Origin: Chloroflexota bacterium
GTDB taxonomy: Bacteria; Chloroflexota; Anaerolineae; Aggregatilineales; UBA2796
Assembly (NCBI GenBank): GCA_021325095.1
Contig: JAJPHV010000152.1
Location: forward strand, 1 to 64,000
DNA: 64,000 bases
Reading direction: 5' to 3'
Part shown: positions 1-64,000 of the stretch, piece after piece
Numbering within the stretch: position 1 is the stretch's first letter
Layout of the letters: each line of letters starts with the position of its first letter
Position numbers and translations under genes: made by a program
Notes under the pieces: generated by a model
The model's database searches: none
Seen by the model: only the letters and a program-made list of their open reading frames with translations
What the model was told of the DNA's origin: nothing

Positions 1-102
1 AAGTTTCCAGTTGAGGTCGTGAGTTGGTTAGGGTTTTTGTGTTCATACCCCTATCCTACCTCACGTCCTCCTTGCTCCCTGGTGCGAGATAATCTCACCT
101 CT

Positions 103-1824
103 CTACCGCTGTATTTCAACATCAGTGATCTCCAGTTTGTCGTCCACCTCTTCCTGTTCGAGCATCTGTTTAAGGAAGTCCAGGCGCGTTTGGTCGATCA
201 GGTCTTTGTTCTTTACATCAAGTAGCTGGTCGTAAGTGTCTTCGACCAGTACCAGCCGATCAATGAGCGCCTCGGCCAGCTTCTTCATACCCTCTGTCCC
301 GGCAAACTGCGCCTGAGCCTGAGGTGGCAGCTCCTGGTATTCGCTGTAAAACTGTCCCAGGCTATATTGCTTGCCTTTGATGGTAAAGAGTGTCTTCGCG
401 CCATTATCTTTCATCCATGCTGCTGTGCGCTGCGATTGCACAGCCTCCAACACTTTGGGCCGTACCTCATCAAAGGACTGGACGCGGGTGGCCTGTGACT
501 TAATCAGCCGGACGATGTAGAGCGTATTGCCTGCCCGGAAAATGTCCGAAGTCTCGCCCGGCTGAAGGGCACTCACGGCTTTTATCCAATCGGTTTCCAA
601 TTTGTCTTCTGCAAGAGTGCTGTTCGTGGTAACCTGGGCCTCTGGGACTTTGGTCGTGATGCTGGCGAAGTCAGTCCCCGAGCGCAGTTGAAGCAGCGCT
701 TTATCCGCCGCTGCCCGTGCAGCCGACTCGTTACTGCCTACGGGAAAAGTCAGCATATCCACTGTAAACTGGGCAGGTAATGCGTATGTTTTCTGGTTAG
801 CCTCGTAGTAGTTTCGGAGATCGGCGTCCGAAGGCGGTGGCACATCGAGCAGCGCAAAGTCGCGTGTAATCGAGGCATTACTCTTCAGGCGAGCTATATA
901 GTCCTTCAGATATTGACTTTCTTTCTGCTCGACCAGTACCTTGCGAATCTCCTCACGAACAGTATTGAGAGGTTGGTTGCCAAACTGGGCTTTGTTGGCT
1001 TCGTAGTACGCTTGAATCTCGGTCTCGGATACGGAGATACCGCCACCGTGAAGCTGTGCGTTGAACGAGTCGAGATTGATGCTTTCGGTGATATGCTGCA
1101 TGGTGTGGGTAAAGTTTTGATCCTTGTCCGGTTGGCGCTTGCTTGCCCAAGCGCGAACCAGTATATCCGTCACCATTTCACGCACGACAAAGCGCAAATT
1201 TTCTGGTGTACGCAGTTGGGTACGATATTCCTCTGGTGTCAGGACTTTGAAATGTGCTTCCAGGTCAGCAACCGTGATCTGTCCACCATCATACGTTGCC
1301 ACTACGTCCGGTGCAGGGGGCTTCGGTGCGGTTAATTGCGCCCAGAGGCGATTGCCACCAGCCGACCAGAGACCACCAATCACCAGAGCGCCGATCAGCA
1401 AGACGTTAGCTACCATTGATAGCTGTTTGCGCCAACGTGGAAGCAGTTTTACCGGTGGAGGGATAGTTTCCGCTACGACTCCTGGTAAGGCGATTGGGGC
1501 CTCGGCAGTCATTGGAGGTGTAGACAATGTTTCCGCCGAAGACTCAGTAGAAGCCGCTTCAGGCAGGATGTGCGAGGTCTCGTTTTCTGAAGCTGCTGCC
1601 AATGTTGACGCATCGCTTGACCCCTGTAGCACGCTTTCAATATAAGTTTCATCGATTGGAGTTTCGAGCGACGTATTTACAACGTTGGGCTCCGAGATCG
1701 CAGGAACTTCAAGGGCTACCAATGACGTTTTGGACTCTGTAGGCTTCTCTTCTGGTTCGGGCTGCGGTTCACCACGCAGCGCATTTCGTAAATCATCCCA
1801 GACCTGTTTCCAACCTTCAGCCAT
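103..1824 (-). CDS. Membrane-anchored SurA/PrsA-like peptidyl-prolyl isomerase
   Basis: Likely assists folding or quality control of exported proteins outside the membrane. The 573-residue protein has an acidic, low-complexity cytoplasmic region (about residues 1-130), one membrane segment (about 136-153), a SurA-N-like helical domain (from about 175) and a parvulin-like region around residues 330-465 where a receptor-like 'PPSDADLRNYYEAN' repeat precedes the rotamase fold. A GAGGTG ribosome site lies just before the ATG. It is the last gene of the operon with HflK and HflC, 12 bases after HflK, so a joint role in membrane-protein quality control is inferred. The long acidic cytoplasmic tail is unusual for the family. 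The catalytic parvulin residues were not verified, so it could be a chaperone only. Confidence 0.8.
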   Translation of the reverse strand: MAEGWKQVWDDLRNALRGEPQPEPEEKPTESKTSLVALEVPAISEPNVVNTSLETPIDETYIESVLQGSSDASTLAAASENETSHILPEAASTESSAETLSTPPMTAEAPIALPGVVAETIPPPVKLLPRWRKQLSMVANVLLIGALVIGGLWSAGGNRLWAQLTAPKPPAPDVVATYDGGQITVADLEAHFKVLTPEEYRTQLRTPENLRFVVREMVTDILVRAWASKRQPDKDQNFTHTMQHITESINLDSFNAQLHGGGISVSETEIQAYYEANKAQFGNQPLNTVREEIRKVLVEQKESQYLKDYIARLKSNASITRDFALLDVPPPSDADLRNYYEANQKTYALPAQFTVDMLTFPVGSNESAARAAADKALLQLRSGTDFASITTKVPEAQVTTNSTLAEDKLETDWIKAVSALQPGETSDIFRAGNTLYIVRLIKSQATRVQSFDEVRPKVLEAVQSQRTAAWMKDNGAKTLFTIKGKQYSLGQFYSEYQELPPQAQAQFAGTEGMKKLAEALIDRLVLVEDTYDQLLDVKNKDLIDQTRLDFLKQMLEQEEVDDKLEITDVEIQR

Positions 1825-1836
1825 AATAACACCTCA

Positions 1837-2970
1837 TTATCGCGGCACCGGCGTGGATGCAGGCGGATTGACCAGTGGTCCAGGTGTTGCCGCTGCTGAT
1901 GGACTCCCGAAAAGTCGCAGGTTGATGGCACCGCCGCCTGCTTTATCAACAACGTAGACCTGCGCACGCTTCAGAATTTTATCCAGTGTTTCGAGATATA
2001 ACCGGTAGCGTGTCACCTCTTTGCCGTAGATCTTTGAATTGTTCTGGTACTCTGCCAGCACGGCATCAAATGCTTGCGCCGCACCCGTGGCCCGTCCAAG
2101 GACGGTTGAATTGTAAGCCTGCGCATCGGCCAGAATTTGATTGGCCTGTCCACGTGCTTGTGGAATCAGGCTGTTGGCATAGCCTTGAGCTTCGTTGATA
2201 GCGCGCGACTTGTCCTCCTTGGCACTGTTGACATCCGTGAACGCCGCAGCTACCTCGTCAGGCGGAAAGGCCCGTTGGAGGCTGATACTGACAATGGTGA
2301 GACCAGCATTGTAGCTGTTCAGCCGGGTCTGCGCTTCGGTGCGGATCGTCTGTTGCAGCGCTTGCCTTTCAGCAGTCAAAATGTTATCGACAGGTTGGGT
2401 AGTCACTAGCGAGGTAATGCCCGCACGTACCGCGTCCCGTATCAGTCGGTATGACGCGTAGTTTACGTTGACCAGATAGGGTGCCGGGTCAGTGACCTGA
2501 TACTGAACAATGATTTCGATGTCAATTACGTTCGTATCACCGGACAACGCTTGCATTTTACCCGGCGGCTCAGGGTGTTCATGGTCTTCTGGTACGGTAA
2601 TGCCGACGGTTTCGCGGCGGATCTGGCCGACGTTGATCACGTCCACGCGGTCAATCGGCCAGGGTAACCGGTAGTGTAACCCGGGGCCTGCGCCCGGTTC
2701 AACCACCGCGCCAAATCGCCGGACAACGGCGGCCTCACCAGGAGCGACAACATAAACCCCGGAACCCAGATAGACCAGCATGAGCAGGCCAAGCAGTATC
2801 CAGGCCAAACGGCGTGTGTTGATCCGACCCGTAGCGGCGCGTAGATCAGCCAGAGGCGACTCGCCATCGCCAATCAGTGAGCGCAGTCTGCGAATCAGAC
2901 TTTGTGCGACTTTACGCCAATCCATAGGCGGACGCTCAGGCGTCGGAGGGGGAGTAGGAACATTAGCCAT
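1837..2970 (-). CDS. hflK: HflK-like SPFH/band-7 protease modulator
   Basis: HflK and HflC form a membrane complex that surrounds and modulates the FtsH protease. The 377-residue protein has a short Pro-rich N terminus, one membrane segment (about 50-70) and an SPFH domain starting with 'VVAPGEAAVVRRFG' followed by 'GPGLHYRLPWPID', both typical of HflK. It continues through an Ala/Gln-rich coiled coil. The ATG at 2970 follows an AGGGGAAG ribosome site that overlaps the end of HflC, so the two are translationally coupled. FtsH itself is not in the window. Confidence 0.9.
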   Translation of the reverse strand: MANVPTPPPTPERPPMDWRKVAQSLIRRLRSLIGDGESPLADLRAATGRINTRRLAWILLGLLMLVYLGSGVYVVAPGEAAVVRRFGAVVEPGAGPGLHYRLPWPIDRVDVINVGQIRRETVGITVPEDHEHPEPPGKMQALSGDTNVIDIEIIVQYQVTDPAPYLVNVNYASYRLIRDAVRAGITSLVTTQPVDNILTAERQALQQTIRTEAQTRLNSYNAGLTIVSISLQRAFPPDEVAAAFTDVNSAKEDKSRAINEAQGYANSLIPQARGQANQILADAQAYNSTVLGRATGAAQAFDAVLAEYQNNSKIYGKEVTRYRLYLETLDKILKRAQVYVVDKAGGGAINLRLFGSPSAAATPGPLVNPPASTPVPR

Positions 2971-2972
2971 GA

Positions 2973-3914
2973 TCACTTCCCCTGTCCATCTGGAGCCTGA
3001 GTGCCCGTTATAACTGGGGTTGTGTTGGGATTAGCGCCTGCGTTGGCCGGGTTGAGATACTTGAGCAGTGCTGAGTCGGAAGGCAGGATCAGCGTCGTAT
3101 TCTCATTAATGAACGCCTCGTAAGCCTGAAGCGTGCGCAGAAATTGATAGAATTCCGGGTCTTTCTGATAAGCCCCGGCATAGATTGAAATCGCCTGAGC
3201 ATCGGCTTGACCCCGAATTTCAGCCGCTTTCTGGTTAGCATCCGCTAGAATTTTCGCTTTCTGAGCATCAGCGTCGGCACGAATCTTAGCGGCTTGTTCC
3301 GTGCCTTCGGAGCGGAACTGGCGGGCGATAGCTTCACGTTCAGCTTTCATACGCTGGAAAACACTGGAAAGATTCGCCTGCGGGAACGTAAGCTGCTTGA
3401 GACGCACATCGCTGACGACGAAACCATATTGCTGACTGCGACTGGATACCTGCTGGGTAACGGTAGCGAGCGTCTGGGGAAGTTTCATCTGCTTGGCATC
3501 GACGGTGACGAGCTGATTGAGTTCCACCTGACCCAGCGCCACACCGAGTTCGGAGGCGATAATATCTGCCAGGCGTATTTCTGCGCCTGTTGGATTACGG
3601 ACCGTTTTAAGGAAAGTCAGCGCATCCGTGACTTTCCAGGTCGCGTAGGATTCCAGCACAATGTTCTTCTTATCTGCGGTAAGCAGTTCAGTCTGAGGCA
3701 GGTTGAAGACCTGAAGTTGTGTATTAATTCGTACCACGCTCTGAATCGGATCAGGCGACTTAATGTACAAGCCGGGTGTAGTGATTACCCGCACGGGTTC
3801 TCCGAACTGAGTAACAATAGCCGCCTCGGTAGCATCTACTTGAAAGAAGACAAGGTTGGCTGCCAGAAAACCAAGCACGACAAGGCCAATAATGAGGTTG
3901 CGAACGATTTTCAT
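2973..3914 (-). CDS. hflC: HflC-like SPFH/band-7 protease modulator
   Basis: Partner of HflK in the FtsH-modulating membrane complex. The 313 residues begin with a membrane anchor (about 7-26), then an SPFH domain ('DATEAAIVTQFGEPVRV', 'GLYIKSPDPIQSV') and a long coiled coil with the 'EREAIARQFRSEG' stretch characteristic of HflC. A GGAGAG site precedes the ATG by seven bases. It sits between the CDF-HflK fusion (60 bases upstream) and HflK (overlap), making one transcription unit. Confidence 0.9.
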   Translation of the reverse strand: MKIVRNLIIGLVVLGFLAANLVFFQVDATEAAIVTQFGEPVRVITTPGLYIKSPDPIQSVVRINTQLQVFNLPQTELLTADKKNIVLESYATWKVTDALTFLKTVRNPTGAEIRLADIIASELGVALGQVELNQLVTVDAKQMKLPQTLATVTQQVSSRSQQYGFVVSDVRLKQLTFPQANLSSVFQRMKAEREAIARQFRSEGTEQAAKIRADADAQKAKILADANQKAAEIRGQADAQAISIYAGAYQKDPEFYQFLRTLQAYEAFINENTTLILPSDSALLKYLNPANAGANPNTTPVITGTQAPDGQGK

Positions 3915-3974
3915 ATCGATGCTCTCCTAAAACATTGTCATTGAAGCACGGTAATGGGATAAATCGCTGCCTGC

Positions 3975-5531
3975 TTACGGCTGAGGCGGAAACTGCTGTG
4001 GTTTACCTGAGCCAGATACCCATAGGTCGGTTGTTTGCAGGCGAATGATCGGATCGAGTATGAACTTACGTGCGCCAATAAGGACTTTTTCAGCGGCTTC
4101 CAGATACAGCCTTATCCGGGTGACCTCAGGAGCTTTGGCGTAAGCTGCTTGCTGATTGCTAAACAGCGCCGCATCGCCGTTCGCTTTAGCCAACTTATCG
4201 ATACTGTAAACATTGGCAGATTGGATGGCGACTGCGGCATCTCCACGCGCCACTGGCAGCACCTCATTCATGTAAGCCTGGGCTTCATTGATGAACGTGT
4301 TCCTATCCTCACGGGCACTAGATACATCTCGAAAAGCGTCAGCTACCTCAGGTGGTGGGTTGCTTTCAAGGACTTGCATGCCAGCGACTGCCAGGCCAGA
4401 TTTGTAGGCATCGAGAATCTCCTGTGTTAGAGCTGCTGCACGTTTCTGAATAGCAGCCTTATCGACGGTGAGCAACGCATCCACCCCTTCCTGGGCCACG
4501 ATTTGCCGCAAGGCGGTTGCGCTTGCCTGCTGGGCTAGGACATCGGGGCTGGCAGCATTCAGCAGGAAAGCAGCAGGGTCTTTGACGCTGTATTGCAAAC
4601 TGAGGCGTACCGAGATCAAGTTTTCGTCACCGGTGATCATCAAACTTGCCGGAGTTTCTACACGGCGAAGCTGATCGGTAGCTACCATATCTATGCGATC
4701 TATCGGCCAGGGCAAACGGTAATGTAAACCGGGGCCGACAGCCCCATCAACGACGTTCCCAAAGCGGCGAACGACTGCCACCTCACCAGGCTGAACGGTA
4801 TAGAACCCTGACAGAAGATATAAACCCACCAACGCGATTGCGGCCATTGGCAGGAAAACACGCCACCGACGGCCTATTACGGGAATGCTGTCATGTGTGT
4901 GCGCCTCTCCCATATCCAGTGCCGTATGCTGTGTAAGCGCGCGCCAGGCTGAGGCCAGAATCTCGAATCCCGCGAAAAAGATGAAGACAACGACAATCAC
5001 AGCCGCAGTGCGATCCAGAGCCGGCAAGCCCAAAGACGCTCCTGCCAGACCTGCAACAGCGACAATGGAAGTAAAAATGTCCATTCGTGCGTGGTAGCCG
5101 CCGGCGATCAGTACAAGTGAGTTTGTCTGTTTCCCTACGTATTGCTCGTAACGAGCCAAAAACCAGGCAATAGGGATGGTGATAAGCGAGGCGAGTGCGA
5201 CTGGTCCGGTATTGCGTAAATCAGGCGTTTCTCCGGTCAACACTTCGCGGATAATGTCGAATCCGATGTAAAAGATAGCTAAAGCGACACCAACTGCCAG
5301 CCAGTTTTCGATTTGACTGAACCATGCTTTCCCCTGGCTGCGTGTAGTCCCCCACCTGGCAAGAAGCAAACCGAGCAGGACAAAGACACCGACGGCAGCA
5401 TCGGAAATAGAGTGGACAGCACTAGCCTGTAGCGATAGACTGCCTGAAGCGCCAGCCAGCCAAAACTTAAAGACGATCACTAGTACGTTGACGATGAGCG
5501 CGACAAAAACGGTTCGTTCTTTACGACTCAT
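3975..5531 (-). CDS. Fusion of a CDF-type cation transporter membrane domain with an HflK-like SPFH domain
   Basis: Residues 1-200 form a six-helix cation diffusion facilitator membrane domain. The two metal-binding motifs are visible: HSISD (H40, D44) in helix 2 and HARMD (H147, D151) in helix 5. The usual cytoplasmic CDF dimerisation domain is missing. In its place, after another membrane segment (about 225-245), is an SPFH domain starting 'YTVQPGEVAVVRRFG' that is closely similar to the HflK two genes downstream. I start at the ATG preceded by AGGAG rather than 41 codons further upstream, where no ribosome site is seen. First gene of the HflC/HflK/PPIase operon. Inference: metal export or sensing coupled to membrane proteolysis. 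The fusion is read directly from one uninterrupted frame. Confidence 0.85.
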   Translation of the reverse strand: MSRKERTVFVALIVNVLVIVFKFWLAGASGSLSLQASAVHSISDAAVGVFVLLGLLLARWGTTRSQGKAWFSQIENWLAVGVALAIFYIGFDIIREVLTGETPDLRNTGPVALASLITIPIAWFLARYEQYVGKQTNSLVLIAGGYHARMDIFTSIVAVAGLAGASLGLPALDRTAAVIVVVFIFFAGFEILASAWRALTQHTALDMGEAHTHDSIPVIGRRWRVFLPMAAIALVGLYLLSGFYTVQPGEVAVVRRFGNVVDGAVGPGLHYRLPWPIDRIDMVATDQLRRVETPASLMITGDENLISVRLSLQYSVKDPAAFLLNAASPDVLAQQASATALRQIVAQEGVDALLTVDKAAIQKRAAALTQEILDAYKSGLAVAGMQVLESNPPPEVADAFRDVSSAREDRNTFINEAQAYMNEVLPVARGDAAVAIQSANVYSIDKLAKANGDAALFSNQQAAYAKAPEVTRIRLYLEAAEKVLIGARKFILDPIIRLQTTDLWVSGSGKPQQFPPQP

Positions 5532-5693
5532 GATGTTCGTTCGCTCCTGTGTGATGAAGCGTTTGACGAGATGTCTCTCTTGTGGAGCATCCCAGCAACT
5601 TTCTTCGTTGTGCGGTCTGGCATCTGGGCTAAGATCACCATACCGCGAGTGCAACTTGGAAGATTCGATATTATTGAGCTAGATGCGAAAAAA

Positions 5694-6083
5694 TCAGGAA
5701 TATTTGGAGATATTCGGTGGTTGTTCAGGAGGAGGCACTGAAAGTTGGCGAGGCCAATTGACTCGAGTGTCTGGTATTTTTATGCTGATGAAGGATTGCG
5801 GATCACTTGTTTGAGCAAGCCCTTGACCAATCAGAACGGGCACTTCTGACGACTTATCGTGACGGACTCGGCAGGATGACCCTTCACAATGTGATCCATC
5901 TGTGTGTGCAAGATGAGGTAGAAACTCAATCAGGGGCAACTTGCCGCGCTGAAGACAAACAGCCGGGATACCGACAGCTAACCATAAGATCACAAGCGCA
6001 GCTAAGAAACGGTAGGCAGCCACCGAGAACGTTTGTGTTTGGAATACGCTCGAAGGGTTATAAACCAATGAATGACTTTTCAT
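5694..6083 (-). CDS. Small secreted or membrane protein of a two-member Cys/His family
   Basis: Function unknown. The 129 residues contain one hydrophobic segment (about 22-42) ending 'LWLAVGIPAVCLQRG', then a His/Cys-containing middle ('HLAHTDGSHCEGSSC') and a C-terminal 'WPRQLSVPPPEQPP' tail. The same pattern (YR..A..V.WLA...P..C...G, HTD, WP.Q...PPP.QPP) recurs in the protein at 10420-10914 on the other side of the copper genes, so the two are paralogues. The spaced Cys/His residues fit metal binding, but that is inference from context. No clear ribosome site before the first ATG, so the start is uncertain. Confidence 0.55.
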   Translation of the reverse strand: MKSHSLVYNPSSVFQTQTFSVAAYRFLAALVILWLAVGIPAVCLQRGKLPLIEFLPHLAHTDGSHCEGSSCRVRHDKSSEVPVLIGQGLAQTSDPQSFISIKIPDTRVNWPRQLSVPPPEQPPNISKYS

Positions 6084-6464
6084 CTATGCAGACAAGTGAA
6101 CTCCCATGCATCATGTCATTGCTGTATACACTCGAGCAGTAAACATGTAGCTGTTCACCAATTAATCTACCTCGTCCAAGCTTCAACAAAGCTCGTGAGA
6201 ATCGCCAATACTCGACATACGGATGACTCTGAGCATAGCGAAAACTCACATCTTGCAACTCCATGTTGTTGTTGACGGAAGTGTATCCGTTATATGCGCA
6301 TGTCGCAAGTCCAGATGATCTGCTCCACGATCCGGACACTGTTATGAACTATGAGAGGAAAGCCACAAAATCGCTGTTCGCGGAGGGCTTCGTGGCTTGC
6401 AGCGCGTTACCGATCATACCGAGTCACCCCAGTGTGGGATCCCTGGCTGCTCCTAAAAGATACT
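6084..6464. other. Intergenic stretch without a convincing gene
   Basis: Short overlapping frames on both strands lack ribosome sites and recognisable motifs. I see no structured repeat or promoter I would defend. Confidence 0.5.
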
Positions 6465-6651
6465 TCAAGTTTCGGTCACCATGGAAATAATCAACAGTAA
6501 AAGAAAACCAGCGAAGAAGCTCACCGTAATAGGCTGTCTTTCAGGAACACTGTGGGCTTCGACGAGCAATTCCTCTGTCACCAGATACAGTAAAGCTGCT
6601 AATACAAAGGCCAACTAATAATGCGATCAGGATTGCTAAATGCTTTAACAT
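6465..6651 (-). pseudogene. Remnant of a ZIP-family metal transporter (C-terminal end)
   Basis: An ATG at 6651 with an excellent AAGGAG site opens a hydrophobic frame (MLKHLAILIALLVG) that hits a stop after 36 codons. In a second frame of the same strand the sequence reads FVLAALLYLVTEELL, then VEAHSVPERQP and FFAGFLLLL, which is the last two helices of a ZIP zinc/iron transporter. The two frames overlap, so this is a frameshifted and internally deleted ZIP gene. The intact ribosome site suggests recent decay. It lies just upstream of the CopC/CopD end of the copper cluster. Confidence 0.6.
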
Positions 6652-6779
6652 AAGCCGGTTCTCCTTGATAAATCAAATAGATTCATCAAACGACGATACG
6701 ATGTGAATATGGCCCGGTTCGTGAAGTAGTCTACTCCCAACCTCACGATGAGTTTGCCACCTGGCGAGAAGACTACTGC

Positions 6780-9104
6780 TCATTTTGCTGACAGCGTGGG
6801 CAGAGGCGTCTGCGCCAATCCTGCATCGCCGAACCTGCGGATATAATTAATCACGTGCCAGCGGTCCGGTTCGCCAAGCTGCGTGCCAAAGGCAGGCATG
6901 GCGGAACCGGGAAAGCCGTTGGTAATCCAGTCGAACAATTCCCCATCGGTGTGCCCCTGCTTCATATGAACCTGGAAATTGGCTGGCTTTGGATTCAGAG
7001 CCGCTCCCGCAGGGCCATCCCCCAGGCCGGTCGAGCCATGACACATGGCGCATCTTGCCTGGTAAACGACCTGTCCGCGCGCCATTGATGCAGGATCTGC
7101 TAAAAAGGGATTTTGTCTCGCCATGACGGTATTTACGCCCGTAACAAAGCTGCTGGCGATGGCCGCAATACCGAAACCGATCAGTCCACCTGCTATTAAC
7201 CGCGCCGCCCAGCCTGCCCAGCGTTTGATCCGCCCCAATCGCCGTGCCCCGGTAAACAGGAGAATACCGGCGAAGATGATCTGCACGCCCAGGAGTACCC
7301 GCGCTGGTGAGGCCACTACGGGACTGTTTGAAAGGGGGGAGAGAACGACAAGTGGCATGGTCAGCGTCGCACGAACATCGTCTTGCCCGGCTCGACGCAC
7401 CAGCGTATCGATATTCCATGTACCGAGCATCGAGGTATAGCCACCTTGCGCGACGTAATGTCCTGCCTCAACCCGCTCGGCAGTAACCTCTGTTTTTCCC
7501 ATATCATGTTCTTGCATGGAGAATATCAGGACAACTTTCTCCACGCCATCAATAGGCCGATCCAACTGGTCTCTCAGATATACATCAAAGATGTTCAATC
7601 CAGGTATGCCCGGATTGGCTGCCACGATGAGGCGGAGATCGGCAGCCTGCGCACGCATCACGATCCCCGTGCCAAAAGCTTCACGGGCAGGAGGCGTGCT
7701 GGTCAGAAGACCGGTAACTAGAAGAATGGCGATAAGGAAGGTGATTTCGCCCGCAACGGTTCGCCGGATGAGTCGATGCCAGGGCCGGGCAGTATGTGCA
7801 TCCGCCGCTGCCATCCGCCGCCGAATGACCAGCAGGTTGACTGCCGCGATTCCGAGCACTGGAATAAGCAGGCTGAGTTTAAGCAGGAGCGTTAGCCCGT
7901 ATTGTGTGTCGATCAGATTCCACACGTCAGCGACCTGTAGAAAAGCCTGAATGATCCCCGTAACACCGATGATGGTGACACACAGGGTTGCCACTTGAGA
8001 GAAGCGACTCATGAGGACTCCAGCCGCTGGCGCCGCATTATCGCCTTCGGTCATAGAAAGCCATCGCAAGGCCAACAGGAGGGTCACTAATCCGCCCAGC
8101 CACAGGCCCATCGCCATCAGATGCAGCCAATCCGTGATCACTGGTAGCAGAGCCTGGTCCATCGCTGCCGCATGACTGTTGAGGCTGAACGTGAGCAGCA
8201 GCAAGCTGCTTGTCCCTGTTCCGATCTGCCACCAGCGATGCCGTCTTTCTTGACGCCACCAACGGGATTGCCGAAACGCCAACAATGCACCTGTGAGAAT
8301 AAGCAAAAGGAGTCGTCCCCAGAACAGCAGGCCGTAACGTGTGCCGATGAGCAGCCGCCACCAATTGACATCTGTTGCGGCGGCCTGGATAAAAGCTCCG
8401 GCAATTGTGACGAGGAGCAAGACGAACCAGGCACCTACCAGTACAGCAAACAGCCCGGAAGCATGAGAAAACGGCGCGGCAGAGGCCCTGATAGGGCGGA
8501 ACCCTTTGTCTGTTTTGTGTCGTCGAGCAAGCGTGTTAAGCGCTGGCTGGAAGATCACAGGCGCAAAAGAGAAACCGCCGGTGAGTAGGGCAAAGGCCAG
8601 ATAAGACAACCAGCGTACAGCGACACCCGGAAGTGTCGGCCCACTGCCGGATGCTGAAGCGCTCGCGGGCCTGAGGCCGCCTTCAGGAAGCTGATCTCGC
8701 CCGACGACAAAGGCGAAGCCCCCGGACGTGACGTGACCATCGGCGGCTGAAAGCACTTTCCATATGACCGTGTAGATGCCGGGCGTGAGAATCGGCACAC
8801 GCAACCATAAGAGCCTCGAATCCGACGGATCAGCCTGAAGCGATCCCACGCCAGGAATGACCGCGCCGCTTCGATCTAGCAGTTGAATTTGGGAGAAGCC
8901 TGGTTCTGGCGTTTCGGAAAACCAGAGGCGAATTTGGGTCGGCGGCGTATCGAGGACCGCATTGGCTTCGGGTTCCGAACGCACCAGATTGGCATGGGCA
9001 TGAGCTGGAGTAATGCCGCTGCTTAACAGGATCAGGCTAATAAGCAAGCCAGTCCAACGTAACCGTTGTCCCATCCGCTCATCGATTCGTATCCATCGTT
9101 TCAT
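6780..9104 (-). CDS. CopC-CopD-cytochrome c fusion copper protein
   Basis: Probably binds and imports or handles copper at the outer face of the membrane. A signal peptide ends at AHA. The mature protein then starts with His and a CopC fold (about 37-135, 'RSEPEANAVLDTPP', 'LWFSE'). A multi-helix CopD domain (about 160-470), a second soluble region and two more helices follow. The C terminus carries a c-type heme domain with C685-x2-C688-H689 and a likely axial Met in 'GSAMPAF' (about 736). CopC-CopD fusions (YcnJ type) are known; the added cytochrome c suggests redox control of copper. It is the last gene of a minus-strand set with the two proteins upstream. Confidence 0.85.
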   Translation of the reverse strand: MKRWIRIDERMGQRLRWTGLLISLILLSSGITPAHAHANLVRSEPEANAVLDTPPTQIRLWFSETPEPGFSQIQLLDRSGAVIPGVGSLQADPSDSRLLWLRVPILTPGIYTVIWKVLSAADGHVTSGGFAFVVGRDQLPEGGLRPASASASGSGPTLPGVAVRWLSYLAFALLTGGFSFAPVIFQPALNTLARRHKTDKGFRPIRASAAPFSHASGLFAVLVGAWFVLLLVTIAGAFIQAAATDVNWWRLLIGTRYGLLFWGRLLLLILTGALLAFRQSRWWRQERRHRWWQIGTGTSSLLLLTFSLNSHAAAMDQALLPVITDWLHLMAMGLWLGGLVTLLLALRWLSMTEGDNAAPAAGVLMSRFSQVATLCVTIIGVTGIIQAFLQVADVWNLIDTQYGLTLLLKLSLLIPVLGIAAVNLLVIRRRMAAADAHTARPWHRLIRRTVAGEITFLIAILLVTGLLTSTPPAREAFGTGIVMRAQAADLRLIVAANPGIPGLNIFDVYLRDQLDRPIDGVEKVVLIFSMQEHDMGKTEVTAERVEAGHYVAQGGYTSMLGTWNIDTLVRRAGQDDVRATLTMPLVVLSPLSNSPVVASPARVLLGVQIIFAGILLFTGARRLGRIKRWAGWAARLIAGGLIGFGIAAIASSFVTGVNTVMARQNPFLADPASMARGQVVYQARCAMCHGSTGLGDGPAGAALNPKPANFQVHMKQGHTDGELFDWITNGFPGSAMPAFGTQLGEPDRWHVINYIRRFGDAGLAQTPLPTLSAK

Positions 9105-9124
9105 GCGGTCCTCATTCGATTACG

Positions 9125-9718
9125 CTACTTACGCCGTTGAGTCAAAAGAATCGCGCCGCCAGCCGTCACAAAACCGACGACACCCATAACGATGCCGATC
9201 ACGGCCAGAGTCCGGGCAGTAGCTGCCTCGTCACGCGCGATTTTTACCTCGTTGGCTGCCGTCACAGGTGGAAATTGAAGGTCATCAATGGGTGCGACAT
9301 CCTCGAATCGCCCCGGTCCTGATTCGAACTGTTCATTAACTGACGTGCCTTCGATGTCGCCTACAAAGGTAAAGAGGTAGCTGCCTGGGCGGGTGGGGAT
9401 AAGTTCGGCGACATAGTAGCCATCCTTTCCATACACCGCTTCCAGCGGGAATTCTTTAGGCGCGTTACCGCCAAAAGCAATTTGAACACGCAGTGTCTTC
9501 TGGACGCCTTTGACAGGCGTTTCCGTCCCGGCTTTATACACCGCAATCGCAGCGGCATTCACCTGACCGACCAATGTTGGTTCCTGATCCCAGCCCACCT
9601 CGACATCGTATTTCCCCGCAATAGTGCGGCGCTCGTGCGCCAAAACCTTACTGGGCAACGCAAAGCCAGTGAGCATGAGTACGAGACCGGTAAGCAGCGC
9701 CAACAACATGCGTCGCAT
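9125..9718 (-). CDS. Secreted, C-terminally anchored protein of the copper cluster
   Basis: A signal peptide (residues 1-26 from this start) is followed by a beta-rich domain of about 130 residues, a short linker and a C-terminal membrane helix followed by 'TQRRK', as in wall- or membrane-exposed proteins. The conserved His after the signal cleavage ('LAHERRTIAGKY') is compatible with copper binding, but that is inference. The ATG chosen has GGAG nine bases upstream; the one 16 codons earlier does not. It is 20 bases ahead of the CopC-CopD fusion, so co-transcribed. No certain family name. Confidence 0.7.
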   Translation of the reverse strand: MRRMLLALLTGLVLMLTGFALPSKVLAHERRTIAGKYDVEVGWDQEPTLVGQVNAAAIAVYKAGTETPVKGVQKTLRVQIAFGGNAPKEFPLEAVYGKDGYYVAELIPTRPGSYLFTFVGDIEGTSVNEQFESGPGRFEDVAPIDDLQFPPVTAANEVKIARDEAATARTLAVIGIVMGVVGFVTAGGAILLTQRRK

Positions 9719-9790
9719 TGTGTTAATCTCCATTCTGAGAGGTGGTGAGATGAGCCGTTTGTTCACTCCACAACCATCGACTAGATCAAC

Positions 9791-10264
9791 TCACGGTTTG
9801 GGCTGTGTAGCCGCAGGGGTCGCGTCTTCGTCGTGATCGTCATCATGCGGTTCTGCCGTCCCGGTTGTTTCGCCCCCACGATCTGCGGGAAGTTTCAACA
9901 GTTCAAATGTCTTGTCTTTGGGAGAACCGATGGCAATAACGGTGAAAAAGCGACCTTCACTCGCCGCAAAAGTGAGCGAGACGGGCTTTTCCGTTAGCGC
10001 ATCTGCCAGCTTGCCCCCCGCGGGGACAAATGCAAAATCCTGGTCCTCCCCTTCCAGAGACAAATACTCGGTGACATCTTTGTACTTCAGCGCTTTCACA
10101 ACAAGCTGACCATTTACATACACGTCAATAGCAGGGAGGTCCAATGAAAGATGCACGAATCGAACGTGTGGTCCACCTTCGTGAGCGGAAGTGTTTACCA
10201 GCGGCAGCAAGATAAGAGCTGACACGCAGAAGGTCAAGAGAATGAGCCACTTGCGCCAGTTCAT
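9791..10264 (-). CDS. DUF4397-domain secreted protein
   Basis: After a signal peptide ending near 'TSAHEGG' the protein has one DUF4397 repeat ('VRFVHLSLDLPAIDVYVNGQ' and the following 'YLSL'). It ends in an Asp/His-rich tail ('PHDDDHDED') that could bind metal. Start chosen at the ATG with AAAGGA nine bases upstream. It is the first of the three minus-strand genes leading to the CopC-CopD-cytochrome c gene, so a copper-related extracellular role is inferred. Confidence 0.75.
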   Translation of the reverse strand: MNWRKWLILLTFCVSALILLPLVNTSAHEGGPHVRFVHLSLDLPAIDVYVNGQLVVKALKYKDVTEYLSLEGEDQDFAFVPAGGKLADALTEKPVSLTFAASEGRFFTVIAIGSPKDKTFELLKLPADRGGETTGTAEPHDDDHDEDATPAATQPKP

Positions 10265-10308
10265 TGAAGGGTTTCCTTTCCTGATAGCAAAAGTTATACA
10301 CGTCCTCA

Positions 10309-10366
10309 AAGCCGCTGTGAGGAGTTGCCAACGAACGAGAACGACAAACTGAAACCACAGCGGCTT
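10309..10366. repeat. 11-bp inverted repeat with 36-base loop
   Basis: AAGCCGCTGTG (10309-10319) and CACAGCGGCTT (10356-10366) pair perfectly. It lies in the leader of the DUF4397 gene and behind the gene at 10420. It could be a terminator without a clear U tract, an mRNA leader structure or a protein site. Confidence 0.5.
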
Positions 10367-10419
10367 ACGTCACCGCCCGTTGATATATGGGGTTTTTCAT
10401 GTACCGATGGCGTGTGCAG

Positions 10420-10914
10420 TTATGCAGTACGGGGAGGCTGGTCTGGAGGAGGTAAAGGGATTTGGAGGGGCCAAACGATCTCAGTTGCAGGTCGTCGTTG
10501 ACCCTCGTCCAGAGATGAAAAGAAAAACCAACTCGGGACGAGGCCACAGGCAGCCCACAACGCTGATGAACGTGGGGGCGCGCTATGGTTGCCTTGACTG
10601 CATACCGTTCCCTGTCCCTCAGCGCCGTTCTCTGTGTGATCGGTGTGCTGTTCCATATCAAGCCAAGTCATCACGCCGTGTTGAGGGCAGAGGACAGGAG
10701 CCGTTCCTGCCAGCCAGAACACCAGAAACGCTACAAACTGGCGGTAACATAGCGCGCCAAAGGCTCGGGCCAGGCTTTCGGATATTTGAGGGGAGGGAGC
10801 CGTTAGATCTTCCATGCTATAATTATAATGCAAAGGCGCGCTTATCTCTGGAAGATGCTTCACCAAGGTCGCCTGACGAAATATGCATTGGAAACGGCGA
10901 AGGAGTTTTGACAA
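10420..10914 (-). CDS. Second member of the small Cys/His secreted family
   Basis: Paralogue of the protein at 5694-6083: it has a hydrophobic segment ending 'FWLAGTAPVLCPQHG', a His-rich 'EQHTDHTENG' stretch, further Cys residues and the tail 'WPLQIPLPPPDQPP'. Function unknown; metal binding is plausible. The start could be the first ATG or the internal ATG at 10815, which is preceded by a TATAATTATAGC run resembling a -10 box, so a leaderless or short-leader start is possible. Divergent from the ArsR-type regulator, which may control it. Confidence 0.55.
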   Translation of the reverse strand: MSKLLRRFQCIFRQATLVKHLPEISAPLHYNYSMEDLTAPSPQISESLARAFGALCYRQFVAFLVFWLAGTAPVLCPQHGVMTWLDMEQHTDHTENGAEGQGTVCSQGNHSAPPRSSALWAACGLVPSWFFFSSLDEGQRRPATEIVWPLQIPLPPPDQPPRTA

Positions 10915-10930
10915 AAACAGCGGATAGAAT

Positions 10931-10949
10931 TAATATCTGATCATCTTTT
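10931..10949. promoter_or_regulatory. Candidate ArsR/SmtB operator
   Basis: TAATATCTGATCATCTTTT is an imperfect palindrome centred on TGATCA with A/T-rich arms, in the divergent gap just upstream of the ArsR-type gene. The layout resembles SmtB-family 12-2-12 operators. This is a visual match only. Confidence 0.35.
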
Positions 10950-10973
10950 CATGGTTTTTACAGGCGTTGGACT

Positions 10974-11297
10974 ATGCTGGGACCTGATCTGGATGTATCT
11001 TCCGCGTTCGTCATTGATACTGACACGGCAAATCGCCTGGCGGAAATCTTCGCAGCGATGGCTGATCCCAATCGCTTGAGAATTATTTCGGCACTCGCTC
11101 ACCGCGAGCTAAGTGTGGGTGAATTGACCAAACTGGTAGCGATGACGGAATCAGCTACCTCTCATCAACTGCGCCTGCTACGCCACATGCGCATCGTGCG
11201 CACTCGCAAGGCGGGCCGGCAGGTGTTCTATTCTCTTGATGATGAACACATCCATGATTTGCTAGATCGAGGTGTCGCCCACGTACAGCATCAGTAA
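10974..11297 (+). CDS. ArsR/SmtB-family metal-responsive repressor
   Basis: A 107-residue winged-helix repressor ('ADPNRLRIISALAHRELSVGEL', recognition helix 'TESATSHQLRLLRHMRIV'). Its C-terminal helix carries Asp, His, His and His at relative spacing 0, 2, 13 and 16 ('DEHIHDLLDRGVAHVQH'). This is the spacing of the alpha-5 zinc site of SmtB (D104, H106, H117, E120), with His for the last Glu. No alpha-3N Cys box. It is therefore predicted to sense zinc or a similar borderline ion. It faces the Cys/His-protein gene, and autoregulation plus control of that gene is likely. No strong ribosome site before the ATG. Confidence 0.85.
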   Translation: MLGPDLDVSSAFVIDTDTANRLAEIFAAMADPNRLRIISALAHRELSVGELTKLVAMTESATSHQLRLLRHMRIVRTRKAGRQVFYSLDDEHIHDLLDRGVAHVQHQ

Positions 11298-11479
11298 TAA
11301 CCATGTATTCCCTTATTGAGAGCGCTTTTGTGCGGCTACTCCCGCTGCAAATCTTAATGGATCTCACCCTCGATAGGCTGCCTTTTCCGAGACCGCGCGG
11401 CAGTAAAGGTTCAAATTTAGTAATGGCGGACGGTGAATCATTCGCGTAATGGCGCAAGCGCCAACGTCCTGCACGCAAG

Positions 11480-12499
11480 TTACTTGTTCTTTTGAGTCTC
11501 GACAGCCAATGTCCGCAAATAATCCACGAGTGCCCAGGTCTCTTCGAGCGTAAAAACCGTTCCGAAGTTTGGCATATCTGTGCCCATGCCGCCACGTCGA
11601 ATCTTGGCATACGATACATCATCACGCATGATGAACATGTGTGACGGATCGGAGAAGACAGCGGGCGGTTTCACCGTCAGGTTCGCCATCGGGCCTTTGC
11701 CGTCGCCTGTTTGACCATGACAGGCTGCGCAATTCTTATCGTATAGCGAAGCTGCACTCGCCAATGTCGCTCGTGAGGCGTTTCTGGTCCATAGATAAGC
11801 GATCACGTCGGCTGCAGCAGCTTTGGAGATCGCGGGGTTAGCAATGGTGAGAAGTTCCAATCCCTGCGCGGGTGTGTGGGAGCGCCGCCACGTGGCCGTG
11901 TTTAAGTTGGATGGAATATTGAATCGGCTGGAGATTTCTGACCCCCGAAAGGCCGAAGGGCGCGAGTCAAAAGTTAGCGGCGGCATCGGCGGTCCGTCCA
12001 TATCGCTCATACCACTGCTTGTATGGTCGGCATCGATATTGATACCCTCTGCATTCAGTGCTTCGATCACCGGGTCGCGCTGCGGGGTAGGCGCGATACC
12101 GGAGGGATCGTTCACTTCGAGAACGCCGCGCATTCGCCAGTGATTTGGGCTGCACCAGGTATTGCAGTAAAACGTATACGTCCCCGCCCGGTCAAATGTC
12201 AGAGTTACTTCCTTGACATGACCCGGATCGACGTGTCCCAGGTCAATCCCCAAACCTGGGCCAATGGCGATGCCATGCGTCACATCCACCGAACTGAAAC
12301 GCAGCGTGACGGTTTCGCCCGCCTCCACCTTGAACGCACTCGGCTGGAAGCCACCCGCTTCGGGTATAGCCGCAATGATGTCGATTACGCGCGTCGGTGA
12401 GAGTGCAGGTCGCAACCAGCGCTGATAACTCAGGATCGCCACAGGTAGTCCCGCGAGAATGAGCAAGGTGATAATCAGGGCAGTCCGCTCTCGCCGCAT
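11480..12499 (-). CDS. CuA-type cupredoxin fused to cytochrome c
   Basis: An N-terminal membrane anchor (about 8-26) is followed by a cupredoxin domain with a complete CuA site: H75, then C112-x3-C116-x3-H120-x2-M123. After a Met/Pro-rich linker comes a cytochrome c domain with C257-x2-C260-H261 and a likely axial Met in 'GTDMPNFG'. CuA domains are known in cytochrome oxidase subunit II and nitrous oxide reductase, but neither a subunit I nor a CuZ domain is present here. Last gene of the five-gene operon running from the PCYCGC protein. An electron-transfer role is likely; the partner oxidase or reductase is not in the window. Confidence 0.85.
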   Translation of the reverse strand: MRRERTALIITLLILAGLPVAILSYQRWLRPALSPTRVIDIIAAIPEAGGFQPSAFKVEAGETVTLRFSSVDVTHGIAIGPGLGIDLGHVDPGHVKEVTLTFDRAGTYTFYCNTWCSPNHWRMRGVLEVNDPSGIAPTPQRDPVIEALNAEGINIDADHTSSGMSDMDGPPMPPLTFDSRPSAFRGSEISSRFNIPSNLNTATWRRSHTPAQGLELLTIANPAISKAAAADVIAYLWTRNASRATLASAASLYDKNCAACHGQTGDGKGPMANLTVKPPAVFSDPSHMFIMRDDVSYAKIRRGGMGTDMPNFGTVFTLEETWALVDYLRTLAVETQKNK

Positions 12500-12505
12500 G
12501 AGCCT

Positions 12506-13888
12506 CTAACCTATGTATAATCGCAAAAACACGAAGGTTATCGCCGTCATAAATCCGCTGACCGGTAACATGGCTAGGTATGCCTGGCGATGACCGCTGC
12601 TGTTCTGGCGGGCAATTCGATAGGCGATGTGGATGGCGAAGAGCAGCCCGGCAATCAGCGCCCCCACCTGCAGGAACGGGATCAGCGTCGGCCAGAGCGG
12701 TGTCCAGGGTACGTTGGCTGTGCCGAACAGGTTCCAGTCCCAACCAAATGGGTCGGAGAGGACGCCAAGCGCGTAACTGCCGTTGACCAGGACAAAGCCG
12801 AAGCTGAAAGCGATCCACGCCGCCAGGCCGAGTGGGATCAGCGCATAAGCAAAATCGACGAACAAGCGACCTAATGAGACGGGTTGACCTACTAAATGCC
12901 TAGCGAGGGCTGTCGTTAGCCAGAAAAGGCCGGGCAGCACCACAAGATTGACGACCAGGAATCCAATCGCATACAGCCCCCAATGCGGTAGGGTATCCAT
13001 GTTGGCCCACTGCTTGATCCAGCTCCAGGGGCCAAGCAGCACTCCCGAATACAGCAGCGCGCAGCCCAACATGATAAAGGCTTTATAGGCTTCGTCCAGC
13101 TGACGTTCTTTGGCGACCAGCAGATCGCTGCCAAAGGGCCGCAGATTAATGACGACGTTGTTCTTGGGACAGGTCTTAAGGCATTCCAGGCACATGCCGC
13201 AGTAGTTGTTGCGCGCCAGATTGCCCGGAAAGACCATCCAGGGGCAACTGTAACCGCGTTCATTACCCGTAATGCAATCCTTCGTCGCATGTGTGGCACA
13301 GAGTTGCGGGTCGCTCACCCGCAGTTCGATGGGCGCAACGAGTGAATACAGGCCAATGAATCCGCCAACGGGGCACACGTAGCGGCAAAAGATGCGGTTT
13401 TCGTACAGCAGGCTGAGTACCACACCAATCATCATGAACGTCAGCAGCAGCCAGGCGCTGACGTTTGGCCGGGTCAGGATGACAGCGCTGAAGATCGCCA
13501 CACCCAAAAACCCGAAGTTCTGAAGCCACATATTCTTGAGGCGACGCGGCCAGCGCCAGCGCCGTGTCCGCAGGCGACCCGGCGTGCGGTTGACAATGCC
13601 CCGCCGCTGTAGCCACTCGCCCGGAGCCGGGATGGGACAGATCGTACACCACGTTCGCCCCAAGAATGGTACCAGGAGGAGGATGAGCAGCGCCCACCAT
13701 ACAATCCAGACGAAGATGATCCCGAAGTTGCGGCTGCCCGCTGGCGTGCCGAACAATCCGCTCAGGATCGCCAGCGTAAAGACAAACAACGTGATGAGCA
13801 TTAGGGCGGGCTGAAAAACACGTGACTTCAGCGTATTTTTCAGGAAGGGTATCCGGTGCAACAGGTTGATGCGCCGTTGGCCGAGCAT
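12506..13888 (-). CDS. NosR/NapH-type polytopic Fe-S protein
   Basis: A membrane ferredoxin of 460 residues with several helices. It has two Cys pairs of the NapH/NosR type (C81-x2-C84-P and C168-x3-C172-P) and a 4Fe-4S motif C230-x2-C233-x2-C236-x3-C240-P. Proteins of this type pass electrons from the quinone pool to periplasmic or extracellular acceptors, or support copper-site assembly (NosR, CcoG). The gap to the neighbours is one base upstream and six downstream, so it is tightly co-expressed with the two CuA proteins, which are likely partners. Confidence 0.85.
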   Translation of the reverse strand: MLGQRRINLLHRIPFLKNTLKSRVFQPALMLITLFVFTLAILSGLFGTPAGSRNFGIIFVWIVWWALLILLLVPFLGRTWCTICPIPAPGEWLQRRGIVNRTPGRLRTRRWRWPRRLKNMWLQNFGFLGVAIFSAVILTRPNVSAWLLLTFMMIGVVLSLLYENRIFCRYVCPVGGFIGLYSLVAPIELRVSDPQLCATHATKDCITGNERGYSCPWMVFPGNLARNNYCGMCLECLKTCPKNNVVINLRPFGSDLLVAKERQLDEAYKAFIMLGCALLYSGVLLGPWSWIKQWANMDTLPHWGLYAIGFLVVNLVVLPGLFWLTTALARHLVGQPVSLGRLFVDFAYALIPLGLAAWIAFSFGFVLVNGSYALGVLSDPFGWDWNLFGTANVPWTPLWPTLIPFLQVGALIAGLLFAIHIAYRIARQNSSGHRQAYLAMLPVSGFMTAITFVFLRLYIG

Positions 13889-13889
13889 A

Positions 13890-14399
13890 CTAAGGTACCC
13901 AGTTCGACAAAATCGTCAGCTGCTTGTCCGGTTCCACCGGATCATTCGTCCGCAAGTGGACACGGAAATTGTGCTTACCATCCATCCCTGCGTGCATCAT
14001 GAAGCTAATGGAGATGGAGGTCGATTGGCCGGGCTTGACTGTTGACGAACCGACGACCGCGCGAGGCGGGCAGCAGCCCTCCACGACTTCAATACGCGGT
14101 TCACCCTGGATTACCAAGTCTTGATCGCCCACATTACGCACATCGAAAACGGTGTTGATGGTCTTGCCAAGTTTAACCTCGCCGTAATCGAACTTTTCCT
14201 GCGACACTGACACACGCGAACCGCCGGTGGCTTCTGGCTTAAAGTTGGAAACCTGATTATTCTTGGTGGAAAGTGAGATCAAGAGTACACTACCTACCAA
14301 CACCAGCCCGCCCAGTATGACCCATAACCATCTGGGGCGTTTCTGAGACACAGATGTGCGATGGGCGCTCCCTTTATGATGTTTCTTATGTTGAGCCAT
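13890..14399 (-). CDS. Membrane-anchored DUF1573-like protein
   Basis: A basic N terminus, one membrane helix (about 25-45) and a beta-sandwich of the DUF1573/ASPM-SPD-2-Hydin type ('KFDYGEVKLGKTINTVFDVRN', shown here to 20 residues less one, then 'LRTNDP'). A Cys-Cys-Pro-Pro segment sits where such domains often carry 'SCGCT'. Start at the ATG with GGAGGAG eight bases upstream. The gene overlaps the 3' end of the CuA cupredoxin gene by 14 bases. An extracellular scaffold or copper-related role is inferred from the operon. Confidence 0.75.
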   Translation of the reverse strand: MAQHKKHHKGSAHRTSVSQKRPRWLWVILGGLVLVGSVLLISLSTKNNQVSNFKPEATGGSRVSVSQEKFDYGEVKLGKTINTVFDVRNVGDQDLVIQGEPRIEVVEGCCPPRAVVGSSTVKPGQSTSISISFMMHAGMDGKHNFRVHLRTNDPVEPDKQLTILSNWVP

Positions 14400-14886
14400 T
14401 GACTGCTCCTCCAAGTGCTGATTGAATTTGCCATTGATAGACCAGGATTCCGGTCAGCGCGACCAGCAGCAGCCCTATCGCGCGCCCGAACGGAAGATTC
14501 GGCCCAACCACCAGTTCGCCGATCATGAAGGGATGGAGCGGCCCACAACTGACTGAGCATCGGTAATGGAATTTGCCGGGCTGGTCAGCCATAAAAGTGA
14601 TTTGCTTCGTCAGCCCCGGCTCGACTCGCTGTTCGATCCCGTAGCCGTCCAGGTAGAAGCCGTGAACGACATCGGATGCGGTGAGGTCGATCACGAGTCG
14701 ATCTCCCTGGTTCACCTCGATCCGGCCCGGTGCATACTCGAATTGCGTTGCGTTCAGCGTAATGTGACGGGTGACTGGCTTCTGTAATGCCGGGATAGGC
14801 ACAACCACGACTGCCAAGGCAAGTAGAACGAAGGAAACTGCTACGACAAGAATACGTCGGGAGTCTGGGAACCGCGTTCGAGGCAT
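14386..14886 (-). CDS. CuA-type cupredoxin membrane protein
   Basis: A membrane anchor (about 11-30) is followed by a cupredoxin domain with H75 and the CuA loop C110-x3-C114-x3-H118-x2-M121, and a C-terminal helix (about 130-155). It is a second, shorter CuA protein in the same operon as the CuA-cytochrome c fusion. I start at the ATG five bases after the PCYCGC stop, which has AGGATTGAAG upstream; longer readings overlap that gene. Most like cytochrome oxidase subunit II in its metal site but without oxidase neighbours. Confidence 0.85.
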   Translation of the reverse strand: MPRTRFPDSRRILVVAVSFVLLALAVVVVPIPALQKPVTRHITLNATQFEYAPGRIEVNQGDRLVIDLTASDVVHGFYLDGYGIEQRVEPGLTKQITFMADQPGKFHYRCSVSCGPLHPFMIGELVVGPNLPFGRAIGLLLVALTGILVYQWQIQSALGGAVNGST

Positions 14887-14891
14887 GAACT

Positions 14892-15341
14892 TCAATCCTG
14901 CGGCAGCAGCGTGTTGGTCGATGGCCCAAACGAACTGTACTGGGCGTCGATATAGGCCCGAATTTGCTTCGATGACTGCCCTTCGTTCTTCAAGCGCATG
15001 ACATCCTTCGTAATGTCCACGCAGATACCACACCCGGCGGCGTGGTTATCAAATGTGATGCGGCCATCGGCTGCGATGTCCTTGATGTAGCAGCTCCGAT
15101 TGCTGGTATGGCCCATCTTGCCACAGCCACAATAGCACGGGTACTTGGCAAGCTCATCGGGATGCAGCGCCGCATATTGGTAGGCTTCTTTGACGGCGGG
15201 TGGAGCGTCTCTGACGAAATCGGGCAGGTTGAGGTCTGAGACCTGGGCTGTCGAACTGGCTGCGCTACAACCGGATACGATGAGTATCATCAGGCCCAGA
15301 ATGAAAGAGGGGAGCTTTGGAAGGGATCGGCTGGTGGTCAT
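14892..15341 (-). CDS. PCYCGC-motif lipoprotein
   Basis: The lipobox 'LIVSGCS' follows a hydrophobic signal. The mature part has the diagnostic 'YPCYCGCGKMGH' segment, further Cys residues in 'NRSCYIKD' and 'AAGCGICVDI', and a helical tail. PCYCGC proteins are small extracellular Cys-rich proteins of unknown detailed function, often next to copper or oxidase genes. The first gene of the five-gene CuA operon; the Fur-like box lies 24 bases upstream of its ATG. Confidence 0.85.
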   Translation of the reverse strand: MTTSRSLPKLPSFILGLMILIVSGCSAASSTAQVSDLNLPDFVRDAPPAVKEAYQYAALHPDELAKYPCYCGCGKMGHTSNRSCYIKDIAADGRITFDNHAAGCGICVDITKDVMRLKNEGQSSKQIRAYIDAQYSSFGPSTNTLLPQD

Positions 15342-15364
15342 AACGGTGTTTCCCGTCAGCAATT

Positions 15365-15383
15365 GCGAATGATATTCATTATC
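15365..15383. promoter_or_regulatory. Fur-like box between divergent operons
   Basis: GCGAATGATATTCATTATC matches 16 of 19 positions of the classic Fur box GATAATGATAATCATTATC. It lies between the CuA operon and the P-type ATPase and could serve either. Whether a Fur-family regulator (Fur, Zur, Mur or PerR) binds it here is inference. Confidence 0.5.
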
Positions 15384-15637
15384 AATACGGATAGGGGTGG
15401 CGTGTCAGTGTAGTCTGACCTGTTTGTCCTTGAGGAATGTCACGGAGTGGGTAACGTTGTCTGCACACAATGATTGCCCGAATGCCGCCACGTCGGCAAA
15501 GATGTCATGAGTGGAGCATAGCGAGGAATTCGACTCAAGGACACCCGCCATTTGGCCTGTTTTTTTACCTGGATGGAAAGGGGACAATAAGCCATTCACT
15601 CTAATTAGCAGGTTTAACAGAGTTGAAGGAGGTCATC

Positions 15638-18079
15638 ATGGCCGAGGCGTTGATCCAGGTCGATGGGTTACTCACTGTGCATTGCGCCCGAAATGTGGAG
15701 GCTGCTTTGAAGCGCTTGCCGGGTGTGCATCAGGTCGATGCCAATTACCTGAATAGCACGGCAACCGTTCACTACGATGGGCAGCAGGTTTCATTGGAAC
15801 AACTTCAGGCGGCAGTTCGTGACTGCGGCTACATCTGTGGAGGTGGGGCGACGCATATGCAGCCCAAAAGTGCGGCGGCGACCCACGTTGGCGGGCATGA
15901 TGGACATCATAGCCACGCTGCTACGGTTACAGAGCATTCCTCAATGGAGATGGCGGGTCATGCCATGCCTGGTATGGATGCTCACGCGGGACATGTGACG
16001 GGACACGCCGTGGAACGTTCCACCCCCGCCGAACATGAAACGCACGCTGGGCATGACATGGATGCCCACGCGATGATGGGCCACGCGGGAATGTCGGCAG
16101 ATGACATGGCGCGCGATATGCGCAACCGGTTCCTGGTGTCGCTCGTGTTCACCGTCCCGATTTTTGTCACGTCACATTTGGCTGAACTGTTTGGCCTGAT
16201 GATCCCGCCACCGTTTGGGTTATCTGTATCGGTCTTCGGTTTTCTGCTGGCAACGCCAGTCGTCCTCTACGGCGCGTGGCCGTTCTTTGTGGGGGCGCGC
16301 AATGCGCTACGGCAACGAGTGCTGAATATGAGTGTGCTGGTCAGCATCAGCGTGCTAACCGCTTACATCTTCAGCGTCGGCGCGACGTTTATCTTTCGGG
16401 CCGAAACATTTTATGAAGCCGCCGCTATGCTCACGACCTTTGTCCTGTTTGGTCACTGGATGGAGATGCGCTCACGGGCCGGGACCAACCAGGCTATCGA
16501 GAAACTGGTCAAACTCTCACCACCAACGGCCCGCGTTGAACGGGACGGCCAGGAAGTCGAAATGCCGACGGATCAGGTGCAGGTTGGCGATGTGCTGGTC
16601 ATCCGGCCTGGGGATCGCATCCCGGTGGACGGCGAGGTGATCGAAGGGCATTCGACGGTGAACGAAAGCATGATCACTGGCGAAAGCCAGCCTGTCACGA
16701 AGAAGCCAGGGGACATTGTCATCGGGGCGACCATTAACCAGGTCGGCAGTTTCAAGGCGAAAGCGACCCGCGTAGGCGCCGATACGACGCTCAGTCAGAT
16801 CGTGAAACTGGTGCAGATGGCGCAGAACTCCAAAGCGCCTGCCCAGCGCCTGGCCGATCAGGCCGCGCAATACCTGGTGCTGGTGGCCGTCATCGGCGGA
16901 TTACTGACGTTCGCCTACTGGTTCCTGCTGCGCCAGCAGCCCATCGTGACGGCGCTTACGTTTGCGATTACCGTCGTGGTCATCACCTGCCCGGATGCGC
17001 TAGGCCTGGCGACGCCAACCGCTGTCGCTGTCGGCACAGGAATGGGCGCAGAAAACGGCATCCTCTACAAGAATGCCGAAGCACTGGAAGCGCCGGCGAA
17101 GATCAATGCTGTCATCTTCGACAAGACCGGCACGCTGACTCGCGGTGAACCGGAGGTCGTGGAAATCATCCCGGACACCGGGCGCATGAGCCAGAGCAGT
17201 CTGCTCCAACTGGCCGCTGCCGCTGAGTCGGGTAGTGAGCACCCACTGGCGCAAGCTGTTATAAAGGCAGCACAGACCCAAGAGCTAGACGTTCCCACCG
17301 CTGTGGATTTCGAGGCCGTGCCGGGTCATGGTTTACAGGCGACTGTAGACAGCCGCACGGTGCTGATCGGCAACCGCAAACTGATGCTGGATCACCAGGT
17401 CAGCGCGGATGGGTTGTTTGCTCAGGCTGACTCCCTGTCGGGCGGTGGCCGAACCGTCATTTACGTTGCAGTGGATGGGCAAGCTGCCGGAATTATCGCC
17501 ATTGCCGACCAAGTACGTTCCGGGGCCAAAGAAGCCATTAAGTCGCTGCAAGACCTGGGCATTGAGGTTGCCATGCTCACTGGCGATAACCGGGCGACGG
17601 CGCAGCGCATTGCCGACGAACTGGGGATCAAGACGGTGTTCGCCGAGGTGCTGCCAGAGCAAAAAGCCAGCAAAGTCAAGGAACTCCAGAGCCAGGGTAA
17701 GGTCGTAGCAATGGTTGGGGACGGCATCAACGACGCACCTGCGCTGGCGCAGGCGGACGTGGGGATTGCCATTGGCGCGGGGACGGATGTTGCCGTCGAG
17801 ACCGCCGACGTGGTTCTGATGAAAAGCGATCCCTTCGACGTGGTCGGTACGGTGGAATTGAGCCGGGCCACCTTGAACAAAATGCGGCAGAACTTGCTCT
17901 GGGCCGTTGGCTACAACATGCTGGCGATACCGATTGCAGCGGGCCTGTTCGCAGATCGCGGCTTTGTGTTGCGGCCTGAAATCGGAGCGCTGGCAATGTC
18001 CGGATCGTCCATCATTGTGGCTGTAAACGCCGTTCTGCTGCGAAGGGCGCGCACCCCACACCTGCGCCGGAAGGCGTAG
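15638..18079 (+). CDS. P1B-type heavy-metal ATPase with CPD motif and His-rich linker
   Basis: Metal-exporting ATPase of 813 residues. A heavy-metal-associated fold at residues 1-70 has lost the first Cys of its CxxC (T13-x2-C16). A His/Met-rich linker of about 70 residues follows. The ATPase core has TGES, the phosphorylation site DKTGT (D495), 'SEHPLAQAV' and 'GDGINDAPAL'. The transport motif in helix 6 is C451-P452-D453, not the CPC of CopA. The His-rich linker and non-CPC motif point to a CopB-like or broad-specificity exporter. The ATG has AAGGAGG in ideal position. Divergent from the CuA operon across the Fur-like box. Confidence 0.9.
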   Translation: MAEALIQVDGLLTVHCARNVEAALKRLPGVHQVDANYLNSTATVHYDGQQVSLEQLQAAVRDCGYICGGGATHMQPKSAAATHVGGHDGHHSHAATVTEHSSMEMAGHAMPGMDAHAGHVTGHAVERSTPAEHETHAGHDMDAHAMMGHAGMSADDMARDMRNRFLVSLVFTVPIFVTSHLAELFGLMIPPPFGLSVSVFGFLLATPVVLYGAWPFFVGARNALRQRVLNMSVLVSISVLTAYIFSVGATFIFRAETFYEAAAMLTTFVLFGHWMEMRSRAGTNQAIEKLVKLSPPTARVERDGQEVEMPTDQVQVGDVLVIRPGDRIPVDGEVIEGHSTVNESMITGESQPVTKKPGDIVIGATINQVGSFKAKATRVGADTTLSQIVKLVQMAQNSKAPAQRLADQAAQYLVLVAVIGGLLTFAYWFLLRQQPIVTALTFAITVVVITCPDALGLATPTAVAVGTGMGAENGILYKNAEALEAPAKINAVIFDKTGTLTRGEPEVVEIIPDTGRMSQSSLLQLAAAAESGSEHPLAQAVIKAAQTQELDVPTAVDFEAVPGHGLQATVDSRTVLIGNRKLMLDHQVSADGLFAQADSLSGGGRTVIYVAVDGQAAGIIAIADQVRSGAKEAIKSLQDLGIEVAMLTGDNRATAQRIADELGIKTVFAEVLPEQKASKVKELQSQGKVVAMVGDGINDAPALAQADVGIAIGAGTDVAVETADVVLMKSDPFDVVGTVELSRATLNKMRQNLLWAVGYNMLAIPIAAGLFADRGFVLRPEIGALAMSGSSIIVAVNAVLLRRARTPHLRRKA

Positions 18080-18110
18080 CGGGAGCCAGTGCCTTTCTGA
18101 ATAACCAACC

Positions 18111-18127
18111 CGCCGAATGGCGTATAG
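18111..18127. promoter_or_regulatory. CGCC-box palindrome, copy 1 (upstream of the response regulator)
   Basis: CGCCGAATGGCGTATAG, 157 bases before the GTG start of the NarL-type regulator. One mismatch from the palindrome CGCCA-NN-TGGCG seen at 22625 and 26942. Confidence 0.6.
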
Positions 18128-18283
18128 ACAAACGGGACGCTATCAACAACAATGAACGGTATCCCAGATGTGGAGAATCGGACGCAACGACGTGGAACTT
18201 TGCCCGCCCGATAAATATGCAAGGCTAAAGGGCCTGTACCACCAGTCGATTACCGTCAAACACATAGGGTGAGGTAGGACTCC

Positions 18284-18931
18284 GTGACAACACCGCCTAT
18301 CCGCGTTGTGCTGGCCGACGATCATGGCGTCGTTAGACGGGGCATTCGAGACTTTCTGGCCGAAGCGGGCGACATTGCAGTGGTCGCCGAGGCCGAAAAC
18401 GGGCTGCAAGCGTTTGATCTCGTCGCCCAGCACCAGCCAGACGTCGTGATGCTCGATATCCAGATGCCGGGCGAAAATGGGATTGAAGTCGCCCGGCGTC
18501 TGCGCGCGGATGGTCTGACACTCGGCATCTTGATTCTCACAGCGTTTGACGATCCGCCCTACATCAAAGCCGCCCTCGAAGCGGGGGCCAATGGCTACGT
18601 GTTGAAGTCATCCGATGCCGATGAAATCATCGAGGCGGTGCGCGCTGCGCATGAGGGCAAAACGATGCTCAGTGTGAAGCTGGGTGCCAGCCTGGCGAAT
18701 GTTCTTGCGAGCCGTGAGCTTGCCAGTCAACTGAGTGAGCGCGAACAAGATGTATTGAGGCTGGCGGCGCGTGGACTGACTAACAAAGCGATTGGTTTCC
18801 AGTTGTCCATCAGTGATCGAACTGTTCAGGGACACCTGGCAAAAATCTATGAAAAGCTGGGCGCGTCCAGCCGTACCGAAGCCGTGATCCGGGCCGTTCG
18901 ATTGGGGTTGATCGAGGCTCCCTCTTCCTGA
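18284..18931 (+). CDS. NarL/LuxR-family response regulator
   Basis: A 215-residue regulator with a receiver domain (phospho-acceptor D58 in 'VVMLDIQMPGENG', acidic pair D12-D13) and a LuxR-type helix-turn-helix at about 150-212 ('LSEREQDVLRLAARGLTNKA'). The GTG start follows GAGGTAGGA. The DegS-type sensor kinase on the opposite strand 2 kb downstream is the obvious partner. Both genes have a CGCC-box upstream, so this regulator is my candidate for its binding protein, including autoregulation; that is inference. Confidence 0.9.
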   Translation: MTTPPIRVVLADDHGVVRRGIRDFLAEAGDIAVVAEAENGLQAFDLVAQHQPDVVMLDIQMPGENGIEVARRLRADGLTLGILILTAFDDPPYIKAALEAGANGYVLKSSDADEIIEAVRAAHEGKTMLSVKLGASLANVLASRELASQLSEREQDVLRLAARGLTNKAIGFQLSISDRTVQGHLAKIYEKLGASSRTEAVIRAVRLGLIEAPSS

Positions 18932-18941
18932 AACAGCACCA

Positions 18942-19400
18942 ATGACGATGAGCAGACTACAGCGTAAGCTAGGGCTAATCTTCGCGCTGGCGAGCGGCAT
19001 TCTGGTTGGCTGCTCAAGTGTGCCTCCAACTGCGACGCCGACCTCCGAACGGTTGGCTCTCGGTAGGCGAATCTACGACCAGAACTGCGCATCGTGTCAC
19101 GGGGCGCAGGGACAGGGTCAGTACCCGGACGCGCCTTATAAACCGGATCAGGCTGGTCTGATCGGCGCTCCGCCGCATAACTCAAGTGGGCATACCTGGC
19201 ATCATGCCGACGGCCTGCTGTTGGATATTGTTCGCAACGGCCTAATCGTCAAAGGCTTCCAGCCGATGCCAGCCTTCGGCGACAAATTGAGCGCTGCTGA
19301 AATAGGTGCTGTGCTGGATTACATAAGGACCTGGTGGAAGCCCGATCAGTTGGAGTTTCAGGCGACAGTCAGCGCTAGATACACGCCAGCCGCTCCTTGA
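18942..19400 (+). CDS. Cytochrome c lipoprotein
   Basis: A lipobox 'LVGCSS' at the end of the signal peptide and one class I cytochrome c domain with CASCH near residue 50 and a probable axial Met in 'QPMPAFG'. A membrane-tethered electron carrier. Only 10 bases after the response regulator, so part of the same transcript. Confidence 0.85.
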   Translation: MTMSRLQRKLGLIFALASGILVGCSSVPPTATPTSERLALGRRIYDQNCASCHGAQGQGQYPDAPYKPDQAGLIGAPPHNSSGHTWHHADGLLLDIVRNGLIVKGFQPMPAFGDKLSAAEIGAVLDYIRTWWKPDQLEFQATVSARYTPAAP

Positions 19401-19469
19401 GGTTATTGACGTAGCACAGTTCGCCCGATAAACATCAAAGCCTTTACGGTATTGTCAACGGAGAATGCG

Positions 19470-20051
19470 ATGAGTGCAAGAAAAGCTGTCCCCAAGAATC
19501 CGATTTCGGTTAAGCCTTCCCATGGCATCCGTCGCTACCTTTCGATTGAGCGGCTCATCATAGGTGGCACTGTATTCTCCTCGTTGTTGATCGTTGCACT
19601 ATTGGTGATGAGCCAGCCACCGGGACTCAACGCAGACGTGGCCGACAAGAGCCAACCGGTCACAATTCAGGGCAAAGCACATATTCAGCCAGGATCATCG
19701 CATCCACGCTATGCCTCGAATCCGCCGACGTCAGGCTGGCACGATGGAGGGTCAACTGCTGATTGGGGAAATCACCTGACTGTCATACCCGACGTGACGA
19801 TGGTCCATAACCTGGAACACGGCGGCATCTGGATTTCCTACCGGGACGCAGAAGATGCGCAGACAATTACGGAACTCGAAGCCATCGTTAGTCGCTATCC
19901 AAAGAATGTGGTGCTAACGCATCGTCCAGGCAACGACAGCCGGATCGCGGTTGCCGCCTGGGGGCGGCTGCTAAAGTTAGAGTCAGTCGATAGCGCTCAG
20001 ATCTTTAACTTTATTGCACGCTATCAGCTCAAAGGACCGGAAAACGTATAG
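19470..20051 (+). CDS. DUF3105 membrane-anchored protein
   Basis: One N-terminal membrane helix (about 28-50) and a DUF3105 domain recognised by 'YASNPPTSGWHDGG' and 'VHNLEHGGIWISY'. The several invariant His residues suggest metal binding, though the function of the family is not established. Start at the ATG with GGAGA nearby. Follows the cytochrome c lipoprotein. Confidence 0.8.
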   Translation: MSARKAVPKNPISVKPSHGIRRYLSIERLIIGGTVFSSLLIVALLVMSQPPGLNADVADKSQPVTIQGKAHIQPGSSHPRYASNPPTSGWHDGGSTADWGNHLTVIPDVTMVHNLEHGGIWISYRDAEDAQTITELEAIVSRYPKNVVLTHRPGNDSRIAVAAWGRLLKLESVDSAQIFNFIARYQLKGPENV

Positions 20052-20055
20052 GGGA

Positions 20056-20877
20056 GTGTCAATAGCGTTGTTACGGGAGATTCTGGGCGCACTTCTGCTG
20101 ACCCTCGTGGTGGGTACAGTGGGCTGGTTTCGCTTACAGGCCGCGCCGCCCCCGGATGGGACATTACGGCGCGTACATATACCCATCCTGATGTACCATT
20201 ACATCAGTGTCCCGCCCGATGACGCTGATAAATTTCGCCTTGATCTATCAGTCACACCCGATAACTTCCGAGCGCAGATGAAATGGTTAAAGGAACTGGG
20301 GTACAGCACGATTACGCCTGATGATTTGGTCGCTGCATTGACAGAGGGTCATAAGCTGCCCAATCGACGCGTTTTGCTCACCTTTGACGATGGCTATGAG
20401 GATGCCTATATCAATGCGTTGCCAGTCTTGAAGGAATTTGGTTTCACAGGGACTTTTTTCATTGTCACGCGCTTCGTCGATGAAAATAGAAACGGTTATC
20501 TGACCTGGAAACAAGTAAAAGAAATGATTCATGATGGCATGTCCATCCAGAATCACAGCCGCCGACACTACGATATGCGTGGCCGCACACGCGACTGGCT
20601 GCTGTATGAAATAGTTGGCCCCCTACAAACAATTGAGGCGCAAACGGGCGTCCGTCCTCGCTACTTTTGTTACCCTTCCGGCCAATATGACCTCGAAACT
20701 ATCCGCACCCTATAGTCTGTAGGGGTGGTCGCCGCTTTCACGACAGAACACGGCGCTGATGCCTACACAGACGATATGTTGCGATTGCCCCGCATCCGTA
20801 TTCGCGGGTCAACTTCGCTTGCCCAATTGGGTCGGTTGATAACCGGAAAGCCGGACACCGGCAACCGAGGCCGTTAA
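20056..20877 (+). pseudogene. Polysaccharide deacetylase (NodB-like) interrupted by an in-frame TAG
   Basis: NodB-fold deacetylase with an N-terminal membrane anchor, 'PILMYHYIS', the catalytic motif 'LLTFDDGYEDAY', 'SIQNHSRRHYDMR' and 'RYFCYPSGQYD'. The reading frame meets TAG at 20713-20715. The same frame then continues for 53 codons with family-like sequence ('VVAAFTTEHGADAY', 'LRLPRIRIRG') to TAA at 20875. A single C-to-T change (CAG to TAG) would explain it. The truncated protein keeps the catalytic motifs but lacks the last strands. The start is taken as GTG overlapping the end of the DUF3105 gene; an upstream TTG is possible. Confidence 0.75.
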
Positions 20878-22553
20878 ATGGCGCCTGCGGCTAGGCTTAC
20901 CTCGATAAGGGTTCCTTTGCCGGGCTGCGATTGAATACGAAATTGGGCCTGCATTTGTTCGGCACGTTCAACCATGCCCATCAGCCCATAGTGGCCGCTT
21001 TGAGCCAACGTGCCAGGGCGCTCTGGAACGGCGAAGCCGCAGCCGTCATCCTGGATGCTGAGAACCACATTCTTGTCAAAACACAGTTTGACCTCGATCC
21101 GGGTGGCTTGAGCGTGTCGCAGCCCATTCGAGATCGCTTCCTGAGCGATACGGTACAGGCCCAGTTCATAGTTCGCAGGCAGGCGTCGCGGTGCGCCTTC
21201 GACGATCAAACGGATGTCAACCTTGTTGGGTTGGCTGCTTTGCGCGGTTAGCCCTTCCAGCGCCGGTGTCAGTCCCAGATTCTCAATATAGGATGGACGC
21301 ACATTCTGAAGCAACCGTCGCAGGTTTTTGATGGTTTGATCGAGCATGGTTCGCAATTGTTCCAGGTGTTCAGCGACCTTTGCCGGGTCGCGCCCCAGCA
21401 TCCGCTGTGCCATCTGCCGCTGCTGATCCAGGGCGATCAGAGCCTGGAGCGTGTCATCGTGAAGTTCACGAGACAGACGTTTGCGTTCATCTTCCTGTCC
21501 TTGAAGGATGGCGGCAATGTAGCTGTGCATTCCCATTTGCATCTGTTGGAGACGCTGCGCCATGTCATTCAGGGTTGCCTGCAATTCCCGAACTTCCTGA
21601 ACGCCGCCCACCGGTTGCCGTAGCGCCCCATAATCTCCCCAGGCCACGCGCGCTGTGGAGCGCCCAAGTCGCTGAAGTGGAAGGACAATGCGTGTCAAAC
21701 CGAACAGCAGGACACCCATCGCCAGCAGCAGCGCCGGAAGCATCGCTAATGGCGCGACCAGGGACAAGCGCAACGTTGGACTCAGGACCGCCTGCCACGG
21801 TTCTTGAACAACCACTGTCCAATTGAGCGTCTCAACGTGGCTGGAAACGGTGATCGTGTCCTGGGTGTCGTAGCGCGTGACTGGATGCTCTGCACTGCTA
21901 TACTGGACAAGCGGCGCGACAATTCCCGGCCAGTTCTTTGCATCGGTGCCGACGGCAGCTCCTGCCGAATCTTGCAGAATGTGTCCATCGTCGGCTGCCA
22001 GATAGACGCGAACCTGCGGATTGTTGCGCATAATGCCCATGGTCCCTGGCACATTGAGACTGGTGAGCGAGATGGCTCCGAACAGGGCGATGTCCCCGTT
22101 TACGCTCTGCGCAGTCACGATCACGAGAGGGGTCCGCGCCTCGTGCTCGACGACCCAGGGACCGGCTGCACTGCGCAAGCTAGATTCCCAGGCCATTCCT
22201 GGCTGCCAGGATGCGATCACTGCCCCCTGCCTGTCGACGGCTACAAGCCCGCCGTCGAATACAGAACGGACCGCTCGCTCGTTTTGCAGAATGCTCTCCA
22301 AAGTTAGCCCGTCGGCCAGCCGGTCAGCGATCACTTGAAGGACAAGCCGCCGCTGGGCGAAGCGATCCGCCAGTACTTCAGCCGCTGCTTGCACGGCGCG
22401 CTCGTCACGTTCTCCAACAAGCATGTGCATAGCACTCTCGTGAAGGGAAATCCCTGCATAGCCCACGCCGACCAGCAGAAGAATGACCGGCACCACGAAG
22501 AGGGCCAAAAGCTGGATAAGTAGACTGCGCGGACGGGTCAAAAGGGATGCCAT
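20874..22553 (-). CDS. DegS/NarX-type sensor histidine kinase
   Basis: The N-terminal helix (about 12-35), a large extracellular sensor region (about 35-270), a second helix and HAMP (about 275-350) lead into a HisKA_3 dimerisation helix with H365 ('SRELHDDTLQAL') and a HATPase domain ('ISNGLRHA', 'DDGCGF', 'GLMGMVER'). Pairs with LuxR-type regulators such as the one at 18284. Divergent from the multicopper oxidase with the CGCC-box in between, which suggests feedback control. Copper or redox stress is a likely signal, by context only. Confidence 0.85.
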   Translation of the reverse strand: MASLLTRPRSLLIQLLALFVVPVILLLVGVGYAGISLHESAMHMLVGERDERAVQAAAEVLADRFAQRRLVLQVIADRLADGLTLESILQNERAVRSVFDGGLVAVDRQGAVIASWQPGMAWESSLRSAAGPWVVEHEARTPLVIVTAQSVNGDIALFGAISLTSLNVPGTMGIMRNNPQVRVYLAADDGHILQDSAGAAVGTDAKNWPGIVAPLVQYSSAEHPVTRYDTQDTITVSSHVETLNWTVVVQEPWQAVLSPTLRLSLVAPLAMLPALLLAMGVLLFGLTRIVLPLQRLGRSTARVAWGDYGALRQPVGGVQEVRELQATLNDMAQRLQQMQMGMHSYIAAILQGQEDERKRLSRELHDDTLQALIALDQQRQMAQRMLGRDPAKVAEHLEQLRTMLDQTIKNLRRLLQNVRPSYIENLGLTPALEGLTAQSSQPNKVDIRLIVEGAPRRLPANYELGLYRIAQEAISNGLRHAQATRIEVKLCFDKNVVLSIQDDGCGFAVPERPGTLAQSGHYGLMGMVERAEQMQAQFRIQSQPGKGTLIEVSLAAGAI

Positions 22554-22624
22554 GACCTGTAAACCTCTCATTGGCTGCGACACGCCTAAGCTTACAGTAT
22601 CCGATGATACCCAGGCCAAGAATG

Positions 22625-22641
22625 CGCCAAATGGCGTATAG
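22625..22641. promoter_or_regulatory. CGCC-box palindrome, copy 2 (kinase / multicopper oxidase divergent promoter)
   Basis: CGCCAAATGGCGTATAG with a perfect CGCCA-AA-TGGCG core, 79 bases before the oxidase ATG and 72 bases before the kinase ATG. Confidence 0.65.
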
Positions 22642-22719
22642 ACGGCGGCGCACGGAGAGGACACAATTTTCAGACGTGAGCCAACTTCTTAGTACCAAAT
22701 TGAATTCAGGAGATAGTCG

Positions 22720-23955
22720 ATGAGAGACATTCGGCAGCGGCACGAAAATGGGATTCGGCCTTCTAAGGCAGGATTTTGGGCAAATGTATTGGCCCTCGCA
22801 GTCCTGATTGGGTTAGTCTCAATCTTTGGCCTTGTGCCTTCTGCCATCGCGCAATCACCCACTGCTACGCCAACTGCGGGGAGTGCCGATCATAACGCGC
22901 ATCACCCGACTGCTACCCCTCCGCCCGACACAATCGGAACGCCAAGTGCCACGCCAGGAACGAATGGGATGGATATGGGCGGGATGATGGGCGGTACAGG
23001 TACTCCTGGAATGGGTGGCATGAATATGGGCGGTCACGATATAGGGGCAGTGGATGGAAGCGACGCGCCCGCCGCACCTAAAGACGCGCGAGGTGGACAG
23101 CGTCTCGAACCCAAGCTGGTCGGTGGTGTCAAAGAGTTCAGCCTGACTGTCCAGAAAGTACGCTGGCATATTCTGCCTGATGTCGAAGTTGTGGCCTATA
23201 CCTACAATGGGACAGTCCCCGGCCCAGAAATTCGCGTCACGGAAGGTGATCGGGTACGTATTCTCGTCACGAACACGCTGAAAGAACCGACCGTCGTTCA
23301 TTGGCACGGGATGCAAATCCCGAACGACCAGGATGGCGCAGCCGACGTGACCCAGCCGCCGATCAAGCCTGGCGAGACATTCACCTATGAGTGGAAAGTT
23401 CCCAACACGCCCGGCACGTACTTTTACCATACCCATTTTGAGGGCGACAAACAGCAAACGCTTGGCCTATACGGTGCGCTCATTATCGAATCGAAACAGC
23501 CAAAGGTGAAATATGACGCCGAATATACGGTCATGCTCGGCGAGTGGACGGTCAAAGACGGCAAAACCTATCCGTCTATGGACATGGAAGGTGCATTACC
23601 CAACTACTTCACGATTAATGGTCACAGCTACCCCTCAACGGACACCCTTAATGTCAAGGTGGGCCAGCGTGTCCTGATCCGCTTCATCGGTTCCGGCCAG
23701 TTTATTCACCCGATGCACCTGCACGGCCAGCCTTTTAAGATTGTCGGCACAGATGGCAACCCGGTGCCTGAAGCGGCTCAACTCACTAAGGACACGGTGC
23801 TTGTGGGGCCAGGAGAGCGGTACGATGTCGCGTTTACAGCGCGTGCGCCTGGCAAGTGGCTGCTGCACTGCCACATCAACCACCATATCACGAACGATGG
23901 CAAAGAAGTTAACGGAGGTGGCGGCCTGGTCATGGTGGTCAATGTAACCCCCTGA
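22720..23955 (+). CDS. Two-domain multicopper oxidase
   Basis: Oxidises Cu(I) or another small reductant with O2 outside the membrane. A signal peptide, a Met/Gly/His-rich segment (about 55-105) that looks like a copper-binding extension, then two cupredoxin domains. All four copper-ligand motifs are present: HWHG (H194, H196), HTH (H237, H239), HPMHLHG (H330, H333, H335) and HCHINHH (H383, C384, H385, H389). At 411 residues it is the short two-domain form. AGGAGA precedes the ATG. Its place in the CGCC-box set suggests induction by the two-component system. Confidence 0.9.
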   Translation: MRDIRQRHENGIRPSKAGFWANVLALAVLIGLVSIFGLVPSAIAQSPTATPTAGSADHNAHHPTATPPPDTIGTPSATPGTNGMDMGGMMGGTGTPGMGGMNMGGHDIGAVDGSDAPAAPKDARGGQRLEPKLVGGVKEFSLTVQKVRWHILPDVEVVAYTYNGTVPGPEIRVTEGDRVRILVTNTLKEPTVVHWHGMQIPNDQDGAADVTQPPIKPGETFTYEWKVPNTPGTYFYHTHFEGDKQQTLGLYGALIIESKQPKVKYDAEYTVMLGEWTVKDGKTYPSMDMEGALPNYFTINGHSYPSTDTLNVKVGQRVLIRFIGSGQFIHPMHLHGQPFKIVGTDGNPVPEAAQLTKDTVLVGPGERYDVAFTARAPGKWLLHCHINHHITNDGKEVNGGGGLVMVVNVTP

Positions 23956-23977
23956 ACAACCCACCTTCGATTTTAGT

Positions 23978-24045
23978 GGCTGTGTTGTCGAGATGCGCTG
24001 TTAGACGCTGTTTCGGGGCCAAATTCCGGTTCTCGCAACACAGCC
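23978..24045 (+). terminator. Long stem-loop after the multicopper oxidase
   Basis: GGCTGTGTTG (23978-23987) pairs with CAACACAGCC (24036-24045), with a further CGAGA/TCTCG pairing inside. An A-rich stretch and then a T run follow within 35 bases. Probable transcription end or leader structure for the next gene. Confidence 0.45.
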
Positions 24046-24120
24046 GACGAAAAATGGGCTGATTTTTTGAAGGTTAAGAATGAATATTAGCCAGTACGAG
24101 GCGATTAATCGGGGGCAATT

Positions 24121-25614
24121 ATGCGTAGTACCCGGCTTGGAATAATACTCTTCTGTATATTTGTGCTGGTGTTCAGTGGCTTACCAAGCAATGTACGCAA
24201 TGTGGAGGCTCAGTCTGGCGGCACATGCAGCCCATTTTCACCGCCCACACTGAGCGCTGTTAAGCAGTTGTGTGGTGGCTTAACAGCTAACAGCGTGTGC
24301 TTTGGCAGTGATTCGATAAAAGTCACACTTGCCAGTTCGTCCACTTCCGTCTCCAAATCGAAGGGCGAACATATGGATCTGGCGGTTCTCTCCACACTGG
24401 CAACTTCGTCGAGCAATTCAGAGAGCTCAAACAATGGGATTGCTATCCTTGATATTGAGGCCGATCTACCTGTCGAGAGGAAGGGAATCACCGCTGTCTT
24501 GTTTGGTGATGCCAACCTTACGTTAGATGCCCGCACAAGTGCGGCTGAACCGAAAAGCCCATTGCCAGCCTTTACGCTTGCGACCGGGGACCCCGCGATA
24601 TGTAATGGCTCAACCTCATCAGGCTTGCTGTTGCAGCTATCCGGTGAGCAGACGGCCCATCTGCTCGTCAACGGCGCGGCACTCTCGTTGTCGGCGGCTA
24701 CCCTGTATGTTCGCGCAACACCCAAAGATCATCTAGAAATTGCAGCCATAACTGGTTCGACAACAGTGACCGCTCAGGGAAGTACAGTCTCCCTCAAAGC
24801 CGCTGAATGGACACGAATGCGGCTGGGAGGTCAGGACGGCTTGGCGGTGGTTTCTGCCCCATCCCCAAAAGCCGCTTATCCTTTTGCCTTCGTGGATGGC
24901 ACACCGGTCATGGCGCTCGCGTCGGATGTCCCCTGTACGGTGGGTTTACCAACCGACAATAAAGCGCGAGTAACTGTTCGCGTTGGCCCCGGCCAGGAAC
25001 GCGGCTCCTTATTTTTCATGCGACCCGACTCAAGTTACCGGGTTGTCGGCTGGGCCAGCGACTCTAAAGGATCTCCCTGGTGGAGCATAGATGCATATGG
25101 CCGAGCGCAGGCATGGGTCGAGCAGGCCGCCGTCCATACCCTCGGCAAATGCGACCAGGTGGCGCAGGTCGCAGCACCTCCAGTCATTGTGGCAGTGCCG
25201 CCCGGTGACGCGGGCAGCGATAGCGGCCCAACGAACACTGATACTGGCGCACAGGGCTTTGCGCCAAACACCGCAACCATTTGGAACGTCAATCCCGGCC
25301 TCGATAAGCCAGTCGGTGACTGCCCCGCCGACGTGGCCCCAATCAACTACTGCCCCTCACTGGTCGCGCTATCTCCGAAAGGGAGTGGCCTCCTGTGGAA
25401 GGGTCAGGAGTTGACGCCGTACTTTATGTACCGCGTGCGCGAAAATGTATATTCATACTCAGGTCCTGCTCCCGAAGCGCTCGGCCCTGGCACGATCAAG
25501 CTGACGCTCGTGTTCACCAGCCCAAATACCTGGACGACGACCCGCATTCTGACATTAAGCAGCGCCCCTGCTTGTCAGCACTTTTATACATTTACTGGCA
25601 CGTTCCTACGTTAA
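24121..25614 (+). CDS. Large secreted protein with FecR-like and SH3-like regions
   Basis: A clear signal peptide, then Ser-rich beta-structured regions. The middle (about 110-250) resembles FecR-type anti-sigma/carbohydrate-type folds ('LTLDARTSA...', 'GSTVSLKAAEWTRM'). About 280-345 looks like a bacterial SH3 domain ('KARVTVRVGPGQERGSL'), and a C-terminal beta domain follows a Pro/Gly linker. Likely acts at the cell surface. Function unknown. Such SH3 architectures are common in Chloroflexota. Confidence 0.7.
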   Translation: MRSTRLGIILFCIFVLVFSGLPSNVRNVEAQSGGTCSPFSPPTLSAVKQLCGGLTANSVCFGSDSIKVTLASSSTSVSKSKGEHMDLAVLSTLATSSSNSESSNNGIAILDIEADLPVERKGITAVLFGDANLTLDARTSAAEPKSPLPAFTLATGDPAICNGSTSSGLLLQLSGEQTAHLLVNGAALSLSAATLYVRATPKDHLEIAAITGSTTVTAQGSTVSLKAAEWTRMRLGGQDGLAVVSAPSPKAAYPFAFVDGTPVMALASDVPCTVGLPTDNKARVTVRVGPGQERGSLFFMRPDSSYRVVGWASDSKGSPWWSIDAYGRAQAWVEQAAVHTLGKCDQVAQVAAPPVIVAVPPGDAGSDSGPTNTDTGAQGFAPNTATIWNVNPGLDKPVGDCPADVAPINYCPSLVALSPKGSGLLWKGQELTPYFMYRVRENVYSYSGPAPEALGPGTIKLTLVFTSPNTWTTTRILTLSSAPACQHFYTFTGTFLR

Positions 25615-25635
25615 CAGATTACGAGGAGACCGCTC

Positions 25636-26798
25636 ATGATGCGACGATCCGCCTTATTCATCCTCATAATCCTGGTAACCATGGCGCTCCTTATTACCAG
25701 CCGAATGCCTGGACGACTGTCGAACTCAATCTGCGTGTCGGCCCAGGACGCAACTTCGATTCAATTACGAGCCTTCCGATGAATACTGCGGTTGTGCTTG
25801 AGGCCCGTAACAGCGACACGGCCTGGGTACTTGTACATGTCGTTGATAGTGGCGTTCGCGGTTGGGCCAAGACGACCCTATTGAAAATTGCGCCCGGTGT
25901 CAGTATTTACCGCCTTCCGATCAGCGATGCCCAGATCGTGCCTGGTGCAGGAAACGCTGTTGGTACACCGCCAGCGCCGACGCCCGGCCCGGTCCCAACG
26001 GTTGTCCTGGATCGCAATCTGACTGCGCCAATCCTCCCACAGATCACCACTTCAATGCGCTATCAGGCCCGTCTGATTCGCCAGAAGGGTCAACAACTCG
26101 GCAACAACCCCGCCGTTTTCTCGAAAGTCGGAGACTGTATGACCGACTACTGGGCCTTCCTTGACCCATTCGGCTACGGAACCTACGACTTGGGCAAATA
26201 CGGCAATCTTCTCGGCGCCATTCAGCGCTTCTCGACGCCGCTCCGTGACGGAGTACCCAACTCCTGGAGTGCTAAAAGCGCTGCTGCGCATAACGGCTTT
26301 AACTCCAGTGCGGTGCTTGATCCCCAATGGGCTGACCCGTCGATCTGTCTTAAGGGTGAGTCGCCGCTGCAATGTGAGTACCGCCTGAATAAGCCCGGCA
26401 TCGCCGTTATTATGTTCGGCACGGCGGATGTGTTGGTCATGACGCCGCGCGAGTATAACTATTACCTGCGTGAGATTGTCAAGGAAACAATGGATCGCGG
26501 GATTCTGCCGGTACTCAGCACTTTCCCAGAAAATCTCGCTGTGCGCGAGAAAGCCAAGCAAATCAATCAGGTTGTTCTAACCATCGCCAAAGAGAAGAAC
26601 ATTCCGGTGATGAATTTGCAAGCGGCGCTAGAAGGATTACCGAACAACGGCATCGACAGCGACGGGATTCACCTGACAGTGCCTCCCGAAGCGCGTACCG
26701 CGTTCTTTTCCGACGAAAACATGAAATACGGCTACACCATCCGTAATCTGGTTACTTTGCAAACGCTGGATATCGTTTGGCGAGAGCTTATGCGCTAG
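25636..26798 (+). pseudogene. Secreted SH3 plus SGNH-hydrolase protein with a probable frameshift after the signal peptide
   Basis: An ATG with GAGGAG upstream encodes a good signal peptide (MMRRSALFILIILVTMALL). That frame runs into a stop near codon 50. The neighbouring frame contains an SH3 domain ('VELNLRVGPGRNFDSITSL') and an SGNH/GDSL-type esterase domain to 26798 ('VGDCMTDYW', 'FGTADV', 'DSDGIHL'). The junction falls around 25680-25730. Either a one-base indel broke the gene, or the domain frame uses an internal start and is cytoplasmic, which is unlikely for this domain pair. A sequencing error is possible. Confidence 0.6.
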
Positions 26799-26941
26799 AT
26801 CAATATCGGGCCGAGAGAATTTCGCTATGGACACAGGATACTTCACCATCCCACGACCAGTTGATCTGCCAGGAGTCACGCCATCCCCAGCGGCGAATTG
26901 CTTCTTTCTAGACTTTTACACCGGGGAGTGGCATAGGAACA

Positions 26942-26958
26942 CGCCATTTGGCGTATTG
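26942..26958. promoter_or_regulatory. CGCC-box palindrome, copy 3 (upstream of the DsbA-like gene)
   Basis: CGCCATTTGGCGTATTG with a perfect CGCCA-TT-TGGCG core. It lies 70 bases before the ATG of the thioredoxin-fold gene. Confidence 0.65.
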
Positions 26959-27027
26959 TCGGGGTACACCAGTTCCGCTATTGTAGGCTGAGACCTGGAT
27001 CGATGTGATGTGGAGAAATATGCGGCT

Positions 27028-27930
27028 ATGGCTGATGTCAACGCTTCATTAGATTCCGCCGACGCAAATCGAAATCAATCATTGGAGCCGATAAGGCTTC
27101 CCAATGAACCCACAAGTCGTTCCGAACCGCCGCAGGATGTCATCGTCATTAGCCGCACGACCCTGGGCTACATGGTGTTTGCTTTCATCCTCTTCTTAGG
27201 CGCATACGTGGCGGGTTGGGTGATGGGCACGCAGTCCGGTGAAGCGGCATCTGTCGTCCGAACCGCTGTTAAGGAAGCCGTTGCAACGACTATTGCGCAA
27301 CTTCCCGGCAGTGGCGACAGCGTGGCAGCCGCGCAGCCACAACAGCCACCTACTCAAGACCCGAATCAGCGTTTCAGCGTCAGCATAGAAAACAATCCGA
27401 CAATCGGCCCCGACAATGCCCCGGTCACCATCATCGAATTCAGCGATTTCCAGTGTCCATTCTGCAAACGCTTCCACGATACAACGCTCCCTGTGCTGTT
27501 GAAAAAATACGAAGGCAAAATCCGGTTCGCCTATCGGGATTTCCCCATCAGTTCGATCCATCCTTACGCTCAAGGCGCGGCGGAAGCCGCCGAGTGCGCC
27601 TACGCTCAGAATAAGTTCTGGGATTATCACGACCTGCTGTTTCAAGATCAGCAGCGGTTGACTGCCGATGATCTGCTGACTTATGCCAAGCAGTTGAAGC
27701 TAGACATGACCGCCTTCAAGGACTGCCTTGACAGCAGGAAATACGCCCAAGAAGTACAGAGCGACTACCAGGCCGGGTTGACCTTGAGTATAAATGGGAC
27801 TCCGACTTTCTTCGTGAATGGGCGAATGTTGGTGGGCGCACAACCGCTGGAAGTCTTCACCTCTTACATTGATGCCGAACTGGCTGCCGCAAATGCATCC
27901 GTCACAGCCACGCCGAAAGCTGCATCCTGA
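27028..27930 (+). CDS. DsbA-like membrane-anchored thiol oxidoreductase
   Basis: An N-terminal cytoplasmic stretch, one membrane helix (about 45-65), a Pro/Gln linker and a thioredoxin_4/DsbA fold with active site C143-P-F-C146. A cis-Pro region ('NGTPTFFVNGRML') is visible. Predicted to oxidise or shuffle thiols of exported proteins. The ATG with GGAGA upstream is preferred over the GTG six codons earlier. The TlpA-like gene follows within 7 bases, and CcdA (now disrupted) lies further on, so this was one redox pathway. Confidence 0.85.
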   Translation: MADVNASLDSADANRNQSLEPIRLPNEPTSRSEPPQDVIVISRTTLGYMVFAFILFLGAYVAGWVMGTQSGEAASVVRTAVKEAVATTIAQLPGSGDSVAAAQPQQPPTQDPNQRFSVSIENNPTIGPDNAPVTIIEFSDFQCPFCKRFHDTTLPVLLKKYEGKIRFAYRDFPISSIHPYAQGAAEAAECAYAQNKFWDYHDLLFQDQQRLTADDLLTYAKQLKLDMTAFKDCLDSRKYAQEVQSDYQAGLTLSINGTPTFFVNGRMLVGAQPLEVFTSYIDAELAAANASVTATPKAAS

Positions 27931-27936
27931 GGCGCT

Positions 27937-28599
27937 TTGAAATCGCCGATGCAAAGACCGCGCGGAGTTTCTCCGATCCTGGTAGCCTTGCTGGCGATTC
28001 CCGTCACCGGGATGTTGTTTATCGCATTGCAGCAGGCGGTCAGGGTGTCGCGGGGTGAGCCATCGATCACATCTGCCCTGGTGACTACCCTGGCCGACAT
28101 GCTCCCAAATGCGATTCGGCACACAGCGACATTCCTGGTTCTCAGCGTACCGACACCTACGCCACTATCGGCAGGCGAGGCGGCTCCGGCTTTCTCCTTG
28201 TCGGGCCTGGAAGGAAAGCCACACAGCTTGGATGATTACCAAGGGAAGCGCGTGGTGCTGAACTTCTGGGCATCCTGGTGCGCGCCGTGTCGCACCGAGA
28301 TGCCCCTTCTGGAAGCCACTTTCAAGCGTTTAGAGAACAGTGGTGTTGTCGTTATCGGGGTCAACTATGCAGAAGAGGCATTACCTGTTCGTCAGTACGT
28401 GGGCGAACTTAACATCACGTTCCCGATTCTCCTGGACGTGGACAGGTTCGTTTTCGACAAATACGGCGTTACAGGGTTGCCCACCACATTTTTCATCGAC
28501 TCGAAGGGTAAAATGCGAGCTAAGTATATTGGCATGTTGACCCCTGAAGCGCTACAACAGTACCTTGATTTGCTTGCGACGTTTGACCGTGTATCGTAG
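27937..28599 (+). CDS. TlpA/ResA-like thioredoxin protein
   Basis: A membrane anchor (about 10-35) and an AhpC/TSA-type thioredoxin domain with C115-A-P-C118 in '[15 protein letters not shown]' and the cis-Pro '[12 protein letters not shown]'. Family members reduce disulfides on the outside, for example in cytochrome c maturation or CuA-site reduction, and receive electrons from CcdA. Start taken as TTG with GAGG upstream; an in-frame ATG four codons later is the alternative. Confidence 0.85.
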
Positions 28600-28617
28600 T
28601 GGATAATCAGAGAGAGT

Positions 28618-29409
28618 ATGACTACCCCAATTGACATCAGCGCGCCTGTTGTTTCTCGTGAGCGCCAGACGGCCAGGAAAGTGGTGCGTGGCTTCCTGTG
28701 GTTTTCCGATCACTGGGTTCTTGTTTTCTCGCTGTTTTTCGGGGCGTTCGTCGTGGCGCCCTTCCTGGCTCCGGTATTCATGCATTGGGGCTGGATAGAG
28801 CCTGCCCGGTTGGTCTACACGGTCTACAGTACCTTGTGTCACCAGATGGCGCAGCGTTCCTTCTTCCTGTTTGGCCCGCAACCGATGTATAACATCGCCC
28901 AACTGCCAGTGACCATGACGAATAATGACGTTGAGAACATGTTAGCGCTGCGCAATTTCATTGGAAACGCCGACCTGGGCTGGAAAGTCGCGTGGTCAGA
29001 CCGCATGACGTCGATGTACGGTGGGGTGTGGCTGGCCGGTATCCTGTTCGGCCTGCTGCGGCAAATCCGCGAGACTCGCCACCTGCGTTTGCCCGTTTTT
29101 CTATTGCTGCTTGTGCCGATGGTCGTCGATGGTGGGACACACTTCCTAAGCGACATCAGCGGCGAACTGGCCGGAGGGTTTCGCTACAGCAATCAGTGGC
29201 TGGCGAACCTGACCGGAAACGGGCTGCCAACCTGGTTTTACGCGGGTGATGCGCTGGGATCATTTAATTCCTTGGTACGGCTGATCAGCGGAGTCCTGTT
29301 CGGGTTCGCCGTTGTCTGGTTTGCTTTCCCGTATCTGGATCGCAGTCTTCGAGAGACGGCAACGGTCTTGCGTTTGAAACTGGCAGGATTACGTCCAGCG
29401 ACGCAATAG
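28618..29409 (+). CDS. DUF2085 integral membrane protein
   Basis: Four to five helices, with the DUF2085 signature 'YSTLCHQMAQRSFFLFG', then 'DRMTSMYGGVWLAGILFGL' and 'VVDGGTHFLSD'. The function of the family is unknown. Follows the TlpA-like gene by 18 bases and is probably co-transcribed. Confidence 0.8.
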   Translation: MTTPIDISAPVVSRERQTARKVVRGFLWFSDHWVLVFSLFFGAFVVAPFLAPVFMHWGWIEPARLVYTVYSTLCHQMAQRSFFLFGPQPMYNIAQLPVTMTNNDVENMLALRNFIGNADLGWKVAWSDRMTSMYGGVWLAGILFGLLRQIRETRHLRLPVFLLLLVPMVVDGGTHFLSDISGELAGGFRYSNQWLANLTGNGLPTWFYAGDALGSFNSLVRLISGVLFGFAVVWFAFPYLDRSLRETATVLRLKLAGLRPATQ

Positions 29410-29487
29410 CCAATAATGCAGCCAAGCGTCAATCGATGTGTTGCTGGCAAGTGCGCTTCTATTCTGTCATCGCCGTCTTGGTATGTA

Positions 29488-30441
29488 TCAGGAAAGTGGT
29501 TTCGTGCCGACGAATAATGGGAAACGGGCTTGTTCTCGGTGCATGGAGGTGGGCCTGAGCAGCCGCCGTAGGAAAAGAGCGCCCGGACGCTCCGGCCAAT
29601 GGATAGTCGTTCGGAATCCTGCACGGTTCAGTGCAGCAACTATCTCATCGAACACAAGATAGCCTGTGCCTTCAACAGGAACCTCGTCAAGCCCATACTG
29701 AGACTTGAAACGCGCGAGCTGCTTCTGCATCATCTGCATTCCACTGGCGTTATCCCGATATACTGGACTGTCCATGATAATCAGTTTGCCGCCTGGCCTT
29801 AACACGTCAAATACGCTTTTCAGCACTGCACTGACATTCACATAATGACACGCGGCGCTGACCACGCAGAGCGTCATGCATCCGTCGTGGACAGGCAAGT
29901 GCTCCATACTCGCCTGTCCACGCAGAAAACCATTCTCAGCTTTCTCAAGATAGACCCGTCCACCACTCAGGCTGTCCTGACCTTCGACGTTAATATCCAG
30001 CGCCAGAACCCGGTAACCTGCCAGGGCAAGATGATGACTCAGCCAGCAGTTTCCTGCCCCCAAATCGAGTGCCCAAGCTTGCCGGTCAATCATCAGATGT
30101 TTCATTAGAATGCCGAATGTCCGACGCCTTAGTCGCCAAATATCGGCGTGCGGATCATCGTCTGGAACGTTCGGCAGCATGAGGTAATAGGAATTATCTT
30201 GGTGTTCCCATCCATCTCCCTGGCGAATTTGATGGTAGGCGTCGAGAAATGATCGGTGCCGGGCTGCGTCATCGGGAAGCAAGAAGCGCCAGATACCCTC
30301 ATTCCGAGGATAAATGCGCCCGCAACCGCGACAGGTCAGCCTATCTGACGATTCAAGCGATAGCGCTGCGCGGCAGGCAGGGCAGGCGGCGATTGACTCG
30401 AAGGCCCTTTCAAGCTCATCCTGGGGAATCTGTGTTTGCAT
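29488..30441 (-). CDS. Class I SAM methyltransferase with N-terminal zinc ribbon
   Basis: Residues 15-45 hold a Trm112-like zinc ribbon (CPAC and CRGCG), followed by a Rossmann methyltransferase with motif I 'ALDLGAGNCWLS' and 'VFDVLRPGGKLIIMDSP'. The substrate cannot be told. It reads in the same direction as the interrupted CcdA gene and lies 120 bases after its 3' fragment, so it may have been co-transcribed before the IS arrived. Start at the internal ATG (30441); the longer version lacks a ribosome site. Confidence 0.75.
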   Translation of the reverse strand: MQTQIPQDELERAFESIAACPACRAALSLESSDRLTCRGCGRIYPRNEGIWRFLLPDDAARHRSFLDAYHQIRQGDGWEHQDNSYYLMLPNVPDDDPHADIWRLRRRTFGILMKHLMIDRQAWALDLGAGNCWLSHHLALAGYRVLALDINVEGQDSLSGGRVYLEKAENGFLRGQASMEHLPVHDGCMTLCVVSAACHYVNVSAVLKSVFDVLRPGGKLIIMDSPVYRDNASGMQMMQKQLARFKSQYGLDEVPVEGTGYLVFDEIVAALNRAGFRTTIHWPERPGALFLRRLLRPTSMHREQARFPLFVGTKPLS

Positions 30442-30563
30442 CCTTAGTTGAGAGCGAGTCAAACACCCTCTCCGGACATTATGAACCCGATAGGCACTGT
30501 CCAATGTTGCTCAAAGGCAGTGTCCCGTTGAAAAAGTCTGTCGTACACTGCTCCAACTTGTAA

Positions 30564-30626
30564 CTAAAGGTGGCATTGGCAGCGCCGATCTGCGAAATAC
30601 GCTGCATATCGCCCGTATAAACTAGG
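30564..30626 (-). pseudogene. ccdA: 3' fragment of the CcdA gene
   Basis: Joining this piece to the 5' part across the IS (keeping one CTAG) continues the frame as 'GVLVYTGDMQRYF...' to a TAG at 30564, a normal CcdA C terminus. The restored protein would be 285 residues. Confidence 0.75.
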
Positions 30627-32193
30627 AGGTTGTCGGAGAGAAACGTCTAATCGGGTTTGAAGCGGATCTATAAAGAGGGGGCATCATTTTGTTGACCTCA
30701 AAAGTGCCCCAAACCGTCAAAAAACAGCCTCCAGACAACAAGATTCTGGGGCAGAGGCACAGCAAAGCTAAGCCAACCGGGCTTGAGGGAAAAGGACATG
30801 CAAGCGCTTAAAGTTAAAGGCCAAACAGACCAAAGCCCATTCTCCAGCCGCAGACTTCACGCCACGCAAGGAAAACTGACGAAACCCCAAGACTTCTTTG
30901 ATAATGCCAATGACCGGTTCGACCGTGCATTTGCGGAGACGGTAGATTTCGCGTCCGAAAGCCGTTTGGAGTTTGTAGGCCATCTTGACTTTAGACGTAG
31001 CCGTGTCGGGCGGTGGCTCAGGCTCCTGAGCGAAAAAGGTCTGCCAGGCGCGATGATGGGCTTCACGACCGGTGGCAATGTATGGCTCAATCCCGCGTTG
31101 TTCACAGGCTTGGCTAGTGGCTGGACTAAAATAACCGTTGTCCAGAGCCGCCCCCTCCACTTGACCCAGATTAGCGAAGAGCGCCGCGAGCGTGGGTTCC
31201 GCTTCGCGCTTATCATTGGGGTGGTTCGATAGACTGGTGGACACAATCACTAAGCTGGCCTGATCGACGGCCACCTGCGCGTTGTAATGCTGGTCAAACC
31301 CCTCATCGGTACTGTTCTTCATCACCCGCGAGTCCGGATCGGTGAAATTGTACTGGTCCTTGTCGCGGGGGCCTGGCTCTGGCGGCACCGGAGGTTTTCC
31401 CCCAGGCCGACGCTTGTTGTGCTTGGTTTTCTCCGCCCGTTCTCGGACTTTGGCTTCATACTCGGCTTGTTCGGCCGCGTAGCGTTCAACGGCTCGTGCT
31501 TCCAAAACCGCTTTGGCCTGCGCCAGGTTTTCTAAGCGGAGCTGCCGCCGCGCCAGTTCATTCTCTATGACCAAGCCACCCGGTAAAACCACCTCGCCCT
31601 GGTCGGCGCTTTCTCCCAAACTCAATAACTCATGGACTTCCGCGCGCCATTGCGTTTCTATGGCTAGCAGACGTTTGTAGCTCACTGCCTTGTGCTTGGA
31701 AGCATCGGCGTGAATTTTGCTCCCATCCAGACTGATATTGCCTACCTTCAAGACCCCGACCGCTTGCGCTACCAACAAGACTTGCACAAACAACGCTTGG
31801 ATTTCGTCCAAAAAGGTCTTGCGAAAGTTCGCTAGCGTGTCATGGTCGGGGTGCAGTCCCCCAGCCACATATTCAAAAGGCAAACGCTCATACGTCGCCC
31901 GTTCCATCTGGCGCGAACTGAAGACCCCACTGGCATAACCGTATATCAACAGTCCCAACAGCACTTCCGGCGCTATGGCTTTGCCCCCGACAGTTCCATA
32001 CTGTCCATAGACGCTCTCCAAATCTAACAGGCTCACCACGCTGACCACAAAGCGTGCCAAGTGTTCCTCTGGCAGGGCTTCCCCCACCCGGATCGTCTTA
32101 TTCAACATCGCTTCGTAATCTGGTTTTTCGAATTGTCGTGTCATCCCTCCAGTTTACCCCTCAATCCCTTCATCCGGGTTCTCCGACAACCTC
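30627..32193 (-). mobile_element. IS1182-type insertion sequence, 1,567 bp, inserted in ccdA
   Basis: Terminal inverted repeats GAGGTTGTCGGAG at 30627 and its complement ending at 32193. Flanked by a 4-bp direct repeat CTAG (30623-30626 and 32194-32197). Removing the element and one CTAG restores the ccdA frame exactly. Confidence 0.9.
30768..32144 (-). CDS. IS1182-family transposase
   Basis: A 458-residue DDE transposase: an N-terminal DUF772-type region ('APEVLLGLLIYGYASGVFSSRQMERA', 'RLPFEYVAGGLHPDHDTLANFRK'), the first catalytic Asp in 'ISLDGSKIHADASKHKA', the second in 'GAALDNGYFSP', and a C-terminal 'VEPVIGIIKEVLGFRQF' with the catalytic Glu. It appears intact, so the element may still be active. 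Confidence 0.9.
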   Translation of the reverse strand: MTRQFEKPDYEAMLNKTIRVGEALPEEHLARFVVSVVSLLDLESVYGQYGTVGGKAIAPEVLLGLLIYGYASGVFSSRQMERATYERLPFEYVAGGLHPDHDTLANFRKTFLDEIQALFVQVLLVAQAVGVLKVGNISLDGSKIHADASKHKAVSYKRLLAIETQWRAEVHELLSLGESADQGEVVLPGGLVIENELARRQLRLENLAQAKAVLEARAVERYAAEQAEYEAKVRERAEKTKHNKRRPGGKPPVPPEPGPRDKDQYNFTDPDSRVMKNSTDEGFDQHYNAQVAVDQASLVIVSTSLSNHPNDKREAEPTLAALFANLGQVEGAALDNGYFSPATSQACEQRGIEPYIATGREAHHRAWQTFFAQEPEPPPDTATSKVKMAYKLQTAFGREIYRLRKCTVEPVIGIIKEVLGFRQFSLRGVKSAAGEWALVCLAFNFKRLHVLFPQARLA

Positions 32194-32992
32194 CTAGGAC
32201 CCCGATGATGACCATCAAAACGCCGCTGGCAACCTTAATCGTATTCAAGTGACGCTTCAGCCCGCGAAGGATGACTTGCGCACGATCCAAGGCGACAGCC
32301 GTCAGAATGAAGGGTATGCCCAAACCCAGGGAATACGCGACCATGAGGCCACCTGCCTGGAAAACGCTGCCACCGCTGGCCGCCATGGTCAAAATCGTTC
32401 CGTAGATAGGGCCGCCGCACGGCGTCCAGCCTGCCGCAAAAATGACCCCTACGAGGCTTGAGCCAAGCAATCCAGAGCGGCCACGCGACCTCACCTGCAA
32501 ACGTGTATCGGCATACAGGGCGCTTTGGAGCCACGCTAATCCCCGTTTGATGTAAATTCCAGTTCGTCCGAGGTGTTCCAGCGCAGGTCGGCATTCTAGC
32601 CAGTGAAGCACAGGCACAATCAACCCCATGAAGTGCAGGCCAAATAGAACGATCAGAATGCCGCCCACGTGCGGAATGATCACCCGTTGAATTTCATAAA
32701 ACATCGAAGACAACAGGCGTGTGCCTGCTGTGATAGCCAGACCGAAGACTACAAACACGAACATGAAGCCCGCCACAAAAGCGACGCCATGTAGCGCCAT
32801 TTGAAACCGGCGCGTCTGAGCAACTTGCACCGATATCCCAGGAACAGTGATGGTACTCAATCCAGTAACGACCTGGGCGGTAACGCGATTACCCATGTAA
32901 CCAACGTAGGCAGGCACGAGGGGCAGTACGCACGGTGAGATAAAGGACAAGAACCCCACGATAAATGCCAGCCATACCGTGACATTGATCAT
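32194..32992 (-). pseudogene. ccdA: CcdA cytochrome c biogenesis protein, 5' part, cut by an IS
   Basis: CcdA moves reducing electrons from cytoplasmic thioredoxin across the membrane to proteins such as TlpA/ResA. Six helices are present, with both redox Cys in their usual motifs ('FISPCVLPLVPAYVG' and 'AAGWTPCGGPIYG'). The frame now reads into the IS and ends with foreign residues, losing about 20 C-terminal residues at the end of the last helix. Start at the ATG with GAGGATG upstream. It may retain some function because only the extreme C terminus is replaced. Confidence 0.85.
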
Positions 32993-33066
32993 CGATACAT
33001 CCTCAGCAGATTCGTTCGGATTGGGCAGTGCTTCGACTGGAGCAGTTTGTGATCTTGACACACGGA

Positions 33067-33081
33067 TGCCAAATGGCAATA
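33067..33081. promoter_or_regulatory. Variant CGCC-box half of a tandem pair
   Basis: TGCCAAATGGCAATA, a perfect TGCCA-AA-TGGCA palindrome, directly adjoining the next box with 15-base spacing. Confidence 0.5.
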
Positions 33082-33098
33082 CGCCGAATGGCGTATAG
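33082..33098. promoter_or_regulatory. CGCC-box palindrome, copy 4 (CcdA / YtkA-like divergent promoter)
   Basis: CGCCGAATGGCGTATAG, identical to copy 1 over all 17 bases. Its outer arms extend to ATACGCC and GGCGTAT. It lies between the divergent CcdA and YtkA/FixH-like genes. Confidence 0.65.
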
Positions 33099-33177
33099 GA
33101 AGGGGAATATTAAAACTATACAATGAAATATTCGTAAGGGCAGCCACTTTGCACACCGAAGGTAATACCTCTGAGTG

Positions 33178-33603
33178 ATGGCGATCTACATGATACGTGC
33201 CCACATGCGATGGCTGGCATTGCCAATTTCGCTGATTGCCGTGTTGCTGGGCGCTTGTAGCCCAAGCCAGAATGTTACTCCCACCAGCACCGATGACCTG
33301 AAAATCACCCTGAATACAAACCCTAGTCCGCCTCGACTTGGCGACAGCCAGTTGTTGATCGACATTGTCAATGCAGCCGGTCAAGCTGTAGACGACGTAA
33401 AAGTTGACATATCGGTTGGCATGTCCAGTATGTCGATGGGCGGCACACAGGATGGGCAAGCCGATAGCCAGGGCAAAGGGCGGTATGCGCGACTGGTAAC
33501 GTTGCACAGTAATGGGGAATATGTCGTTCGCCTCTGGGTGAGGCGTAACGGGCAACTTCTCAAAACTCAGGAATTCCGCTTCACTGTGCAGGGAGGAAGT
33601 TAG
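33178..33603 (+). CDS. YtkA/FixH-like lipoprotein
   Basis: A lipobox 'VLLGACS' after the signal and one Ig-like domain of the FixH/YtkA type ('PRLGDSQLLIDIVNAAGQ', 'GKGRYARLVTLHSNGEYVV') with Met-rich 'GMSSMSMGG', a possible copper-binding loop. Such proteins assist copper enzymes or oxidase assembly. Several ATGs compete (33178, 33190, 33205); the first gives the longest signal region. Confidence 0.7.
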   Translation: MAIYMIRAHMRWLALPISLIAVLLGACSPSQNVTPTSTDDLKITLNTNPSPPRLGDSQLLIDIVNAAGQAVDDVKVDISVGMSSMSMGGTQDGQADSQGKGRYARLVTLHSNGEYVVRLWVRRNGQLLKTQEFRFTVQGGS

Positions 33604-33605
33604 CT

Positions 33606-33818
33606 TTGAAAAAGAAAGGTAAAGCACAGCGCGCTGCCGAAGCTCGTGAAGGTACTCGGTGGTTGGGAGCCATTATCGGGGGAATTGGTGGCTATTCAGG
33701 TGCCGAGATGCTCTTGCGCAGCCAACCGCATCCTCTGCACTGGCTCGCTGCCCTGGCATTTGGAGTCTTCGGCTACGGTGCGCTCGCTCTCTTACAGCGC
33801 CGAAAAGGCAGTATATAG
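33606..33818 (+). CDS. Small two-helix membrane protein
   Basis: Seventy residues with two hydrophobic segments and a basic N terminus. Starts with TTG preceded by GGAGGAAG, three bases after the lipoprotein stop, so it is part of that operon. Unknown function. Confidence 0.6.
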   Translation: MKKKGKAQRAAEAREGTRWLGAIIGGIGGYSGAEMLLRSQPHPLHWLAALAFGVFGYGALALLQRRKGSI

Positions 33819-33930
33819 CTCATCACCTGGCTTCTGGACTCCGGATAGCACGCGCCGATTCCTGCGCCATGACACCGTACATGGCAGAAATGAGAGAGGC
33901 CAACCATGCCTCGGAAAGAAAGTGCAAATA

Positions 33931-34374
33931 ATGCCCACCAGAATGCAGACCTTGTTCAGTACCCTTGCTCTTTTGGCGGTCATTGCCGGCTGCGGTTCTT
34001 ATCCCGCTCCTAATAGAGCCACTGCGACAAATACACCGGCGAGCGCGTCGACTGGCACTTACCGAACACTGACCATTGATGCCTTCGCCGACATCCTTGC
34101 CAATCGTAAAGCACAGTACAAGGTAATCAACGTTCACATACCCTATGAGGGAGAGATAGAAGGCACGGATGCCAAAATCCCGTACAATGATTTGGATGCT
34201 CTTACGGCTGGGCTGCCGGACAAGAATGCTCCGATTATCCTGTACTGTCGAAGTGGCAGAATGAGTGAAGAGGCCAGCCGCGCACTGCTGTCAAGGGGCT
34301 ATACCCAAGTATGGGATGTTCCAGGTGGGATGAATGCGTGGCGGGCGAGTGGGCGCAGCGTAGTCAACAAATGA
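33931..34374 (+). CDS. Rhodanese-domain lipoprotein
   Basis: A lipobox ending in C21 ('VIAGCGS') and a single rhodanese domain with catalytic C106 in 'LYCRSGRMSEEA'. Likely an extracellular sulfurtransferase or thiol-handling protein. The M23 peptidase gene starts inside its stop codon (ATGA). Confidence 0.85.
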   Translation: MPTRMQTLFSTLALLAVIAGCGSYPAPNRATATNTPASASTGTYRTLTIDAFADILANRKAQYKVINVHIPYEGEIEGTDAKIPYNDLDALTAGLPDKNAPIILYCRSGRMSEEASRALLSRGYTQVWDVPGGMNAWRASGRSVVNK

Positions 34375-35300
34375 TACGCCTACGCTTGCTTCTCAACGGT
34401 TCGATAAAACAACCGAATACCCACTACAGTTGGCAAAGGTTATTTGCTGTTCTGGCCCTGGTGGCTGTCTTAGGTTGGGCGATGCCGACGCCCGTCATCG
34501 CGCAGCAGCCTATCGTCATCAACCTGGAATTTGAGTACCTACGGCAGGGCACCGCAGGTATCATCAGTCTCACAGGGTCTGGCATCAACGGAGCAGTCGC
34601 CACTGCTTTGGGACGAACCTGCCCATTTTTCCCGGTAAGCGATGGTTATGCGTGCCTGATAGCAACACCAATGGACCAAAAAATCAGGGATTATCCATTG
34701 ACCGTTATCGTAAACCGGGTGGACGGTACAACTGCAAAATGGGAGGGAACGCTCAAAGTTGCTTCCGGCCAATTCATCGCCGAGCCGGAATTCAACGTTC
34801 CGTCTGCCAAGTTCTATCTGCTTCGCAAGGATATCGAACTCAGTGAGGAAGCGCGGCTAGAGGCAATCTACAGTATGGTCACGCCTGATCGGTTCTGGGA
34901 TGAGCAATTCAAGCAGCCCGTTGACGGAGCGCTGACCTCACCTTACGGTACCGTGCGGGCGTACAATGATGGAAACGTGCGCCGACATACCGGCTACGAC
35001 CTGCGAGCGCCAATGGGTACGCCCGTTGAGGCATCAGCCAGCGGACGAGTTGTGTATGCGCGTCCACTGGATATTCACGGCAACATTGAAGTCATTGATC
35101 ACGGTTGGGGCATCTTCAACAGTTATTCGCACCTATCCGAGATTTACGTTGTACCAGGCCAATTCGTTTTAGAGGGTGACATCGTTGCTCGAAGCGGTAA
35201 TACGGGGCGCAGCCTTGGCCCACACGTGCATTGGGAGATTGCAGTAGATGGCACCGTAGTGGACCCGGCGGCATTTGCGCGTCTCAAACTCCCGAATTAG
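34371..35300 (+). CDS. Secreted M23 family peptidase
   Basis: A signal peptide, an Ig-like region and a LytM/M23 domain with the zinc motifs H206-x3-D210 ('RHTGYDLRAP') and H285-x-H287 ('GPHVHWEI'). Predicted cell-wall endopeptidase or an extracellular protease. Translationally coupled to the rhodanese lipoprotein. Confidence 0.9.
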   Translation: MIRLRLLLNGSIKQPNTHYSWQRLFAVLALVAVLGWAMPTPVIAQQPIVINLEFEYLRQGTAGIISLTGSGINGAVATALGRTCPFFPVSDGYACLIATPMDQKIRDYPLTVIVNRVDGTTAKWEGTLKVASGQFIAEPEFNVPSAKFYLLRKDIELSEEARLEAIYSMVTPDRFWDEQFKQPVDGALTSPYGTVRAYNDGNVRRHTGYDLRAPMGTPVEASASGRVVYARPLDIHGNIEVIDHGWGIFNSYSHLSEIYVVPGQFVLEGDIVARSGNTGRSLGPHVHWEIAVDGTVVDPAAFARLKLPN

Positions 35301-35354
35301 ATCGATTAACGACCACCCAGTATTCTATGATGCGTCAATTTTGAACGCTACGAA

Positions 35355-35780
35355 CTATTCGGCGACCATACTGGGGTTCCTGGCGGCTCCGTTCCGCATT
35401 ATGTCCACGATCTCCTGCATAAGCGTTGCAGCGTTTAGCGGTTTGGCAATATAGCCGTCGAAGCCAGCGTCAAGGAGCCGATCCCGATCTCTCGGCATTG
35501 CGTTAGCGGTCAGCGCGATGGTTGTAGCGTTGACGAAGAATGGCATCGCCTTTATCTTATGCAACAATTCTATACCGTCCATCATCGGCATAGAAATATC
35601 GGTGATGATGGCTTGCGGCACAGTCTTTAGCTCGTTGAGCGTATTCAGCGCATCTTTAGCAGACAAAGCGCTAGTTACTCTAGCGTGGTAGTGATCTAGC
35701 ACCGCTTCCAATACCGCAAGGTTGTTGGGATCATCCTCAACGATCACAAAATGCCATGCGGACAGGTCGGTCTTACTCAT
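35355..35780 (-). CDS. Single-domain response regulator
   Basis: A receiver domain with acidic E15-D16-D17, phospho-acceptor D61 ('IITDISMPMMDG') and Lys in 'IAKPLN'. No output domain. Its ATG overlaps the end of the kinase gene by four bases, so it is the direct partner of that kinase. Confidence 0.9.
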   Translation of the reverse strand: MSKTDLSAWHFVIVEDDPNNLAVLEAVLDHYHARVTSALSAKDALNTLNELKTVPQAIITDISMPMMDGIELLHKIKAMPFFVNATTIALTANAMPRDRDRLLDAGFDGYIAKPLNAATLMQEIVDIMRNGAARNPSMVAE

Positions 35781-38002
35781 TTGGCCCTTTCTCCTACGGG
35801 TAGCAGCGGCAACGTCACGATGAACGTGCTGCCCTTGCCTGGCTCACTCTCAACCCGTATACTTCCGCCCATTGTCTTGACAAGATTCTGCGTGATCGTC
35901 AAGCCTAGACCTGTGCCTCCATATTGTTTGGTCGTGCCACTCTCGGCCTGTCGAAATTCCTCGAAAATAATGTTTTTCTGGTACGGCGCAATTCCTGGGC
36001 CGGTATCTCTTATGCTGATGAGTACGTGACCTTTGAGGTCATTGTCAAGCATCAACTCTACTTCGCCCTGTTGGGTGAATTTGAAGGCATTGGACAGTAG
36101 ATTCAAGATGATCCGCTCGATCTTTTCTCTGTCGCTCAGAATCACGTCAGGCAAGTTGTCGTCAATGAATGCGCTGAAATGCAGACGATTCTTGTTGAGT
36201 GCAATGGCCTGCCCTTCAATTGCTTCAACCATCTCACGCAGACTGCAAGGCTCGCTGTAAACATCAAGCCGTCCAGCTTCGATTTTGCCGATGTCAAGCA
36301 AGTCATTGATCTGATTGCTCAAGCGCATCGCACTATCCTTCATACGGAGCAAGTTATTCTTTAACACCTGTGGATCGATACCTTCCGGCTCGTCGCTTTC
36401 CAGCGTCACGCCACCGTCCAGGCCATCTAGAATCAAGGGCTGCGGCGGTTCCAATTTGAGGAGCATCAGGTCGATATAACCCATCAGCGCGTTCAGCGGT
36501 GTACGCAATTCGTGCGACATGTTGGAGAGAAACGCCGTCTTCACCTCGGACAAGTGACGCATCTTTTTGGCGTCCTGGACTTTCTCCTCGTAGAGCCGTG
36601 CGTTTTCGATGGCGACTGCAACCTGTTGGGCTAACAGATTCAATACCTGCACATCGAGGTCATCAAAGCGGCCAGGCTCGTTGTGCTGAATATCCAGAAT
36701 ACCCATCGTGTGGTCGCCGACCATCAAGGGGATAGCCACCTCAGAACGCATAACGACAATTTCATGTCCGTGCTGCCAAATTGGGCCTTGCAGGTCGTTG
36801 ACCCGGATGATTTTGTTTTCCTTGATCGCCTGGATCGGGAGCCTATTGTTAAGGTCACTTGCCAACGGCTTGCTGTTACCGGTTCCCACATCTGCGTAAT
36901 ATGGCCCCTGGGATGCAGCGAGTTTCAGATCGTCCGTGCCATCTAGAAGATAAATGCCAAAATGGAGATTGAAGGCGACGGAGGCCGCATCACAGACCGT
37001 TTGCAGGAGCCGGGACATGTCCAGGATCGAGGCGATGTCAGCGGAAATCCCGGCCACAATCTCAAGCCCAATGGCGCGGCGTGCGACGGCACGATGTGCC
37101 TCTTGTTCGCGGATAATGGCGCGACGTTCGGCGACAACGGCGGCGACGGTTTGGCGGAGCGAGACGTAAAGATACTGCTCATCGGCGCTGAATTCGTGTT
37201 GGGTAGGCCAGCAGACGATGACGACGCCCTGCCAGCGCGACGCCTTCTGGAGAGGTATTAATATGATCGACCTGGCATTACGTCTCAATAGTAAGTCGCG
37301 GGCGGTGGGATCGAGCCTGGAGTCCGTTTCAATATCGGAGATGAATAAAATGGTGTCGGGGTTTTCGATCCAATGCGTTGTTATTGGATGCTCCTGAACA
37401 TTCAATCGCAGGCCAATCTGATCTTCCCTAATGAATTGGCTGTAATCCTCGTGCGCGACTGCAACGATTTCAGTAGGATAGCCACTTTTGTCAGTATTAA
37501 TGTAGAACAAGGTAGCGGCTGCCGAGTCAGGACTCTCTGCGGCCATCCGAATAGCCGACAGGATGCTTGGTTCGTCAGTGGCCTGAGATAGGGCCGTACT
37601 CAATTGAGCGAGACGCTCTGCGCGTCGGTAGGCTTCTTGGGCAGTGCGTTCGGCCTGGGTACGTTCGCGCCCTTCCGTTTTGAGTTTAGCCACTACCCCG
37701 TTGAAGGTATCGGTTAGCATTGCAAGTTCAATTACCCCGGCAGGAGCTGGCGTTTGAGGATGACCATTCGCTTCCCGGCCCATCTCGTTGACTGCATCAG
37801 AAAGGTTTCGTATAGGGTCAACAATATCCTGCGTCAGATTGATAGCGACCCAGATGCTTGCCAAGATGGTTAGCAACAGTATGGGAATCTCGACCTGTTG
37901 CAGTCCTAGGATGCAGGCAACAAGGGCTGGAAGTAACAGGAGCGCATTAAAGGTGAGGATGAGACGCAATGGTAGGGGTCTCTTCCAGATAACTTGATTC
38001 AT
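35777..38002 (-). CDS. Membrane sensor histidine kinase with HAMP and two GAF domains
   Basis: Two adjacent N-terminal helices with almost no external loop, a HAMP domain, two GAF domains (about 125-270 and 310-470), a HisKA domain with H497 ('SHELRTPLNALMG') and a HATPase domain ('LLSNAFKFTQQG', 'DTGPGIAP', 'GGTGLGLTI'). Sensing is probably cytoplasmic through the GAF domains. The ATG at 38002 has AGGTG upstream. It is flanked by two stand-alone receivers on the same strand, forming a phosphorelay cluster. Confidence 0.9.
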   Translation of the reverse strand: MNQVIWKRPLPLRLILTFNALLLLPALVACILGLQQVEIPILLLTILASIWVAINLTQDIVDPIRNLSDAVNEMGREANGHPQTPAPAGVIELAMLTDTFNGVVAKLKTEGRERTQAERTAQEAYRRAERLAQLSTALSQATDEPSILSAIRMAAESPDSAAATLFYINTDKSGYPTEIVAVAHEDYSQFIREDQIGLRLNVQEHPITTHWIENPDTILFISDIETDSRLDPTARDLLLRRNARSIILIPLQKASRWQGVVIVCWPTQHEFSADEQYLYVSLRQTVAAVVAERRAIIREQEAHRAVARRAIGLEIVAGISADIASILDMSRLLQTVCDAASVAFNLHFGIYLLDGTDDLKLAASQGPYYADVGTGNSKPLASDLNNRLPIQAIKENKIIRVNDLQGPIWQHGHEIVVMRSEVAIPLMVGDHTMGILDIQHNEPGRFDDLDVQVLNLLAQQVAVAIENARLYEEKVQDAKKMRHLSEVKTAFLSNMSHELRTPLNALMGYIDLMLLKLEPPQPLILDGLDGGVTLESDEPEGIDPQVLKNNLLRMKDSAMRLSNQINDLLDIGKIEAGRLDVYSEPCSLREMVEAIEGQAIALNKNRLHFSAFIDDNLPDVILSDREKIERIILNLLSNAFKFTQQGEVELMLDNDLKGHVLISIRDTGPGIAPYQKNIIFEEFRQAESGTTKQYGGTGLGLTITQNLVKTMGGSIRVESEPGKGSTFIVTLPLLPVGERAK

Positions 38003-38068
38003 GGTCACCTGCAAGTCACATCACCGAACGTCTTGATCCAAGATTTGAAAGTACCCTCACTGACGCGG

Positions 38069-38467
38069 TTAACGCGGCAAGTCCTCAGCATGGTTCCTCT
38101 CCGCCAATTGCCTCAGTGCGCCCACGAGATCCGCTTCCGTACACGGTTTACCGATAAACGCATCAAAGCCGACTTGCTCTGCTTCTTGCAACGTAGCCTT
38201 ATCAGATTGCGCGGTGAGTGCAATCAGCAATGTTGGCTTCATCTGCTTGTTTCTTATCCGGCTGTAAAGGGACAATCCCACCTGTAACCCATCCAGGTCC
38301 GGCAGGTCAAAATCAATAAAGATTGCATCAAAGACGTCACCATGCGTGGCTTCCAACCCTTCAAGCCCAGTGGTTTTTATCACAACCTCTTTATGGCCGT
38401 GATTATTCAAGATACGCCTGAAAATCTCAGAGTTTTGAGCGTTGTCCTCAATAAGTAGTATCTTCAT
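38069..38467 (-). CDS. Single-domain response regulator
   Basis: A receiver domain with E7-D8, probable acceptor D52 ('IFIDFDLPDLDG') and 'IGKPCTEADL'. First gene of the kinase cluster, 67 bases before the kinase. No output domain. Confidence 0.88.
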   Translation of the reverse strand: MKILLIEDNAQNSEIFRRILNNHGHKEVVIKTTGLEGLEATHGDVFDAIFIDFDLPDLDGLQVGLSLYSRIRNKQMKPTLLIALTAQSDKATLQEAEQVGFDAFIGKPCTEADLVGALRQLAERNHAEDLPR

Positions 38468-38590
38468 GAGCTAACCCCGGATTCGGTTTATTGAGTGTAT
38501 GATTTCAACGCTGGAGATCATTATTAGCAATTTGCCCAATTATAATATCGTTATCGGAAAATCGGAAATACGCGCACCAAATCCTCCTCG

Positions 38591-38989
38591 CTAACCTTGC
38601 GTAGATTCAATCCCTCTACGGAAGCGGCCTCGAGTTTTCTTTATCTGCGCACGAAAGGCCCTCGAAGTATTAACCATGAGTACCTCGTAGTTGATTGTCC
38701 GAACCGAGTCGAGGTAAGCCGTATTATTAAGTGAACCGCCTGGCCGACGCGACCGGGTCACGAGGCGCATAGAGAGAAAATGAGTAATTTCGATGACATC
38801 CCCCTGGGTCAAGGCGTCTTTCCACTCTTCGAGGAATGAATCAACAATGATTGCTGCTAGTCGCTGACTAACCCCGCACCGACCAGCAGCTCTCTTGGTT
38901 AACCTACTTCTGGACACGCGCATAGGGGTTTGGCCCTTTCTAATACAGAACGCATTCACGTGATGTGGTACCTGCAAGCTGTAGTTCAT
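38591..38989 (-). CDS. HU/IHF-like DNA-binding protein
   Basis: Residues 28-80 read as an HU-fold ('LTKRAAGRCGVSQRLAAIIV', 'FLEEWKDALTQGDVIEI'), including the typical helix-helix-strand order. The arm region is divergent and basic. Its ATG overlaps the stop of the coupling protein gene (TAATG), suggesting coupled translation; an internal ATG at 38923 with AAAGGG upstream is the alternative. A nucleoid-type protein next to mobilisation genes may help relaxosome assembly. Confidence 0.6.
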   Translation of the reverse strand: MNYSLQVPHHVNAFCIRKGQTPMRVSRSRLTKRAAGRCGVSQRLAAIIVDSFLEEWKDALTQGDVIEITHFLSMRLVTRSRRPGGSLNNTAYLDSVRTINYEVLMVNTSRAFRAQIKKTRGRFRRGIESTQG

Positions 38990-41145
38990 TAAGGCAGTCT
39001 ATTCTCTGCACCCACTTCGCTCTTGTAAGTTGGAATCAGGGCTGCAAGGGCGTCAACGGGTCTCGTGAACCCCGGACGCTGAAACGTCGAAGTCGAGACA
39101 CGTGGAGAGATCGGCTTGTCCACTTCCGCTAGCAATCTGGAAATATCAGCCCCATCTGTAATCATGGTTTCAGTCGTCTCGCTAACTATGACTGATGTAT
39201 CTGTTCTCTTCATCGGCATGACGGCTGACACACTCGACTGTTCGGACCTAAAGGCTGTGGAGACAGATGGCTTGACGAGCGACGGTGGCAATTCGATCTC
39301 TCTTGGCCGATAGAGCAGATGAGGCTGTCCATTTTTCTTTCTTGCTAGACGACGCTCCCAATCTCGGCGCTGGTAGAAGCGTGTCAATTGCGCTGTAAAG
39401 ATGACCTGGGCAGAGTAGCGTTCTTCGACGTATCGAGCAAATACGGTCAGGTTGCCTTTCAGAGGTTTCATGATTTCGTCAGGCGTTAGTAACGGACGCG
39501 CCCGCATGTGGGTCTTCTGGGGATCGAGATTCGCATCAGCGGTGCTTGTGCCAGATGCCTCGGAATAGAACTTGGCTGTGTCCGGGTCGCACCCCCCAAA
39601 GATGAACTGAGTGGCAAGGCCTGTAAAAAGAGTCTGTGTGCCTTCCTTGCCGTAAATTGCCTCAAACTGGCCCTTCGTCTGAGCGCCAATCAAAATACTC
39701 AGGCGGCGCTTGCGGACCAAATTCACATCCTTGACTAGACTATCTAGCTTACCGAGGGTTGGGAACTCATCGAGGGTGATCCCGACTGGAACCGGAAGCG
39801 CCCCTGGCCTTTTGGCATCACGGTTTTGTTCGCCAATCGTATCCAGATCGATCATCAGGCGGCGCAAGGTGGCTCCCAGATACCTGGCGTAAACGTCCCG
39901 CTTTGCGCCTGGGCAGGTCAGTACCACAACCGTAGGTTGCTGAACGAGCAACTCAGCGCTGAAGTCGGAGACGGCAGTGTTGGCGCGCACAGTTGCATCG
40001 GCCCAGCCTTCGAGAGAAGTTGCCAGGGTGGCGATGATACTGCCCGCCATTTTCGCATCCTGGCTGCTGACCACATTGGCGATGAAGCTGTTTGCCAGAG
40101 TCGCCGCATCGTCATCCTTCACGCTGAGTTTTTCGGCGAGCGTTTTAGGATTACGAAGTGAAAGTAAGGTGTCCCCAAGATTGGAGAAGCGGAGGAGGCA
40201 AGCACCTAAGAGCATTTTGGCATTGATGACCCAGAAATCATTGACGCCAGGGTCACTGGCGATGAGAACCCCGGCAATTGCAGTGGCGTCGGAGACATTC
40301 TTGATCCCTTGCGCCAGGTTGTAACGAGGGCCGGTGGTGCTGGTTGGATCATGAACGACTACCAGATGTCCGGTGACTTTGGCAAAATCAAGGACATACC
40401 GGGTGATTTCACCCTGTGGATCAGCCACGATGAGGCTGTGTTGGGCATACATTCGATCTGCGATCACAGGCAGGATTACCGCTTGCGTCTTACCGGAGCC
40501 AGGGCCACCGATGGTTAAGATGCCTCTGGAAGCGTCTTCAGCGGAGAGGCACATCTTGCTACTCCCCCAGTCGAGGCGTTGCTTCTGGTCATTGTAGAAC
40601 TTGCCCAGGAACGTTATCCCTTCAAGGTCTGGCCGTCGGTAACGTCGGAACTCTCGGAATGAGCAGAAAGTCGCTGATCCCATCGCGCCCCGCTTGACCA
40701 TAGGTGCGCGCAAGCCATCAATCCATTCGCGCAGCATCGCATTTCTTCGGATAAGCGTCAGATAGGCGACGACATTGACTGTACATTCAACCATGACCAG
40801 TAACATTGCCATCTGGATCAGTTGACTTTGACTGACAGTGGTCGGGCCTCCGGTGATGACGCCAACCCAAGAGTTAGGCGGCGTGGGCTTCCCAATGTGT
40901 CGACTGACGGCAATGCCTTGTGTGACGCTTAGAAAGATGAGGATGGTTAGCATATTGAGAGCAACGAAAGTGACCCGGCTGAGTAACTTGGGAAATATTG
41001 GCACTTCATCGTTCTCCAGGCCGCGTCCAATACCATTGCCGAGCGCTATGGCCGTACCAATAAGGAGGAATGGGGTGAGACACATGAGTGGTATCAGAAA
41101 ATCGCGTGCGCTAGGGAGGAATGTCGTATAAAGCCAATAGATCAT
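38989..41145 (-). CDS. VirD4/TraG-family coupling protein
   Basis: Brings the relaxosome to the conjugation pore. Three or four N-terminal helices (about 15-135) are followed by an ATPase domain with Walker A 'GGPGSGKT' (213-220), 'IVADPQGEI' and Walker B with D459-E460 in 'GITLDEFPTLGK'. At 718 residues it is of normal length. No VirB4 or other pore genes are visible nearby, so the element is either mobilisable or has its transfer genes beyond the window. Confidence 0.88.
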   Translation of the reverse strand: MIYWLYTTFLPSARDFLIPLMCLTPFLLIGTAIALGNGIGRGLENDEVPIFPKLLSRVTFVALNMLTILIFLSVTQGIAVSRHIGKPTPPNSWVGVITGGPTTVSQSQLIQMAMLLVMVECTVNVVAYLTLIRRNAMLREWIDGLRAPMVKRGAMGSATFCSFREFRRYRRPDLEGITFLGKFYNDQKQRLDWGSSKMCLSAEDASRGILTIGGPGSGKTQAVILPVIADRMYAQHSLIVADPQGEITRYVLDFAKVTGHLVVVHDPTSTTGPRYNLAQGIKNVSDATAIAGVLIASDPGVNDFWVINAKMLLGACLLRFSNLGDTLLSLRNPKTLAEKLSVKDDDAATLANSFIANVVSSQDAKMAGSIIATLATSLEGWADATVRANTAVSDFSAELLVQQPTVVVLTCPGAKRDVYARYLGATLRRLMIDLDTIGEQNRDAKRPGALPVPVGITLDEFPTLGKLDSLVKDVNLVRKRRLSILIGAQTKGQFEAIYGKEGTQTLFTGLATQFIFGGCDPDTAKFYSEASGTSTADANLDPQKTHMRARPLLTPDEIMKPLKGNLTVFARYVEERYSAQVIFTAQLTRFYQRRDWERRLARKKNGQPHLLYRPREIELPPSLVKPSVSTAFRSEQSSVSAVMPMKRTDTSVIVSETTETMITDGADISRLLAEVDKPISPRVSTSTFQRPGFTRPVDALAALIPTYKSEVGAENRLP

Positions 41146-41283
41146 GGCGTTAACCTCGACTAACGTCCAAATCAGAAACAGTTGGGTAGTTGACCAGTGT
41201 AAAAAACTCGCGTCGTTCTTCGTTATTCTTTGATAGTCATGGTATCAAAATTGGTCATCGGCTTCTTGCCAACATTGACGAAA

Positions 41284-41310
41284 GGGCATCGAATTTCGAG
41301 AAAAATGCCC
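41284..41310 (-). terminator. Weak stem-loop after the relaxase-like gene
   Basis: GGGCAT and ATGCCC pair around a 15-base loop. Read on the minus strand it is followed by TTTCG. A modest candidate. Confidence 0.35.
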
Positions 41311-41383
41311 CCAAATTTTCGGGATCATGGCGGTGGGTACTTGAGGTGTGACGGTCCAAAGAGACCGACAGATTCAGCGTTTC

Positions 41384-42223
41384 TCAACCAATTTCTAACC
41401 ATGCATTCCAGTTTTCGGGATCATCCAAGTCTCTTTCGATTTCCTCTTCAAGAGACAGCTCACTGAACTGTTCCTGCGCTGGCTCGGTTTCCGAAGTAGA
41501 CGCCGTCACCGCGAGAGGCGACAAGGCCAACGCCGAGTTTGGAGACCAGTCATATAAAGCAACGCTGTCTGGAATTGACTCTTCGGGTGCTGGTTCAATT
41601 TCGGGTTGCTCAATGCGTGGTGTACCACATTCAAGGCCGATGGTGCGGTCCAAGATTTCTTCGAATGCCTGGGTGGTGCTTTCTCGGAGAATGACATCAT
41701 GGCCCCTATCAACGTTATTGTAGAAGTTAATCCGCCGATGGAGATTATCCGGGTCGAGAACCGTTCCGGGTAGGACAACATGTGTATGAAGATCGGGTAA
41801 ACCTTGCTGCTCATCGCCAGATTTTGTGAGCCTGTCATGAATGACAAAACTGTACTCAGGAACAGGGACGCCTCGCGCCTCGTAGTAGGCTTCTATGGCT
41901 GCGTCAGTCAGCTCAACGAGTACGTCCCGCTGTAATTTCTCCGGAATGAGATTCATCAGCACAGGGTCGGGATTGATCACCCAGGTCCAGGCTTCGACAT
42001 GCTTGCCCCTAAGCGCTCCGCAGGACTGCTGGATGTCACCATAATTTGTGCCTAAGCCCCGGTCTATCCATCGATCACGACGCATGTCCCGAAACTGGGA
42101 TGATTTGTCCCAGTTGCGATCATCCCTATATTGGTAATATTTGAGCGCGTTTGCCAGCCGTTTGGTATCGCGGCTCCTAACATATTTCCAATCGGATACG
42201 ACGATTGCCTTTTGCTGGCCCAT
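41384..42223 (-). CDS. Divergent HUH relaxase-like protein
   Basis: The 279 residues carry a central 'EYSFVIHDRL' (H129) and 'LPDLHTHVVLPGT' (H146, H148), the three-His metal site expected for a relaxase with the HxH pattern. N-terminal Tyr residues ('KYYQYRD', 29-32) could supply the nicking Tyr. The C-terminal 80 residues are acidic and look disordered. It lies next to a coupling protein and an RHH protein, as in Mob regions. I do not recognise a named family, so relaxase is inferred from motif plus context. Confidence 0.6.
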   Translation of the reverse strand: MGQQKAIVVSDWKYVRSRDTKRLANALKYYQYRDDRNWDKSSQFRDMRRDRWIDRGLGTNYGDIQQSCGALRGKHVEAWTWVINPDPVLMNLIPEKLQRDVLVELTDAAIEAYYEARGVPVPEYSFVIHDRLTKSGDEQQGLPDLHTHVVLPGTVLDPDNLHRRINFYNNVDRGHDVILRESTTQAFEEILDRTIGLECGTPRIEQPEIEPAPEESIPDSVALYDWSPNSALALSPLAVTASTSETEPAQEQFSELSLEEEIERDLDDPENWNAWLEIG

Positions 42224-42326
42224 CTAAACCCTCCACAACCCGTTTGGCTCAGGAACATTATCTTCCATCGGCATATGCGGCAGTCACTGAAGAACCACAG
42301 ACCCAAGATCAAACCACTCAGGGAAA

Positions 42327-42863
42327 TTAATCTATCGGGATTCGCTCACGGACTATCTTCGTTTTGGCACTTAAGCGCCGCCTATTTCTTTGAGTCTCCT
42401 GCAGTACATTTGCGAGTATTGTTGCCGGATCAGCATACTCATCGTTTTTTTGTATTACTGGCAGCAGCTTTGACCAACCATTAAGTTCCAGCGTGATTAG
42501 GGTCTCGACCAGAAATCGGATCAAGTCATCCCGCTCTGCCAACTGCTGTAGAAGAGGCTGCAATGCTTCTTGCAACGTCTCAGGAATAGCCTGGATCAGC
42601 TTTTCCTGCATCGCATCTAGTCGGGTCTGTAAAGTTTTCCCGAAGTGTGCGCGACTACCGACTTCGTCTTCCTCTTTGTCGATCAAATTTCGCAATGCTT
42701 CTCGGTGTAGATACGCCATCTTCACATTAGGCCCACGTCGCGCACGAATAGCCTCCAATCGGCGGAACATCTCCGGAGTTACCTGCACGACCATCTTTTT
42801 CAGATGTAGTTCGTCGTGGGGGAGGTCAACTTTGATCAGTAATGGACCATTTGATTCCGGCAT
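42327..42863 (-). CDS. Ribbon-helix-helix relaxosome-type accessory protein
   Basis: Residues 20-65 look like a ribbon-helix-helix fold ('KKMVVQVTPEMFRRLEAIRA', then 'LHREALRNLID'), followed by a long amphipathic helix that may oligomerise. Such proteins bind oriT and help the relaxase. Lies just upstream of the relaxase-like gene on the same strand. Confidence 0.6.
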   Translation of the reverse strand: MPESNGPLLIKVDLPHDELHLKKMVVQVTPEMFRRLEAIRARRGPNVKMAYLHREALRNLIDKEEDEVGSRAHFGKTLQTRLDAMQEKLIQAIPETLQEALQPLLQQLAERDDLIRFLVETLITLELNGWSKLLPVIQKNDEYADPATILANVLQETQRNRRRLSAKTKIVRERIPID

Positions 42864-42968
42864 TGTGACAACTCCTCGTTTTTATGTCTGAAGTCGAATA
42901 ATTCTCATCTCAGGTAACAGCGTCATGATGGTAGTTTTGGCCGTGATGGCCCCGAACCTGTTTGTCGT

Positions 42969-43151
42969 TCATGACTCGCATCGCGTCGCGCGCTCGAGCA
43001 ATGAATCGATCTGCAATGCTGATTTGCGATCCTGCAAATGTGTCTTTTTTGAATACGCGGTGTAATGCCATTTGCGACCTTCACAACGTCGGCAAGAACG
43101 ATGTTGGGGAATTTCCCCAGCCCAACCGGTAAGGTCGTAAGTGACGGTCAT
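42969..43151 (-). CDS. Possible small CxxC protein
   Basis: Sixty residues with 'RSCRRCEGRKW', half of a zinc-ribbon pattern, and a charged C terminus. No good ribosome site is seen. It may be real because mobilisation modules often carry such small zinc proteins. Confidence 0.3.
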   Translation of the reverse strand: MTVTYDLTGWAGEIPQHRSCRRCEGRKWHYTAYSKKTHLQDRKSALQIDSLLERATRCES

Positions 43152-43202
43152 TGGGGTTCATTTGTACATATTTGAGTTCAGGCTTGTTCTGGTAGGTTCC
43201 TC

Positions 43203-43257
43203 GATGTGCCAAATTGTGGGTTCGTAACTCTCGCTACTGGCAGTCGCTATTGGCACA
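43203..43257. repeat. Perfect 9-bp inverted repeat, oriT-like
   Basis: ATGTGCCAA (43203-43211) and TTGGCACAT (43249-43257) separated by 37 bases, in the gap upstream of the RHH and relaxase genes. Confidence 0.5.
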
Positions 43258-43566
43258 TTGCTGTGGCATAGGTGATAACCATGAACCCGTGACTCATGCT
43301 CCTTCCGAGAACCGAGGCGATTATCCTTTTAGCTTGCCACCCCACGCGCCCGAACCTGGGTATCGTCGTTGAACGCAGATTGGCCCATTGCGTAGCGCTG
43401 CGCGTGGGGTTGTAAAATGCCCCTTGGTGGATGCATGGTTCATATGTCGCTTGCAAGCGTAGATGTCCTGCATTTCCATGTTTTACCTGTCTTGCAAGCC
43501 GTGATGTATCATTGTTATCGGGGCATAACATCAACAGCACGCTTTCGTGTAAATGAGGGGTTGGCT

Positions 43567-43857
43567 ATGGAACAACAATTCTCATCTGATGTCGGATTGA
43601 CAATTGGTCGCGTCCTGGCCGTGCTGTTCGTCCTGTGGTTGTTGTGGGCGTTAGTCCGACCTTTTATCCGGCGTGTTAACAGCAAAACCTTGAATACTCG
43701 GCATCAGAGAATTTCCCCTGACCAATCCTCGCCCAGACGGCTGTTCTGGAAGTATCCCAGCTACACGGACGTCTTTTACCCGCCAGTCGAGGTTGAACTT
43801 CGTCGGCAGGCCATCAGAATGAAAAATAAGAGGGCGCGCCAAGAAAAGTCGGAATGA
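43567..43857 (+). CDS. Small single-pass membrane protein
   Basis: Ninety-six residues: one helix (about 12-35) and a basic cytoplasmic tail ('RRQAIRMKNKRARQEK'). The ATG follows GAGGGG. Unknown function, possibly part of the transfer module. Confidence 0.55.
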   Translation: MEQQFSSDVGLTIGRVLAVLFVLWLLWALVRPFIRRVNSKTLNTRHQRISPDQSSPRRLFWKYPSYTDVFYPPVEVELRRQAIRMKNKRARQEKSE

Positions 43858-43946
43858 GCATGAGGCGTTATACCAGTTGGCCGAAGGATCAACTGCACAA
43901 ACCATCCCGGCTTTTCTCCGATCTTGATCAGACGCGCTGACAGTTT

Positions 43947-44282
43947 TCACGTCTCTGACGACGCTTCGCCGCCAGCAAATAGGATACTTTGTGTTGGACG
44001 AACTGCGGAGTGTACGTCCAAATTCAACCCATCAATGTTGGGCTTGTCTCCCGATTGCACCACATCTTGAGTGGCCTTTCTTTTTCCTATTTCCTCCCTA
44101 AGCATTGGGGTAATGACATTGCAGAACAGATGGGTTATCAGCGCTTTCCGGCTGAGGCCACATAGCCTCTTGGCCTCATCCAATACTTCCACCGCCTCAC
44201 TAGGAACATCGATTTGAAGTTTGGCCGAATTCTGACCCTTGGACGTCGGTTCGGGTAACAATTGAAAAGCCCTTTTAGCCAT
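43947..44282 (-). CDS. Ribbon-helix-helix-like small DNA-binding protein
   Basis: Residues 20-60 ('AKLQIDVPSEAVEVLDEAKR', then 'LSRKALITHLF') resemble a ribbon-helix-helix or plasmid-maintenance fold; the C terminus looks unstructured. The ATG has CGGAG upstream. A regulator or relaxosome component, by context. Confidence 0.55.
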   Translation of the reverse strand: MAKRAFQLLPEPTSKGQNSAKLQIDVPSEAVEVLDEAKRLCGLSRKALITHLFCNVITPMLREEIGKRKATQDVVQSGDKPNIDGLNLDVHSAVRPTQSILFAGGEASSET

Positions 44283-44557
44283 GTTGATCTCCGTAACCTT
44301 CACTACCGGTGATGTCGATCACAGTCTATCATTTTTGGCCTTCAGGAATTAGGAAAAACTGAGGCAAAGGGGAACGAATTTTGAGGAATCGCAAATCAAT
44401 CTTGTGTTGATTTGCTCCGATAAGCTGGCTTTTGATTTGGGCTATCGTTTTCTTGTCCAGGATGGGTTCGACAAAATCCGTACTATCGACCTTCTATAAT
44501 GCGCAACCCAACTATCGTGTTGCATCGTTTCACGGTTCATGCAACACAATCCTTCTG
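44283..44557. other. Gap before the insertion cluster
   Basis: No gene. It has a TATAAT hexamer (44495-44500) and just downstream a 9-bp stem GTGTTGCAT/ATGCAACAC (44517-44547) with a 13-base loop. Confidence 0.4.
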
Positions 44558-44654
44558 ATACTGCTGGCGAATTTAAGAATTGGAGAGAATCGCCCCGTCG
44601 TTTTAGCTGTTCAAATCGCACACTGCTGCGGCTATGGTAATTCGCCAGCAGCAT
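44558..44654. repeat. 97-bp mini-element with terminal inverted repeats
   Basis: Ends GATACTGCTGGCGAATT and, inverted, GATGCTGCTGGCGAATT (16 of 17 identical). They resemble the GATGCTGGTGGCGAAGT end of the adjacent IS1182-type element. A MITE or the relic of an older copy. It directly abuts the target duplication of that IS. Confidence 0.55.
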
Positions 44655-45311
44655 CCTGGTTATGATGCTGGTGGCGAAGTCAGGCACGGTAAACTCGGCG
44701 GAGAAAGCCCGAGGGAAAAGGGGAAAGCCGATGTTACGTCCTGAGGCAAACCAGAACATTCCGGAAGAAACGGTACGAATTGCCCGCGCTGCCTATCCCA
44801 AAGGGAACTTGTACATGCAAATGCGGGACGAGTTCGGTCCACTGTATGAAGACAAGGCAATGCGGAAAATATTTTCGCGGACAGGGCAACCAGCAGTCGT
44901 ACCCTGGCGCTTGATCTGGGTGACGGTGATGCAATTTGCGGAAGGGCTGAGCGATCGAGAGGCGGCAGATGCGGTACGGGGGCGGATCGACTGGAAATAT
45001 GCGTTGGGCTTAGCCTTGGACGATCCGGGCTTTGACCATACGGTGTTAAGTGAATTTCGGACACGCTTGGTGGACGGAGAAGGTGAAACCTACCTGCTCG
45101 ATACCCTGTTGAAAGCATGTCAAACGCGGGGTTGGCTCAAGAGCCGGGGCAAGCAGCGAACGGATTCAACGCATGTGTTGGCAGCGATTCACACCCTGCA
45201 ACGGTTGGAAAGCGTGGGACAGACACTGCAATTGGCCTTGAATGATGATCTTGCACCTCTGAGACGGACATACCGAAAAGGTAGAGTACACTCAGGGAGG
45301 AGCAAGTGGAA

Positions 45312-45620
45312 ATGGCAAAAAAACGAACGTACCCACGGTCTTGCAAGTTGCAGGCGTTAGAGCTGGTCAAGACCCGTAAGAAAAGCATCAATGAGATCGA
45401 GCGCGACTTGGGAATAACGCCCGGGCTGCTGCACAAGTGGAAAGCGCGGATGAAGGCGGATGGCGCGGAGGCATTTCCGGGCAAAGGACGCCTGAAAGAG
45501 GATGAGGAACTCATCCGACGGCTGAAGCGAGAAGTTGAAGTGCTGCGGCAGGAGAGAGAGGTGCTAAAAAAGGCTTTAGCCATCTTCTCGGCCAGCGCGG
45601 AGAAGTCTACGCATTTATGA
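45312..45620 (+). CDS. IS3-family OrfA
   Basis: HTH_Tnp_1-type DNA-binding protein ('YPRSCKLQALELVKTRKKSI', 'GITPGLLHKWKARMK') followed by a leucine-zipper-like coiled coil ('LIRRLKREVEVLRQEREVLK'). GGAGG upstream. It ends in ATGA with OrfB, so coupled re-initiation or frameshifting could make OrfB. Confidence 0.85.
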   Translation: MAKKRTYPRSCKLQALELVKTRKKSINEIERDLGITPGLLHKWKARMKADGAEAFPGKGRLKEDEELIRRLKREVEVLRQEREVLKKALAIFSASAEKSTHL

Positions 45621-46465
45621 AAGCGCATGAGGGACAGTTCAGTGTGCAGGTCATGTGTCGAGCGTTTGGAGTCTCGCGCAGCGCCTACTACGCCTGGGTC
45701 AGGGCGGGCTGCACCACAGCGCAAGAACGTACCGATGCTGTTCTGACCGAACGGATACGTGCCATTTTCAAGCAAAGTGGGCAAACCTATGGCAGTCCGC
45801 GTGTGTACGTCGAATTGAAATCACAGGGAGTACAGGGCAGCCGTCGGCATGTCGCTCGACTTATGCGTCAGGCAGGTCTGAATGCCACAGGGCCTCGTCG
45901 TCGGGTAAGCACGACCCAACGTGATGGGCAGGCGCGCGCTGTCAGCAACCTGTTGGGGCGGGATTTTACGGCAGATGCCCCCAACCGCAAATGGCTGGTA
46001 GACATCACTTCGATTGACACCGATGAGGGCCGACTGTATCTGGCCGGTGTGCTGGACTTGTTCTCCCGACGCTTGGTGGGTTGGGCCAGGGACGAACACA
46101 TGCCCGACGAACTGACCCAGGAAGCCCTGGAAATGGCTATCCTTCAGCGTCGCCCGCCGCAGGAGCTTTTGCACCCTGCTGACCCGGGAAGCCAATACAC
46201 CAGTGATGAGTACCAGGCTCTGCTCGCCAAACACCGCATGTTAGCCAGCTTCAGTGGCGTCGGCTGCTGTTACGATCACGCACCAATGGAGCGCTTCTGG
46301 GCGACCCTCAAGACCGAACTGGTCTATCGGGTGCATTATCGAACCCGTGCGCAGGCTAAAAACGCCATTTTTGCCTACATTGAGGGCTGGTACAACCGCC
46401 AGCGTCGTCATTCGACTTTGGGCTATCTCAGCCCGGAGCAGTTTGAACAACAGTTTCAGTCTTAA
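45617..46465 (+). CDS. IS3-family OrfB transposase
   Basis: An HTH_21 region and an rve integrase core with the DDE residues visible in 'WLVDITSIDTDEG', 'DPGSQYTSDEY' and 'APMERFWATLKTE', ending 'NRQRRHSTLGYLSPEQF'. Resembles the IS150/IS3 group. It appears intact. Confidence 0.9.
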   Translation: MKAHEGQFSVQVMCRAFGVSRSAYYAWVRAGCTTAQERTDAVLTERIRAIFKQSGQTYGSPRVYVELKSQGVQGSRRHVARLMRQAGLNATGPRRRVSTTQRDGQARAVSNLLGRDFTADAPNRKWLVDITSIDTDEGRLYLAGVLDLFSRRLVGWARDEHMPDELTQEALEMAILQRRPPQELLHPADPGSQYTSDEYQALLAKHRMLASFSGVGCCYDHAPMERFWATLKTELVYRVHYRTRAQAKNAIFAYIEGWYNRQRRHSTLGYLSPEQFEQQFQS

Positions 46466-47656
46466 CTTTGGGTCCGTTTTACCGGTGCAAGATCATGATT
46501 TGGCGAAGACAGCACCGGCCTGGCTGAAAGGGTGGGTCCCCGCGGTCTGGTTTGAGCGGTATAAACGGAAACTCGAAGAATATCGGTTGCCCAAAGTAGC
46601 CGCAGAACGGGTTCAACTGGCACAGCAGATCGGGCAAGATGGCTGGTGGTTGCTTGACCGCCTCAGCGTCGAGACGACGCCACCTGCCCTGCGCGAACGG
46701 CATAGTGTCAATATCTTGCGGCAAATTTGGGAACAACACTATGAGCGTCAGGCCGACGGTGTCGTCCGCTGGCTCGATAAAAGCGAATTGCTGCCTTCGG
46801 CTCAGCGTCTGGCATCGCCCCATGACCCCGAGGCTCGCTATAGCACAAAAAATGACCTGGAGTGGGTCGGCTATAAGGCGCACTTCACAGAAACCTGCGA
46901 TGAACAGGGTCCCAACCTGATAACCCATGTGGAAACGACTCTGGCAACCACCCAAGATAATGATGCGCTGGACGCAAGCCACCAAGCCCTAGACGCCCGC
47001 GATCTCCTGCCTAGCCAGCACATCGTTGACTCAGGCTATATGTCGGCGGAACTATTGGCATGTAGCCAAAACGAGTATGAGGTCGAACTGGTTGGGCCGC
47101 TGCGCCCCGATGTCAGTTGGCAAGCCAAAGATGAACACGCTTTCGATGTTACCCACTTTCAGATCGATTGGACCACCCATCGGGTGACCTGTCCCGCCCA
47201 TCAGGTGAGCCACTCATGGAGTGAGCAAACCGGGTTTCGTGGACAGCCCGTTATCACAGTTCAGTTCCGCCAGCGTGACTGTCGACCTTGTCCGCTCCGC
47301 GCCTTATGCACGCGCCGCAAAGCCGGTTCACGTAACCTCACCTTCCCGCCTCAAGCGCTCTTTGCTCCCTTGCAAGCCGCACGACAACGCGAGGCCAACC
47401 CTGACTTCCAAGCGCTCTTCAACCAACGCGCAGGCGTAGAAGGGACGATTTCCCAAGCTGTGAATCCCTTACAGGCTCGTCACGCCCGCTATATCGGCCT
47501 GGCGAAAACCAATTTGCAGCAGATTGCTACAGCGGTCGCTGTCAATTTCAAACGGCTCTTTGCCTGGCTCAACGATGAACCTGTCGCGCAAACCCGAACT
47601 TCGCCTTTTGCTGCCCTGGCCTCACTTCGCCACCAGCATCCTGGTTATTCTGTGAA

Positions 47657-48628
47657 ATGAACTCTCAACCCGCCTCGGACTATAATTCATCTACTATTCA
47701 ATCACAGCAATCAGTTGAAGGAAGCGAAGCTGTGACAAACTACGCAAAGCACCCCGAAAAAAGTGCAGGAAGATTACTAATTTCAGTAGATCACGAATTT
47801 GCTTGTTTGAGTCGCCCCGCCCTAAAAGACGGGGCTGAATTTCCCAGTCTCAGCCCGGTGCTTGAGCGCCGGGCGATAAAAATCGTGATCTACTGAATTT
47901 CGTTCGCTGTTTGCCTCGCAATTGGCGTATTGCTGGGTGGGCTGCCTACTGAACACTTGAACGGTGTCGCGCCATCGACACTTCCGTCAACAATTAGCGC
48001 AGATGATGAGATTACGGTACTCGGTTATTTTCCCGATAGAGGGCCGGTCGATCAAATTGGCATCGCAATGTGGCCGTCAGTAACAGCGGAACCTATCAAA
48101 ACTTTTCGGATAAGCGTACTCAATGTCGATGGTCGTGACCTATTCTATTGGACACAAATCAACGCCCTTGAGGCATGGCATTTTGGTAACAAGTGCATCT
48201 TCGTTACCGGTAAACTGGGAGTTGAACCTTCGACTGGAAGGCCCCTCATTGAAGCGCACACTGTCAAAGTGACCTCCGCCCTACCAACTCGCCGTCAGAT
48301 GCCGATAGTCAAGGTAGGGCAACTGGTGACAATTTCCGGCTTATACATGCTGGTGGATGGCGATCACACACTTCCGTCCCTTCATCCTGTGACCTCCATT
48401 CCGGGGGCAAATTCGTGGCAGTTTTATCTCGATAACGATATACGGTTGATGTTCCCCGTAGATTTTTCGCCCGAAACCGCGACGAGGGAATTGCTAGACG
48501 GTTGGATAACTATCAGTGGCAAAGTCATCAGCATCCGAGAAGACAATAAACCCAATGCTATTGAGGTCGAGCCGGAAACAATCCGACCCTATATATGTCC
48601 CCCTGACATGGGCACACCTGAAAAATAA
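47657..48628 (+). pseudogene. Hypothetical membrane-anchored protein disrupted by a MITE
   Basis: The N-terminal frame from 47657 ('MNSQPASDYNSS', 'KHPEKSAGRLLI') runs into the MITE and stops at its right edge. The frame resumes as 'SFAVCLAIGVLLGGL', a membrane helix, and continues as a beta-rich protein to 48628 ('DDEITVLGYFPDRG', 'IFVTGKLGVEP', 'LVTISGLYMLV'). The last part looks like two OB-like beta barrels. Removing 117 bases restores a 284-residue protein. The IS1182 element also sits 9 bases upstream of the ATG, so its promoter is lost too. A TTG at 47930 could still start a truncated form. Confidence 0.65.
47784..47895. repeat. 112-bp MITE with 13-bp terminal inverted repeats
   Basis: Ends CAGTAGATCACGA and TCGTGATCTACTG, flanked by a 5-bp direct repeat AATTT (47779-47783 and 47896-47900). 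Inside are two hairpins, GCCCCGCC...GACGGGGC and GCCCGGTGC...GCGCCGGGC. No coding capacity. Confidence 0.75.
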
Positions 48629-48787
48629 ACTTACTCATCTCTGTGACAACACCTCTCACCTCACACTTGAGATATTAAGCGAAGTCAAGCCTCGTTTTTG
48701 CGACCATCACTGGAACTGCTACACCTGACGCGACTGAAGGCTTATTCTGTCGCATCAGGGGCTGGCAACCCTCGCGGAGGTGGTGAA

Positions 48788-48879
48788 CGTCTGTGCGTCT
48801 TCAAAATCTTTGGAACACGCCTTTTCTGATGATAATGCGGGGAAAGCGTGTTCAAGTCAGTTTGAAGATGTACACGACG
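48788..48879. repeat. Long imperfect palindrome, arms about 40 bases
   Basis: The left arm has CGTC, then TCTTCAAA and GGAACACGC; the right arm, complemented, has the same blocks in the same order with small spacing changes. Could be a structured RNA, a decayed inverted repeat or a mini-element. Confidence 0.45.
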
Positions 48880-48898
48880 GTCAACCGAAAAAAGAAAA

Positions 48899-48933
48899 AT
48901 CCGCGTAGACGGCATTTAGTCGCCTACGCGGAT
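48899..48933 (-). terminator. Rho-independent terminator after the nuclease-like gene
   Basis: Perfect 10-bp stem ATCCGCGTAG/CTACGCGGAT; on the minus strand it is followed by TTTTTC. Confidence 0.8.
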
Positions 48934-48975
48934 GGAAAGCGTCTCGACCTACAGCTACAGAAACGCTGCCTCATG

Positions 48976-49605
48976 TTATTGTTTCTGCTGGATAGCGTAG
49001 TGAATGGCGGTCCTCACCTGCTCAGGATCCTTGTCGATGTCATCTGTGTTGATAAATATGACATCCCCAGGATATAGGCACTCCAGCCAATAGTCTCGCT
49101 CGGCCCGGTAGCGATTGTGAAAATATCCGTTCACTTCAAGGACAATTTGCTTGCCTTGTAGTGTAGAAACCAGAAAATCGAGAATAAAGCAATGCCGCAC
49201 ACCGCCCTCATCAGTCTCGGCGAAGTCGGCTTGGCGCTGGAAATTCGCGTTGAATTCCGTGAGCCATTCAGCGACAATCTGTTCGTGGCGAGATGGGTTG
49301 GCTATCTGATGACGCTGCACAGCGCGCAGAGCAAAATCAGCCCCATACCGTGCCGCAGTAACTGCAAAGCCCTTTTTACCTGCTTGAATAGTCTGACATT
49401 TGCGGCACATTCGCTGCTCCGCTTCGGCTCGCTCGGCAGCGCTTTTGGTCAACCACCGAATATTATTACAATCTGGATTGGCGCAATGTACCGGATAGAA
49501 TCTCTCGCGCTGGCGCGGACGCTTGCGGCGCGGAGCAGGTAGCAGTTTTCCGGCATTCCAGTTGACAAGTGGATCTTTGCAAATATTGAAACCCTGTGTC
49601 ATCAT
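48976..49605 (-). CDS. Zinc-ribbon protein with PD-(D/E)XK/DUF559-like nuclease domain
   Basis: Residues about 35-75 form a four-Cys zinc ribbon ('CANPDCNNIRW', 'CRKCQTI'). The C-terminal part has 'ANPSRHEQIVAEWL', 'FILDFLVS', 'IVLEVNGYFHN' and 'LYPGDVIFINTDD', the order E-D-ExN expected for Vsr/DUF559-type endonucleases. Catalysis is plausible but the residues are assigned by eye. Start at ATG with AAGGTGAGG. Possibly a plasmid-borne repair or defence nuclease. Confidence 0.55.
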   Translation of the reverse strand: MMTQGFNICKDPLVNWNAGKLLPAPRRKRPRQRERFYPVHCANPDCNNIRWLTKSAAERAEAEQRMCRKCQTIQAGKKGFAVTAARYGADFALRAVQRHQIANPSRHEQIVAEWLTEFNANFQRQADFAETDEGGVRHCFILDFLVSTLQGKQIVLEVNGYFHNRYRAERDYWLECLYPGDVIFINTDDIDKDPEQVRTAIHYAIQQKQ

Positions 49606-49642
49606 AACCTCACCTTCTGTCCAGCCCGAAGCTGGCAACAAA

Positions 49643-49673
49643 AAGAGGCACCTGTCTGAACCAGGTGCCTCTT
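49643..49673 (-). terminator. Rho-independent terminator, possibly bidirectional
   Basis: AAGAGGCACCTG and CAGGTGCCTCTT form a perfect 12-bp stem with a seven-base loop, followed by TTTTTG on the minus strand and CTTCTTTT on the plus strand. Confidence 0.85.
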
Positions 49674-49755
49674 CTTCTTTTATCCACGACGAGGAGTGAA
49701 TTCGGTGCTGTCACTCACAGCATTCAATCGAAATGTGTAGTAAACACCTCCCCGA

Positions 49756-50229
49756 TTAGCGTTGACCCCGATATTCAGCGTTGATCCCGATGTGTTGCAT
49801 GATTTGCAGGGCTATCCGTGCGCTTTCGTCTCGATGACAGAATTTGTGCGATCCGTCTGCGTTCAGATATGGGCAGTAGCAAAGCAGGGTGAGTTCGTCA
49901 CGATTCTTAAATAGCTCCACGTAACGATGCTTGTAAGCTTTATATTTGGTTCGGATCACGTCTCGAAAGCCAACGATCCCTTTTTCTGGACATCCATCGA
50001 GATATTCTTCGTCGGTCAGTGGAACAAACTGCCTCCACCTATCGATCTCCACCCGGTTACCTGTCTGCAAGGCATAAAAGTGTCTATGCCCACCAACCAA
50101 AGTCCAGGTCGGTGCAAACAGCCATCCACTATCGGTAACATTCTTGTTGTTCTTGACGGTGATATTCAAGCCGTCTCTACCTCGATATACGCCTACGATT
50201 CCCGTCCACAGCCGCAACCTATGGTTCAT
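49756..50229 (-). CDS. DUF488-like/unknown protein with CxC and CHR motifs
   Basis: A 157-residue protein whose C terminus reads 'LTLLCYCP', then 'FCHRDESARIALQIM', like the end of DUF488-type proteins. The N terminus is beta-rich. Function unknown. Ends before a strong terminator and is likely a single-gene unit. Confidence 0.5.
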   Translation of the reverse strand: MNHRLRLWTGIVGVYRGRDGLNITVKNNKNVTDSGWLFAPTWTLVGGHRHFYALQTGNRVEIDRWRQFVPLTDEEYLDGCPEKGIVGFRDVIRTKYKAYKHRYVELFKNRDELTLLCYCPYLNADGSHKFCHRDESARIALQIMQHIGINAEYRGQR

Positions 50230-50587
50230 TGCCTTACTCCTTATTCTAGGTTGTAAGCCTCGTTCAGTTCACGTTGACCAGCGCGTTAGGCGCTAAGATG
50301 AAGTCGTGGAGAGCCGTTTATCAGTACGGTTTCATCGCGGAGTAGTTCATGTTTGTCGAAAGATTGTGAGGGCCAAGGGAAACGCCACTCATTAGCGTCA
50401 CCTGTCGATGGAGTGGCTTCAAGTGCTGCCCCGATGAGCGGTAGGTTTTTCATCCAATACAAAAAAGGAGGCAGCGCCCCATTGTCGGAGCCACTGCCTC
50501 TCGAATCGGATTGCTGAAGGTCATCCGTTATAGAGAAAGTCGTTCTGCATTGCGTTTACTGGTCACTATGTGTTGTTCAGCCCGATG
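50230..50587. other. Intergenic stretch
   Basis: Holds the stem AGCGCGTTAGGCGCT (50280-50294) upstream of the previous gene and the SSB terminator (50468-50500). No gene seen. Confidence 0.5.
50468..50500 (-). terminator. Rho-independent terminator after the SSB-like gene
   Basis: GAGGCAG/CTGCCTC stem with further internal GC pairs; the minus strand then reads CTTTTTTG. Confidence 0.75.
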
Positions 50588-51280
50588 TTAGAACGGGATA
50601 TCCTCAGTATCATGCGCAGTCTCCTGGATTGCATCAAGGAAGGTTAACTGCGAGACCATCGCGTTGATAGATGCTGCTGGTTGCTTGTTCTTTTCCGAGA
50701 AGTATCCAGTTGCCCAGAAGCGGTTAGATACATATAGCGCGAGACTGCCACACTTCAGGTACATCAGGATGTCGGCCAATTTCTCCCAGGCTGCCACACG
50801 GACTTGCGTCACCGATTTTTCCTCGCCTCGCCGATGATTCACATAGACAGTACCGTTGGCAACTGCCCTCTCACCGTTGCCTGGGCGCTTCAATTCGGGA
50901 GCAGCACCCAGATTGCCGATAATAAGCAGTTTGGAGAAGTCCTCGGAGGCGGGATCAATAATTTCGGAGACGGTAATCTCCAAATAGCCCTTGTACGCCG
51001 TTGAGTCATCATCGTCGGATGGGGCTTTACTCTTGTACGGGACGGCCTTTAGCACACCCGTAACAAGTAGCCGCTGCCCCTTGGAGTAGCTTTTGAGTTT
51101 CTCTGCCAAACGTTCGTTGAATACTACCAACCGATAATAGGTGACCGCGCTGCTATCGCCGCCTGCGCGTACAGTCTCAAAAGCGGCTGTTGTGAATTCC
51201 ATTCCGTTCGGTGTCACGGAGGTCTCGGGATCACGCGCGAGCGAGCCAACCAGCACTGCCAGATCGAAGTTTGAAGCCAT
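50588..51280 (-). CDS. SSB-like protein with two OB folds
   Basis: Residues 1-110 are an SSB-type OB fold ('VLVGSLARDPETSVTPNG', 'YYRLVVFNERLAEKL', 'KGQRLLVTGVLKAVPY'). Residues 115-210 are a second, diverged copy ('LLIIGNLGAAPELKRPGNGE', 'TQVRVAAWEKLADIL'). The tail ends 'DTEDIPF', the acidic tip that recruits partner proteins in SSB. AAAGGGG upstream of the ATG. Tandem OB folds are known in Deinococcus-type SSB but unusual elsewhere. Plasmid-type replication accessory role. Confidence 0.75.
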   Translation of the reverse strand: MASNFDLAVLVGSLARDPETSVTPNGMEFTTAAFETVRAGGDSSAVTYYRLVVFNERLAEKLKSYSKGQRLLVTGVLKAVPYKSKAPSDDDDSTAYKGYLEITVSEIIDPASEDFSKLLIIGNLGAAPELKRPGNGERAVANGTVYVNHRRGEEKSVTQVRVAAWEKLADILMYLKCGSLALYVSNRFWATGYFSEKNKQPAASINAMVSQLTFLDAIQETAHDTEDIPF

Positions 51281-51386
51281 GCTAAATTCCCCTTTCTTGG
51301 CGGTACACCGCTCTTTCTATTTCGGACTCTGTGCCAGGATCGTGCTTAGGCTAGATGGCGTTAGGCCCTCATTTTTGTCAGATTTG

Positions 51387-51695
51387 CTACAGACGCTGTA
51401 TTTTGGCAATCAGCCGACTGGCAGTAGTGGCGCGTTCGTCGTCATGCGGTTTCCAGTGAACGCTGACCCGTTCGCCCTTGTGTTCGCTGAACCACTTTAC
51501 AACGGCCTCGGTGACGGCCTCATTCTCGGCAGAAGCGCAAATGGAACCATGCTCAGTTTTGGCCCTGGCTTGGACATTCCACCCGGCGGACAGCTTAAGC
51601 CCATTGATGACGTAAATCTCGCCACCTGCTGAGACTTCGAGCATAACGATGGGTTCCCCTTGGTGAACCTGGATACTGACTGACGTTATTTGCAT
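51387..51695 (-). CDS. Hypothetical protein of the accessory region
   Basis: A beta-rich 102-residue protein ('VSIQVHQGEPIVMLEVSAGG', 'VHWKPHDDERA'). Start at the ATG with AGAGAGG upstream. No family recognised. Transcribed toward the SSB gene. Confidence 0.45.
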   Translation of the reverse strand: MQITSVSIQVHQGEPIVMLEVSAGGEIYVINGLKLSAGWNVQARAKTEHGSICASAENEAVTEAVVKWFSEHKGERVSVHWKPHDDERATTASRLIAKIQRL

Positions 51696-52050
51696 GATCG
51701 GCCTCTCTTTCTCATAACGAGAAACTTTCTGATAACGGATCAAGTTCATTTCAAGCAGAGTGATTTCTTTGATCAGCGCATACATGAGTTGTTCCTTAGA
51801 TTACGGGTGGGCGCAGACTAGACGGGGCGTACTGATACAGGGTCCCTTCGGCGTAGCCTAAACCCAAACGCATTTGGCACTGGGTCTTGTTCGCATTGTA
51901 TGGGGCGTTAGCCCCTTCCTTTTAGGCGTATCAATTTTGGGGGTTTCTTTCACAATTTTCGGTGATATGCGTGTAGGAATGAGGCGGGTTTCGAGGAATC
52001 TCTCTGATATGATGCTTGGTACTCGACGTTCGGAGAGAGGGGTCGGTCTT
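51696..52050. other. Intergenic stretch
   Basis: Divergent gap. It contains GGGGCGTTAGCCCC (51902-51915), a perfect short stem followed by TTCCTTTT on the plus strand, so possibly a terminator for plus-strand reading or part of a leader element. Confidence 0.4.
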
Positions 52051-52443
52051 ATGAAGCGATGGATTTGGGCCGTTTTATTAGTGTTGGCGGCCTTCTGCCT
52101 GGTGATCCTAGGACTTGGCTACTTTGCCACTCAGACGATCTCCAAGACGATTGATACAGGAGTGAGCAATTTGCAGATGACAATGACGGCCATGCCGTTC
52201 CAGGCGGCGGGTAGTGGAAGCACGCCTCCGATAATTACGACCACTCCTGGCTTGGAAATCCCGATCCCGGTCTACCAGTCTACGTTGGTTGAGGCTGCGG
52301 GTGCGACCAGGGCCTCTGGGTACGATGCTGCCATCCAGGCGACTAGAACAGCATACGCACCGCTGTATCAGGGATCAGCCACGGCCATCATGGCTTCACG
52401 CACGGCAAACTTTTACGCAACTGGGACCGCTCAGAAGAAGTAG
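52051..52443 (+). CDS. Single-pass secreted or membrane protein
   Basis: A hydrophobic N-terminal helix, then a Thr/Ala/Pro-rich exterior (about 45-130) with repeated Ala-Thr steps ('ATRASGYDAAIQATRTAYAP'). Looks like a surface-exposed, low-complexity tail. Unknown function. AGAGGGG lies upstream of the chosen ATG. Confidence 0.5.
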   Translation: MKRWIWAVLLVLAAFCLVILGLGYFATQTISKTIDTGVSNLQMTMTAMPFQAAGSGSTPPIITTTPGLEIPIPVYQSTLVEAAGATRASGYDAAIQATRTAYAPLYQGSATAIMASRTANFYATGTAQKK

Positions 52444-52785
52444 TTGGGCAGCGCGAGTCAGGATGACTGCAATTGCAGGTAGACACCATTCTCCTCCCCG
52501 GTAGGAGCCTGTTGCTGCTACTCATTATGCTGCCCTTTTTGATGGTAGATACACTGATCAGCGGGTCATTGAGCCGGAGCCGATATCCCGATGTCGTTTC
52601 AAACAACATAGGCCGACAATTCCGATAATGAACGATCCTTGACTAATTGCAAATAATGGATGTATATTGTGTTTTGGACTTAAGGCATCGCAACACATCC
52701 ATTTAACGTTAATCATTCACCTGCAAGTTACCCACCAGTCCTGTTATCGAAAAGAGGCGAAAGAACAGCACGCAAGGAGGCTAGA
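52444..52785. other. Intergenic stretch before the P450
   Basis: Contains the terminator-like pairing at 52446-52540. Nothing else recognised. Confidence 0.5.
52446..52540 (+). terminator. Terminator with long loop
   Basis: GGGCAGC (52446-52452) and GCTGCCC (52529-52535) pair and are followed by TTTTT. A smaller CTGCAATTGCAG hairpin lies inside. Confidence 0.5.
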
Positions 52786-54135
52786 ATGCACCCGGTTCCT
52801 CCAGGTCCGAGCAGCAGTCGGCAAGAGCTTCTCAAGTTCGCTAAAGATCCCCTGACCTACTTCCTCGAACTCACTGCCACTTACGGCGAAATCGTTTATA
52901 CCCGTATTGGCTCACGCGAAACATATGTAATCACGCACCCCGATGCGTTACGCGAGATTCTCGTTGAACAAAGTGACAAATTCGAAAAAACGGGCCATAC
53001 GAAGGATAGTGCCTCTACTTTTATGGGCGAGGGCTTACTGGTCACTGCAGGGGCTATTCACAAGCGCCAGCGCCGAACCATTCAGCCCCTATTCACCCCA
53101 GCCTGGGTTCAAAGTTATGCACAGACCATGATCAGTGATGCGACGGCGGTAGTGGATAGCTGGAAGGATGGTGAAACGAGGGACATCGCCGCCGACATGA
53201 TGAAGTTGGCGTTGAATATTGTTAGCAAAACAGTCTTCGGTGCATCCGGAGTCGATAAGAGCACTGAATTCGCACGCGCTACAGCCGTAATGCAGCAGTA
53301 TACGGACGATACCCTCAGACGCAGCAAGTTGGTTTCTGTTACTGAGGAACAATGTCAAGAAGCAGTTGCTGTAATGGAAGACCTGGTCACCGAAGTCTTG
53401 ATGCACCGTACCCAGAGCAACCGGCACGATCTGGTTTCGTTGCTAAGTGCTGCTGTTGACCCAGAGACCCATCACACGATGTCTGACAAGGAAATTCGTG
53501 ATCATGCACTCACTCTACTCATCGCCGGTCATGAAACTACAGCGAATGCACTTGCCTGGACATGGTATCTCCTAGCAAAACATCCACAGGTCAAAACGCG
53601 CCTCCGTGAAGAAATAGAACGCACCTGCGGCGCAGGATTGCCCACGGTTGATCAGTTGACCGAGCTGCGCTATACTGAGATGGTCTTGAAGGAATCCCTT
53701 CGGCTCTACCCCCCGGCGTGGCTTCTGGGCCGAACGCCCATTGAACCAGTTACGGTTGCTGGCTATACCATCAATCCCCAAGCCAACATCGTTATTTCGC
53801 CTTTTGTCATCCATCGAAATCCGCGTTATTTCGTTGATCCAGACAACTTTATTCCGGAGCGCTTCACCAAAGAACCTCGTCGGTACACCTATCTGCCGTT
53901 CGGCGCGGGGCCACACGCTTGTATTGGACAGCCCTTCGCCATGTTGGAATTGACGTTCGTGCTGGTGACGCTCATGCAGAAGGCCGACCTTACGATTCCA
54001 GACGATTACATTGCCCAGCCAGAACCGATGATGACGCTAAGACCCAAAGGCGGTCTCAGAATGATAGTGTCGAAACGTTCTACTAAGCGTTCAAGCCAGC
54101 AATATGGACGGCCTGCGGATACAGCAGCAATGTAG
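52786..54135 (+). CDS. Cytochrome P450
   Basis: A soluble P450 of 449 residues: I-helix A247-G-H-E-T-T252, K-helix E303-x2-R306 ('KESLRLYPP'), and heme loop 'FGAGPHACIG' with heme ligand C379. Oxygenates an unknown, possibly fatty or terpenoid substrate. The acidic/Thr pair of the I-helix is intact. AAGGAGG just upstream of the ATG. No ferredoxin or reductase partner is adjacent. Confidence 0.93.
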   Translation: MHPVPPGPSSSRQELLKFAKDPLTYFLELTATYGEIVYTRIGSRETYVITHPDALREILVEQSDKFEKTGHTKDSASTFMGEGLLVTAGAIHKRQRRTIQPLFTPAWVQSYAQTMISDATAVVDSWKDGETRDIAADMMKLALNIVSKTVFGASGVDKSTEFARATAVMQQYTDDTLRRSKLVSVTEEQCQEAVAVMEDLVTEVLMHRTQSNRHDLVSLLSAAVDPETHHTMSDKEIRDHALTLLIAGHETTANALAWTWYLLAKHPQVKTRLREEIERTCGAGLPTVDQLTELRYTEMVLKESLRLYPPAWLLGRTPIEPVTVAGYTINPQANIVISPFVIHRNPRYFVDPDNFIPERFTKEPRRYTYLPFGAGPHACIGQPFAMLELTFVLVTLMQKADLTIPDDYIAQPEPMMTLRPKGGLRMIVSKRSTKRSSQQYGRPADTAAM

Positions 54136-54283
54136 AATACTCAGAATCCAGGTCGCGGTTCAACCTGTATTCCAGAATATGTTCTTATTAGGGGGAACAG
54201 GGACCGAACCGTGCCATACAAGTCGAAAGTAGTCTTCCGCGGGTAACCCTTACTGTTGCAAAGTTAGAATAAGGGCTATTGCT

Positions 54284-56656
54284 ATGCATCCCTATCAGGC
54301 CTTCTCAATCGCAGTGCGCCTGACCAGTTGCATAATCTGCTCATCTCTAACCTTCCTGGTCTTGTTTCAGCTTCGACACGATAGAAAAGGGGTGCTTTGT
54401 GCCACCCTCACCGGAATAACTGCTGCGGCGGCATTCACCGGCCTTGCCATGCGTGTGTTCTGGATTTTTGGCGGCAGTATCAATGAATGGCTCACCATTG
54501 CCGGAACGGGCACAGGGGCCGTTCCTGTTATGGCTTATATCTTTGCTAATGAATATCTTGGCATCTGGACACGTTTTCGACGGATACTGGCTCGATTCCT
54601 GATAGTCGGCGAGTGTTTGGCAATTCTGTGTGGTCTGCTGGGAATCTTGTACAGCGACGCACAAATAACACCCGAAGGTTACCTGCTTTACCGTACATAT
54701 CCCTGGACCAATGTTCTGGTCGGATTGGCAGCCCTGGGTAGCCTCGTCACCTGGAAAACCCTGATCCAACAGCGTGGCAAGGGGCAAAATGCCATGAACA
54801 CACAGGTACTCGTTGGCGTGAGCATCATGTCCTGTGGCATTTTCATCTTGACGATCCCAGCATTGAATAAGTACGTCCTTGAACAGGTGACCAATGCAAT
54901 CGGCGCTATTCTAATCGCTGGCCCAGTTCTTCGACAGCGGCTCTTTGATCCTATTACCCAACTCAACCTGCAACTAACCCGTCGGGCGGAGCAGCTAAAC
55001 GCGATTAACCGAGTGGGACGGCAAGCCAACTCGGTATTGCACCTGGACGCTTTACTTAATGGGATTGTCGCGGAAATTCAGCAGACATTCAGCTACTACA
55101 GGGTGACAGTATTCATGTCGGAAAAAGGTGAAAAAGAACGGTTGGTTGTGCGGGCGTCTGCTGGCGCGAGAGCACAGGAAATTGTTGCATCTGGTCGGGA
55201 GCAGGCCATCGTGACCAATCAAGATGGCTTCGTATGGAAAGCGGCTCTTACACACCAGATTGTCCGCAGCGAAGACGTTTTTAGAGATGCCCGCTTCCGG
55301 ATCGGGACGCACCAAGAGGCAATACACTCAGAGGTTGCTGTCCCGCTGACAGTCGGCACAACCAACACCGCGAAGGAGATCCTGGTCGGTGTGCTGCATA
55401 TTCAGAGCGACAAGACAAATTCATTTAGCACTGAGGATCTGGAAGTGCTTGGCATTCTGGGACAGCAGCTAGCTATTGCTATACGCAACGCTGAACTTTT
55501 CGATGAGGTTGAGCGACAACGTCACCTGGCAAATCAGGCCAACGATGCTAAGACCCGCTTCCTATCGGCTATGAGTCACGAGTTCCGCACACCCCTCCAA
55601 AACATTATTGTCCGAAACAACTTCGCGCAGAATCCGGAAGAATATCGCGGCGAAGTCAAACTCACTGACGAATATATGGCAGACCTGAAGGAAATCGGAG
55701 GCAGTGCTGAACAATTGCTACGTCTGATTAATAACGTGTTGGATCTTAGTAAAATTGAGGCGGGGGCCATCGATCTTGTGATGAGGCCCTACAATCCCCT
55801 CGCAATTCTCAAGGCTGCTCAGGACTCTATGAAGGTTCTACTCAAACCCGGTGTGGAGATGAAAGCTGCCTACGCTACCAATCTCCCAAGCATCTATGCT
55901 GACGACCTGCGAGTTAAGCAAATCCTCATAAACTTACTCTCGAATGCGTGCAAGTTCACGGAACAAGGAACCATCACGATTGATGCCTGTGTTCACGACA
56001 GCCATCTTGAGTTTTCGGTTGCTGACACTGGTCTTGGTATCCCGGTAGAGGCTCGACCTACGTTGTTCACACGATTCCGTCAAGCAAACCCGGAAGTAGT
56101 ACGTCGTCACGGTGGAACGGGTCTTGGCCTGACAATTTGTAAGCAATTAGTCGAACTTCAAGGCGGACAGATTTGGTTCGACAGTGTCGAGGGAATGGGT
56201 AGCACGTTTTATTTCACGATTCCGCTCAGTCTTTCAGAGGAAAGCATGACCGATGCGGTTGTGGGAGAAAACACGGCGAAACATACTGTCATCTTTGAGA
56301 GACAGGTTGAGTTCACTCCACCCGTGCAAGTGCTTGTCATCGACTCGAAGGGCAATGACTGGAATAGTTTGGACGTGGCATTGTCAGAGCAAGGTTTCAA
56401 GTTGCTTGCCTGTCGCCAAACGGACCACGCGATCCGGGTCGCAACGGCTACTGTACCACCTTTAGTCGTTATGGTTCTTCAATCTGCTGGACAATCGGCT
56501 ATGCAAGAACTATGCACGCAGCTCCAGGACGAGCCGCGCCTCAGACATACGCAAATCGTCGAGTGCAAGGTAAGCAGTCCAACTGAGTGGCGGAAGAACA
56601 TCCTGGCAGCGGTACAGCAGGTTATGCCGAATTCCGTGACATCGTTGAAGGCATAG
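54284..56656 (+). CDS. Multi-helix sensor histidine kinase with GAF and degenerate receiver
   Basis: Six to seven N-terminal helices (about 5-215, resembling a 7TM sensor module), a GAF domain (about 245-400), HisKA with H432 ('SHEFRTPLQNIIV'), HATPase ('LLSNACKFTEQG', 'DTGLGIP', 'GGTGLGLTI') and a C-terminal receiver-like segment (about 680-780). The receiver-like part begins 'VQVLVIDSKGNDW' but has 'PPLVVMVLQSAG' where the acceptor Asp should be, so it seems non-phosphorylatable. Followed closely by the thioesterase gene. Confidence 0.85.
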   Translation: MHPYQAFSIAVRLTSCIICSSLTFLVLFQLRHDRKGVLCATLTGITAAAAFTGLAMRVFWIFGGSINEWLTIAGTGTGAVPVMAYIFANEYLGIWTRFRRILARFLIVGECLAILCGLLGILYSDAQITPEGYLLYRTYPWTNVLVGLAALGSLVTWKTLIQQRGKGQNAMNTQVLVGVSIMSCGIFILTIPALNKYVLEQVTNAIGAILIAGPVLRQRLFDPITQLNLQLTRRAEQLNAINRVGRQANSVLHLDALLNGIVAEIQQTFSYYRVTVFMSEKGEKERLVVRASAGARAQEIVASGREQAIVTNQDGFVWKAALTHQIVRSEDVFRDARFRIGTHQEAIHSEVAVPLTVGTTNTAKEILVGVLHIQSDKTNSFSTEDLEVLGILGQQLAIAIRNAELFDEVERQRHLANQANDAKTRFLSAMSHEFRTPLQNIIVRNNFAQNPEEYRGEVKLTDEYMADLKEIGGSAEQLLRLINNVLDLSKIEAGAIDLVMRPYNPLAILKAAQDSMKVLLKPGVEMKAAYATNLPSIYADDLRVKQILINLLSNACKFTEQGTITIDACVHDSHLEFSVADTGLGIPVEARPTLFTRFRQANPEVVRRHGGTGLGLTICKQLVELQGGQIWFDSVEGMGSTFYFTIPLSLSEESMTDAVVGENTAKHTVIFERQVEFTPPVQVLVIDSKGNDWNSLDVALSEQGFKLLACRQTDHAIRVATATVPPLVVMVLQSAGQSAMQELCTQLQDEPRLRHTQIVECKVSSPTEWRKNILAAVQQVMPNSVTSLKA

Positions 56657-56708
56657 TAGAACCTCGCTCAGAACCGAAAGTGGCTTCAGCCACAAAAGAG
56701 GACTGGCT

Positions 56709-57155
56709 ATGTTGCCAACAGATCGACTTGTCACAGATATTGAGATCAGGGTACGCCCTAACGAGTTAAGCTCGCGCGGAATTATCCATGAGTCATGTTA
56801 CATACAATGGTTCGAGGAAGCTCGCCTCCGTTACGGACAAACACAAGGCATTGATTTTGTCGCTGCCGACCCAAACGGCTATGTGATGCAAATTGCTGAA
56901 TTCGAGACACAGTATTTCAGTCCAATCCGAGTGGAAGACATGATTATCGTCCACTGTTGGATTGAAGCACTTGAAGATCAGAGTATTACTTTTGGCTACG
57001 AGGCCACAAACAACGACGGAGGGAAACTCTGTCTGGCTGGGCGAACGCGCCACGTTTATGGTGACCGCGAAGGAATACTCGGCACGATCCCATCTGTCTG
57101 GAAAGGCAAATTGCAGATGCCGCATGACAATCAGATAGACACATCAGGACAGTAA
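56709..57155 (+). CDS. Hotdog-fold acyl-CoA thioesterase
   Basis: A 4HBT-type hotdog protein ('IIHESCYIQWFEEARLRYG', 'FETQYFSPIRVEDMIIVHCW'). The residue after 'N/H' in the first loop differs from the classic Asp of YbgC ('GHVNNA.Y'), so activity is uncertain. Hydrolyses acyl-CoA-type thioesters. Follows the kinase by 52 bases. Confidence 0.7.
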   Translation: MLPTDRLVTDIEIRVRPNELSSRGIIHESCYIQWFEEARLRYGQTQGIDFVAADPNGYVMQIAEFETQYFSPIRVEDMIIVHCWIEALEDQSITFGYEATNNDGGKLCLAGRTRHVYGDREGILGTIPSVWKGKLQMPHDNQIDTSGQ

Positions 57156-57500
57156 AAGTACAGTCACTGACAGGTTGCCTTTAATACCGATTTTTAAGCC
57201 CGGTACGGCTGGCGTTCTGCGAGTCCTGATACATCAATCGTAGCATCTTACCTGCAACGCAGTTCCCCTATCTCCTCATCGCCTTCTTGCAAGGATCAGG
57301 TGAATCTCCATTTCGGGATTAATCAGCAGATTGTCGGCGCAAGCGAATAGAAATGCTGGTGATGGAGGTAAACTTCGATGCCTACACCGAGAGGCAATAA
57401 CATCGTCAAATGAAATGGCTCTATACGACGGCATACATGGCACAGTCTGTCTTGTTAGCGTGAATCAGGTGATTGAGTGTATGGATTGAAGGATATCAAC
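57156..57500. other. Intergenic stretch
   Basis: No gene, strong stem-loop or promoter recognised. Confidence 0.5.
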
Positions 57501-57956
57501 ATGTCTGAAACTACTCAGGAGAACCAATCGGGCCAACCTAGAGATCTGAGCAATGTCCATGTTCTTGTTATCGAAGATAAGATGGACAGCTACTCTATTA
57601 TTGTTCGTTTGCTTGAACGGGCGGGTGTATCCGTCCACAATCACAACTGGAAAGCCAATGGATTAGATATCGTGAATTTCGTCGAGAATCACATTGAGCA
57701 TGAGATTGACCTCATCTTGCTGGACTTGGGGTTACCCAATGAGGATGGTTATGCAATACTGACGCGGTTGCGTCAGATACCACACTTCGCCCAAACGCCC
57801 ATTGTCGCAGTGACCGGTCATGTCGACGTTGAGGAAATGCGCCGGGCGCAGATAGCAGGCTTCTCCGGTTTTCTGGGCAAGCCGCTTGACAAACAGCGCT
57901 TCCCAGGACAAATCCAGCGAATTTTGGCGGGTGAGGCTGTTTGGGAGAACGTTTAG
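57501..57956 (+). CDS. Single-domain response regulator
   Basis: A receiver with E25-D26, phospho-acceptor D75 ('LILLDLGLPNEDG') and 'LGKPLDKQRF'. A short Gln/Ser-rich N terminus. AAGGAT precedes the ATG. A likely partner of the nearby kinase at 54284, whose own receiver is degenerate. Confidence 0.88.
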   Translation: MSETTQENQSGQPRDLSNVHVLVIEDKMDSYSIIVRLLERAGVSVHNHNWKANGLDIVNFVENHIEHEIDLILLDLGLPNEDGYAILTRLRQIPHFAQTPIVAVTGHVDVEEMRRAQIAGFSGFLGKPLDKQRFPGQIQRILAGEAVWENV

Positions 57957-58042
57957 GGCAAATGCGATAGAATCTGACGTCACGATTCTGGAATGCTGTT
58001 ATCGGCAACTGCAATGCAGACCCATAGAAAAAGGCATGACCT

Positions 58043-58972
58043 ATGGCAAACAATCCGCTGCTCTCAGAACAGGCCGTGCAACTCGCTACAAGCTATCACG
58101 ATTACCTCACTGCACGAGGTGACATCGCTTCTTCCACTATCCACCATTATCTTGGCGATGTGACTGCTTTTGCGGACTGGTATGAGACGGCATATTCTCC
58201 AAACAAAGCCCTCAACGCTGCCAATGTCGATGCGGAGACACTCAACCGCTATCGTGTTTTTCTTGAAACCAAAGCTGGCCTCAAAGCCACGAGTATCAAC
58301 CGCCACTTCGCCAGTCTACGCAGTTTTTTCGAATGGGCGCTGCATGAGAAGCTAACTTCAGAAAACCCTACCCAGGAAATACAGCGTGCTTCTGAACGTC
58401 AAGTAACGCGCGTGCTATCCGAGGCCGAAGAGACTGCCTTTGTCCAGACCATCGAGCAAGCCGATTTTCCCTCCGAACGATGGAACAAGAACAGGGATCG
58501 TGCCATCATTTACTTGATGCTCTACGCTGGTTTGCGGGTTGACGAAGTGCAGTTCCTCCGCCGCGAGCAAGTCGAGTTCAACGCACAAAGGGGATCGCTG
58601 CGGCAGATAGGCAAGCCCGGACAACAACGGAACGTGCCACTCAACGCGATTGCACACGCGGCGCTCAAACAACACCTGGACCAACTTCCAAAACAGAGCG
58701 AATATGTATTCCCGTCGGATCGAGCCAGACGCAATACTGAGGAGCCGATAACGGGGCGAACCATTCACAATCTCGTTACCAGGTACACGAGCCTGGCAGG
58801 TATTGGCGATCTGAAGCCATACGATCTTAGACACACCTTTTGTTATCGACTGGCAAAGGCGGATGTACCAGTCGAACGGATTGCACAGCTTGTTGGCAGC
58901 GCTGTCAAGAGAACCAAACGGTATAGAGCTATTGCTGCCAGCAGACTTTCAAGTACGACCACCCATGAGTAG
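58043..58972 (+). CDS. Tyrosine recombinase/integrase (XerC/D-like) with altered catalytic His positions
   Basis: An N-terminal SAM-like DNA-binding domain (about 10-110) and a phage_integrase catalytic domain (about 125-300). R165 ('YAGLRVDEV'), K191, R263 ('YDLRHTFCYRL') and nucleophile Y294 are in place. The His three residues before R263 is Tyr, and the second His/Trp position ('LVGSAVKRT') is Ser. Other active recombinases tolerate such changes, but it may be weakened. AAAGG upstream. Candidate integrase or plasmid dimer resolvase of this element. Confidence 0.85.
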   Translation: MANNPLLSEQAVQLATSYHDYLTARGDIASSTIHHYLGDVTAFADWYETAYSPNKALNAANVDAETLNRYRVFLETKAGLKATSINRHFASLRSFFEWALHEKLTSENPTQEIQRASERQVTRVLSEAEETAFVQTIEQADFPSERWNKNRDRAIIYLMLYAGLRVDEVQFLRREQVEFNAQRGSLRQIGKPGQQRNVPLNAIAHAALKQHLDQLPKQSEYVFPSDRARRNTEEPITGRTIHNLVTRYTSLAGIGDLKPYDLRHTFCYRLAKADVPVERIAQLVGSAVKRTKRYRAIAASRLSSTTTHE

Positions 58973-58985
58973 GCTGTGAAAAGAT

Positions 58986-59477
58986 ATGGAGATAATCAGC
59001 CAGGAAGACGGGAACCTATACGAAGGCTTTGCGCGTATAAGCTGCAATGATCAGCGGAAGATCGTCATCGAACGGCGCTTCACTGTGAACGGCCAGGCTC
59101 TGCCAATGAGTCGGATTAACCCTGGGCCGGTGGAGATGGGCAATCCCGGCCTCAATAGCTTCATGGAAACTTACCTCGAGTCGGAAGCATCCAGCCATGA
59201 GCGGGAATCCCTGACATTAGCGCACGCCGTCTTGACGTATGAATTTGCGCTGGAACGTGGTCTCGCAGAGGCCGAGGCAATTGCAAACAGATATTACGTC
59301 AATTTTCAGACTCAGCGAGTGAGATATTGGCTGTCCTCGGTTGACACACTGCGGCGACAATACCTCGGAACAAATGACGCATTCATGGAATGGAAGTTCA
59401 CCGGCAAACAGGTGAGGGAGTGGTTCAGGCATTATCTTGATTCTCGCCAGAAAACCAATTGGGTGCGGCTATTTTGA
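58986..59477 (+). CDS. Unknown protein next to the recombinase, C terminus clipped by an IS
   Basis: A 163-residue soluble protein with an alpha-helical C-terminal half ('SLTLAHAVLTYEFALERG', 'WKFTGKQVREWFRHYL'). No family recognised. The last five codons and the stop belong to the ISKra4-type element. Restoring the pre-insertion sequence gives an ending '...KTNSVTISTA' and a 165-residue protein, so the change is minor. Fourteen bases after the recombinase, so co-transcribed and perhaps a recombination directionality or accessory factor; inference from position only. Confidence 0.5.
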   Translation: MEIISQEDGNLYEGFARISCNDQRKIVIERRFTVNGQALPMSRINPGPVEMGNPGLNSFMETYLESEASSHERESLTLAHAVLTYEFALERGLAEAEAIANRYYVNFQTQRVRYWLSSVDTLRRQYLGTNDAFMEWKFTGKQVREWFRHYLDSRQKTNWVRLF

Positions 59478-61035
59478 GACATGCAAGAAAGAGAGAAGAC
59501 ACGGGACAATTTCCTGAGCAGTAGGGACTGTCAACAGGAAAAGGCCAATGTCTTCAGGTGAAAGTATATCGCAACGGCTACATGGGCAACTGGACGAGCT
59601 AATCGGAGAAATGCAGGCAGTCGAGGGCCAGCCAGCGAGTCTGCATGAAACGGAAGAACGGTTGTGGCGCTCGATGTTGGAGCTAGGGCGAGGGTTGCTG
59701 GAATTGCGGTTAGAAGCGTATCGAGAGGCAGAAGTCATTCAGGACGCGATAGAGGTGAATGGGGAGCGCTATGAGTACCAGCGGCAGCGGGGACGCCAGT
59801 ATGTGTCACTGTTTGGGGAGGCGCGGGTCGAGCGAGCGTACTACCTGAGCATGGAGCGGGGTGGATTATGCCCGATGGACGCCGCGCTGTCGCTGCCGGA
59901 ATTGAGTTATTCGGACAGTGTGCAAGAGCGGTTGAATGAACTCAACGTGTGGGTGCCGCAGGAGCGGAGCATTGCGCTGCTGGAGCGCTGGTTGGGCTTG
60001 AAAATCCCGAAAGGGTCACTGCAACGCAGCAGCGACCAGCAAGCGCTGTACGTAGAGGACTATTACGCGCAACGGCAGGTAGGGCCAGCGCCGGAGACAG
60101 ACAGCATTCTGGTGGTGAGTGCTGATGGAAAAGGCATCCCCATGACACGAGCCGACAGTCCGCCGCTTCAGGCGCGGCGCAGTAAGGGGCAGAAAAAGAC
60201 GGCTAAGAAAGAGGCTGTCGTGACCGCTGTATATAGTGTGGCCCCGTATGTACGGGAAAGCGCCAGTATTCTGACCGCGTTGCTCCCGGACCGGACCGAG
60301 CCAACCAAACCAACGCCGTCCCGTCCCGCGCCAAGCGACAAACAAACCTTTGGCACGCTGGACGGGAAAACGGCAGCGTTGAGCCACCTAGCGCAGCAAG
60401 TCGTCCGGCGCGACAGTCCGTTGTTGGTTCATCGCGTTGCGCTGACCGATGGGTCGGTGCCCTTGCAACAGCGCGTGCAGGAGCAGTTCCCCACCTTCAC
60501 CCTGGTCCTGGACATTATCCACGTCACCGAGCACTTGTGGGATGCCGCCAATGCCCGTTGGGGCGAAACCTCACCAGATCGCCTGTCCTGGATACGCCAA
60601 GCGCTCCGCTGGTTATTAGAGGACCAGCTTGATACGCTGCTGTTGGACTTGCACGCCCAAGCGCGTGACTTGTCCGCTGACAAGCACGAGGTCCTGCTTC
60701 AGGTGAGCGCCTACCTGAGCCGCAATCGGCCCTTCATCGACTACCAGCGCTATTTGGCCCTGGGCTGGCCCATTGGCACCGGGGTTATTGAGGGGGCCTG
60801 TCGTCATCTGGTCAAAGACCGCTTTGAACAGGCTGGAATGCGTTGGTCGAAAGCAGGTGCTCAGTCCCTGCTGGATTTGCGCAGTGTTGCCCTCAACGAC
60901 GATTGGGGCGACTTTCACCGCTTTCGTCGTCAACAGTCTCACCTTGAACGCTATGATTTCCCCTATCCTGATACTTTACCCGATATCCTCGCCTTGGAGG
61001 CTGCTGCTTAACCGTGACTCAAAATAGCCACACCC
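59461..61035 (+). mobile_element. ISKra4-type insertion sequence, 1,575 bp
   Basis: Inverted ends GGGTGCGGCTATTTTGAG and, complemented, GGGTGTGGCTATTTTGAG. A 9-bp direct repeat AAACCAATT flanks it (59452-59460 and 61036-61044). One transposase gene. Confidence 0.9.
59548..61011 (+). CDS. ISKra4-family transposase
   Basis: A 487-residue DDE transposase: helical N terminus, 'LFGEARVERAYY', a first catalytic Asp in 'ILVVSADGKGIPM', a second in 'FTLVLDIIHVTEHLW' and 'GWPIGTGVIEGACRHLVKDR' with the catalytic Glu. It appears intact. Confidence 0.9.
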   Translation: MSSGESISQRLHGQLDELIGEMQAVEGQPASLHETEERLWRSMLELGRGLLELRLEAYREAEVIQDAIEVNGERYEYQRQRGRQYVSLFGEARVERAYYLSMERGGLCPMDAALSLPELSYSDSVQERLNELNVWVPQERSIALLERWLGLKIPKGSLQRSSDQQALYVEDYYAQRQVGPAPETDSILVVSADGKGIPMTRADSPPLQARRSKGQKKTAKKEAVVTAVYSVAPYVRESASILTALLPDRTEPTKPTPSRPAPSDKQTFGTLDGKTAALSHLAQQVVRRDSPLLVHRVALTDGSVPLQQRVQEQFPTFTLVLDIIHVTEHLWDAANARWGETSPDRLSWIRQALRWLLEDQLDTLLLDLHAQARDLSADKHEVLLQVSAYLSRNRPFIDYQRYLALGWPIGTGVIEGACRHLVKDRFEQAGMRWSKAGAQSLLDLRSVALNDDWGDFHRFRRQQSHLERYDFPYPDTLPDILALEAAA

Positions 61036-61165
61036 AAACCAATTCTGTAACGATTTCTACGGCGTGATAGCGAGAGGTCACAATCCAGTACAAGAGACCG
61101 TCAACCTCTACGCTGCTTGCGATTTCTGAATAGCAGACATCTTCGCCGTTGAATACGAATTAGCC

Positions 61166-61220
61166 CAAAGAGGAAAGTACCCCGCATCTCTGTCGAGTTA
61201 GCGAGGGTACTTCTCCTTTG
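61166..61220. terminator. Long stem-loop between the IS and the PRTRC-like genes
   Basis: CAAAGAGGAAAGTACCC pairs with GGGTACTTCTCCTTTG with one bulge. It lies just behind the gene at 61235-61690 (minus). The U tract is weak. Confidence 0.5.
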
Positions 61221-61234
61221 CGCCTCTAGCCAAT

Positions 61235-61690
61235 CTAGCCAGGGAAAACCTCGCCGATCAAAGTTTCCACTTCTCCGAGCGTGATGAATTGCCAGGGATG
61301 TACGCCAGGAATCTCTGCATATTTCTCTGACCGTTCATCCCACCTGAGCGTCACAATGCTGAATTCTTCCGGGTAGTCGAGCGATAGGCCCTTGGTTTTC
61401 CCCGTTGCAAGATCACGCCCACGCTCAGGGACATGCTCTATCAGGTGGGTAAACTTGATGCCCAGATCGCGCCTGATATGGGTAGCCACATGCTCGATGC
61501 CGTTGGTAAGGCTGTAGACAAATTCATCGTCGGGGCCGTCATCATGGTCACCGTCAGGGCGAATTTTGTAACTTGCAATGGCTACAACTTCGCCGTCGTT
61601 CTCGTAAACGCGCAGGTGACACCAGCCCTCATTGCGCTCGTGATGGACCTGGTTGAACACAAACTCAGGTAAATCGTGAATTTGCGGCAT
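61235..61690 (-). CDS. Unknown protein at the end of the PRTRC-like cassette
   Basis: A 151-residue acidic protein with a beta-rich N terminus ('NEGWCHLRVYENDGEVVAIA') and a helical C terminus ('QFITLGEVETLIGEVF'). GGAGG precedes the chosen ATG. No family recognised. It is the last gene of the minus-strand unit after the ThiF-like protein and may be a lineage-specific partner. Confidence 0.5.
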   Translation of the reverse strand: MPQIHDLPEFVFNQVHHERNEGWCHLRVYENDGEVVAIASYKIRPDGDHDDGPDDEFVYSLTNGIEHVATHIRRDLGIKFTHLIEHVPERGRDLATGKTKGLSLDYPEEFSIVTLRWDERSEKYAEIPGVHPWQFITLGEVETLIGEVFPG

Positions 61691-61881
61691 GTTTGCGGTT
61701 TCCTCCTTATCCAATGCAGAACAACAGATGTCCTGACTCAGCAGGGTGGTTGCTGAACGGGCTGTCGCTTGGAGCATTCTCGAACGACGCACGCTGAGCC
61801 AGTGTCGTTCAGTGGTAGAAGAGGCTTTGGCTCGGCTTGACCGCGCTTGGGAACTGCTGAAAGGGTGTAGCGGAGAGATAC

Positions 61882-62664
61882 TTATCGAGCCAGGTACACA
61901 CGGAGGTTATCCGCTGTCAAGGGGATGGACTTTACATTTAGGGAGCCTGCATCGCAGAACGAAAGGAAAGTCGTCACAGGCTCATGATTCAACAACTTGT
62001 AAACGTATTGGGCGGCGACTGTTGCGATGAGATCATTGATGAGTAGGCTTTGAGCACCTGTTTCGACCAACTCTGCACACGATGCAGCCGGTTGCGGCAC
62101 TGGCGCTGGATCTGGTTCCAGCAGGGCCGGGAACAGCAGCGTGAAGTTGGGTAGATAGTGATATCTTCCGGTGTGGATGCACTGCCTCACCAATTCGAGA
62201 TCGTCCGTATTGCCCAGGACGATCTGACCCGACTCCGCATGATTGCCGCAATCCAGCGTCAGGCACTCGGCACGGGCTATCTCTCGGCGAGCCAGGTGAT
62301 TATCTACCGCACCGCAGATCAGACTGTAGCGCCCGGCGTGTTTGTCCGCGTCGAACGGCTCGTTAAACCATTCCACCGCCAGCCCCAAACTGTAGTTGAA
62401 ACGCCTGGCGAGCGATTCCGCTTTGTAAGCGCCTGCGTCCGCCTCAGCCTGTGTATAGAGCTGACGACCAACATTGCTGATCTCGATTCGGTCTGGATCA
62501 ACGATCCGGATCGTGGGTATGTGCTTTCGGCGACGCTTGAGGTCATACACGATACGGCAGATACTGCGCGCTAATTGCGAACCGGTGCCACCAGCGCCAA
62601 CCAGTACCACTTCCTGGATCATCTGCGGCGGATCAAAGCGAGCAGGTTGCGAGATCATGATCAC
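61882..62664 (-). CDS. ThiF-family E1-like enzyme of a PRTRC-type cassette
   Basis: Adenylating E1-like enzyme: GAGGTGS nucleotide loop (22-28), 'RIVDPDRIEISNVGRQLYTQ' with the conserved Asp and Arg, 'CGAVDNHLARREIA', and a C-terminal 'ASCAELVETGAQSLLINDLI' where the catalytic Cys is expected. The sequence pattern matches the ThiF member of PRTRC (ParB-Related, ThiF-Related Cassette) modules of plasmids and islands. Its ATG overlaps the stop of protein B by four bases. The missing gene between them is the JAB-domain protein A of standard cassettes. Confidence 0.8.
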   Translation of the reverse strand: MIMISQPARFDPPQMIQEVVLVGAGGTGSQLARSICRIVYDLKRRRKHIPTIRIVDPDRIEISNVGRQLYTQAEADAGAYKAESLARRFNYSLGLAVEWFNEPFDADKHAGRYSLICGAVDNHLARREIARAECLTLDCGNHAESGQIVLGNTDDLELVRQCIHTGRYHYLPNFTLLFPALLEPDPAPVPQPAASCAELVETGAQSLLINDLIATVAAQYVYKLLNHEPVTTFLSFCDAGSLNVKSIPLTADNLRVYLAR

Positions 62665-63377
62665 ATCCTTTCGCTGAACTTCTCCAGCAAGTCGGCCAGC
62701 GTTCCCTTGAAAGGAACGAGGTCGCGCTTGGGGTAAGTCCGCGCTTTCCGCGCATCGAGTTCAGTCAGCTTTTTGCGGATGTCTCCCGGCTCACTCTTGC
62801 TCTTGCCGCTGACGGAATGGGCCGTGAACGTGCTGCCCAGGAACATCCGCCAGTCCTCGGCCAGGTCATTCCGCGCTAAGGCTTCAGCGGAGACTTTGGT
62901 CACAGACCCCCAACACACAGCACCCTCGGCATAGATATTGGGCAAGGGAGGCACATACAACGGTATATCTAACGCCGTTGGGCGTTCCTTGACGGCGAAG
63001 ATGCCATACTTGGGGTGGTCATTGCCTGTGGTCATACGGATCATCAGCAAACCGGGCAGCGGCACACGAAATGGCGCATCCGAGCCATCAATAAAGATGG
63101 CCGTTCTTTGGGGCGGTCTGTAGCCGATTACTGTGCGGCGGACGCCCTCAACGCGCAGACAAATCGTGTTCGGATCGAGTATTCCCGTATCGAGTACCGT
63201 CCGAGCGGCAAGAGCCGAGGCGACTTGCGCCGGGTCAACTGGAAACTCGGTGAAACCGCCATTTTCAGTTGGACGACGCATAATCACCCCAAACGGATAG
63301 AAACTAAGGGTGAGGCTTGGCGGTGTCTGGATCATCGTAGCGAGCGTATTGGGGCCATTGAAGGGTTGTCCGGTCAC
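62661..63377 (-). CDS. PRTRC-type protein B (E2-like)
   Basis: Recognised by 'RTAIFIDGSDAPFRVPLPGL', then 'PLYVPPLPNIYAEGAVCWGS', the PRTRC protein B/prokaryotic E2-like pattern in which the Cys of 'VCWGS' is the suspected conjugation Cys. The GTG start follows GGAAGG at ideal spacing; an ATG 14 codons on lacks one. Overlaps the preceding gene at its 5' end and the ThiF gene at its 3' end, so all are co-translated. Function of the system is not established; a ubiquitin-like conjugation or plasmid-maintenance role has been proposed for the family. Confidence 0.75.
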   Translation of the reverse strand: MTGQPFNGPNTLATMIQTPPSLTLSFYPFGVIMRRPTENGGFTEFPVDPAQVASALAARTVLDTGILDPNTICLRVEGVRRTVIGYRPPQRTAIFIDGSDAPFRVPLPGLLMIRMTTGNDHPKYGIFAVKERPTALDIPLYVPPLPNIYAEGAVCWGSVTKVSAEALARNDLAEDWRMFLGSTFTAHSVSGKSKSEPGDIRKKLTELDARKARTYPKRDLVPFKGTLADLLEKFSERM

Positions 63378-64000
63378 GTTTCGCCTTCCTTCCTGTGATT
63401 AAGCCAATATTGTGCTGGAGAGCTTCTGCCCAGGCGTTGTCCTGTTCGAGTAATTCGAGTGCGCGCAAAGCTGAGGCACCCATTTCGTTAGCCTCTTCTT
63501 GTACGCCATTCATGTGCTGAATATCATCTGGCGTCCAGGGAGCAGTCTCTATCCCGGCATCCCACAGCATGTCCTGTGTGTAGTCCACCAAAGTGTTGCC
63601 GGACATACCGAACAGCCAGCGCAGCAGATTGGCGAGATCGGCGTGAGGGCAATCTTCGCCGTCAGGTTCGAGGCTGGCGATGAGTCGAGTGGCAACTTCT
63701 CTAGCCTGGTCCGCATTGCCCTTGGCTGGGATACCGAACCAGGCTGCGATAGGTACAAGTCGAGGGGCCATCTCGGCCAGTTCACCGAAGTATTCGTCCA
63801 CGTCAACGCCAAGGGCATCAAAAGGCACACCGAACTTGAATTCCTCAACGTCGTTCAACTCGGCGATCAGGTATCGGTTTGCGCCGTCGCAGATGGCCCG
63901 GTTGAGAGCTATGTAACCCTCACCACGCCATAGACGCTTTACCACATCAGCATATACGTCATGAAAGCAGACCCGGCAAACGGATAGCGCGTATTCCAAG
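63304..64000 (-). CDS. PRTRC-cassette protein upstream of B, possibly protein F (partial)
   Basis: The gene is open to the window edge, so its start lies outside. 231 residues are visible with 'YALSVCRVCFHDVYADVVKR', 'LWWTLHRT'-like helical stretches and an acidic C terminus. In standard PRTRC cassettes protein F precedes B, which is why I suggest F; I cannot confirm it from motifs. Confidence 0.45.
   Translation of the reverse strand, partial: LEYALSVCRVCFHDVYADVVKRLWRGEGYIALNRAICDGANRYLIAELNDVEEFKFGVPFDALGVDVDEYFGELAEMAPRLVPIAAWFGIPAKGNADQAREVATRLIASLEPDGEDCPHADLANLLRWLFGMSGNTLVDYTQDMLWDAGIETAPWTPDDIQHMNGVQEEANEMGASALRALELLEQDNAWAEALQHNIGLITGRKAKRDRTTLQWPQYARYDDPDTAKPHP

Follow-up and report, generated by a model that had tools for sequence, protein, structure and literature searches.

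The regulators of the copper two-component systems CusRS, CopRS and PcoRS are of the OmpR type, the sites of the copper repressor CsoR are palindromic, and lux boxes are centred at −42.5. To our knowledge, none of the NarL/FixJ-type response regulators (RRs) NarL, VraR, ChrA, DesR and DevR binds CGCCAWWTGGCG, the conserved core of the palindrome described here, or controls copper genes. The kinases CopS and CusS are reported to bind Cu+/Ag+ with a histidine at the dimer interface (PMC7763554), and in Synechocystis a DUF305 protein is reported to be under the control of CopRS (PMC4335983). The literature searched says little about how Chloroflexota regulate copper. The window analysed here, a stretch of 64,000 nt on contig C76 of an Anaerolineae-like genome of 6,578,512 bases, harbours a palindrome that probably marks an undescribed control circuit, because it travels with one RR family and sits at an activator position. 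Its sites are clustered and conserved, co-localise with the RR family and keep a fixed spacing to a −10 element. The palindrome is likely the operator of NarL/FixJ-type RRs with an RTVQGHL recognition helix that activate extracytoplasmic copper and redox genes; we infer the binding, the activation and the signal.

Exact matches to CGCCRNNTGGCGTAT were found four times in the window, all on the forward strand, and with up to two mismatches 12 matches were found versus 3.67 expected from shuffles (largest 11). The sites and the −10-like hexamers behind them are as follows.

15546..15557, +, weak fifth site CGCCATTTGGCC, between the PCYCGC lipoprotein gene (−) and the CopA gene (+)
18111..18125, +, palindromic site 1, CGCCGAATGGCGTAT, exact match, upstream of the RR gene
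18148..18153, +, putative −10 AACAAT, 25 bases after site 1 (TAGACA-17-AACAAT)
22625..22639, +, palindromic site 2, CGCCAAATGGCGTAT, exact match, in the divergent kinase/multicopper oxidase region
22662..22667, +, putative −10 CACAAT, 25 bases after site 2
26942..26956, +, palindromic site 3, CGCCATTTGGCGTAT, exact match, upstream of the DsbA/TlpA genes
26979..26984, +, putative −10 TATTGT, 25 bases after site 3
33067..33078, +, degenerate palindrome TGCCAAATGGCA, adjoining site 4
33082..33096, +, palindromic site 4, CGCCGAATGGCGTAT, exact match, between the CcdA and YtkA lipoprotein genes
33119..33124, +, putative −10 TACAAT, 25 bases after site 4

A preliminary description of this DNA had reported copies of the motif at 18111, 22625, 26942 and 33082 and a near copy beside the last; all four were recovered as exact matches, and the near copy, TGCCAAATGGCA, lies at 33067. 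The motif had been given as 17 bases long, yet the stated pattern has 15 positions; the identity between copies 1 and 4 reaches 17 bases once two downstream bases are included. That all four copies are intergenic holds only when homology is used to place the gene starts, and not with the longest open reading frames (ORFs), as that of the kinase (GTG at 22664) would overlap site 22625 and that of CcdA begins 3 bp away from site 33082. The claim that no further intergenic copy exists was not quite right, for the weaker site at 15546, which precedes CopA, had been missed. This site is the core with one mismatch, with GACAAT 25 bases downstream of the palindrome; since one-mismatch cores are common by chance, it rests on the −10 spacing and on comparison with the relative G001 (locus L134), where a full core precedes a CopA gene whose product is 76% identical to that of the window.

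The genes around the sites were annotated mainly by Pfam matches.

6780..15362, −, leftward gene run beginning near the 15546 site, its shared transcript being putative
15623..18079, +, P1B-type metal (copper) ATPase CopA with HMA domain (Pfam E1-E2_ATPase, HMA)
18284..18931, +, NarL/FixJ-type RR with recognition helix RTVQGHL (Pfam receiver and GerE helix-turn-helix (HTH); alignment of homologues)
18942..19400, +, cytochrome c (Pfam), with a lipoprotein-like signal as judged by eye
20874..22571, −, sensor kinase (Pfam HAMP, HisKA_3, HATPase), start near 22571 from homologous N-termini
22720..23955, +, multicopper oxidase (Pfam Cu-oxidase domains)
27010..27930, +, DsbA-like thioredoxin-fold protein (Pfam Thioredoxin_4/DSBA)
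27937..28599, +, TlpA-like thiol-disulfide oxidoreductase (Pfam AhpC-TSA/Redoxin)
28618..29409, +, DUF2085 membrane protein (Pfam), a recurrent site neighbour in relatives
32141..32992, −, CcdA-like DsbD_TM protein (Pfam), start predicted near 32992 (longest ORF 32141-33079)
33175..33603, +, YtkA-like protein (Pfam)

The leftward run encodes, in this order, a PCYCGC protein, a COX2-like cupredoxin, a DUF1573 protein, a Fer4_5 protein and a cupredoxin-cytochrome c, followed by DUF4397, an ORF with no Pfam match and a CopC-CopD-cytochrome c; its part from PCYCGC to the cupredoxin/cytochrome recurs beside sites in relatives. In the window RR, the receiver (PF00072, residues 8-120) has D12, D13, D58 and K108, nearly invariant in the homologue alignment, and the output domain is a GerE/LuxR-type HTH (PF00196, E 8.7e-19). 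The kinase is of the HisKA_3 class (PF07730, E 1.1e-14) and, by its proximity, the putative partner of this RR.

Random scatter through the genome had been named beforehand as an outcome that would speak against a regulon. The exact palindrome was found nine times in the own genome versus none for the reversed control, and eight of the nine sites fall in two islands, one being the window and the other contig C129, each encoding a NarL-type RR and a kinase; the ninth, on C132 between convergent ORFs, looks like a chance copy. Consistently, the strict core CGCCAWWTGGCG is present seven times in 104 kb of these islands (0.03 expected) and was not found in 89 kb from elsewhere in the genome. Allowing one mismatch yielded 50 matches versus 19 in the control, which are thus largely noise, and extension of the regulon by such a scan was dropped. 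Weak sites occur at C129:143914 and at the RR paralogue locus on C99, the latter having a weak site only; among stretches of C29, C43, C70, C125, C132, C139, C148 and C152, a site of at least 17/20 was found in C29 only, inside an ORF. The own regulon is likely confined to the C76 and C129 islands. RTVQGHL matches in the genome number three and are exactly the three paralogous RRs of the window-RR family (on C76, C99 and C129). Since these share the recognition-helix signature, the motif cannot be assigned to the window RR alone, as the earlier attribution to the window's own two-component system would have it; the three paralogues are not distinguishable.

The motif and the RR family also co-occur and co-localise in relatives, as the preliminary description would have them do. 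Among 61 genomes of relatives, CGCCAWWTGGCGTAT is present in 15 (one match for the control), an RR at E<=1e-50 in 16 and both in 10 (Fisher p=1.5e-4). Furthermore, in 12 relatives' loci picked by the RR and not by the motif, the strict core occurs four times in 148 kb (0.1 expected). These loci are related and not independent of each other. Of the 57 motif places found across 298 genomes of the class, 15 have an RTVQGHL HTH gene no more than 20 kb away, versus 0.37 expected; 10 of these 15, in eight genomes, are outside the order that gave the consensus. The strict-motif control count was one. In this class set, 16 of the 39 genomes with the strict motif have no RTVQGHL codons and 63 of the 86 with such codons have no strict motif. 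The codon pattern in its first version, on which the Fisher and 20-kb distance tests were run, misses AGR arginine; both versions miss RSVQGHL and shifted helices, each gives three matches with the reversed control, and the second gives an overlap of 23/39.

The absence of an RR match in the five motif-only genomes (G018, G055, G004, G007 and G010) can be explained. G018 carries a solo HTH-YHS gene with the RTVQGHL helix, whose likely GTG start is about 70 bp after the site, and a more distant RTVQGHL RR adjoins the sites of G055. The four motif places of G004, G007 and G010, where RR presence was judged only by E<=1e-50, all lie inside ORFs of 227-1410 aa and look like chance copies. A 7.8-kb stretch around the G048 RR yielded no core-like site, and the sites of L117, L119, L121, L122 and L135 overlap ORFs of at least 100 aa whose reality is unsure. 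Recurrent neighbours of the sites in relatives are CopA, multicopper oxidase, DUF305, DsbA/TlpA/CcdA and RR/kinase genes, plus a PCYCGC/cupredoxin/DUF1573/FeS/cytochrome c operon, to which a DUF305 gene is divergent in L121. The earlier proposal of an undescribed regulon of a two-component system is supported, in that the outcomes named against it, random scatter and a lack of co-occurrence in relatives, were not observed; neither a description of such a regulon nor the string CGCCAAATGGCG was found in the open-access papers searched.

A simple sigma-70 scan of the window (13 versus 10.2 expected) was uninformative by itself, and its place was taken by a test of −10-like hexamers at fixed offsets from the palindrome. 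At 24-25 bases past the palindrome, such hexamers were found in 8 of 17 site-directions in the own genome (mean 1.0 elsewhere) and 21 of 57 in the relatives of the same order (4.6 elsewhere), with 0 of 2000 shuffles as high in either set. This spacing puts the palindrome centre near −42, the position of an activator. The fixed distance is weak in the class-level set (6/38 versus a mean of 2.5 at other offsets), where one other offset reached 9 and 97 of 2000 shuffles were as high.

As to the signal, the window kinase carries H44-x3-M48 directly after its first membrane helix (TM1), and an H-x3-M at this position is found in 26 of 29 distinct kinases near RTVQGHL-type RRs; the G048 kinase has H-x3-T, and those beside the G151 and G055 RRs likewise have no H-x3-M. 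The conserved residues form a possible copper site. The extracytoplasmic domain is dCache-like by fold search; the kinase model (mean pLDDT 73, built on three sequences) supports this fold and gives no support for a metal site. Judging from the targets and the conserved H-x3-M, copper would be the signal.

A different copper regulator, CsoR or an OmpR-type RR, might bind the palindrome with the NarL-type genes as mere passengers of copper islands, but this is unlikely. Contig C129 does encode both an OmpR-type RR and a repressor of the CsoR family close to its sites, 5 of 20 relatives' motif loci (L118, L120, L124, L125, L129) have an OmpR-type RR of >40% identity, and CsoR sites share the palindromic form of the motif. 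However, CsoR was found only on C129, in none of the 20 loci and not in the window, where no OmpR-type RR is near the sites either: the matches at 35750 (receiver only) and 18302 (the NarL-type RR itself) are receiver-domain matches at 28%. A VQGH[LF] helix, in contrast, is encoded in 9 of the 20 loci, while 7 of the other 11 (L117, L121, L122, L126, L129, L134, L136) come from genomes with such an RR elsewhere, and the remaining four correspond to the in-ORF copies of G004, G007 and G010. The solo HTH-YHS protein of G018, with the same helix directly behind a site, also points to this HTH. An artefactual motif, whether a selfish repeat or a GC-rich palindrome that arose by chance, is highly improbable: single-mismatch copies are near background and the C132 and four in-ORF copies look like chance, but controls gave only 0, 1 and 1 matches (own genome, 61 relatives, class genomes), the sites cluster at copper promoters with flanks that differ at most sites, and the relatives' motif scan, the RR co-occurrence and distance tests and the fixed −10 spacing contradict it.

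Doubtful but with a real chance of being right is the reading that the RR binds the palindrome as a repressor, or activates a general redox/respiration switch that responds to a signal other than copper. Genes for thiol-disulfide, cytochrome and DUF2085 proteins likewise recur near the sites (they were not counted against the copper genes), and the listed solved examples of the dCache fold bind amino acids and other small molecules. Nevertheless, the location upstream of the −10 in both sets is typical of activators, CopA, multicopper oxidases and cupredoxins recur near the sites, the kinases have a conserved H-x3-M at the membrane edge, and DUF305 is reported to be the domain of the copper-binding CopM (PMC4335983).

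In the favoured circuit of copper and redox activation, the operator would be bound by RRs with the RTVQGHL helix, one of them being the product of 18284-18931, for which 20874-22571 likely encodes the kinase. The phosphorylated RR would bind CGCCAWWTGGCG as a dimer and, in class II geometry, activate a sigma-70-type promoter with its −35 region immediately behind the palindrome. Predicted targets are a copper ATPase, a multicopper oxidase, cupredoxins and cytochromes, as well as thiol-disulfide oxidoreductases and, by autoregulation, the RR and kinase themselves; the signal would probably be copper in the periplasm or a redox state linked to copper, perhaps sensed through the His-x3-Met just outside TM1. 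More tentatively, the family might be a widespread Anaerolineae regulator of extracytoplasmic copper and of cuproprotein and thiol maturation, sensing Cu(I) via the H-x3-M of a dCache kinase and with one-component offshoots as in G018, whose HTH is joined to a YHS domain that would sense metal directly. The circuit can be put to a direct test through its operator, regulator family, promoter geometry and candidate sensor site, and these offer a means of predicting which genes of unknown function (PCYCGC, DUF1573, DUF2085, DUF7482) are related to copper.

Among known systems, the NarL/FixJ-type RRs of solved structure named above share the receiver and GerE HTH over nearly the full length, the best PDB matches of the window RR being NarL (E=1.7e-36), VraR (2.4e-36) and ChrA (4.8e-34). 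As in LuxR class II activation at the lux box, the palindrome is centred near −42 and adjoins the −35 region; its sequence differs, and a phosphorylation-controlled RR stands in place of an acyl-homoserine-lactone receptor. Copper genes and palindromic operators are shared with CsoR, whose gene was found neither in the window nor in any of the 20 relatives' motif loci. The likeness to CusRS/CopRS/PcoRS lies in a membrane kinase with a conserved membrane-proximal His and in putative targets that include a CopA-type ATPase and a multicopper oxidase; sites precede CopA, multicopper oxidase and DUF305 genes, whose control is predicted. Unlike those systems, the one described here combines an RR that has a GerE (LuxR-type) HTH and no Trans_reg_C by Pfam, a HisKA_3 kinase whose sensor is dCache-like, and a short palindromic site; the circuit would add a LuxR-type branch to the copper two-component systems.

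All four copies of the palindrome CGCCRNNTGGCGTAT that the preliminary description had reported were recovered as exact matches by a scan of the window, where up to two mismatches gave 12 matches versus 3.67 expected. Its statement that no further intergenic copy exists holds for exact copies, of which there are only four, but a fifth site with one core mismatch had been overlooked. The sites and the two-component genes are as follows:

15546, fifth site, one core mismatch, ahead of CopA
18111 (+), exact match
18284-18931 (+), NarL/FixJ-type response regulator (RR), recognition helix RTVQGHL
20874-22571 (-), likely kinase
22625 (+), exact match
26942 (+), exact match
33082 (+), exact match

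A scan of the whole genome for random scatter found nine exact matches versus none for the reversed pattern, and all but one lie in the window or in a second island (contig C129; four further matches, at 156338-175497). The remaining copy, on contig C132 between convergent ORFs, looks like a chance match. In one other genome (G001), a full core stands ahead of a CopA 76% identical to that of the window. Loci of this genome and its relatives yield CGCCAWWTGGCG as the core, which often has (A/T)A(C/T)(A/G) to its left and the complement of this to its right; the trailing TAT of the motif as initially described is, in our reading, part palindrome flank and part start of the -35 region.

The second island encodes an RR paralogue (58% identical to the window RR), a kinase, a CsoR-family repressor, CopA, an OmpR-type RR, a YHS protein, cytochrome b, CcdA, a cupredoxin, DsbA and TlpA, and its sites precede several of these genes plus a receiver-only relative of the RR. 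The latter (L031:13112-13528; 55% identical, full palindrome upstream, no in-frame HTH) may be an RR copy that was truncated or has decayed, or it may act as a phosphate sink. Also on C129, two consecutive ORFs with DsbA-anchor-like N-termini (L032:8340-10350) have one full palindrome each; the second carries a DsbA domain, and Pfam matched nothing in the first. The family has a third RR in this genome, on C99; it is 72% identical to the window RR, and near this RR/kinase copy (L160:9402-11574) only a weak site, GGCCGTTTGGCG, was seen. These three RRs are the only RTVQGHL codon matches in the genome, in which Pfam GerE finds 29 HTHs altogether (E<=1e-5), and on these data the window RR is indistinguishable from its two paralogues as the putative binder. 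Its best named relatives come from MAGs labelled Anaerolineae or Anaerolinea.

Site neighbours, identified through Pfam and through homology to proteins of the window and C129, comprise RR, kinase, CopA, multicopper oxidase, DUF305, DUF7482, DUF2085, DsbA, TlpA, CcdA and YHS, plus a PCYCGC/COX2-like cupredoxin/DUF1573/Fer4_5/cupredoxin-cytochrome c operon. In the window, a transposase (DUF772, DDE_Tnp; 30768-32144) lies directly behind ccdA, and the CcdA C-terminus reads oddly, as though cut by the element. Elsewhere in the window, a single ORF (3975-5654) joins a cation-efflux part to a Band_7/SPFH part and adjoins two prohibitin-like ORFs, as read from the sequence (1837-3914).

Among 61 relatives, CGCCAWWTGGCGTAT was present in 15 genomes (reversed control, 1) and the RR (E<=1e-50) in 16. 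The two co-occur: 10 genomes carry them together, 5 the motif alone, 6 the RR alone and 40 neither (Fisher p=1.5e-4). Two motif-only genomes have the same recognition helix: G055 carries an RTVQGHL RR (42% identical) adjoining its sites, and G018 a LuxR-type HTH-YHS fusion gene (L128:9348-9791, contig C5; RTVQGHL helix) whose likely GTG start, 9426, is ~70 bp behind the site; its product is possibly a one-component copper regulator. In the other three (G004, G007 and G010), all four motif places fall within ORFs of 227 to 1410 aa. As for the RR-only genomes, fetched loci hold a strict core in three (G003, G035 and G049) and a relaxed one in G040, while G046 has a one-mismatch core alone, a grade common by chance, and no core-like site was found in the 7.8 kb searched around the RR of G048. 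A VQGH[LF] gene lies in the same stretch for 9 of the relatives' 20 motif loci and elsewhere in the same genome for 7, the other 4 being the coding places in G004, G007 and G010.

Among 298 genomes of Anaerolineae, the strict pattern YRCGCCAWWTGGCGYRT occurred in 39 (control, one match) and RTVQGHL codons in 84 (86 once AGR arginine is allowed), with both, by the 84-genome version, in 22 (Fisher p=6.4e-5). By that version, 15 of 57 motif places lie <=20 kb from an RTVQGHL gene, versus 0.37 expected: three in this genome, two in the same order (G018 and G023) and ten outside it, in eight genomes. On the contrary side, 62 genomes have the codons without the strict motif and 17 the motif without the codons (63 and 16 with AGR).

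Promoter geometry was assessed on site directions with a downstream gene, after filtering near-duplicates, by searching for hexamers with >=4/6 matches to TATAAT. Such a hexamer starts 24 or 25 bases past the palindrome in 8 of 17 directions in this genome, against a mean of 1.0 at other offsets. For relatives the count is 21 of 57 (mean at other offsets, 4.6), and for the class-level set 6 of 38 (2.5); these three counts were attained by 0, 0 and 97 of 2000 shuffles, respectively. The window hexamers are AACAAT, CACAAT, TATTGT and TACAAT for the exact sites, and GACAAT for 15546. Placing the -10 hexamer at -12 to -7 puts the centre of the palindrome near -42, which is the class II activator position. 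At L121, two sites 87 bp apart lie between the DUF305 and PCYCGC genes, which diverge, as though each promoter had its own; pairs 74-98 bp apart also occur at L117, L118 and L163, where the right-hand gene is ambiguous in ORF calls.

Site statistics and conservation support the two-component regulon initially proposed. We infer that a phosphorylated NarL-type RR dimer would bind CGCCAWWTGGCG near -42 and activate genes for copper and thiol-redox functions outside the cytoplasm, the signal probably being copper.

In Foldseek, the modelled kinase sensor (mean pLDDT 73) resembles the dCache domains found in chemoreceptors and kinases (among the 50 matches listed, E 3e-9 to 2e-6, TM by query length 0.27-0.60). 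Directly after its first membrane helix, H44 and M48 are invariant in 21 kinases hand-chosen for alignment. Of 43 rows for kinases that lie near a VQGH[LF] gene and have an intact start, 39 show H-x3-M; once repeat copies from overlapping loci were removed by hand, 26 of 29 kinases do, the exceptions being G048 (H-x3-T), G151 and G055. Among the more distant kinases listed, none showed H-x3-M, but many are fragments and so a poor control. H44 and M48 could form a copper site by analogy with CopS and CusS, in which, as described in PMC7763554, metal is bound at the dimer interface by His of both subunits. Among the site neighbours, DUF305 is the domain of CopM, presented in PMC4335983 as a copper-induced periplasmic copper-binding protein whose operon also encodes CopRS.

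Follow-up and report, generated by a model that had tools for sequence, protein, structure and literature searches.

A mobile PRTRC-like E1-E2-ubiquitin-like cassette of Chloroflexota lacks the JAB protease and encodes a tail-less ubiquitin-like protein

Bacterial operons of type 6d, described by Iyer, Burroughs and Aravind in 2006 (PMC1779556), correspond to the PRTRC system of NCBIfam (proteins A, B, C, E, F, ThiF and ParB). In that study the JAB-domain protein was always fused or adjacent to the E1 (PMC1779556). A locus of a Chloroflexota bacterium appeared to break this pattern: the original prediction noted protein B and a ThiF-like E1 overlapping by four bases, with no JAB protein A between them and a 151-residue protein behind them, and proposed a compact E1/E2 pair without a deconjugase. 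Is the protease really missing, and how might such a cassette work without it? The DNA analysed (the window) comprises the first 64,000 bases of contig C76, which is 102,134 bases long and belongs to a 6.58-Mb draft genome; as the cassette runs across the window edge, we followed it along the contig. Its features, numbered on the contig, are:

61238..61690, minus strand, orphan 151-residue protein (ATG from 61690 to 61238, preceded by the Shine-Dalgarno sequence AAGGAGG)
61882..62664, minus strand, ThiF-like E1 (TIGR03736, PF00899, invariant residues)
62661..63377, minus strand, protein B, E2-like, Prok-E2_D (PF14460, TIGR03737, conserved Cys)
63304-64152, minus strand (63304..64000 in the window), divergent protein F of 282 residues (F-position profile)
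64149-64415, minus strand, possible 88-residue ORF upstream of F
64401-65050, palindromic repeat array inside the operon, between C and F
65085-65312, minus strand, protein C, ubiquitin-like (Ubl), 75 residues, ending GRKG (TIGR03738, PF14454, homologue in locus L345)
65334-65789, minus strand, 151-residue protein in the place of E, assigned by position only

We found that the E1 and the E2-like protein are genuine, PRTRC-related and retain their active-site residues. The single-domain, 260-residue ThiF matched PRTRC_ThiF (TIGR03736) best among 13 models (E=3e-36; 125 bits, cut-off 145), as well as the ThiF family PF00899 (E=5e-16). Among proteins of solved structure it comes closest in sequence to UBA5 and other E1s, and the E1 profile also picks up the structures of Cap2 and BubCD. 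It contains GxGGTGS, which occurs with variants among 20 ThiF homologues, and Arg67-Gln68, Lys81, Asp121 and Cys196, which are invariant in them; Cys196 is the candidate catalytic cysteine. Profile searches gave a divided answer for protein B, which scored above the cut-off of PF14460 (E=7e-22) but below that of PRTRC_B, TIGR03737 (E=6e-18 over 183 residues; 65 bits, cut-off 131). Cys155 of B, in the motif GAVCWG, as well as Pro144 and Asn147, are invariant in 17 homologues, and B carries the downstream His (FTAH) described for its E2 family by Iyer et al. (PMC1779556). An AlphaFold2 model of B had a pLDDT of 84. With a GTG start of ThiF, the two genes overlap by GTGA (62661-62664), as had been predicted; an in-frame ATG two codons on would leave a 2-nt gap. 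Whichever start is taken, the junction has no room for any gene, so A is indeed absent from it, and the overlap or near overlap suggests translational coupling.

The view of the locus as a bare E1/E2 pair did not hold, since C and F adjoin in canonical order at and past the window edge. Apart from the missing A, the gene order, E?-C-F-B-ThiF, agrees with annotated plasmid cassettes. Reading past 64 kb was rewarded for C, which matched TIGR03738 (E=3.7e-4) and PF14454 (E=0.002), both below cut-off; the C protein of L345, 48% identical to it, passes the PF14454 cut-off. The AlphaFold2 model of C (pLDDT 77) has the beta-beta-alpha-beta-beta order expected of a beta-grasp. Foldseek searches of the C and B models against the PDB gave no significant match, so the folds of both rest on sequence profiles and predicted secondary structure. 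Judged by its conserved residues, the E1-E2-Ubl relay looks intact.

Protein F had no NCBIfam match. It was recognized by a profile built from 103 other proteins in the F position (E=5.6e-8; next ORF of the contig E=14), a profile not linked to the proteobacterial F, and it is 25% identical to the F of L345 (E=4e-9). Between F and C lie at least ten imperfect palindromic repeats of the GGAAGCTTTATGCTTCC type, possibly iterons, a partition site or an operator. The same reading past 64 kb was unrewarded for E and ParB: the NCBIfam models for PRTRC E and PRTRC ParB matched none of the cassette and neighbouring ORFs scanned. At the other end, the predicted 151-residue protein exists and begins about 190 nt after ThiF. 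It had no Pfam or NCBIfam match and no homologue among 400 genomes of the phylum, its own genome apart; it therefore probably lies outside the module, and we rejected it as a stand-in deconjugase on the same grounds.

We then asked how far the absence of A extends. A JAB profile built from relatives found nothing in all six frames of the 102-kb contig, and PRTRC_A (TIGR03735) had no match in the whole assembled genome, which extends the predicted absence well beyond 64 kb and rules against a JAB displaced within the cassette, as in locus L184, where it follows ThiF. As a control, TIGR03735 found A in all six JAB-bearing Chloroflexota genomes (G337, G110, G043, G288, G024 and G061), in which JAB adjoins B and ThiF, and also in Paraburkholderia. 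The same model found no A in three near-complete JAB-less relatives (G222, G260 and G267), on the L345 contig, or in the whole Pseudomonas aeruginosa and Vibrio plasmids tested. Some viral loci have longer gaps between B and ThiF that might have hidden a divergent JAB; this was rejected, the intervening ORFs being without a JAMM motif, and the JAB-less viral records tested contained no Prok-JAB above cut-off anywhere. Two loci listed as JAB-less from their ORFs (L039 and L041) were removed from that class after profile search found their JAB.

The claim that the system lacks a deconjugase stood, however, only as far as A is concerned, for two unrelated stand-alone Prok-JAB proteins, both bearing JAMM-type motifs, are encoded elsewhere in the genome, one on contig C139 (E=6e-24) and the other on C27 (E=7e-20). 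A host JAB might thus act in trans and leave the system as reversible and protease-dependent as other PRTRC systems. We consider this unlikely: neither protein matched PRTRC_A and just one reached E ~3e-4 with the JAB profile built here, both are on other contigs, and the tail-less C makes maturation in trans unnecessary.

The cassette is borne by a mobile element. The surrounding genes are (contig numbering):

58043-58972, XerC/D-like recombinase, adjoining the ISKra4-family transposase
59548-61011, ISKra4-family transposase, directly downstream of the module (NF033572, 249 bits)
67609-71550, methyltransferase-helicase fusion of 1313 residues, beyond the window, near the cassette
76031-79300, 1089-residue protein, adjoining the DUF4417 gene; no Pfam match in the portion scanned
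79290-80027, DUF4417 protein, beyond the window (PF14386, E=3e-50)
82758-84598, recombinase-like gene in two reading frames (184 and 407 residues), named by sequence reading, at the presumed element edge

Homologues of the methyltransferase-helicase fusion occur near the cassette in loci L045, L047, L049, L050 and L052.

To place the locus, cassettes were gathered from whole genomes, GTDB contigs, IMG/VR, plasmids and one phage, and classed by profiles for C, B, ThiF and JAB; the genome scan used a narrow alignment, so this sample leans to proteins with VGCGGTG. JAB was present in 67 of 67 GTDB-contig loci. JAB-less cassettes are common in IMG/VR, on dozens of contigs, and occur on plasmids of Pseudomonas (pTTS12 of Pseudomonas putida S12 among them), Vibrio, Alteromonas and Aeromonas. 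The nearest relative of the window cassette, L345, has ThiF, B, C and F proteins 49, 41, 48 and 25% identical to those described here; it too is JAB-less, with a C ending in GRKG, and the two form a clade of support 100 nested among JAB-bearing loci.

These relationships bear on the suggestion that the mobile element is decaying, that its JAB gene was lost by a recent deletion, and that the module is dying or dead. The transposase at 59548-61011, the split recombinase-like gene at the presumed element edge and the long branch of the window ThiF (1.89 in the tree) would all suit such decay. Yet L345, about half identical in sequence, shares both the JAB-less layout and the mature C, which argues that the state is old and maintained; besides, all invariant E1 and E2 residues are retained, and B and ThiF still overlap or almost do, as coupled genes would. 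Decay is accordingly quite improbable, and the JAB-less state is a stable variant.

If A is stably missing, what has changed in the rest of the cassette? Among loci in which both traits could be scored, C ended at the terminal Gly position in 91 of 91 without JAB, versus 41 of 183 with JAB, both sets including near-duplicates. In the remaining JAB-bearing loci, L045 and L050 among them, C runs from 1 to more than 100 residues past the conserved GxKG; in one JAB-less lineage (L103/L237), Ala takes the place of the terminal Gly. On a redundancy-thinned tree of 143 rows, tail-less C was found in 55 of 55 JAB-less and 26 of 88 JAB-bearing rows. As a single large clade holds most JAB-less loci, there are few independent losses: at least four changes of JAB state are required by supported branches, and the best tree has eight. 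In random sets of independent pairs, 3.4 of 4 showed a change of the C end that accompanied the change in JAB, and none showed the opposite change; a sign test was not significant (median p 0.25), as four pairs cannot reach significance. When a two-state model was fitted to the C end and simulated on the tree, none of 4000 runs gave the observed pattern. The clearest contrast is within a well-supported sister group, where C of L046, which has JAB, ends GTKG-ARA, whereas C of the JAB-less L139/L140 ends GTKG. Long pro-C tails often terminate in LGF, LGW or similar GF/AW endings (L040, L043, L061, L074, L080, L093 and others), as if their far C-terminus were under selection.

The rule is what one would expect of a processing role of JAB: a Ubl without its protease has to be made in mature form. 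Iyer et al. predicted a dual role for JAB, in Ubl processing and in removal from targets (PMC1779556), and BilC, a JAB peptidase, processes BilA so that its Gly is exposed (PMC11354881). The rule suggests that trimming the tag is one main job of protease A. The 41 JAB-bearing loci with a tail-less C, on the other hand, mean that maturation would not be its sole job, the additional one being, most simply, deconjugation.

We think it likely that the locus is a mobile E1-E2-Ubl cassette of the PRTRC kind (type 6d of Iyer 2006) that has stably lost A, the protein that matures pro-C, and in which C is encoded mature. From the gene content, the conserved residues, the absence of A and the C-terminal rule, all directly established, we infer the chemical steps, the role of F and the target as follows. 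C would be made with its C-terminal Gly already exposed. ThiF would adenylate C and then hold it as a thioester on Cys196; B would take C onto Cys155 and hand it on to the protein to be modified, a step in which F would probably serve as adaptor. In JAB-bearing cassettes, A would first trim the tail from pro-C and might also strip C from targets. Here no tail has to be cut, so conjugation would be constitutive, to be undone, if at all, by other enzymes. Because JAB-less lineages have persisted and diversified, conjugation without a dedicated protease is predicted to be viable. Against this reading count the scores of B, E1 and C below the curated cut-offs of the NCBIfam PRTRC models, and the failure of those models to match F. 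Sulfur-carrier chemistry, in which ThiF would adenylate C and C would end as a thiocarboxylate as in the ThiS/MoaD pathways, whose operons likewise do without JAB (PMC1779556), would suit a ThiF-like E1 and an exposed Gly but is very improbable, given the dedicated E2-like protein with its invariant Cys and a scan of neighbouring ORFs that showed no sulfurtransferase, no rhodanese and no metabolic gene.

How, then, should the mature-C cassette be classified? By NCBIfam models it is not a full PRTRC member, as A, E and ParB had no match and B, ThiF and C scored below threshold. Its architecture marks it as a divergent, JAB-less relative of the type 6d operon. Like that type it has a Ubl with a terminal Gly (C), F, whose alpha-helicity is taken from the type description, an E2-like B with the conserved Cys and downstream His, and a ThiF-like E1, in the same order and orientation and carried by a mobile element; unlike it, it has no JAB A next to the E1 and no recognized ParB, and its E is assigned by position only. 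The possibility, raised in the original prediction, that it represents a different type of Ubl modification system was not borne out, because the same JAB-less layout is found on IMG/VR contigs and gammaproteobacterial plasmids. The IMG/VR and the Pseudomonas, Vibrio, Alteromonas and Aeromonas plasmid cassettes share C-F-B-ThiF without A and a C ending at the Gly position. They belong to another clade, which means that JAB was lost independently, and the plasmid cassettes also differ in that they mostly keep ParB and E. JAB-less PRTRC cassettes are thus already present in public annotation; in the open literature, to which our search was directed (subscription papers lie outside it), we found no paper describing them, and our literature search found no function for PRTRC systems.

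Other bacterial conjugation loci were compared too. CBASS Cap2/Cap3 and Bub operons likewise encode E1/E2 conjugation, with E1 and E2 fused or otherwise arranged. A known anti-phage defence system was rejected, since the PADLOC E1-E2 models matched weakly and over the adenylation core only. BilABCD also combines a Ubl, an E2 and an E1, but it keeps a JAB, by which the Gly of the Ubl is exposed (PMC11354881). BilA contains two Ubl domains; the Ubl of the window cassette has a single one, and the E1 there is a minimal ThiF-like protein. The fused or extended E1 with a dedicated JAB that marks BilABCD and CBASS type II is thus not what we find here.

PRTRC genes are frequent on large plasmids and among IMG/VR contigs. 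The rule of no JAB, no Ubl tail sets a limit to the claim of 2006 that these E1s always come with a JAB, and it amounts to a natural experiment that parts the maturing from the removing role of the protease. It also predicts the active-terminus residue of C, and which cassettes should conjugate protease-free. The window cassette itself offers a minimal set of bacterial E1, E2 and Ubl for possible reconstitution in vitro.

As to a possible target, the gene just upstream of C often encodes a protein whose C-terminus resembles the motifs that bind the beta-clamp (QL[ST]LF; QLSLFG, QLTLF, QMTLF), as in L045, L047, L049, L050, L054, L058, L157, L166, L172, L185 and L203. In non-redundant loci, [LM]F was present in the last five residues of 25 of 146 upstream-of-C proteins versus 61 of 2030 other ORFs (p=6e-11), and the strict Q[LM].[LM]F in 9 of 146 versus 21 of 2030 (p=9e-5), the rows of these counts being not phylogenetically independent. 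The corresponding protein of the window cassette (65334-65789) ends PVTLSLF, a weak version of the motif. DnaN-like genes were found in the examined flanks of 40 of 162 non-redundant loci, and annotated dnaN, dnaX or holA adjoin several plasmid cassettes. We regard the motif and the proximity of DnaN as a lead, not a result. It is conceivable, though we rate it as rather doubtful, that PRTRC-type cassettes act at the sliding clamp of mobile-element replication, the JAB-less ones making the modification one-way; if true, this would be a bacterial parallel to the modification of PCNA by ubiquitin or SUMO. The 1313-residue methyltransferase-helicase fusion ends PQPVQLALF, a canonical-looking clamp-binding motif.

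Some relatives are arranged in unusual ways. The L184 contig, with the order C-B-ThiF-JAB, is labelled Candidatus Heimdallarchaeota; this may reflect misbinning or a genuine archaeal occurrence. On Alicyclobacillus plasmid p1 (L150:4060-5001, plus strand), C and JAB are fused in one frame upstream of ThiF. In L045 (9698-12993, minus strand), a group II intron-like insert, which encodes a reverse transcriptase, a maturase and an HNH domain, interrupts the B gene just ahead of the catalytic Cys motif.
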